A stretch of 18,500 bases of DNA from Oxalobacter sp. (GTDB lineage Bacteria; Pseudomonadota; Gammaproteobacteria; Burkholderiales; Burkholderiaceae_D), in the NCBI GenBank assembly GCA_012512465.1, contig JAAZED010000059.1:1-18500 (forward strand), in the 5' to 3' direction. Position numbers and translations under genes: made by a program. Shown piece after piece: positions 1 to 18,500 of this stretch. The stretch's first letter is position 1. Every line of letters starts with the position of its first letter. The notes under the pieces were generated by a model, which saw only the letters and a list, made by a program, of their open reading frames with translations, was not told the DNA's origin and did not search any database.

Positions 1-253
1 CCCGCCGGTATGAAGGGCAATCTATCCCTTTGTATACGAGGCAAAAAGTCAGCCGCTATCATATCTGTTTCCACTTTGATATATTCTTGACTCAAGTCAA
101 TTTTACGAGTCCCTAACAAACAATAACCAAAGATTTTATAAAATGAAACCGTGTCCTGGCAGCGCTTTTTGGCTGATTGGAAAATTTTTCGGCGCCATGT
201 CATCATACCTTACGTATTGCTGCTGCCTGTCCTGACTTCTCCATGCTGTTACT
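1..253. other. Intergenic control region at left edge
   Basis: No credible coding sequence is seen here. It holds an anaerobox-like palindrome with a leftward promoter (listed separately), an imperfect hairpin at 8-37 (arms GTAT-GAAGGG and CCCTTTGTATAC around an 8-base loop) that would lie in the leftward transcript, and an AT-rich stretch with TATAAAAT at 137-144 on the plus strand. No good -35 accompanies that -10-like stretch, so I do not call a rightward promoter for the radical SAM gene. A leftward gene probably begins just outside the window; no convincing start codon for it lies inside. Confidence 0.6.
58..100 (-). promoter_or_regulatory. Predicted FNR/CRP-family (anaerobox) class II promoter reading left
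   Basis: A perfect 14-base palindrome, TTGACTCAAGTCAA at 87-100, fits the anaerobox form TTGA-N6-TCAA recognised by FNR, Anr and FixK-type regulators. On the minus strand a TATGAT hexamer at 63-58 is a good -10. It places the start of transcription near position 51-52, so the palindrome centre lies about 41.5-42.5 bases upstream, the classic class II activator position. The matching -35 region (GAATAT) is poor, as expected for an activator-dependent promoter. The regulated gene lies left of the window. Seen: palindrome, -10 and spacing. Inferred: the activator. The inner C/G bases differ from the best E. coli FNR consensus (T/A). Confidence 0.5.
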
Positions 254-1756
254 ATGACCATCCTCCTGACCACACTGAATGCCCGGTATGCCCACTGCTC
301 ATTAGGCCTGCGTTACCTGCACGCCAATATGGGGAAACACCGGGAACGCACGCGTATCATGGAACTGGTTATCGGCATCAACCCTGCCGTTGCCGCTGAA
401 AGAATCCTGGCAGAGCAACCGTCCATCATCTGCATGGGGGTATACATCTGGAATGCGGAAGAAACCACCAGACTCGTCTCCCTGCTCAAGGCAATCTCGC
501 CAACGACGCCCATCCTGCTTGGCGGACCTGAAATCTCGCATGAGGCTGGATCGCAACCACTGGCGAAAATGGCTGATTATGTCATCAGCGGCTGGGGTGA
601 AGCAACGGTTCCCGAGCTGTGCGATCACATCCTGAACGGCACGCCTCCCGAAGAAAAATTTCATAAGGGAAAACAGCTGGACTTAAACGATATTGTGATG
701 CCTTACGATCTTTATACCGATGAGGATATTGCCAATCGCACCCTGTATGTCGAAGCGTCTCGCGGCTGTCCCTTTCGTTGCGAATTCTGCCTTTCCTCAC
801 TGGACAAAACCGCCTGGGCATTTGATACCGACCGCTTCCTTGCCGAAATGGAAAAACTTTACGTGCGCGGTGCCCGAAGTTTTAAATTCGTGGATCGCAC
901 GTTCAATCTGAATACAAAAAAATGCCGGCAGATCCTTCAGTTTTTCCTGGACAAAATTCATGCCGATCCTTCTGACCCGGTTTTTGTTCATTTCGAGGTC
1001 GTACCGGACCATCTGTCAGATGCGCTGAAAGAAGCCATCCAGCCGTTTCCCGCCGGGACATTGCAACTGGAAGTCGGGGTGCAAACGTTCAATCCGGAAG
1101 TACAGGACCGAATCAGCCGGAAGCAGGACAACAACAAAAGCGAAGCCAATATCCGGTGGCTGAGAAATCACAGCCAGGCACACCTGCATACCGACCTGAT
1201 TGCCGGACTGCCAGGTGAAACACTGGAAAGCTTTGCCGCTGGGTTTGACCGGCTGGTTGCACTGGCCCCCCATGAAATACAGGTCGGTATTTTAAAGCGG
1301 CTGCGCGGTACGCCCATCCTCCGCCATACAGAAGCTTTCGGACTGGCTTTTGATTCGGCGCCTCCCTATACCATCCTTGCAACAGCGGATATTGATTTCT
1401 TCACCATGCAGCGGCTGGTCCGTTTTGCCCGTTTCTGGGATCTTGTCGCCAATTCCGGGCGTTTCGCCAGAACACTGCCGATGATCCTCGCAGACAGCCC
1501 TTTTACCCGCTTCATGGATCTGTCAGACTGGCTGTACAAGACGGGACGAACAACCCATGCCATTGCACTTGATCGGCTGGCCTCTCTTGTCACGGAATGG
1601 CTGGTATTAAAAGGGGCGGACGCTGACCAGGTCAGAATCACCATCGGCCAGGACTATGCCGGCAAAACCCATATGAAACGGCATAAAGAAACGGCCAATG
1701 CCACCCTGCCCAACGAACCCAGGCAGGCACATGTCCGCCAGAGCCGTCATATATGA
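254..1756 (+). CDS. B12-binding-domain radical SAM protein (DUF4080 type)
   Basis: Radical SAM enzyme of 500 residues whose substrate I cannot name. The N-terminal ~140 residues look like a cobalamin-binding Rossmann domain, with LLGGPEIS near residue 88. The iron-sulfur motif Cys172-x3-Cys176-x2-Cys179 (RGCPFRCEFC) follows. VQTFNPEVQDRIS and HTDLIAGLPGET are typical later radical SAM strand motifs. The C-terminal ~130 residues resemble the DUF4080 extension seen on this subfamily. The ATG at 254 gives the usual N-terminus MTILLTTLNARY; no clear Shine-Dalgarno precedes it. The gene stands alone and converges on corA 54 bases downstream, so context gives no hint of the pathway. The B12 fold call rests on overall pattern, since the DxHxxG signature of classic B12 domains is not visible. 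Confidence 0.85.
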   Translation: MTILLTTLNARYAHCSLGLRYLHANMGKHRERTRIMELVIGINPAVAAERILAEQPSIICMGVYIWNAEETTRLVSLLKAISPTTPILLGGPEISHEAGSQPLAKMADYVISGWGEATVPELCDHILNGTPPEEKFHKGKQLDLNDIVMPYDLYTDEDIANRTLYVEASRGCPFRCEFCLSSLDKTAWAFDTDRFLAEMEKLYVRGARSFKFVDRTFNLNTKKCRQILQFFLDKIHADPSDPVFVHFEVVPDHLSDALKEAIQPFPAGTLQLEVGVQTFNPEVQDRISRKQDNNKSEANIRWLRNHSQAHLHTDLIAGLPGETLESFAAGFDRLVALAPHEIQVGILKRLRGTPILRHTEAFGLAFDSAPPYTILATADIDFFTMQRLVRFARFWDLVANSGRFARTLPMILADSPFTRFMDLSDWLYKTGRTTHAIALDRLASLVTEWLVLKGADADQVRITIGQDYAGKTHMKRHKETANATLPNEPRQAHVRQSRHI

Positions 1757-1782
1757 TGAACCGGCTCAAACCATTGATACGT

Positions 1783-1806
1783 AAAACCGGGACAGGACTG
1801 TCCGGG
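1783..1806 (-). terminator. Probable rho-independent terminator of corA
   Basis: Reading on the minus strand just after the corA stop, the sequence CCCGGACAG..CTGTCCCGG folds with one mismatch and a short loop (1787-1806) and is followed by TTTT. The T-run is short, so strength is uncertain. It also sits between two convergent genes. Confidence 0.45.
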
Positions 1807-1810
1807 CAGA

Positions 1811-2773
1811 TTAATTAAGCCAGCCGCGGCGGCGGAAATACCAGAAAGGCGCAACGGCGCTGCCTATCATCAAAAGCAATGCAAAGGGATAACCAAAATC
1901 CCAGCTCAGTTCCGGCAGAATATGGAAATTCATGCCATAAATGCTGGCGATAAGCGTTGGCGGCAAAAAGGCCACGCTGGCAACCGAGAAAATCTTGATG
2001 ATCTTGTTCTGGTTGATGTTGATAAAACCAACCGTGGCATCCATCAGGAAGTTGATCTTATCGAAAAGAAACGAGGTATGACCATCCAGTGATTCAATAT
2101 CCCGGAGAATCTGGCGGGCTTCCTCGAATTGTTCCGAATCGAGAAGCCGTCCCCGCATCAAAAAGCTGACCGCCCGCCGGGTATCCATCATGCTGCGCCG
2201 GATACGGCCATTCAAGTCTTCTTCCTTGGCAATGGCGGAAAGCGTTGCTGCCGCATCCTGGTCCGTGAAAGTTTCCTGCAAAACGCGAATACTCACATCT
2301 TCCAGATTGCGATAGATGCCTTCCAGCGCATCGGCGGAATATTCGGCATCCGTTGCATACAGATCAAGGAGAACATCCTTGTAATCCGTGATGGAACCAG
2401 GCCGTGAACGCGCACGCATCCGGACCAGACGAAATACCGGGAGATCCTCAGGATGCACGGAAAACAGCATCCCGCGGGCCAGGATAAATGCAACCGTTAC
2501 CGTCTGCGGCCCTTCTTCATCATCAATACGGAAGTCTGTCCTGAGATGGATATCACCATTTTCCGCTTCGTAATAACGGGCAGAGGCTTCAATATCCTTG
2601 ACCTCATCCTCATCCGGCATGGTGACGCCAAAAATATTTTTGACCCACAGGCGCTCATCTTCGGTAGGTGAGGTCAGATCAACCCAGACAGGCGCGACAT
2701 TTTCCAGGTCCGCCTTGGAATCAATCGGAACCTGGCTTAAACGGCCATTCTGCAAGATAAACACATTGATCAT
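1811..2773 (-). CDS. corA: CorA-family magnesium/cobalt transporter
   Basis: Inner-membrane divalent cation channel, 320 residues, normal for CorA. The first ~250 residues form the cytoplasmic alpha/beta and long-helix domain. Two membrane segments lie near residues 262-280 and 296-313, and the family signature Gly-Met-Asn (YGMNF, residues 279-283) closes the first. The C-terminus is basic (FRRRGWLN), as usual on the cytoplasmic side. I chose the ATG at 2773 because it gives the typical start MINVFILQNGRL and has a weak AAAGAA upstream; an in-frame GTG at 2803 would add ten unconserved residues without a ribosome site. The gene is separated from mtgA by 170 bases holding a possible promoter, two hairpins and an upstream ORF, so it is probably transcribed and regulated separately. 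Confidence 0.93.
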   Translation of the reverse strand: MINVFILQNGRLSQVPIDSKADLENVAPVWVDLTSPTEDERLWVKNIFGVTMPDEDEVKDIEASARYYEAENGDIHLRTDFRIDDEEGPQTVTVAFILARGMLFSVHPEDLPVFRLVRMRARSRPGSITDYKDVLLDLYATDAEYSADALEGIYRNLEDVSIRVLQETFTDQDAAATLSAIAKEEDLNGRIRRSMMDTRRAVSFLMRGRLLDSEQFEEARQILRDIESLDGHTSFLFDKINFLMDATVGFININQNKIIKIFSVASVAFLPPTLIASIYGMNFHILPELSWDFGYPFALLLMIGSAVAPFWYFRRRGWLN

Positions 2774-2822
2774 GAGGAATTCTTTCAGGTAATCCTGAAC
2801 CACATGACAAAAAACCCGTCAT
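2721..2822 (-). CDS. Possible 33-codon leader ORF overlapping corA start
   Basis: An ATG at 2822 follows AGGGGG with 5 bases between, a far better ribosome site than corA's own. It opens a 33-codon frame, beginning MTGFLSCGSG, that runs across the corA start codon in another frame and stops with TGA at 2723-2721. This resembles in layout the corL leader ORF described for Salmonella corA, whose translation affects transcription termination in the leader. I see no sequence similarity to claim. Seen: ribosome site, frame and overlap. Inferred: regulatory role. It may be chance. Confidence 0.3.
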   Translation of the reverse strand: MTGFLSCGSGLPERIPHDQCVYLAEWPFKPGSD

Positions 2823-2823
2823 G
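2784..2823 (-). promoter_or_regulatory. Two tandem hairpins in the corA leader
   Basis: Two perfect inverted repeats lie just upstream of corA: 2784-2799 (TTCAGG-ATTA-CCTGAA) and 2803-2823 (CATGAC, nine-base loop rich in T, GTCATG). They flank or include the leader ORF start. They could pair the corA or leader-ORF ribosome region; function is inferred only. Confidence 0.3.
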
Positions 2824-2893
2824 CCAGCCCCCTGTCAGCGCAGGCCATTCTTTTTCAAAAGAAATAACCGGCTAACACCCATGGAAAAAGGCA

Positions 2894-2922
2894 AGTTTAC
2901 TGACATCAAACGACAGAGGCAA
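2894..2922 (-). promoter_or_regulatory. Weak candidate sigma-70 promoter for corA
   Basis: On the minus strand TTGCCT (2922-2917), a 17-base spacer and TAAACT (2899-2894) match each consensus hexamer at four of six bases. It would give a leader of about 110 bases that contains the leader ORF and both hairpins. Weak but well spaced. Confidence 0.28.
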
Positions 2923-2943
2923 GCTTTTACTGATTCCGGCGCA

Positions 2944-3699
2944 TTATTTTTTACGGCCCGATACCGCCTTTTTCGGCGGCGGCAAGGGCTTTTTCGGCAG
3001 CGCGGCAGACCCCATCCTTCGCAGGATAATCTGTGTGCGCTGAGCCAGGTAACTGGAATCCCTGAGCGTACCGTAATAACGCGGATTGGGCAGCATGACG
3101 GCGAGTCTGGCCGCCTGCTCAGGCCCAAGGCCGGCTGCGGATACCCCGTAATAATGCCGTGCAGCAGCTTCCGCGCCAAAAACCCCGCGGCCAAACTCAA
3201 CCACATTCAGGTATATCTCGAAAATCCGTTCCTTGTCCATCAGGAACTCCAGCATATAGGTGATGATCAGCTCCTGCACCTTCCGAAAATAACTCCGGCT
3301 CCCGGAAAGAAACAGATTTTTGGCCAACTGCTGGGTAATGGTTGATCCTCCGGCAACCACTTTTCCCTTCTTCAGATTTTTTTCATAAGCCCGCATCAGG
3401 GCCTCCCAATCCACCCCTTCATGGGCAGAAAAATTGGCATCTTCCGAGGCAATGATGGCACGCTTCAGATTTCGTGATATCTGGTTATAAGGTACCCATT
3501 TATGTTTGAGTTCTGCCTTGGGGTTATTTTTTCTGAGAACCGCCAGTTGCTGACGCATGAAGCTGGTCGACTCAGGATTGAACTTGACCCACCAGGCTAT
3601 CTGGCAGAAATAATACAGCTGGATCAGAAAAAAAAAGGCAACCGGCGCAAGAAGTATCCAGTAACGGTATTTTTTTACCCAGGCGAAAAATGACTTCAT
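2944..3699 (-). CDS. mtgA: Monofunctional peptidoglycan glycosyltransferase
   Basis: Polymerises lipid II into glycan strands at the periplasmic face of the inner membrane, without a transpeptidase domain. The 251-residue length is normal. A single membrane anchor spans about residues 13-34. Family GT51 motifs follow in order: [12 protein letters not shown] with catalytic Glu86, [15 protein letters not shown] (118-131), the RKVQE segment with Glu143, and [20 protein letters not shown] (157-175). The start ATG overlaps the aroE stop by four bases (ATGA, 3696-3699), so translation of the two is probably coupled. The C-terminal tail is lysine- and proline-rich ([12 protein letters not shown]). 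Nothing is missing from the catalytic core. Confidence 0.96.
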
Positions 3700-4517
3700 G
3701 CTGCCTGCGACCTCAAGGCAGAAAATACCGGCTCCGTGGCCGGGCGCACCCCCCGCCAGAGAAAAAAGGATTCTGCCGCCTGCTCAACCAGCATGCCAAA
3801 ACCATCGCGCACGACAGCACCATGCGTTGCCGCAAAATCCAGAAAAGGCGTCGGTCTGTCACCATAAACCATATCCAGAGCCAGTGCAGATGGCCTGAAA
3901 ACGGCAGCCGGCACAGGCGGCATCTCATTACTCAGCCCTGCTGAAGTCGCATTGATAATGATATCGAATGGCTCCTGCAATGCAGCGTAGGCGGAAACAT
4001 CCACTTTGCCGGCAGACGAAAAAAAGTCAGCCAGTTCCCTGGCATTATCCACACTGCGATTGGCAATCATCAGTCTTGCCGGACGCAGCGCCAAAAGCGG
4101 CTGGATCACGCCGCGCGCCGCGCTGCCGGCTCCCAAAAGCAGGACACGGGCACCCGCAACCGGATAACCGGCATTTTCAACGATATCCACCATCAATCCC
4201 TTGCCATCCGTATTGTCGCCAATGATGATGCCCTCTTCGAATTTCAGGGTATTCACCGCGCCTGCAGCCTGTGCTCGCGGCGTCAATGACGTGGCAAGCT
4301 TAAAAGCCTCCAGCTTGAATGGTACGGTCACATTCAGGCCTTTGCCGCCTTCAGCAACGAATTGCATAACGGTTGCCTCAAAACCATCCAGAGGGGCAAG
4401 CAGATGCTGATACCGCATATTCTGATGCGTCTGCATGGCAAACAGGGCATGAATGTCCGGTGACTTGCTGTGCGCAACCGGATTTCCTATAACAGCATAA
4501 CGATCGGGGGCAGACAT
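3696..4517 (-). CDS. aroE: Shikimate dehydrogenase (NADP)
   Basis: Reduces 3-dehydroshikimate to shikimate in aromatic amino acid biosynthesis; cytoplasmic; 273 residues, normal. The substrate domain shows [14 protein letters not shown] (7-20), NVTVPFK with catalytic Lys68, and GDNTDG with Asp104. The nucleotide domain shows the glycine-rich loop [10 protein letters not shown] (127-136) and the NADP-preferring start NRSxxxAR near 153. NATSAGL and the C-terminal [13 protein letters not shown] are also typical. Start ATG at 4517. It lies 41 bases after the TonB-family gene and overlaps mtgA by four bases. aroQ, another step of the same pathway, is on the opposite strand about 6 kb away. Confidence 0.97.
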
Positions 4518-4558
4518 ATGGCAATTCCTGAACAGGTAATAGTTAAAGCGGGCCAGCC

Positions 4559-5437
4559 TCAGGACTCGGTTTCCAGCGCTTCATCCCGGGTAAAGCGGAA
4601 GCGCGTTTCGATAACCCAGACCTCGCTTGCGATCGCAGAACGCATTTTGGGCGGAAACGGGCCAAAAGGCGCCGCCCTTCGGACAATCCGCAATGCGGCA
4701 TTGTCAAGCGCAGCATTGCCGGACGATCTTTCCACCCGGGGTCCCCCCTCTTTTTCGTAGAGTGTGCCATCCTGTGCAACCGGAATAGTGACCACCAGTT
4801 CACCATAGAGTTTCCGGCCATTTCGCTGCGGAAAATTCAGTGTACCGATATTTTCAATTTTCCGCTGCATGGATTTGTAATACATGGCGTGCCCGACTTC
4901 CCGTGTCCGCGGAGAAATAAATACCTTTTTGGGACGGCCGGCCTGCTCTGAAATCGTGCGGTCAATTGCAGCGGCCCGCCCCGCAACCCCTTGCTGGCTG
5001 TCGGTCTGTGTCGTGACACCGGCATCACCGGATTCGTTTGCCGATGGATTTTCCCTGACCTGCGGCACGCTGGTCTTTAGCTCATCCTTCAGTTTGGCGG
5101 CCAACTGTTTTTGTTCTTTTTGCAATTCTTCTATCCGGCGCTGCGATGAAGCCAGCACATCCCCATCAGCAACCCGGCTGGAATCAGGTAACGGTGAACT
5201 GGGCCGTCCTTTCTCTTTTGTTCCACCGCCATCCAGATTGGCCTGGGCAACGGCGTCAGGATGTAAAGGCGCGCCTTTGGCCTTGGCATTCACCAGCACG
5301 ACTTCCAGGGTGGGATCGGGCGGCACGATATGAAAGGCACGGGGAGGGACAAAACGGACGAACATCAACATGCCGTGTACCAGTACTGATACAAGGATCG
5401 CATAACCTAATGCACGGTTTTGTAGGAAAAAACTCAA
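4559..5437 (-). CDS. TonB-family protein (energy-transducer-like)
   Basis: A cell-envelope protein of about 292 residues with the architecture of TonB. An uncleaved N-terminal membrane segment (about residues 8-30) carries the SxxxH signature (SVLVH, Ser17 to His21) that in E. coli TonB contacts ExbB/ExbD. A periplasmic linker follows, with a short charged coiled-coil stretch (IEELQKEQKQLAAKLKDEL, about 98-116). The C-terminal ~90 residues fit the TonB_C fold (GELVVTIPVAQDG, then ALDNAALRIVRRAAPFGPFP). No exbB, exbD or receptor gene is nearby, so its partner is unknown. I prefer the TTG at 5437, because GGAG lies 8 bases upstream; a TTG at 5458 has no such site. No ATG is available before the membrane segment. 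Confidence 0.82.
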   Translation of the reverse strand: MSFFLQNRALGYAILVSVLVHGMLMFVRFVPPRAFHIVPPDPTLEVVLVNAKAKGAPLHPDAVAQANLDGGGTKEKGRPSSPLPDSSRVADGDVLASSQRRIEELQKEQKQLAAKLKDELKTSVPQVRENPSANESGDAGVTTQTDSQQGVAGRAAAIDRTISEQAGRPKKVFISPRTREVGHAMYYKSMQRKIENIGTLNFPQRNGRKLYGELVVTIPVAQDGTLYEKEGGPRVERSSGNAALDNAALRIVRRAAPFGPFPPKMRSAIASEVWVIETRFRFTRDEALETES

Positions 5438-5539
5438 ATATCCTGCTCCGCGATACAACCGGCAGGGATGCCGGAAAAAAAACAGAAGCGCTCTCGCAAC
5501 TTACGGCTATTTTAATGTGAATTTGACAGTCAAAAACGG

Positions 5540-7489
5540 CTAATCCACAATTTCATCCTCTGATTCTGCCATATTCTCATCCGCAGTAACAGCAGACACT
5601 TCAACAAGGCGGGCTTCAACAGACAGATCAACTTCATCCCATCTGAGCAAATCAAGGGTTACCTGTGTCCCACGTCCCAGTGTGCGGACTGCAGGTAAGG
5701 GGATAGTCAGCGGAATATCCAGCAATTGAACCATTTCATCCCGAATAACCACCGCCCTGGCCTGCCGGACATCATGCTGGGAGAGCCAGCGCAAACACCA
5801 GTATCGTTCCATTTTTGTCTGGAATTCAGCATAAATCGTATGGGCGGAATCAAAAGCGCTGACAATGGCAAAAAGATCGGCATCCCTGGGTTTGAATGGC
5901 GCAGAAAGGGGGGCGGTCACACCGTGTTGAATGCAGGCCAGAATCTGCCATTGGTTGACCAGATCCGTATAACGCCTCAGGGGTGATGTGCTCCAGGAAT
6001 ACTGATCGACCCCCAACCCCTGATGCGGTGCTGCATGTGTCTGCATACGTACTAGGCGACGAGCCGCCCATGAGCCATTACCCTCTCCCTGACTGCGGTA
6101 AATACCGGGAACACCATGCTCCTGCATCAGGCGTCCCCAGGTACTGTTTACAAAAATCATCAGTTCAGCCACGATCCGGTCCAGTGGCGCCGTGCGCATC
6201 CGCTGCTCGATGGTAACCAGGCCATCGTGTAGATAAAAACTGTAATCCGGGTGATTGGCCTGTTGCGGTTTCAGGCCAAAACTTTCCCGCTTTGCCATAC
6301 GCACTTTTTCCCTCGCCTGCGCCCAGCACCAGAGGATGCCAATCTCCTCTTTGTGCGGATATTCCCCTTTGTTTTCAGCCAGATTTTCTTCTGTCACAAT
6401 GTGCTCAAGATCGTTGAGCCGTAAATTGACAGCAACCTGGATGAATTCCAGGCAGGTTTCCGTTGCGAGCAGTGTACTGTCTTCCTGATTAATGGTGGCA
6501 TACAGACTGACGGCCGGCCTTTTTTCACCTGCCCCCAGCGTAAAAACACGCACATAATCATCCGGCAGCATGGTGATCTTGTCCCCCGGCATATACACGG
6601 TTGCCATTCGCTGGCGGGCAACCGCATCAATATCATCTCCCGGCATCATGCCGAGTGCCGGTGCGGCGATATGGATACCGACTTTGACATTCCCGTCGGG
6701 CAGGCGGGTAACGGAAAACGCATCATCAATTTCTGTTGTCGTGACATCATCAATGGAAAAAGCCTGGACATCTGCTACCGGCAAATCCGGAATCGGCACC
6801 GTGATTTTCTCAAAAGGAAAACCGGTCCCTTTCGGGAAATGCTCAAAAAGGAAACAGGACAGGTGCAGATCAAACGGGGAAGCCACGGCACCCGTTTTAA
6901 TCATCAGCCGTTCAGGCGTTGTCTGAAGTTCGGTGCATGCCTGGGTCAGCGCCTTGTATTCCATTCCGTTTTTATCCGGCTTGCACAACAACTGGATGGC
7001 AAGCGGCTTCATCGCCTCCGGGAAAACACCTGTCTTCATCTGCTCGACATACTGTTCCTGGATGATGGCCAGCTGGCGCTTTTTTTCTATGCTGGCCAAA
7101 GCGGCTTTCAGGGATTTTTCCGGTGCCGCCTTATAGCGTCCCTTGCCTTTCCGGTAAAAATATACCGGTGCGGCATGCAACCGGAGTAAAAGACCTGCGG
7201 CTTCCTGTGGCCGGGGCTCATGGCCGAAGTACTCTGTACCCAGTTCGGTAAAGCTGAATTCGGCTTCCCCCGCCACTTCCCAGAGAAAATCCAGGTCAAT
7301 TTCCCCGGCAATTTCCTGTGCCTCTGACATCAGTTGCACCGGGTCATAGGCCTCATACTGCAACAGCACATCCCTTGCTCTGACCTTGGTTCGTTTCCCG
7401 CCGGGAAGCTCCACCTGGTAGGCTTCCCCGACCTGGGCCAGCACACTGCCGGTCCTGAAATCACCGGATTCTTCAAAAAATAAATTCAT
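5540..7489 (-). CDS. RNase II-family (RNB domain) exoribonuclease
   Basis: Predicted 3'-5' exoribonuclease of 649 residues. The N-terminal ~200 residues are not the usual cold-shock domains of RNase II/R, but match what I know of the shorter RNB proteins of Burkholderiales. The catalytic RNB motif is at about 245-258 (FSIDDVTTTEIDDAF): Asp247, Asp255 and Asp256 match metal ligands, while the position of E. coli RNase II Asp207 is Glu253. Later TSPLRRYTDLVNQW matches the conserved TSPIRRYxDL box. The last ~70 residues could be an S1-like barrel, unclear. ATG at 7489 gives MNLFFEESGDFR; an upstream TTG at 7510 is less likely. It lies 74 bases after the esterase gene, probably in the same transcript. 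Too diverged to call rnr or rnb. Confidence 0.88.
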   Translation of the reverse strand: MNLFFEESGDFRTGSVLAQVGEAYQVELPGGKRTKVRARDVLLQYEAYDPVQLMSEAQEIAGEIDLDFLWEVAGEAEFSFTELGTEYFGHEPRPQEAAGLLLRLHAAPVYFYRKGKGRYKAAPEKSLKAALASIEKKRQLAIIQEQYVEQMKTGVFPEAMKPLAIQLLCKPDKNGMEYKALTQACTELQTTPERLMIKTGAVASPFDLHLSCFLFEHFPKGTGFPFEKITVPIPDLPVADVQAFSIDDVTTTEIDDAFSVTRLPDGNVKVGIHIAAPALGMMPGDDIDAVARQRMATVYMPGDKITMLPDDYVRVFTLGAGEKRPAVSLYATINQEDSTLLATETCLEFIQVAVNLRLNDLEHIVTEENLAENKGEYPHKEEIGILWCWAQAREKVRMAKRESFGLKPQQANHPDYSFYLHDGLVTIEQRMRTAPLDRIVAELMIFVNSTWGRLMQEHGVPGIYRSQGEGNGSWAARRLVRMQTHAAPHQGLGVDQYSWSTSPLRRYTDLVNQWQILACIQHGVTAPLSAPFKPRDADLFAIVSAFDSAHTIYAEFQTKMERYWCLRWLSQHDVRQARAVVIRDEMVQLLDIPLTIPLPAVRTLGRGTQVTLDLLRWDEVDLSVEARLVEVSAVTADENMAESEDEIVD

Positions 7490-7502
7490 GCAACATTTTT
7501 CT

Positions 7503-7522
7503 GAAAGCAAAAAACTGCTTTC
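7503..7522 (-). other. Intergenic hairpin between yqiA-like and RNB genes
   Basis: A perfect 7-base inverted repeat (GAAAGCA, six-base loop, TGCTTTC) lies in the 74-base gap. No T-run follows on the minus strand, so it is not a standard terminator; an RNA processing or stability element within the operon is possible. Confidence 0.3.
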
Positions 7523-7563
7523 CGTTAATTCTTCAATGACACGCTTTCATCACAACTTCCTGC

Positions 7564-8139
7564 TCAGACTGGCTGCAGACCGCCAAACGCCAGAATCTCA
7601 TCCAGATAATCCGGAAACTCTGACAGACTGTGATCACTGCCGTCGATGATAATCTGGCGTGCCTTTTCGTAATGCGCACACATTTGCCGGTAATCCAGTA
7701 ACTCATCTCCTGTTGCGGCAATCAGAAAATACCGCTCCGGCCGGGTGATCCTGCGCACCTGAAACCGGCGAAGCTCATCGGCATATTTTTCCCTGTCCAT
7801 TTCCCAATCTGCCAGCTCAAGCGTATCAGGCGGATTGTCCGTGCCTGCCTTGACATGCCAGGGATCAACCACCGGATTCAACAACACCGCCTTGCATCCG
7901 GTCCTTTCTGCCAGAAAAGTGGCATAGTACCCTCCCAGCGATGATCCGATCAATAAAATCCTGGCAGGATCATGTCCCTCCATCAGCTGGGATGCCAGTG
8001 AAACCGACGAAAAGGGCGACTCCGGGAGCTGCGGGCAAAAAAACCGGCCGGACAAACCCTGCCTGCTCATATAATCTGCTGCTGCCTGTGCCTTGAAAGA
8101 AGCGGGGGATGAGCGGAACCCATGGAGATACAAGATCAT
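7564..8139 (-). CDS. yqiA: YqiA-type alpha/beta-hydrolase (esterase)
   Basis: Small alpha/beta hydrolase of 191 residues, the usual size for the YqiA/UPF0227 family of short-chain esterases; the natural substrate is not known. The oxyanion region LYLHGFRSSP opens the protein. The nucleophile elbow is GSSLGG, with Ser67 as nucleophile. GDELLDY (144-150) holds the probable acid, and GSDHSLSEF the catalytic His170. The start ATG overlaps the mpl stop by four bases (8136-8139), so the two genes are likely translationally coupled. No signal peptide, so cytoplasmic. Its place between mpl and an RNB nuclease is a conserved neighbourhood in related bacteria, but it does not reveal the role. Confidence 0.88.
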   Translation of the reverse strand: MILYLHGFRSSPASFKAQAAADYMSRQGLSGRFFCPQLPESPFSSVSLASQLMEGHDPARILLIGSSLGGYYATFLAERTGCKAVLLNPVVDPWHVKAGTDNPPDTLELADWEMDREKYADELRRFQVRRITRPERYFLIAATGDELLDYRQMCAHYEKARQIIIDGSDHSLSEFPDYLDEILAFGGLQPV

Positions 8140-9539
8140 GGTGATACCGCTTTCGAATGAATCCTGTCGAGGATTTTCTGGTGCACATTGCCAAACCCGC
8201 CATTACTCATCACCAGAATATGATCGCCGGGCCGGACTGCTTTTACGATGCTTTCCACCATTTTCTCCAGATCATGATATGCCACCGCTTTTTCAGCCAG
8301 GGGCAAAAGCGCCTCGCCAAGATCCCAATCCAACGCATCTTTTCCGGATAATGCGCCATAGCCGAACACCAGATCGGCTTCCTTGAGGCTTTCCGGCAGG
8401 GCCTCTTTCATGGCACCCAGCTTCATGGTGTTGGAACGCGGTTCCAGCACGGCAATAATCCGGGCCTGATCGGAAGACGGTCCCACTTTCTTGCGCAAGC
8501 CTGCCACGGTGGTTGTAATGGCCGTCGGATGATGCGCGAAATCATCATATACCCGGATGCCGTGAGCCTCCCCGCGCAACTCCATTCTTCGCCTGACATT
8601 TTTGAAGCGCGAAAGCGAGGCAATCGCCACTTCAGGCACAATACCCACATGCCTGGCTGCGGCAATAGCGGCAAGCGCATTCAACCGGTTATGCTCCCCG
8701 GTCAATTCCCATGATACTGTTCCCTGTATTTCTCCATTAAACAGCACATCAAAAGTCAGCGCGTCACGTTCTTCAAAGGTCCAGCCATCCGGCATCGGCC
8801 CGCCAAACCAGACCTTTTCACTCCAGTATCCCTTCTCAAGAACCCGCGCTAAAGCCGGCTCGCGCGCATTGACAATCAGTTGCCCGTTTCCGGGAACCGT
8901 CCGGACAAAATGATGAAACTGGGTTTCTATGGCACCAATATCCGGAAAAATATCAGCATGGTCAAATTCCAGATTATTCAGGATGGCCGTTTTCGCATGA
9001 TAGTGGACAAATTTGCTGCGCTTGTCAAAAAAAGCCGTATCGTATTCGTCTGCTTCAATCACAAAAAACGAAGAGGGTCCGGCGTTGCCGCCAAGCCGGG
9101 CAGAAATGCCAAAATTGAAGGGAACCCCCCCAATCAGAAAGCCCGGCGCATAGCCGGCATCTTCCAACAGCCAGGCCAGCATGGCTGACGTTGTGGTCTT
9201 CCCGTGGGTTCCCGCCACCGCGAGAACCCATTTGTTCTGAAGAATATGCTGTCCAATCCACTCCGGCCCGGACATATAGGGCAGGCCACGATTCAGAATC
9301 GCTTCCATCAGGGGATTGCCGCGGGACACCACATTGCCGATAACGTACAGATCAGGATTGATATCCGTTTGGCCCGCATCATAGCCATGAATCAGCTCAA
9401 TACCCTGCTCCTGGAGCTGGGTGCTCATTGGCGGATAGACATTGGCATCACACCCCGTTACCTTGTGTCCGGCCGCCTTGGCCAGTACGGCCAGCCCCCC
9501 CATGAATGTGCCGCAAATACCCAGTATGTGAATATGCAT
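8136..9539 (-). CDS. mpl: UDP-MurNAc:L-Ala-gamma-D-Glu-meso-DAP ligase
   Basis: Murein peptide ligase: attaches recycled tripeptide L-Ala-gamma-D-Glu-meso-DAP to UDP-N-acetylmuramate in the cytoplasm, returning it to peptidoglycan synthesis. Mur-ligase family, 467 residues. The N-terminal motif MHIHILGICGTFMGG is diagnostic for Mpl against MurC. The ATP loop is VAGTHGKTTTSAM (108-120), followed by EADEYDTAF and the central EHNRLNALAA. The C-terminal domain has YDDFAHHPTAI and LEPRSNTMKLG. The frame is open farther upstream, but those residues are not conserved, so ATG at 9539 is chosen. It diverges from the gene at 9607 across a 67-base gap that must hold its promoter; TAGAAT is visible there but no good -35. 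Confidence 0.96.
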   Translation of the reverse strand: MHIHILGICGTFMGGLAVLAKAAGHKVTGCDANVYPPMSTQLQEQGIELIHGYDAGQTDINPDLYVIGNVVSRGNPLMEAILNRGLPYMSGPEWIGQHILQNKWVLAVAGTHGKTTTSAMLAWLLEDAGYAPGFLIGGVPFNFGISARLGGNAGPSSFFVIEADEYDTAFFDKRSKFVHYHAKTAILNNLEFDHADIFPDIGAIETQFHHFVRTVPGNGQLIVNAREPALARVLEKGYWSEKVWFGGPMPDGWTFEERDALTFDVLFNGEIQGTVSWELTGEHNRLNALAAIAAARHVGIVPEVAIASLSRFKNVRRRMELRGEAHGIRVYDDFAHHPTAITTTVAGLRKKVGPSSDQARIIAVLEPRSNTMKLGAMKEALPESLKEADLVFGYGALSGKDALDWDLGEALLPLAEKAVAYHDLEKMVESIVKAVRPGDHILVMSNGGFGNVHQKILDRIHSKAVSP

Positions 9540-9606
9540 GATGTCATTGTGATTTTTATTAAACCTGAAGATTCTACCCGACTCGCACCATTTTGCGTTC
9601 CAGAGT

Positions 9607-10227
9607 ATGATAATCGCCATGACAAATGATCGCAGAACAGACTGGAACGACATACGCGGCGAGATCGCGATCGCCGCAGCCCGCCTGATTGCCGAAGAAG
9701 GCGCCACCTATGAAATGGCCAAGAAAAGGGCTGCGAGACAAATACTTGGAGATAACAGAATTAACGGGAATTTTCTGCCAGATAATAGCGAGATAGAAGA
9801 AGAAGTTAGAATTTATCACAACATTTTCATGGCAGACACCCAACCGGCACGGCTTTTGTTCCTGCGCAAAACCGCTTTGCATATGATGCAGGAACTGGCA
9901 CAATTCCAACCACACCTGACAGGTGCGGTATTAAATGGCACAGCAAGCGAGCACAGCGATATTCATTTGCAGCTTTTTGCCGAAAGCGCCAAAGATGTTG
10001 AAATTCATCTTTTAAACAAAAATATCGACATTTCAGTTACAGAAGCCGAAAGTTACCGACAGAAAGCGCGAGCTGAGGAAACTATTCATTTTTACCATGA
10101 GGGCGAAATCTTTCATCTCGCTGTGTACAATCCGGACGACATGCGCAAAATGGTCAAAACCACGGATTCACAAGCGGAAAGAGCCGATATCACCCGATTG
10201 AAACAACTCATCGAACAGCAGGAATAG
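9607..10227 (+). CDS. Conserved protein with nucleotidyltransferase-like motif, role unknown
   Basis: I cannot name a function. The 206-residue product has a charged, mostly helical N-terminal ~100 residues (IAAARLIAEEGATYEMAKKRAARQ). A segment follows, LNGTASEHSDIHLQLFAE (about 109-126), that resembles the GSxxxxxSDIDL motif of small nucleotidyltransferases. The second acid of the usual Asp-x-Asp pair is His here (SDIH), so catalysis is doubtful. From memory, similar proteins sit divergent to mpl in other Burkholderiales, sometimes mislabelled as a Mur ligase; nothing here resembles a Mur ligase. Start is ATG 9607, or ATG 9619 (MTNDRRTD); neither has a clear ribosome site. The middle of the gene is more AT-rich than its neighbours. 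No signal peptide or membrane span. Confidence 0.72.
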   Translation: MIIAMTNDRRTDWNDIRGEIAIAAARLIAEEGATYEMAKKRAARQILGDNRINGNFLPDNSEIEEEVRIYHNIFMADTQPARLLFLRKTALHMMQELAQFQPHLTGAVLNGTASEHSDIHLQLFAESAKDVEIHLLNKNIDISVTEAESYRQKARAEETIHFYHEGEIFHLAVYNPDDMRKMVKTTDSQAERADITRLKQLIEQQE

Positions 10228-10343
10228 CGGCATTCGGCAGATTAATCAGGACAGCTCTGGTAAACTAGCTTCTTTTTCTTGCCAGTTACTGCTTTTTAGC
10301 GGCAAAATGCAATCAGATCCAAAATAAATAACAAACGGTACAC

Positions 10344-10778
10344 ATGGCTAAACATATTCTTATGCTCAATGGTCCGAATCTGAATCTTCTTGGCACAAGA
10401 GAGCCGGAAGTGTACGGCAAGACCACACTGAAAGATATCGAGGCTGCCGCCCATGATCTCGTCACACGGGCAGGCGGACGTTTCTCCAGCTTCCAGAGCA
10501 ATCATGAAGGGGCGCTGATTGACCGCATTCAGACGGCCCGCACCGAAGGCGTAGAAGCCATCGTCATCAATCCCGGCGGCCTGACCCATACCAGCGTTGC
10601 CCTGCGCGATGCACTGTCAGGTGTAGCCATCCCATTTTATGAGGTACACATATCCAATATCCACCAACGTGAATCTTTTCGTCACCACTCCTACCTCTCC
10701 GCTATTGCAAAAGGTGTAATATGCGGGTTTGGTATGGATGGCTACCGCATGGCAATTGAATTTGCCCTCAATAACTGA
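10344..10778 (+). CDS. aroQ: Type II 3-dehydroquinate dehydratase
   Basis: Converts 3-dehydroquinate to 3-dehydroshikimate, the step before AroE. A dodecameric, cytoplasmic type II enzyme; 144 residues, normal. The motif [21 protein letters not shown] contains the lid Arg19 and catalytic Tyr24. [28 protein letters not shown], and [16 protein letters not shown] with His102 complete the active site. It begins the aroQ-accB-accC-prmA run; a 116-base gap upstream should hold the promoter, but I see no convincing hexamer pair there. It ends 31 bases before accB. Confidence 0.97.
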
Positions 10779-10809
10779 ATTTTCTTTTCTCGTATTTTCT
10801 GGATTTCTT

Positions 10810-11280
10810 ATGGATCTTCGTAAACTTAAAACCCTGATTGACCTTGTTGCCGAGTCACAGATTGCCGAACTTGAGGTAACAGAAGGCGACAGCCAGGTAC
10901 GTATTGTCAAAAATGCCCCCGCGCCGGCACCCATATTGATGCAGCCGCAAGCCATGCCGCAATATGGGCCCAATGTTGCGCTACCACCGGCAACTGCAGC
11001 TCCTGCGGCGGCACCGGCAGAAGCTGCAGCACCAGCCGAACCACAGGGTCATGTGGTCAAATCTCCGATGGTGGGTACCTTCTACGCGGCATCCGCTCCA
11101 GGTAATCCCCCCTTTGTTGAAGTGGGTGCAACCGTCAGACAGGGAGATACCCTCTGTATTATCGAAGCGATGAAACTGTTAAATGAAATCGAAGCAGATG
11201 TTTCCGGTGTCATCAAGCAAATACTGGTAGAAAACGGGCATCCCGTCGAATATGCCCAGCCGCTTTTTATCATAGGATAA
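10810..11280 (+). CDS. accB: Biotin carboxyl carrier protein of acetyl-CoA carboxylase
   Basis: Carries carboxybiotin between the AccC and AccDA sites in fatty acid synthesis. 156 residues. A short N-terminal domain ([16 protein letters not shown]) is followed by a flexible Ala/Pro-rich linker at about 36-79. The biotinyl domain starts at [10 protein letters not shown] and carries the biotin-accepting Lys122 in [17 protein letters not shown] (94-102) is the 'thumb' of this carrier type. The frame is open upstream to 10729, but ATG 10810 gives the conserved N-terminus; the pyrimidine-rich gap before it lacks a clear Shine-Dalgarno. accC follows after 62 bases. Confidence 0.97.
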
Positions 11281-11324
11281 ATCAGGGGCCAGCCCTCACC
11301 TATCCTTCTTTATCTTTTTGATTT

Positions 11325-11338
11325 TCAGGATGTCCTGA
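11325..11338 (+). promoter_or_regulatory. Palindrome overlapping the accC ribosome site
   Basis: TCAGGATGTCCTGA is a perfect inverted repeat five bases before the accC ATG, and its left arm includes the only Shine-Dalgarno-like AGGA of accC. As a small hairpin it could mask the ribosome site and set the AccB:AccC ratio. The fold is short (five pairs, four-base loop), so the effect is inferred only. Confidence 0.3.
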
Positions 11339-11342
11339 CACT

Positions 11343-12704
11343 ATGTTTGAAAAAATTCTGATTGCCAATCGCGGGGAGATTGCATTGCGTATCCAGCGTG
11401 CATGCCGTGAGATGGGCATTAAAACCGTGGTGGTTCACTCCGAGGTCGACAGGGAAGCAAAATATGTCCGACTGGCCGATGAATCAGTCTGCATCGGACC
11501 GGCACCGTCTGCCGCCAGCTACCTGAATATGCCGGCCATCATCAGTGCCGCGGAAGTCACGGATGCAGAAGCGATTCATCCGGGTTATGGTTTCCTGGCT
11601 GAAAACGCCGATTTTGCCGAGCGGGTTGAACAATCCGGCTTTGTTTTCATTGGCCCGTCACCCGAATCCATCCGGCTAATGGGTGATAAGGTTTCTGCCA
11701 AACAGGCCATGATCAAAACCGGTGTGCCCTGTGTCCCCGGGTCGGAAGGTGCGCTTTCTGATGATTCAAAAGAAATCATTCATACCGCACGAAAAATCGG
11801 CTACCCGGTCATTATCAAGGCTTCCGGCGGTGGTGGCGGGCGCGGTATGCGGGTTGTTCATACCGAGGCTGCGCTGCTGAACGCCGTGACCATGACCAAG
11901 GCAGAAGCCGGAACCGCTTTTGGCAATCCGGAAGTCTATATGGAAAAATTCCTGGAAAACCCGCGCCATATTGAAGTCCAGGTACTGGCAGACCAGTTCA
12001 AAAATGCCATCTGGCTGGGTGAGCGCGACTGCTCCATGCAGCGCCGCCACCAGAAAGTCATTGAGGAAGCGCCTGCACCGGATATCCCGAGGCGCCTGAT
12101 AGAAAGGATCGGGGAGCGCTGTGTGGATGCCTGCCGCAAACTGGCCTTCAGGGGCGCTGGCACGTTTGAATTCCTCTATGAAAAGGGTGAGTTTTATTTT
12201 ATTGAAATGAATACCCGCGTTCAGGTTGAGCATCCCGTAACGGAAATGATTACGGGCATCGATATTATTCAGGAACAGATCCGCATTGCTGCGGGTGAAA
12301 AGCTGCGCTACCGTCAGCGGGACATCAAACTGACCGGCCATGCGATCGAGTGCCGCATCAATGCGGAAGACCCTTACAAATTCACTCCCTCTCCAGGTAA
12401 AGTCACCGCATGGCACGTTCCAGGGGGACCAGGCATCCGTGTGGATTCCCATGTCTATGCCGGCTATACCGTTCCCCCCAATTATGATTCCATGATCGGC
12501 AAGATCATTTCCTATGGTGAGACACGGGAACAGGCGATCCGGCGTATGCAGGTTGGCCTCTCGGAAATGGTGGTGGAAGGCATTCAGACCAATATTGATC
12601 TTCATCGTAACCTGATGTCCGATGCCTGCTTCATTCAGGGAGGGACCAATATCCATTATCTGGAGCAAAAACTGGGCGACATGTTCCAGGATAAACAGAA
12701 ATAA
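11343..12704 (+). CDS. accC: Biotin carboxylase subunit of acetyl-CoA carboxylase
   Basis: Carboxylates biotin on AccB with ATP and bicarbonate. 453 residues, normal. Order: N-terminal biotin-carboxylase domain ([17 protein letters not shown]), the ATP-grasp glycine loop [14 protein letters not shown] (157-170), the HIEVQVLAD strand, [19 protein letters not shown], and the active-site motif [14 protein letters not shown] (288-301) with Glu288, Asn290, Arg292 and Glu296. The C-terminal domain has [13 protein letters not shown] and the FTPSPGK box. ATG 11343 is preceded by AGGAT at a rather long distance. It is cotranscribed with accB, as in most proteobacteria. A large open frame on the opposite strand is a shadow of this gene. 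Confidence 0.98.
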
Positions 12705-12741
12705 TCAGGAATAATCGTATTCCCCTCATCAGGAGCCGTAT

Positions 12742-13665
12742 GTGATCTGGAATGAAGTGGTACTGGAAGTCGATTACACGCAAACGGTCCTTTTTTCGGA
12801 TGCATTGCTGGCTGCCGGCGCCATGGCGGTGACTGTTGAGGACGCCAATGAAGGAACCGATGCCGAGCGCCCGATATTTGGCGAGCCCGGCGCTGACAGT
12901 GAAGAGCATGTATGGCAGCGCAGCCGTGTTATCGCCCTGATTTCTGCCGATACCGATACAAACGCCATTATTTCTCTTGCCGCAGGTGAAAGCGGCATGG
13001 AGACTCCGCCACCTTTCCTGGTACGGGAAGTCCCGCAAAAGGACTGGGTGCGTGAGACACAGGCCCAATTTGACCCCATTCATATCGGGAAAAACATCTG
13101 GGTTGTTCCCAGCTGGCACGAAACACCCACCAGCAACGGCATTGTGCTTGAGCTTGATCCCGGCCTGGCATTCGGCACCGGCAGCCATCCCACAACGCGC
13201 CTGTGCCTGGAGTGGCTGGAAGAAAATGTCAGCCCGGGGCAATCTGTGCTCGACTATGGCTGTGGTTCCGGTATCCTTGCCATTGCCGCTTTCAAACTGG
13301 GAGCCGCAGCTGTAGACGGTGTGGATATTGATCAGCAGGCCGTTATCACCGCGGGTGAAAACGCCGCTGAAAACCAGTGCGATATTGCGTTTTACCTTCC
13401 AGGAAACTATCCGGGAGAGGCAGAAAACCGCCAGTACGATATTGTTGTTGCCAATATCCTGTCAGGCCCCTTGCAGCAACTGGCACAAACGATTGCCTCC
13501 CGTTTGAAACCCGGCGGAAAGCTGGTGCTCTCCGGCATTCTGGACTGGCAGGAAAAAGACGTCATTTCCGCCTATTCTCCCTGGCTGGCTTTATCCCCCT
13601 ATCATTACCTGGATGGCTGGGTGGCGCTGTCCGGTACGCTTGCTGAAAAGGAAAAGCAGGCATGA
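12742..13665 (+). CDS. prmA: Ribosomal protein L11 methyltransferase
   Basis: Trimethylates ribosomal protein L11 using S-adenosylmethionine. 307 residues, normal. The N-terminal recognition domain begins IWNEVVLEVD, typical of PrmA. The linker GIVLELDPGLAFGTGSHPTTRLC (133-155) precedes the SAM-binding motif LDYGCGSGILAIAA (170-183); acidic GVDID (193-197) and VVANIL (235-240, the PrmA form of the NPPY-like motif) follow. The start is GTG at 12742: AGGAG lies seven bases upstream, and the overlapping ATG at 12740 meets a stop at once. It follows accC by 37 bases and overlaps the next gene by four bases (ATGA). Confidence 0.97.
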   Translation: MIWNEVVLEVDYTQTVLFSDALLAAGAMAVTVEDANEGTDAERPIFGEPGADSEEHVWQRSRVIALISADTDTNAIISLAAGESGMETPPPFLVREVPQKDWVRETQAQFDPIHIGKNIWVVPSWHETPTSNGIVLELDPGLAFGTGSHPTTRLCLEWLEENVSPGQSVLDYGCGSGILAIAAFKLGAAAVDGVDIDQQAVITAGENAAENQCDIAFYLPGNYPGEAENRQYDIVVANILSGPLQQLAQTIASRLKPGGKLVLSGILDWQEKDVISAYSPWLALSPYHYLDGWVALSGTLAEKEKQA

Positions 13666-15047
13666 TTCTGGTTACCAAATGCCCCCATTGCCAGACAACA
13701 TTCAGGGTCACGGAAGACCAGTTGAAACTCTATGAAGGTGCTGTACGCTGCGGCGTTTGCCAGCAGATTTTCAACGGAACCGATCATCTTCAGACAGAGC
13801 CTCCTGTCCTGACAGACAAGCCAGCTGCTGTCGAAAAAAAGAAAGCCGCGCCTGCTGCACCGAAAAGCTCACCGGCAACGCCGCAGGATACCCCGGCTAA
13901 AAAAGCTGTCGTACCAAACAAGCCTGTACCAAAACCCGCCCCACCACAACCCAGGCACGAGGCGGATGATATTACGCTCTCGCTTGCTGATGAGGATATC
14001 AATGCCTCATCTTCTGAAAGCGAAGCGCTTTTTGATGCCCTGGAGGAAGAACTCTCCACGATCTCGCTGGAACTGGGACAGGTAACGGGACAGCTTTTCG
14101 GCAATGAACTGGAAGAAATGCCGGAGATCGAAGAAGAGGAACCTGACGCGTTAACACCGGAACAGCCTGTTACGATCAATGAGATCGTCAGTGATGAAGC
14201 CGTCTATACGAAACCGCCAGCACCTGCAGCCACCACCCGTTTTGGCAATCTCTCCCCATATCCCGATCTGGGCGCGCCGGCGAAAAATACGGTTTATTCC
14301 ACAGCGCCCCGACTGGATGATGTCGCAGAAGTCGCGCCATCCACGTCTATTGAAGCGGAAGTGGTAGAGCCGGATGATCCTGCCATATTGCGCCACCAGC
14401 GTTCCCAGCGTCTTTCTTCGCAAAACCGGGAGTTTGATCCATTGATGGACACCGCTGACAGCCATCATGCCGCTTTTTTTGAACTGGCAGAAGAAGATGA
14501 CACAGATGATAATCTGTACAATGAACCCAGCTTCGTAACGAAAGGGCGCAGGAAAAAACGAACCGGGCTTTTCTCGGGCACCTTTGTCACTCTGGCAACC
14601 ATTGCGCTGTTGGGCGCACTTGGTGTGCAGTGCCTGTACATGTTTTCTGACCGTATCGTCGTATGGTGGCCTCCGGCCGAATCCGCCGTGGCAAAGGCCT
14701 GCGACATGTTTGCCTGCCCGAGGCGACTGGAAACCCGCATTTCATCCCTGTCAATCGAATCCAGTGAATTACAGGTGATCCCGGAGCTGGGCGACCGGTA
14801 TACGCTTTCACTCCTTGTCAGAAACAGCGGCTCATCGTACCAGTCATGGCCGCATATTGAGCTGACACTGATGGATCAGGGCAAAAAACCGGTTGTCCGG
14901 CGCGCCTTTTCCCCGGCCAACTATCTGCCGGATGCCAACCGCATTATCAGGGGCATTCCGCCTTATTCAGAAGAATCCGTCAAGCTCTATCTTGAAATGA
15001 AAACCGAATTCAATGCGGATTACCGTATTGCCCTTTTTTATCCTTAA
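13662..15047 (+). CDS. Zinc-ribbon and DUF3426 membrane protein
   Basis: Protein of 461 residues of the zinc-ribbon/DUF3426 type found next to prmA in many betaproteobacteria; function unknown. The N-terminus is an MJ0042-type zinc ribbon with Cys7, Cys10, Cys30 and Cys33 (KCPHC...RCGVC). A long low-complexity region follows, Lys/Ala/Pro-rich at about 50-90 and strongly acidic at about 90-290. One membrane span (about 302-327) comes after a basic patch KGRRKKR, so the ribbon side should be cytoplasmic and the C-terminal ~130 residues (DUF3426) periplasmic. ATG 13662 overlaps the prmA stop by four bases. The C-terminal domain is beta-rich (YTLSLLVRNSGSSYQSWPHI). No enzyme motif is seen. Confidence 0.85.
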   Translation: MILVTKCPHCQTTFRVTEDQLKLYEGAVRCGVCQQIFNGTDHLQTEPPVLTDKPAAVEKKKAAPAAPKSSPATPQDTPAKKAVVPNKPVPKPAPPQPRHEADDITLSLADEDINASSSESEALFDALEEELSTISLELGQVTGQLFGNELEEMPEIEEEEPDALTPEQPVTINEIVSDEAVYTKPPAPAATTRFGNLSPYPDLGAPAKNTVYSTAPRLDDVAEVAPSTSIEAEVVEPDDPAILRHQRSQRLSSQNREFDPLMDTADSHHAAFFELAEEDDTDDNLYNEPSFVTKGRRKKRTGLFSGTFVTLATIALLGALGVQCLYMFSDRIVVWWPPAESAVAKACDMFACPRRLETRISSLSIESSELQVIPELGDRYTLSLLVRNSGSSYQSWPHIELTLMDQGKKPVVRRAFSPANYLPDANRIIRGIPPYSEESVKLYLEMKTEFNADYRIALFYP

Positions 15048-15059
15048 CACCTTACCACT

Positions 15060-15995
15060 ATGTCCTCCTTAATCTGCGGCTCACTTGCTTACGACACGAT
15101 CATGGCTTTTCCTGATCGTTTTTCCGAATCCATCCTGGCAGACCAGTTGCATAACATCAATGTCTGTTTTCTGGTGCCATCCATGCGCCGGGAATTTGGC
15201 GGCTGTGCGGGCAATATTGCCTACAGCCTGAAAATGCTGGGCGGCAATCCGCTGATCATGGCAACAATCGGCACTGACGGCGAACCCTACCTGGAACGGC
15301 TGGCCGAGCTGGATATTTCGCGGCGTCATGTCACGACGGTCAAAAAAACCTTCACGGCACAGGCCTTTATCACCACAGACCAGAACAACAACCAGATCAC
15401 GGCATTTCACCCGGGCGCCATGTCTTTTTCCCACCAGAACAAGGTGGCTGACATTACAGAAAATATTGAGCTGGCAATTGTGGCACCGGACGGGCGTGAT
15501 GGCATGCTGCAAAATGCCGAAGATTGCGCGGCAAAAGGCATTGCGTTCATCTTCGACCCGGGCCAGGGTCTGCCGATGTTTTCCAAAGACGAGTTACGCC
15601 GCTTTATTGAACAGGCAACCTATGTTGCCGTCAATGATTATGAGGCGGCCATGCTGATGCAGGAAACCGGCTGGACGGAAAAAGAAATCGCCTCCCGGGT
15701 AAAAGCACTCATCGTCACGCTGGGGGAACGGGGCGCTGAAATCTATGCCGAGGGAGAAAAAATTGTCATCCCCTGCGTCGAGGCGGGAAAAACGATTGAT
15801 CCGACCGGCTGCGGGGACGCCTTTAGAGCAGGGTTGATCTATGGGCTGACCAATAACAAGGACCTGGCAACCTGCGGTCGGCTGGGCAGCCTGATGGGCG
15901 CAATCAAGATCGCGCATCAGGGGCCGCAAGCACACTCACTGACAGCCGCCGAGATTGCCGATCGCTTTGAAAAAGAGTTTGGTTACCGGTACTAG
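15060..15995 (+). CDS. PfkB-family carbohydrate/nucleoside kinase
   Basis: Ribokinase-like sugar or nucleoside kinase of 311 residues. The first PfkB signature FGGCAGNIAYSLKMLGG is at 46-62. The second, DPTGCGDAFRAGLIYGL (247-263), contains the catalytic base Asp253 and the anion-hole glycines. GTDGEPYLERL and VTLGERGAEIY are also typical. The substrate cannot be told from sequence; from memory, relatives in the same position are labelled adenosine or carbohydrate kinase. It starts 12 bases after the DUF3426 gene and closes the aroQ-acc-prmA run, before a strong hairpin. No ribosome site is obvious. Cytoplasmic. Confidence 0.88.
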   Translation: MSSLICGSLAYDTIMAFPDRFSESILADQLHNINVCFLVPSMRREFGGCAGNIAYSLKMLGGNPLIMATIGTDGEPYLERLAELDISRRHVTTVKKTFTAQAFITTDQNNNQITAFHPGAMSFSHQNKVADITENIELAIVAPDGRDGMLQNAEDCAAKGIAFIFDPGQGLPMFSKDELRRFIEQATYVAVNDYEAAMLMQETGWTEKEIASRVKALIVTLGERGAEIYAEGEKIVIPCVEAGKTIDPTGCGDAFRAGLIYGLTNNKDLATCGRLGSLMGAIKIAHQGPQAHSLTAAEIADRFEKEFGYRY

Positions 15996-16022
15996 GCCCA
16001 GCCTGTGGCAACACCAATGACA

Positions 16023-16055
16023 AATGCACACCTTGTTTAAAACAGGGTGTGCATT
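16023..16055. terminator. Strong hairpin between convergent genes, likely bidirectional terminator
   Basis: A perfect 10-base inverted repeat (AATGCACACC / GGTGTGCATT), extended inward by several pairs, lies between the pfkB-family gene and rpsT, which converge. The hairpin is very stable, but neither side has a long T-run (TT on the plus strand, TTTG on the minus), so termination may be weak or factor-assisted. Position and symmetry support use by both transcripts. Confidence 0.6.
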
Positions 16056-16074
16056 CAGACGATATCCAGATGGA

Positions 16075-16353
16075 TTAAGCGGCTTCTTTTTGAGAAAGCG
16101 CTTTCAAGGCAGCAGCAAGACGACTTTTATGACGGGCAGCCTTGTTCTTGTGAATCCGTTTCTTGTCTGCGATACGATCAATGATTGAAACGGTTTTTGA
16201 GAATACTGCGGTTGCAGCTTCCTTGTCACCTGCTTCAATTGCCTTTTTGACAGACTTGATTGCCGTACGCAGTGAAGAACGCTGGCTGGAATTGTGTGCA
16301 TTCCTTTTCACTGCCTGACGAGCACGTTTGCGTGCCTGCGCGGTATTTGCCAT
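16075..16353 (-). CDS. rpsT: 30S ribosomal protein S20
   Basis: Small-subunit protein S20, binding 16S rRNA. 92 residues, very basic and helical, with the usual start [18 protein letters not shown] and the [20 protein letters not shown] segment. ATG at 16353 is preceded by AGGAT at 16362-16366 on the minus strand. It is monocistronic, with its own promoter 82 bases upstream and a hairpin after it. S20 represses its own translation in E. coli; the leader here has short alternative hairpins that could serve a similar end (inference). Confidence 0.98.
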
Positions 16354-16434
16354 AGTAAAAAATCCTAAAAACCTGTTAAAAATGCGCCCGCATCCAACTC
16401 AAATTGCGGCGCAAAAAATTTTGCGTAGCTTTAT

Positions 16435-16463
16435 ATTGTAATCGCGTTTCACGCTTCTGACAA
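16435..16463 (-). promoter_or_regulatory. Sigma-70 promoter of rpsT
   Basis: On the minus strand TTGTCA (16463-16458), exactly 17 bases, then TACAAT (16440-16435) give a near-consensus promoter: five of six matches in each hexamer. Transcription would start near 16428, leaving a leader of about 75 bases before rpsT. Confidence 0.75.
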
Positions 16464-16497
16464 TGCCTTTACGCGTTTTATTTCAAGCAACTCTGTT

Positions 16498-17412
16498 TTA
16501 TGCGGGAAAAGCACCCATGGAAAGATAGCGCTCCCCCTGGTCGCTGGCAATAAAGACCATCACGGCATCTTCCACCTCACGGGAAAGCTGTAGCGTCATA
16601 TGGCAGGAAGCGGCTGATGAAAGACCGCAGAAAAGCCCTTCCTCCCGCGCCAGCCGTCTTGCCATATATTCGGCATAAGCCTGGCTGACTGTCTCTACCC
16701 GGTCCACCTTGCTTGGGTCATAAACCTTCGGCATATTGGTTGCCGACCATTTCTGCAGCCCTGGAATGCGGCCGGTGACTTCCGGCTCGATGCCGATCAT
16801 CTGGATATCCGGGTTCTTTTCCTTGAGGTACTGTGAAATGCCCATGATCGTACCAGTCGTGCCCATACCGCAAACCACATGCGTCACACGACCACCTGTC
16901 GCCTCCCATATCTCGGGTCCGGTGGTTTCATAATGGGCACGGGGGTTGTCGGGATTAACATACTGGTCAAGTGTAATGCCTTCCCCTTCTGCCACCATTT
17001 TATAGACCAGGCTTCTGGCAAACCCCATGCCGGACTGTTTGGGCGTGAGAATAATTTCCGCGCCGTAAATAGCCATGCACTGCTGCTTTTCCATACCGGT
17101 ATCTTCCGGCATCACCAGGGTGCAGCGATATCCCTTTCTTGCGGCAATCATCGCAAGCGCAATGCCGGCATTGCCATTGGTTGCCTCAATCAATGTATCC
17201 CCCGGATTGAGCTCGCCCCGCGCTTCGGCATATGACACCATGGCATACATCGTGCGATCCTTGACTGACCCGGAAGGATTGTTACCCTCCAGCTTGGCCA
17301 GGATGATATTGTTACGCGCTTCACTTTCTTCACCGGGAAGCGTGACAAGGCGCACCAGTGGTGTGTTGCCAATGGTGTTTTCAATGATCGGGAAAGCGGC
17401 ACTTTTTGTCAT
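16498..17412 (-). CDS. cysM: CysM-like O-acetylserine sulfhydrylase
   Basis: PLP enzyme of the cysteine synthase family, which makes cysteine from O-acetylserine and sulfide or thiosulfate. 304 residues. The PLP lysine is Lys51 in NNPSGSVKDRT; the phosphate cradle is GMGTTGT; the C-terminal GLSSAAS box holds the pyridine-contacting Ser. The residue pattern favours CysM over CysK. The substrate ('asparagine') loop, normally TSGNTG, reads TNGNAG here (78-83), and the next helix is also unusual (MPEDTGMEKQQCM), so substrate preference may differ. Start: ATG 17412 overlaps the recR stop by one base (TGATG); GTG 17415 is an alternative adding one residue. It is likely cotranscribed with recR and ebfC, and ends 35 bases before the rpsT promoter. 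Confidence 0.9.
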   Translation of the reverse strand: MTKSAAFPIIENTIGNTPLVRLVTLPGEESEARNNIILAKLEGNNPSGSVKDRTMYAMVSYAEARGELNPGDTLIEATNGNAGIALAMIAARKGYRCTLVMPEDTGMEKQQCMAIYGAEIILTPKQSGMGFARSLVYKMVAEGEGITLDQYVNPDNPRAHYETTGPEIWEATGGRVTHVVCGMGTTGTIMGISQYLKEKNPDIQMIGIEPEVTGRIPGLQKWSATNMPKVYDPSKVDRVETVSQAYAEYMARRLAREEGLFCGLSSAASCHMTLQLSREVEDAVMVFIASDQGERYLSMGAFPA

Positions 17413-18014
17413 CACGTTGTCTGCCTGTCCAGGAGCGCTCTTGCTATCGTACCAATATCCACATATTCCAGTTCTGCGCCAACGGGAACGCCTCTTGCCA
17501 GACGGCTGACCCTGATACCCCGTGCCTTGAGCATTTCGCTGATGTAATGCGCCGTGGCTTCCCCCTCATTATTAAAACTGGTTGCCAGCACGACTTCCGT
17601 GACCACGCCATCGGTTGCCCTGGCAATCAGCTTGCCAAGATTGATTTCCTTTGGGCCAATGCCATCCAGCGGAGACAGGCTGCCCATCAGAATAAAATAC
17701 AACCCCTTGTAAGCCAGCGTCTGCTCGATCATCAGCATGTCCGCTGGCGTTTCCGTCACACACAGAAGGCTTTGTTCCCGATCCGGGCTCGTGCACATGG
17801 TGCAGACCATCTCTTCGGTAAACGTGTTGCAGCGCTCACAATGCCTGACTTTTTCAATGGCATCTGACAGCGCCATACTTAATTGCCGCGCACCCTCGCG
17901 GTCGTGCTGCAGCATGTGATAGGCGATACGCTGCGCGGATTTCGGGCCGACACCGGGAAGCCGCCGTAATGCTTCGGTAAGTGCATAAAGAGAAAGGTTG
18001 GACTTCACAGACAC
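17412..18014 (-). CDS. recR: Recombination mediator RecR
   Basis: Works with RecF and RecO to load RecA at gaps during repair. 200 residues, normal. The N-terminal helix-hairpin-helix region [21 protein letters not shown] (about 15-35) is followed by a four-cysteine zinc finger with Cys59, Cys62, Cys71 and Cys74. The Toprim domain includes [17 protein letters not shown] and [17 protein letters not shown]. The start is GTG at 18014 (or GTG 18008), seven bases after the ebfC stop; no clear ribosome site, so coupling to ebfC is likely. The cluster dnaX-ebfC-recR is conserved across proteobacteria. Confidence 0.96.
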
Positions 18015-18021
18015 AACGAAA

Positions 18022-18345
18022 CTACATTGGCATTTTAAAACCCGGCGGCAGCGGCAACCCGGCAGAAATACTGTTCATCTTTTCCTGCGCGGTCGCTTCG
18101 GCCTTCCTGACCGCATCATTAAAAGCCGCGGTGACCAGATCCTCCAGCATTTCCTTGTCATCCCCCATCAGTGACGGATCAATGGAAACACGGGACACAT
18201 AAAACTTGCAGCTCATCAGAACGGTTACCATGCCGGCGCCGGCCTGTCCCTCTACGATGGTCTGCGCCAGCTCTTCCTGCATTTTCTGCATGTTCTGCTG
18301 CATTGCCTGGGCCTGTTTCATCAGTCCCGCCAACTGGTTTTTCAT
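18022..18345 (-). CDS. ebfC: YbaB/EbfC nucleoid-associated protein
   Basis: Small DNA-binding protein of the YbaB/EbfC family, thought to shape the nucleoid as a dimer. 107 residues, normal. An N-terminal coiled helix ([19 protein letters not shown]) leads to the beta sheet ([20 protein letters not shown]), a C-terminal helix, and the usual Pro/Gly-rich end [13 protein letters not shown] 18345 follows AGGAT with good spacing and starts 15 bases after the dnaX stop. It is the first complete gene of the dnaX-ebfC-recR-cysM cluster in this window. Confidence 0.95.
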
Positions 18346-18360
18346 TTAATTATCCTGTCT

Positions 18361-18426
18361 TTAAATAGGTTTGATGGAATTCGGCACGATGCTCGCCCCG
18401 AATTCACGTATCAGGCTTTGTACAGC
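18361..18426 (-). CDS. dnaX: dnaX, last 21 codons only (DNA polymerase III tau/gamma)
   Basis: Immediately upstream of ebfC, in one minus-strand frame, the sequence codes AVQSLIREFGASIVPNSIKP plus Ile and a TAA stop at 18363-18361. This matches the usual C-terminus of betaproteobacterial DnaX, and dnaX is the expected neighbour of ebfC-recR. The frame is not DnaX-like beyond about 18426, where it becomes unrelated and meets a stop farther up. The gene is therefore cut by the joint described for the sigma-H fragment. The call rests on a short stretch plus position. Confidence 0.6.
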   Translation of the reverse strand, partial: AVQSLIREFGASIVPNSIKPI

Positions 18427-18500
18427 CCGATCATGCCCTCTTGGATGATGTCTTCCCTGTCTGCTCCGATCAAGAAGTAGGAACGTGCTTTAGCTCTGAC
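18411..18500 (-). pseudogene. sigH: Fragment of Firmicutes-type sigma factor H, fused to dnaX end
   Basis: Reading from 18500 down, a second frame codes 29 residues with no stop until TGA at 18413-18411. It includes VRAKARSYFLIGADRED and, after two residues, QEGMIGLYKA. This is nearly identical to region 2 of Bacillus/Clostridium sigma-H (Spo0H), where the same motif continues into IRDF. Betaproteobacteria lack this sporulation factor. Sigma-H identity ends within 18414-18426, exactly where DnaX identity begins in another frame. Most likely a chimeric assembly joint, less likely a real insertion. The fragment runs off the right edge. Confidence 0.65.

Follow-up and report, generated by a model that had tools for sequence, protein, structure and literature searches.

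The right-hand end of contig C393 is almost certainly an artefact, in which the 3' end of dnaX has been joined to 76 bases of the sigH gene of another bacterium. The contig was analysed as a whole and is called the window here; it is 18,500 bases long, and position 18500 is the contig end. It is an inter-organism chimeric contig: its two sides match different organisms, the same-species genome G012 at 99.18% (1-18424) and Firmicutes bacterium UBA3914 at 100% (18414-18500), and the true continuation is found elsewhere, dnaX being intact in G012 and its body lying on contig C371 of the same assembly. The first-pass annotation, which was made from the letters alone, had proposed a chimera of two organisms at this joint and had warned against counting the sequence to its right as part of this genome. 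Both points hold; the right side matches Firmicutes UBA3914 and the left side the same-species G012.

The source assembly consists of 448 contigs with 2,043,546 bases and has a completeness of 85.39% and a listed contamination of 0.83%. The same-species genome G012 is a single contig of 2,606,300 bases. The genus panel holds 12 other genomes (13 searched including the window's own), and contig DGEY01000031.1 of UBA3914, with 5,145 bases, served as the donor reference. The coordinates of the features at the joint are collected in Table 1.

Table 1. Features around the joint at the right-hand end of the window, with the evidence for each.
Feature	Position	Strand	Evidence
YbaB/EbfC family gene after dnaX, genuine neighbour	18022..18345	-	TIGR00103, 108.9 bits (cut-off 49.45)
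dnaX 3' end (C-terminal codons, stop and a few bases past the stop), genuine side	18346..18424	-	100% to G012; frame VQSLIREFGASIVPNSIKPI and stop
Joint: 11-base GGCTTTGTACA, common to the species' own dnaX and the UBA3914 sigH	18414..18424	.	G012 match ends at 18424; UBA3914 match starts at 18414
Foreign tail; together with 18414-18424 it encodes 29 residues of SigH region 2, open at the contig end	18425..18500	-	Identity to UBA3914; no match in G012

The genuine side is delimited by the alignment to G012, which runs from position 1 to 18424 as a single block (99.18% over 18,425 aligned positions) and stops there. The 473 bases directly left of the joint are identical in both genomes (100%), and beyond 18424 G012 continues with TAAGCA and the window with GCCCGA. 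The DnaX C-terminus lies on the minus strand, ends in ...VQSLIREFGASIVPNSIKPI and a stop, and occupies a frame different from that of SigH. The two minus-strand frames noticed earlier, one for the DnaX C-terminus and one for sigma-H region 2, are both real. Two details of the earlier reading have to be corrected. The sequence shared at the joint had been given as 13 bases (18414-18426), but it has 11 (18414-18424), and bases 18425-18426 belong to sigH only and lie outside the overlap. The 'AVQS'-type DnaX reading is also mistaken, for the genuine DnaX reads ENDAYVQSLIREFGA and 'AVQS' was created by the joint.

The remainder of dnaX was recovered from the window's own genome, in which a TIGR02397 search gave three matches. 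Only one of these is above the cut-off; it lies on C371 as a frame of 571 residues that is still open at C371 base 1, and the two others, both on C239 with about 30 bits each, are weak. On the coordinates of G012, window position 18424 corresponds to 1069280 and C371 base 1 to 1069325, which leaves 44 bases between the two contigs. The G012 dnaX is a frame of 606 residues that begins with MSYLV, includes ...QNAQEKRAARQREAEETIENDAYVQSLIREFGASIVPNSIKPI and runs intact across the joint to its stop. Each of the 12 other genus genomes has about 120 residues of the dnaX end in one piece near a ybaB-like gene (39-100% identity), and none of the 12 gave a SigH match at the dnaX end (E 1e-3, loci of about 3.3-3.4 kb). 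Since dnaX is intact in G012 and the relatives and its remainder is present on C371, the gene has been broken by assembly, and nothing suggests a break in the cell.

The foreign side was identified both by protein family and by nucleotide identity. Read on the minus strand from 18500 to 18414, the sequence translates to VRAKARSYFLIGADREDIIQEGMIGLYKA. These 29 residues match the sporulation SigH families of NCBIfam (NF006148, E 4.1e-16; TIGR02859, E 9.7e-15), with scores that are far under the curated whole-protein cut-offs given the length of the tail, and they reach 24.7 bits for Sigma70_r2 of Pfam against a cut-off of 24. A sequence search of the PDB returned two weak sigma-factor matches, the best with an E-value of 0.1. 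An exact scan of 86 tail bases against a collection of genome contigs, which holds one genome per species and from which the window's own records are perhaps absent, found one record, UBA3914 DGEY01000031.1. Window positions 18414-18500 are identical to this contig in 87 of 87 bases, and the first mismatch is at 18413. In UBA3914 the matching sequence sits inside a full-length SigH frame (DGEY01000031.1:893-1612, minus strand), which scores 407 bits for NF006148 (cut-off 208) and 375.8 bits for TIGR02859 (cut-off 294.8). The sigH of UBA3914 is therefore a full-length gene, whereas the window holds 29 codons only, bounded by the joint and by the contig end. A search of G012 with the same 87 bases returned no match and had no positive control in that genome; a query of the same kind did recover the tail in the window's own genome. 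A full-length sigH frame was not found in the own genome at its completeness of 85.39%, where all four TIGR02859 matches are under the cut-off. The best of them is the 29-codon tail itself (50.7 bits against 294.8), and the remaining three, at 21-28 bits, resemble ordinary sigma factors.

The identity of the donor agrees in part with what had been supposed. A spore-forming Firmicutes source had been suggested, for instance from gut metagenome data, and the first half of this suggestion stands; a gut origin is not needed. PMC10608942 traces the assembly of UBA3914 to an anaerobic-digester metagenome and describes a Limnochordia MAG whose closest relative it is, at an ANI of 99.9%. Whether the donor has contaminated more of the bin than this tail was also considered, and the idea was set aside. 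When the whole UBA3914 contig (one donor contig, 5,145 bases) was searched against the own genome, only two matches were found beyond the tail, one of 95% over 79 bases at the donor tRNA-Met gene and one of 73% that covers about 147 bases of a long coding frame of the donor. Both look like ordinary conservation.

Other contig ends of the assembly were surveyed by comparing 41 of the 448 contigs (C361-C401, the window included) with 2,000,000 of the 2,606,300 bases of G012 (77%), using matches of at least 90%; 13 all-N contigs and four readable contigs unmatched in the compared part of G012 were left out. This left 48 ends on 24 anchored contigs, and six of these ends are unaligned by more than 20 bases. 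The unaligned ends of C383 and C384 face N stretches in the G012 sequence compared, and C383 was dropped as a candidate foreign tail because its G012 counterpart reads N. The unaligned end of C397 matches another place in G012 at 92%. The end of C380 (9136-9257, 122 bases) leaves G012 and has matches of only 77%, at four places, as a repeat-type element or another joint would. The tails of C393 and C399 had no match in G012, in searches that both had no positive control there. Bases 1-144 of C399 hold a KpsF/KdsD-type piece (TIGR00393, E 3.2e-9), after which genuine sequence starts at base 145, with 116 bases past the tail identical to G012; this piece looks like another false tail. On these small counts, from 41 of 448 contigs, false tails would seem to be recurrent in this assembly. 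Two internal differences from G012 were also seen: about 1.7 kb of C385 (3280-5020) has no match of at least 90% in the compared part of G012, and near 9534-9718 C378 has an additional copy of a repeat that is about 170-180 bases long.

The overlap itself bears on how the joint arose. In simulated random joints between G012 (2.0 Mb) and the 5,145-base UBA3914 contig, an overlap of at least 11 bases occurred in 3 of 400,000 cases, so the overlap most likely contributed to forming the joint. Both organisms would have contributed DNA to one sample or library. PCR template switching or ligation at the short overlap may have produced a chimeric molecule or read, with which the assembler may then have extended the contig end where the true dnaX coverage gave out. 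As for the mechanism, our best guess is a chimeric read at a coverage gap, and we favour it clearly over a misjoin in the assembly graph, the cause at read level being inferred. The preference follows from the 11 shared bases, which are few for a word-based join, and from the length of the foreign stretch, whose 76 bases terminate with the contig and are about one short read. The alternative is that no chimeric read was involved and the assembler passed, within its graph, from dnaX words to those of sigH from a co-occurring organism, as the earlier suggestion of a k-mer misjoin implied. This route is a possible but doubtful one. The tail of C399 departs from G012 inside a kdsD/kpsF-type gene, where a longer word could be common to two organisms, and this speaks for it; the overlap at the present joint, however, is only 11 bases, and metagenome assemblers use words longer than that. 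By either route the joint would be an artefact.

That a real insertion or recombination, such as a very recent transfer, put Firmicutes sigH DNA into dnaX is highly improbable. The joint does exist in the assembled sequence. A real insertion, however, would behead dnaX, which is an essential gene, yet the remainder of the gene lies 44 bases away in the same assembly, and a MAG from another phylum matches the tail at 100%. The same junction in related genomes had been named as evidence against a chimera, and it is present in 0 of the 12 other genomes of the genus. A real disruption of dnaX was accordingly rejected, as the G012 gene is unbroken and dnaX continues on C371. A genuine, very recent gain of the spore-former sigH piece within dnaX in a subpopulation, captured by the assembly, is less credible still and may practically be disregarded.

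The dnaX-sigH joint is an ordinary assembly artefact and no real feature, and the sequence right of 18424 should not be counted as part of this genome. Its relevance is limited to quality control, in that the listed contamination of 0.83% misses short foreign tails at contig ends. An automatic annotator could call dnaX truncated or list a piece of a sporulation sigma factor for this species, and dropping everything right of 18424 prevents both misannotations. According to a figure cited in a review (PMC10978663), at least 0.5% of cyanobacterial assemblies contain chimeric contigs. The chimeric contigs of MAGs that this review treats likewise consist of two organisms joined by assembly error; the present case differs in that the foreign part is a tail of 76 bases at the end of a contig, which would hardly show in whole-genome contamination scores.
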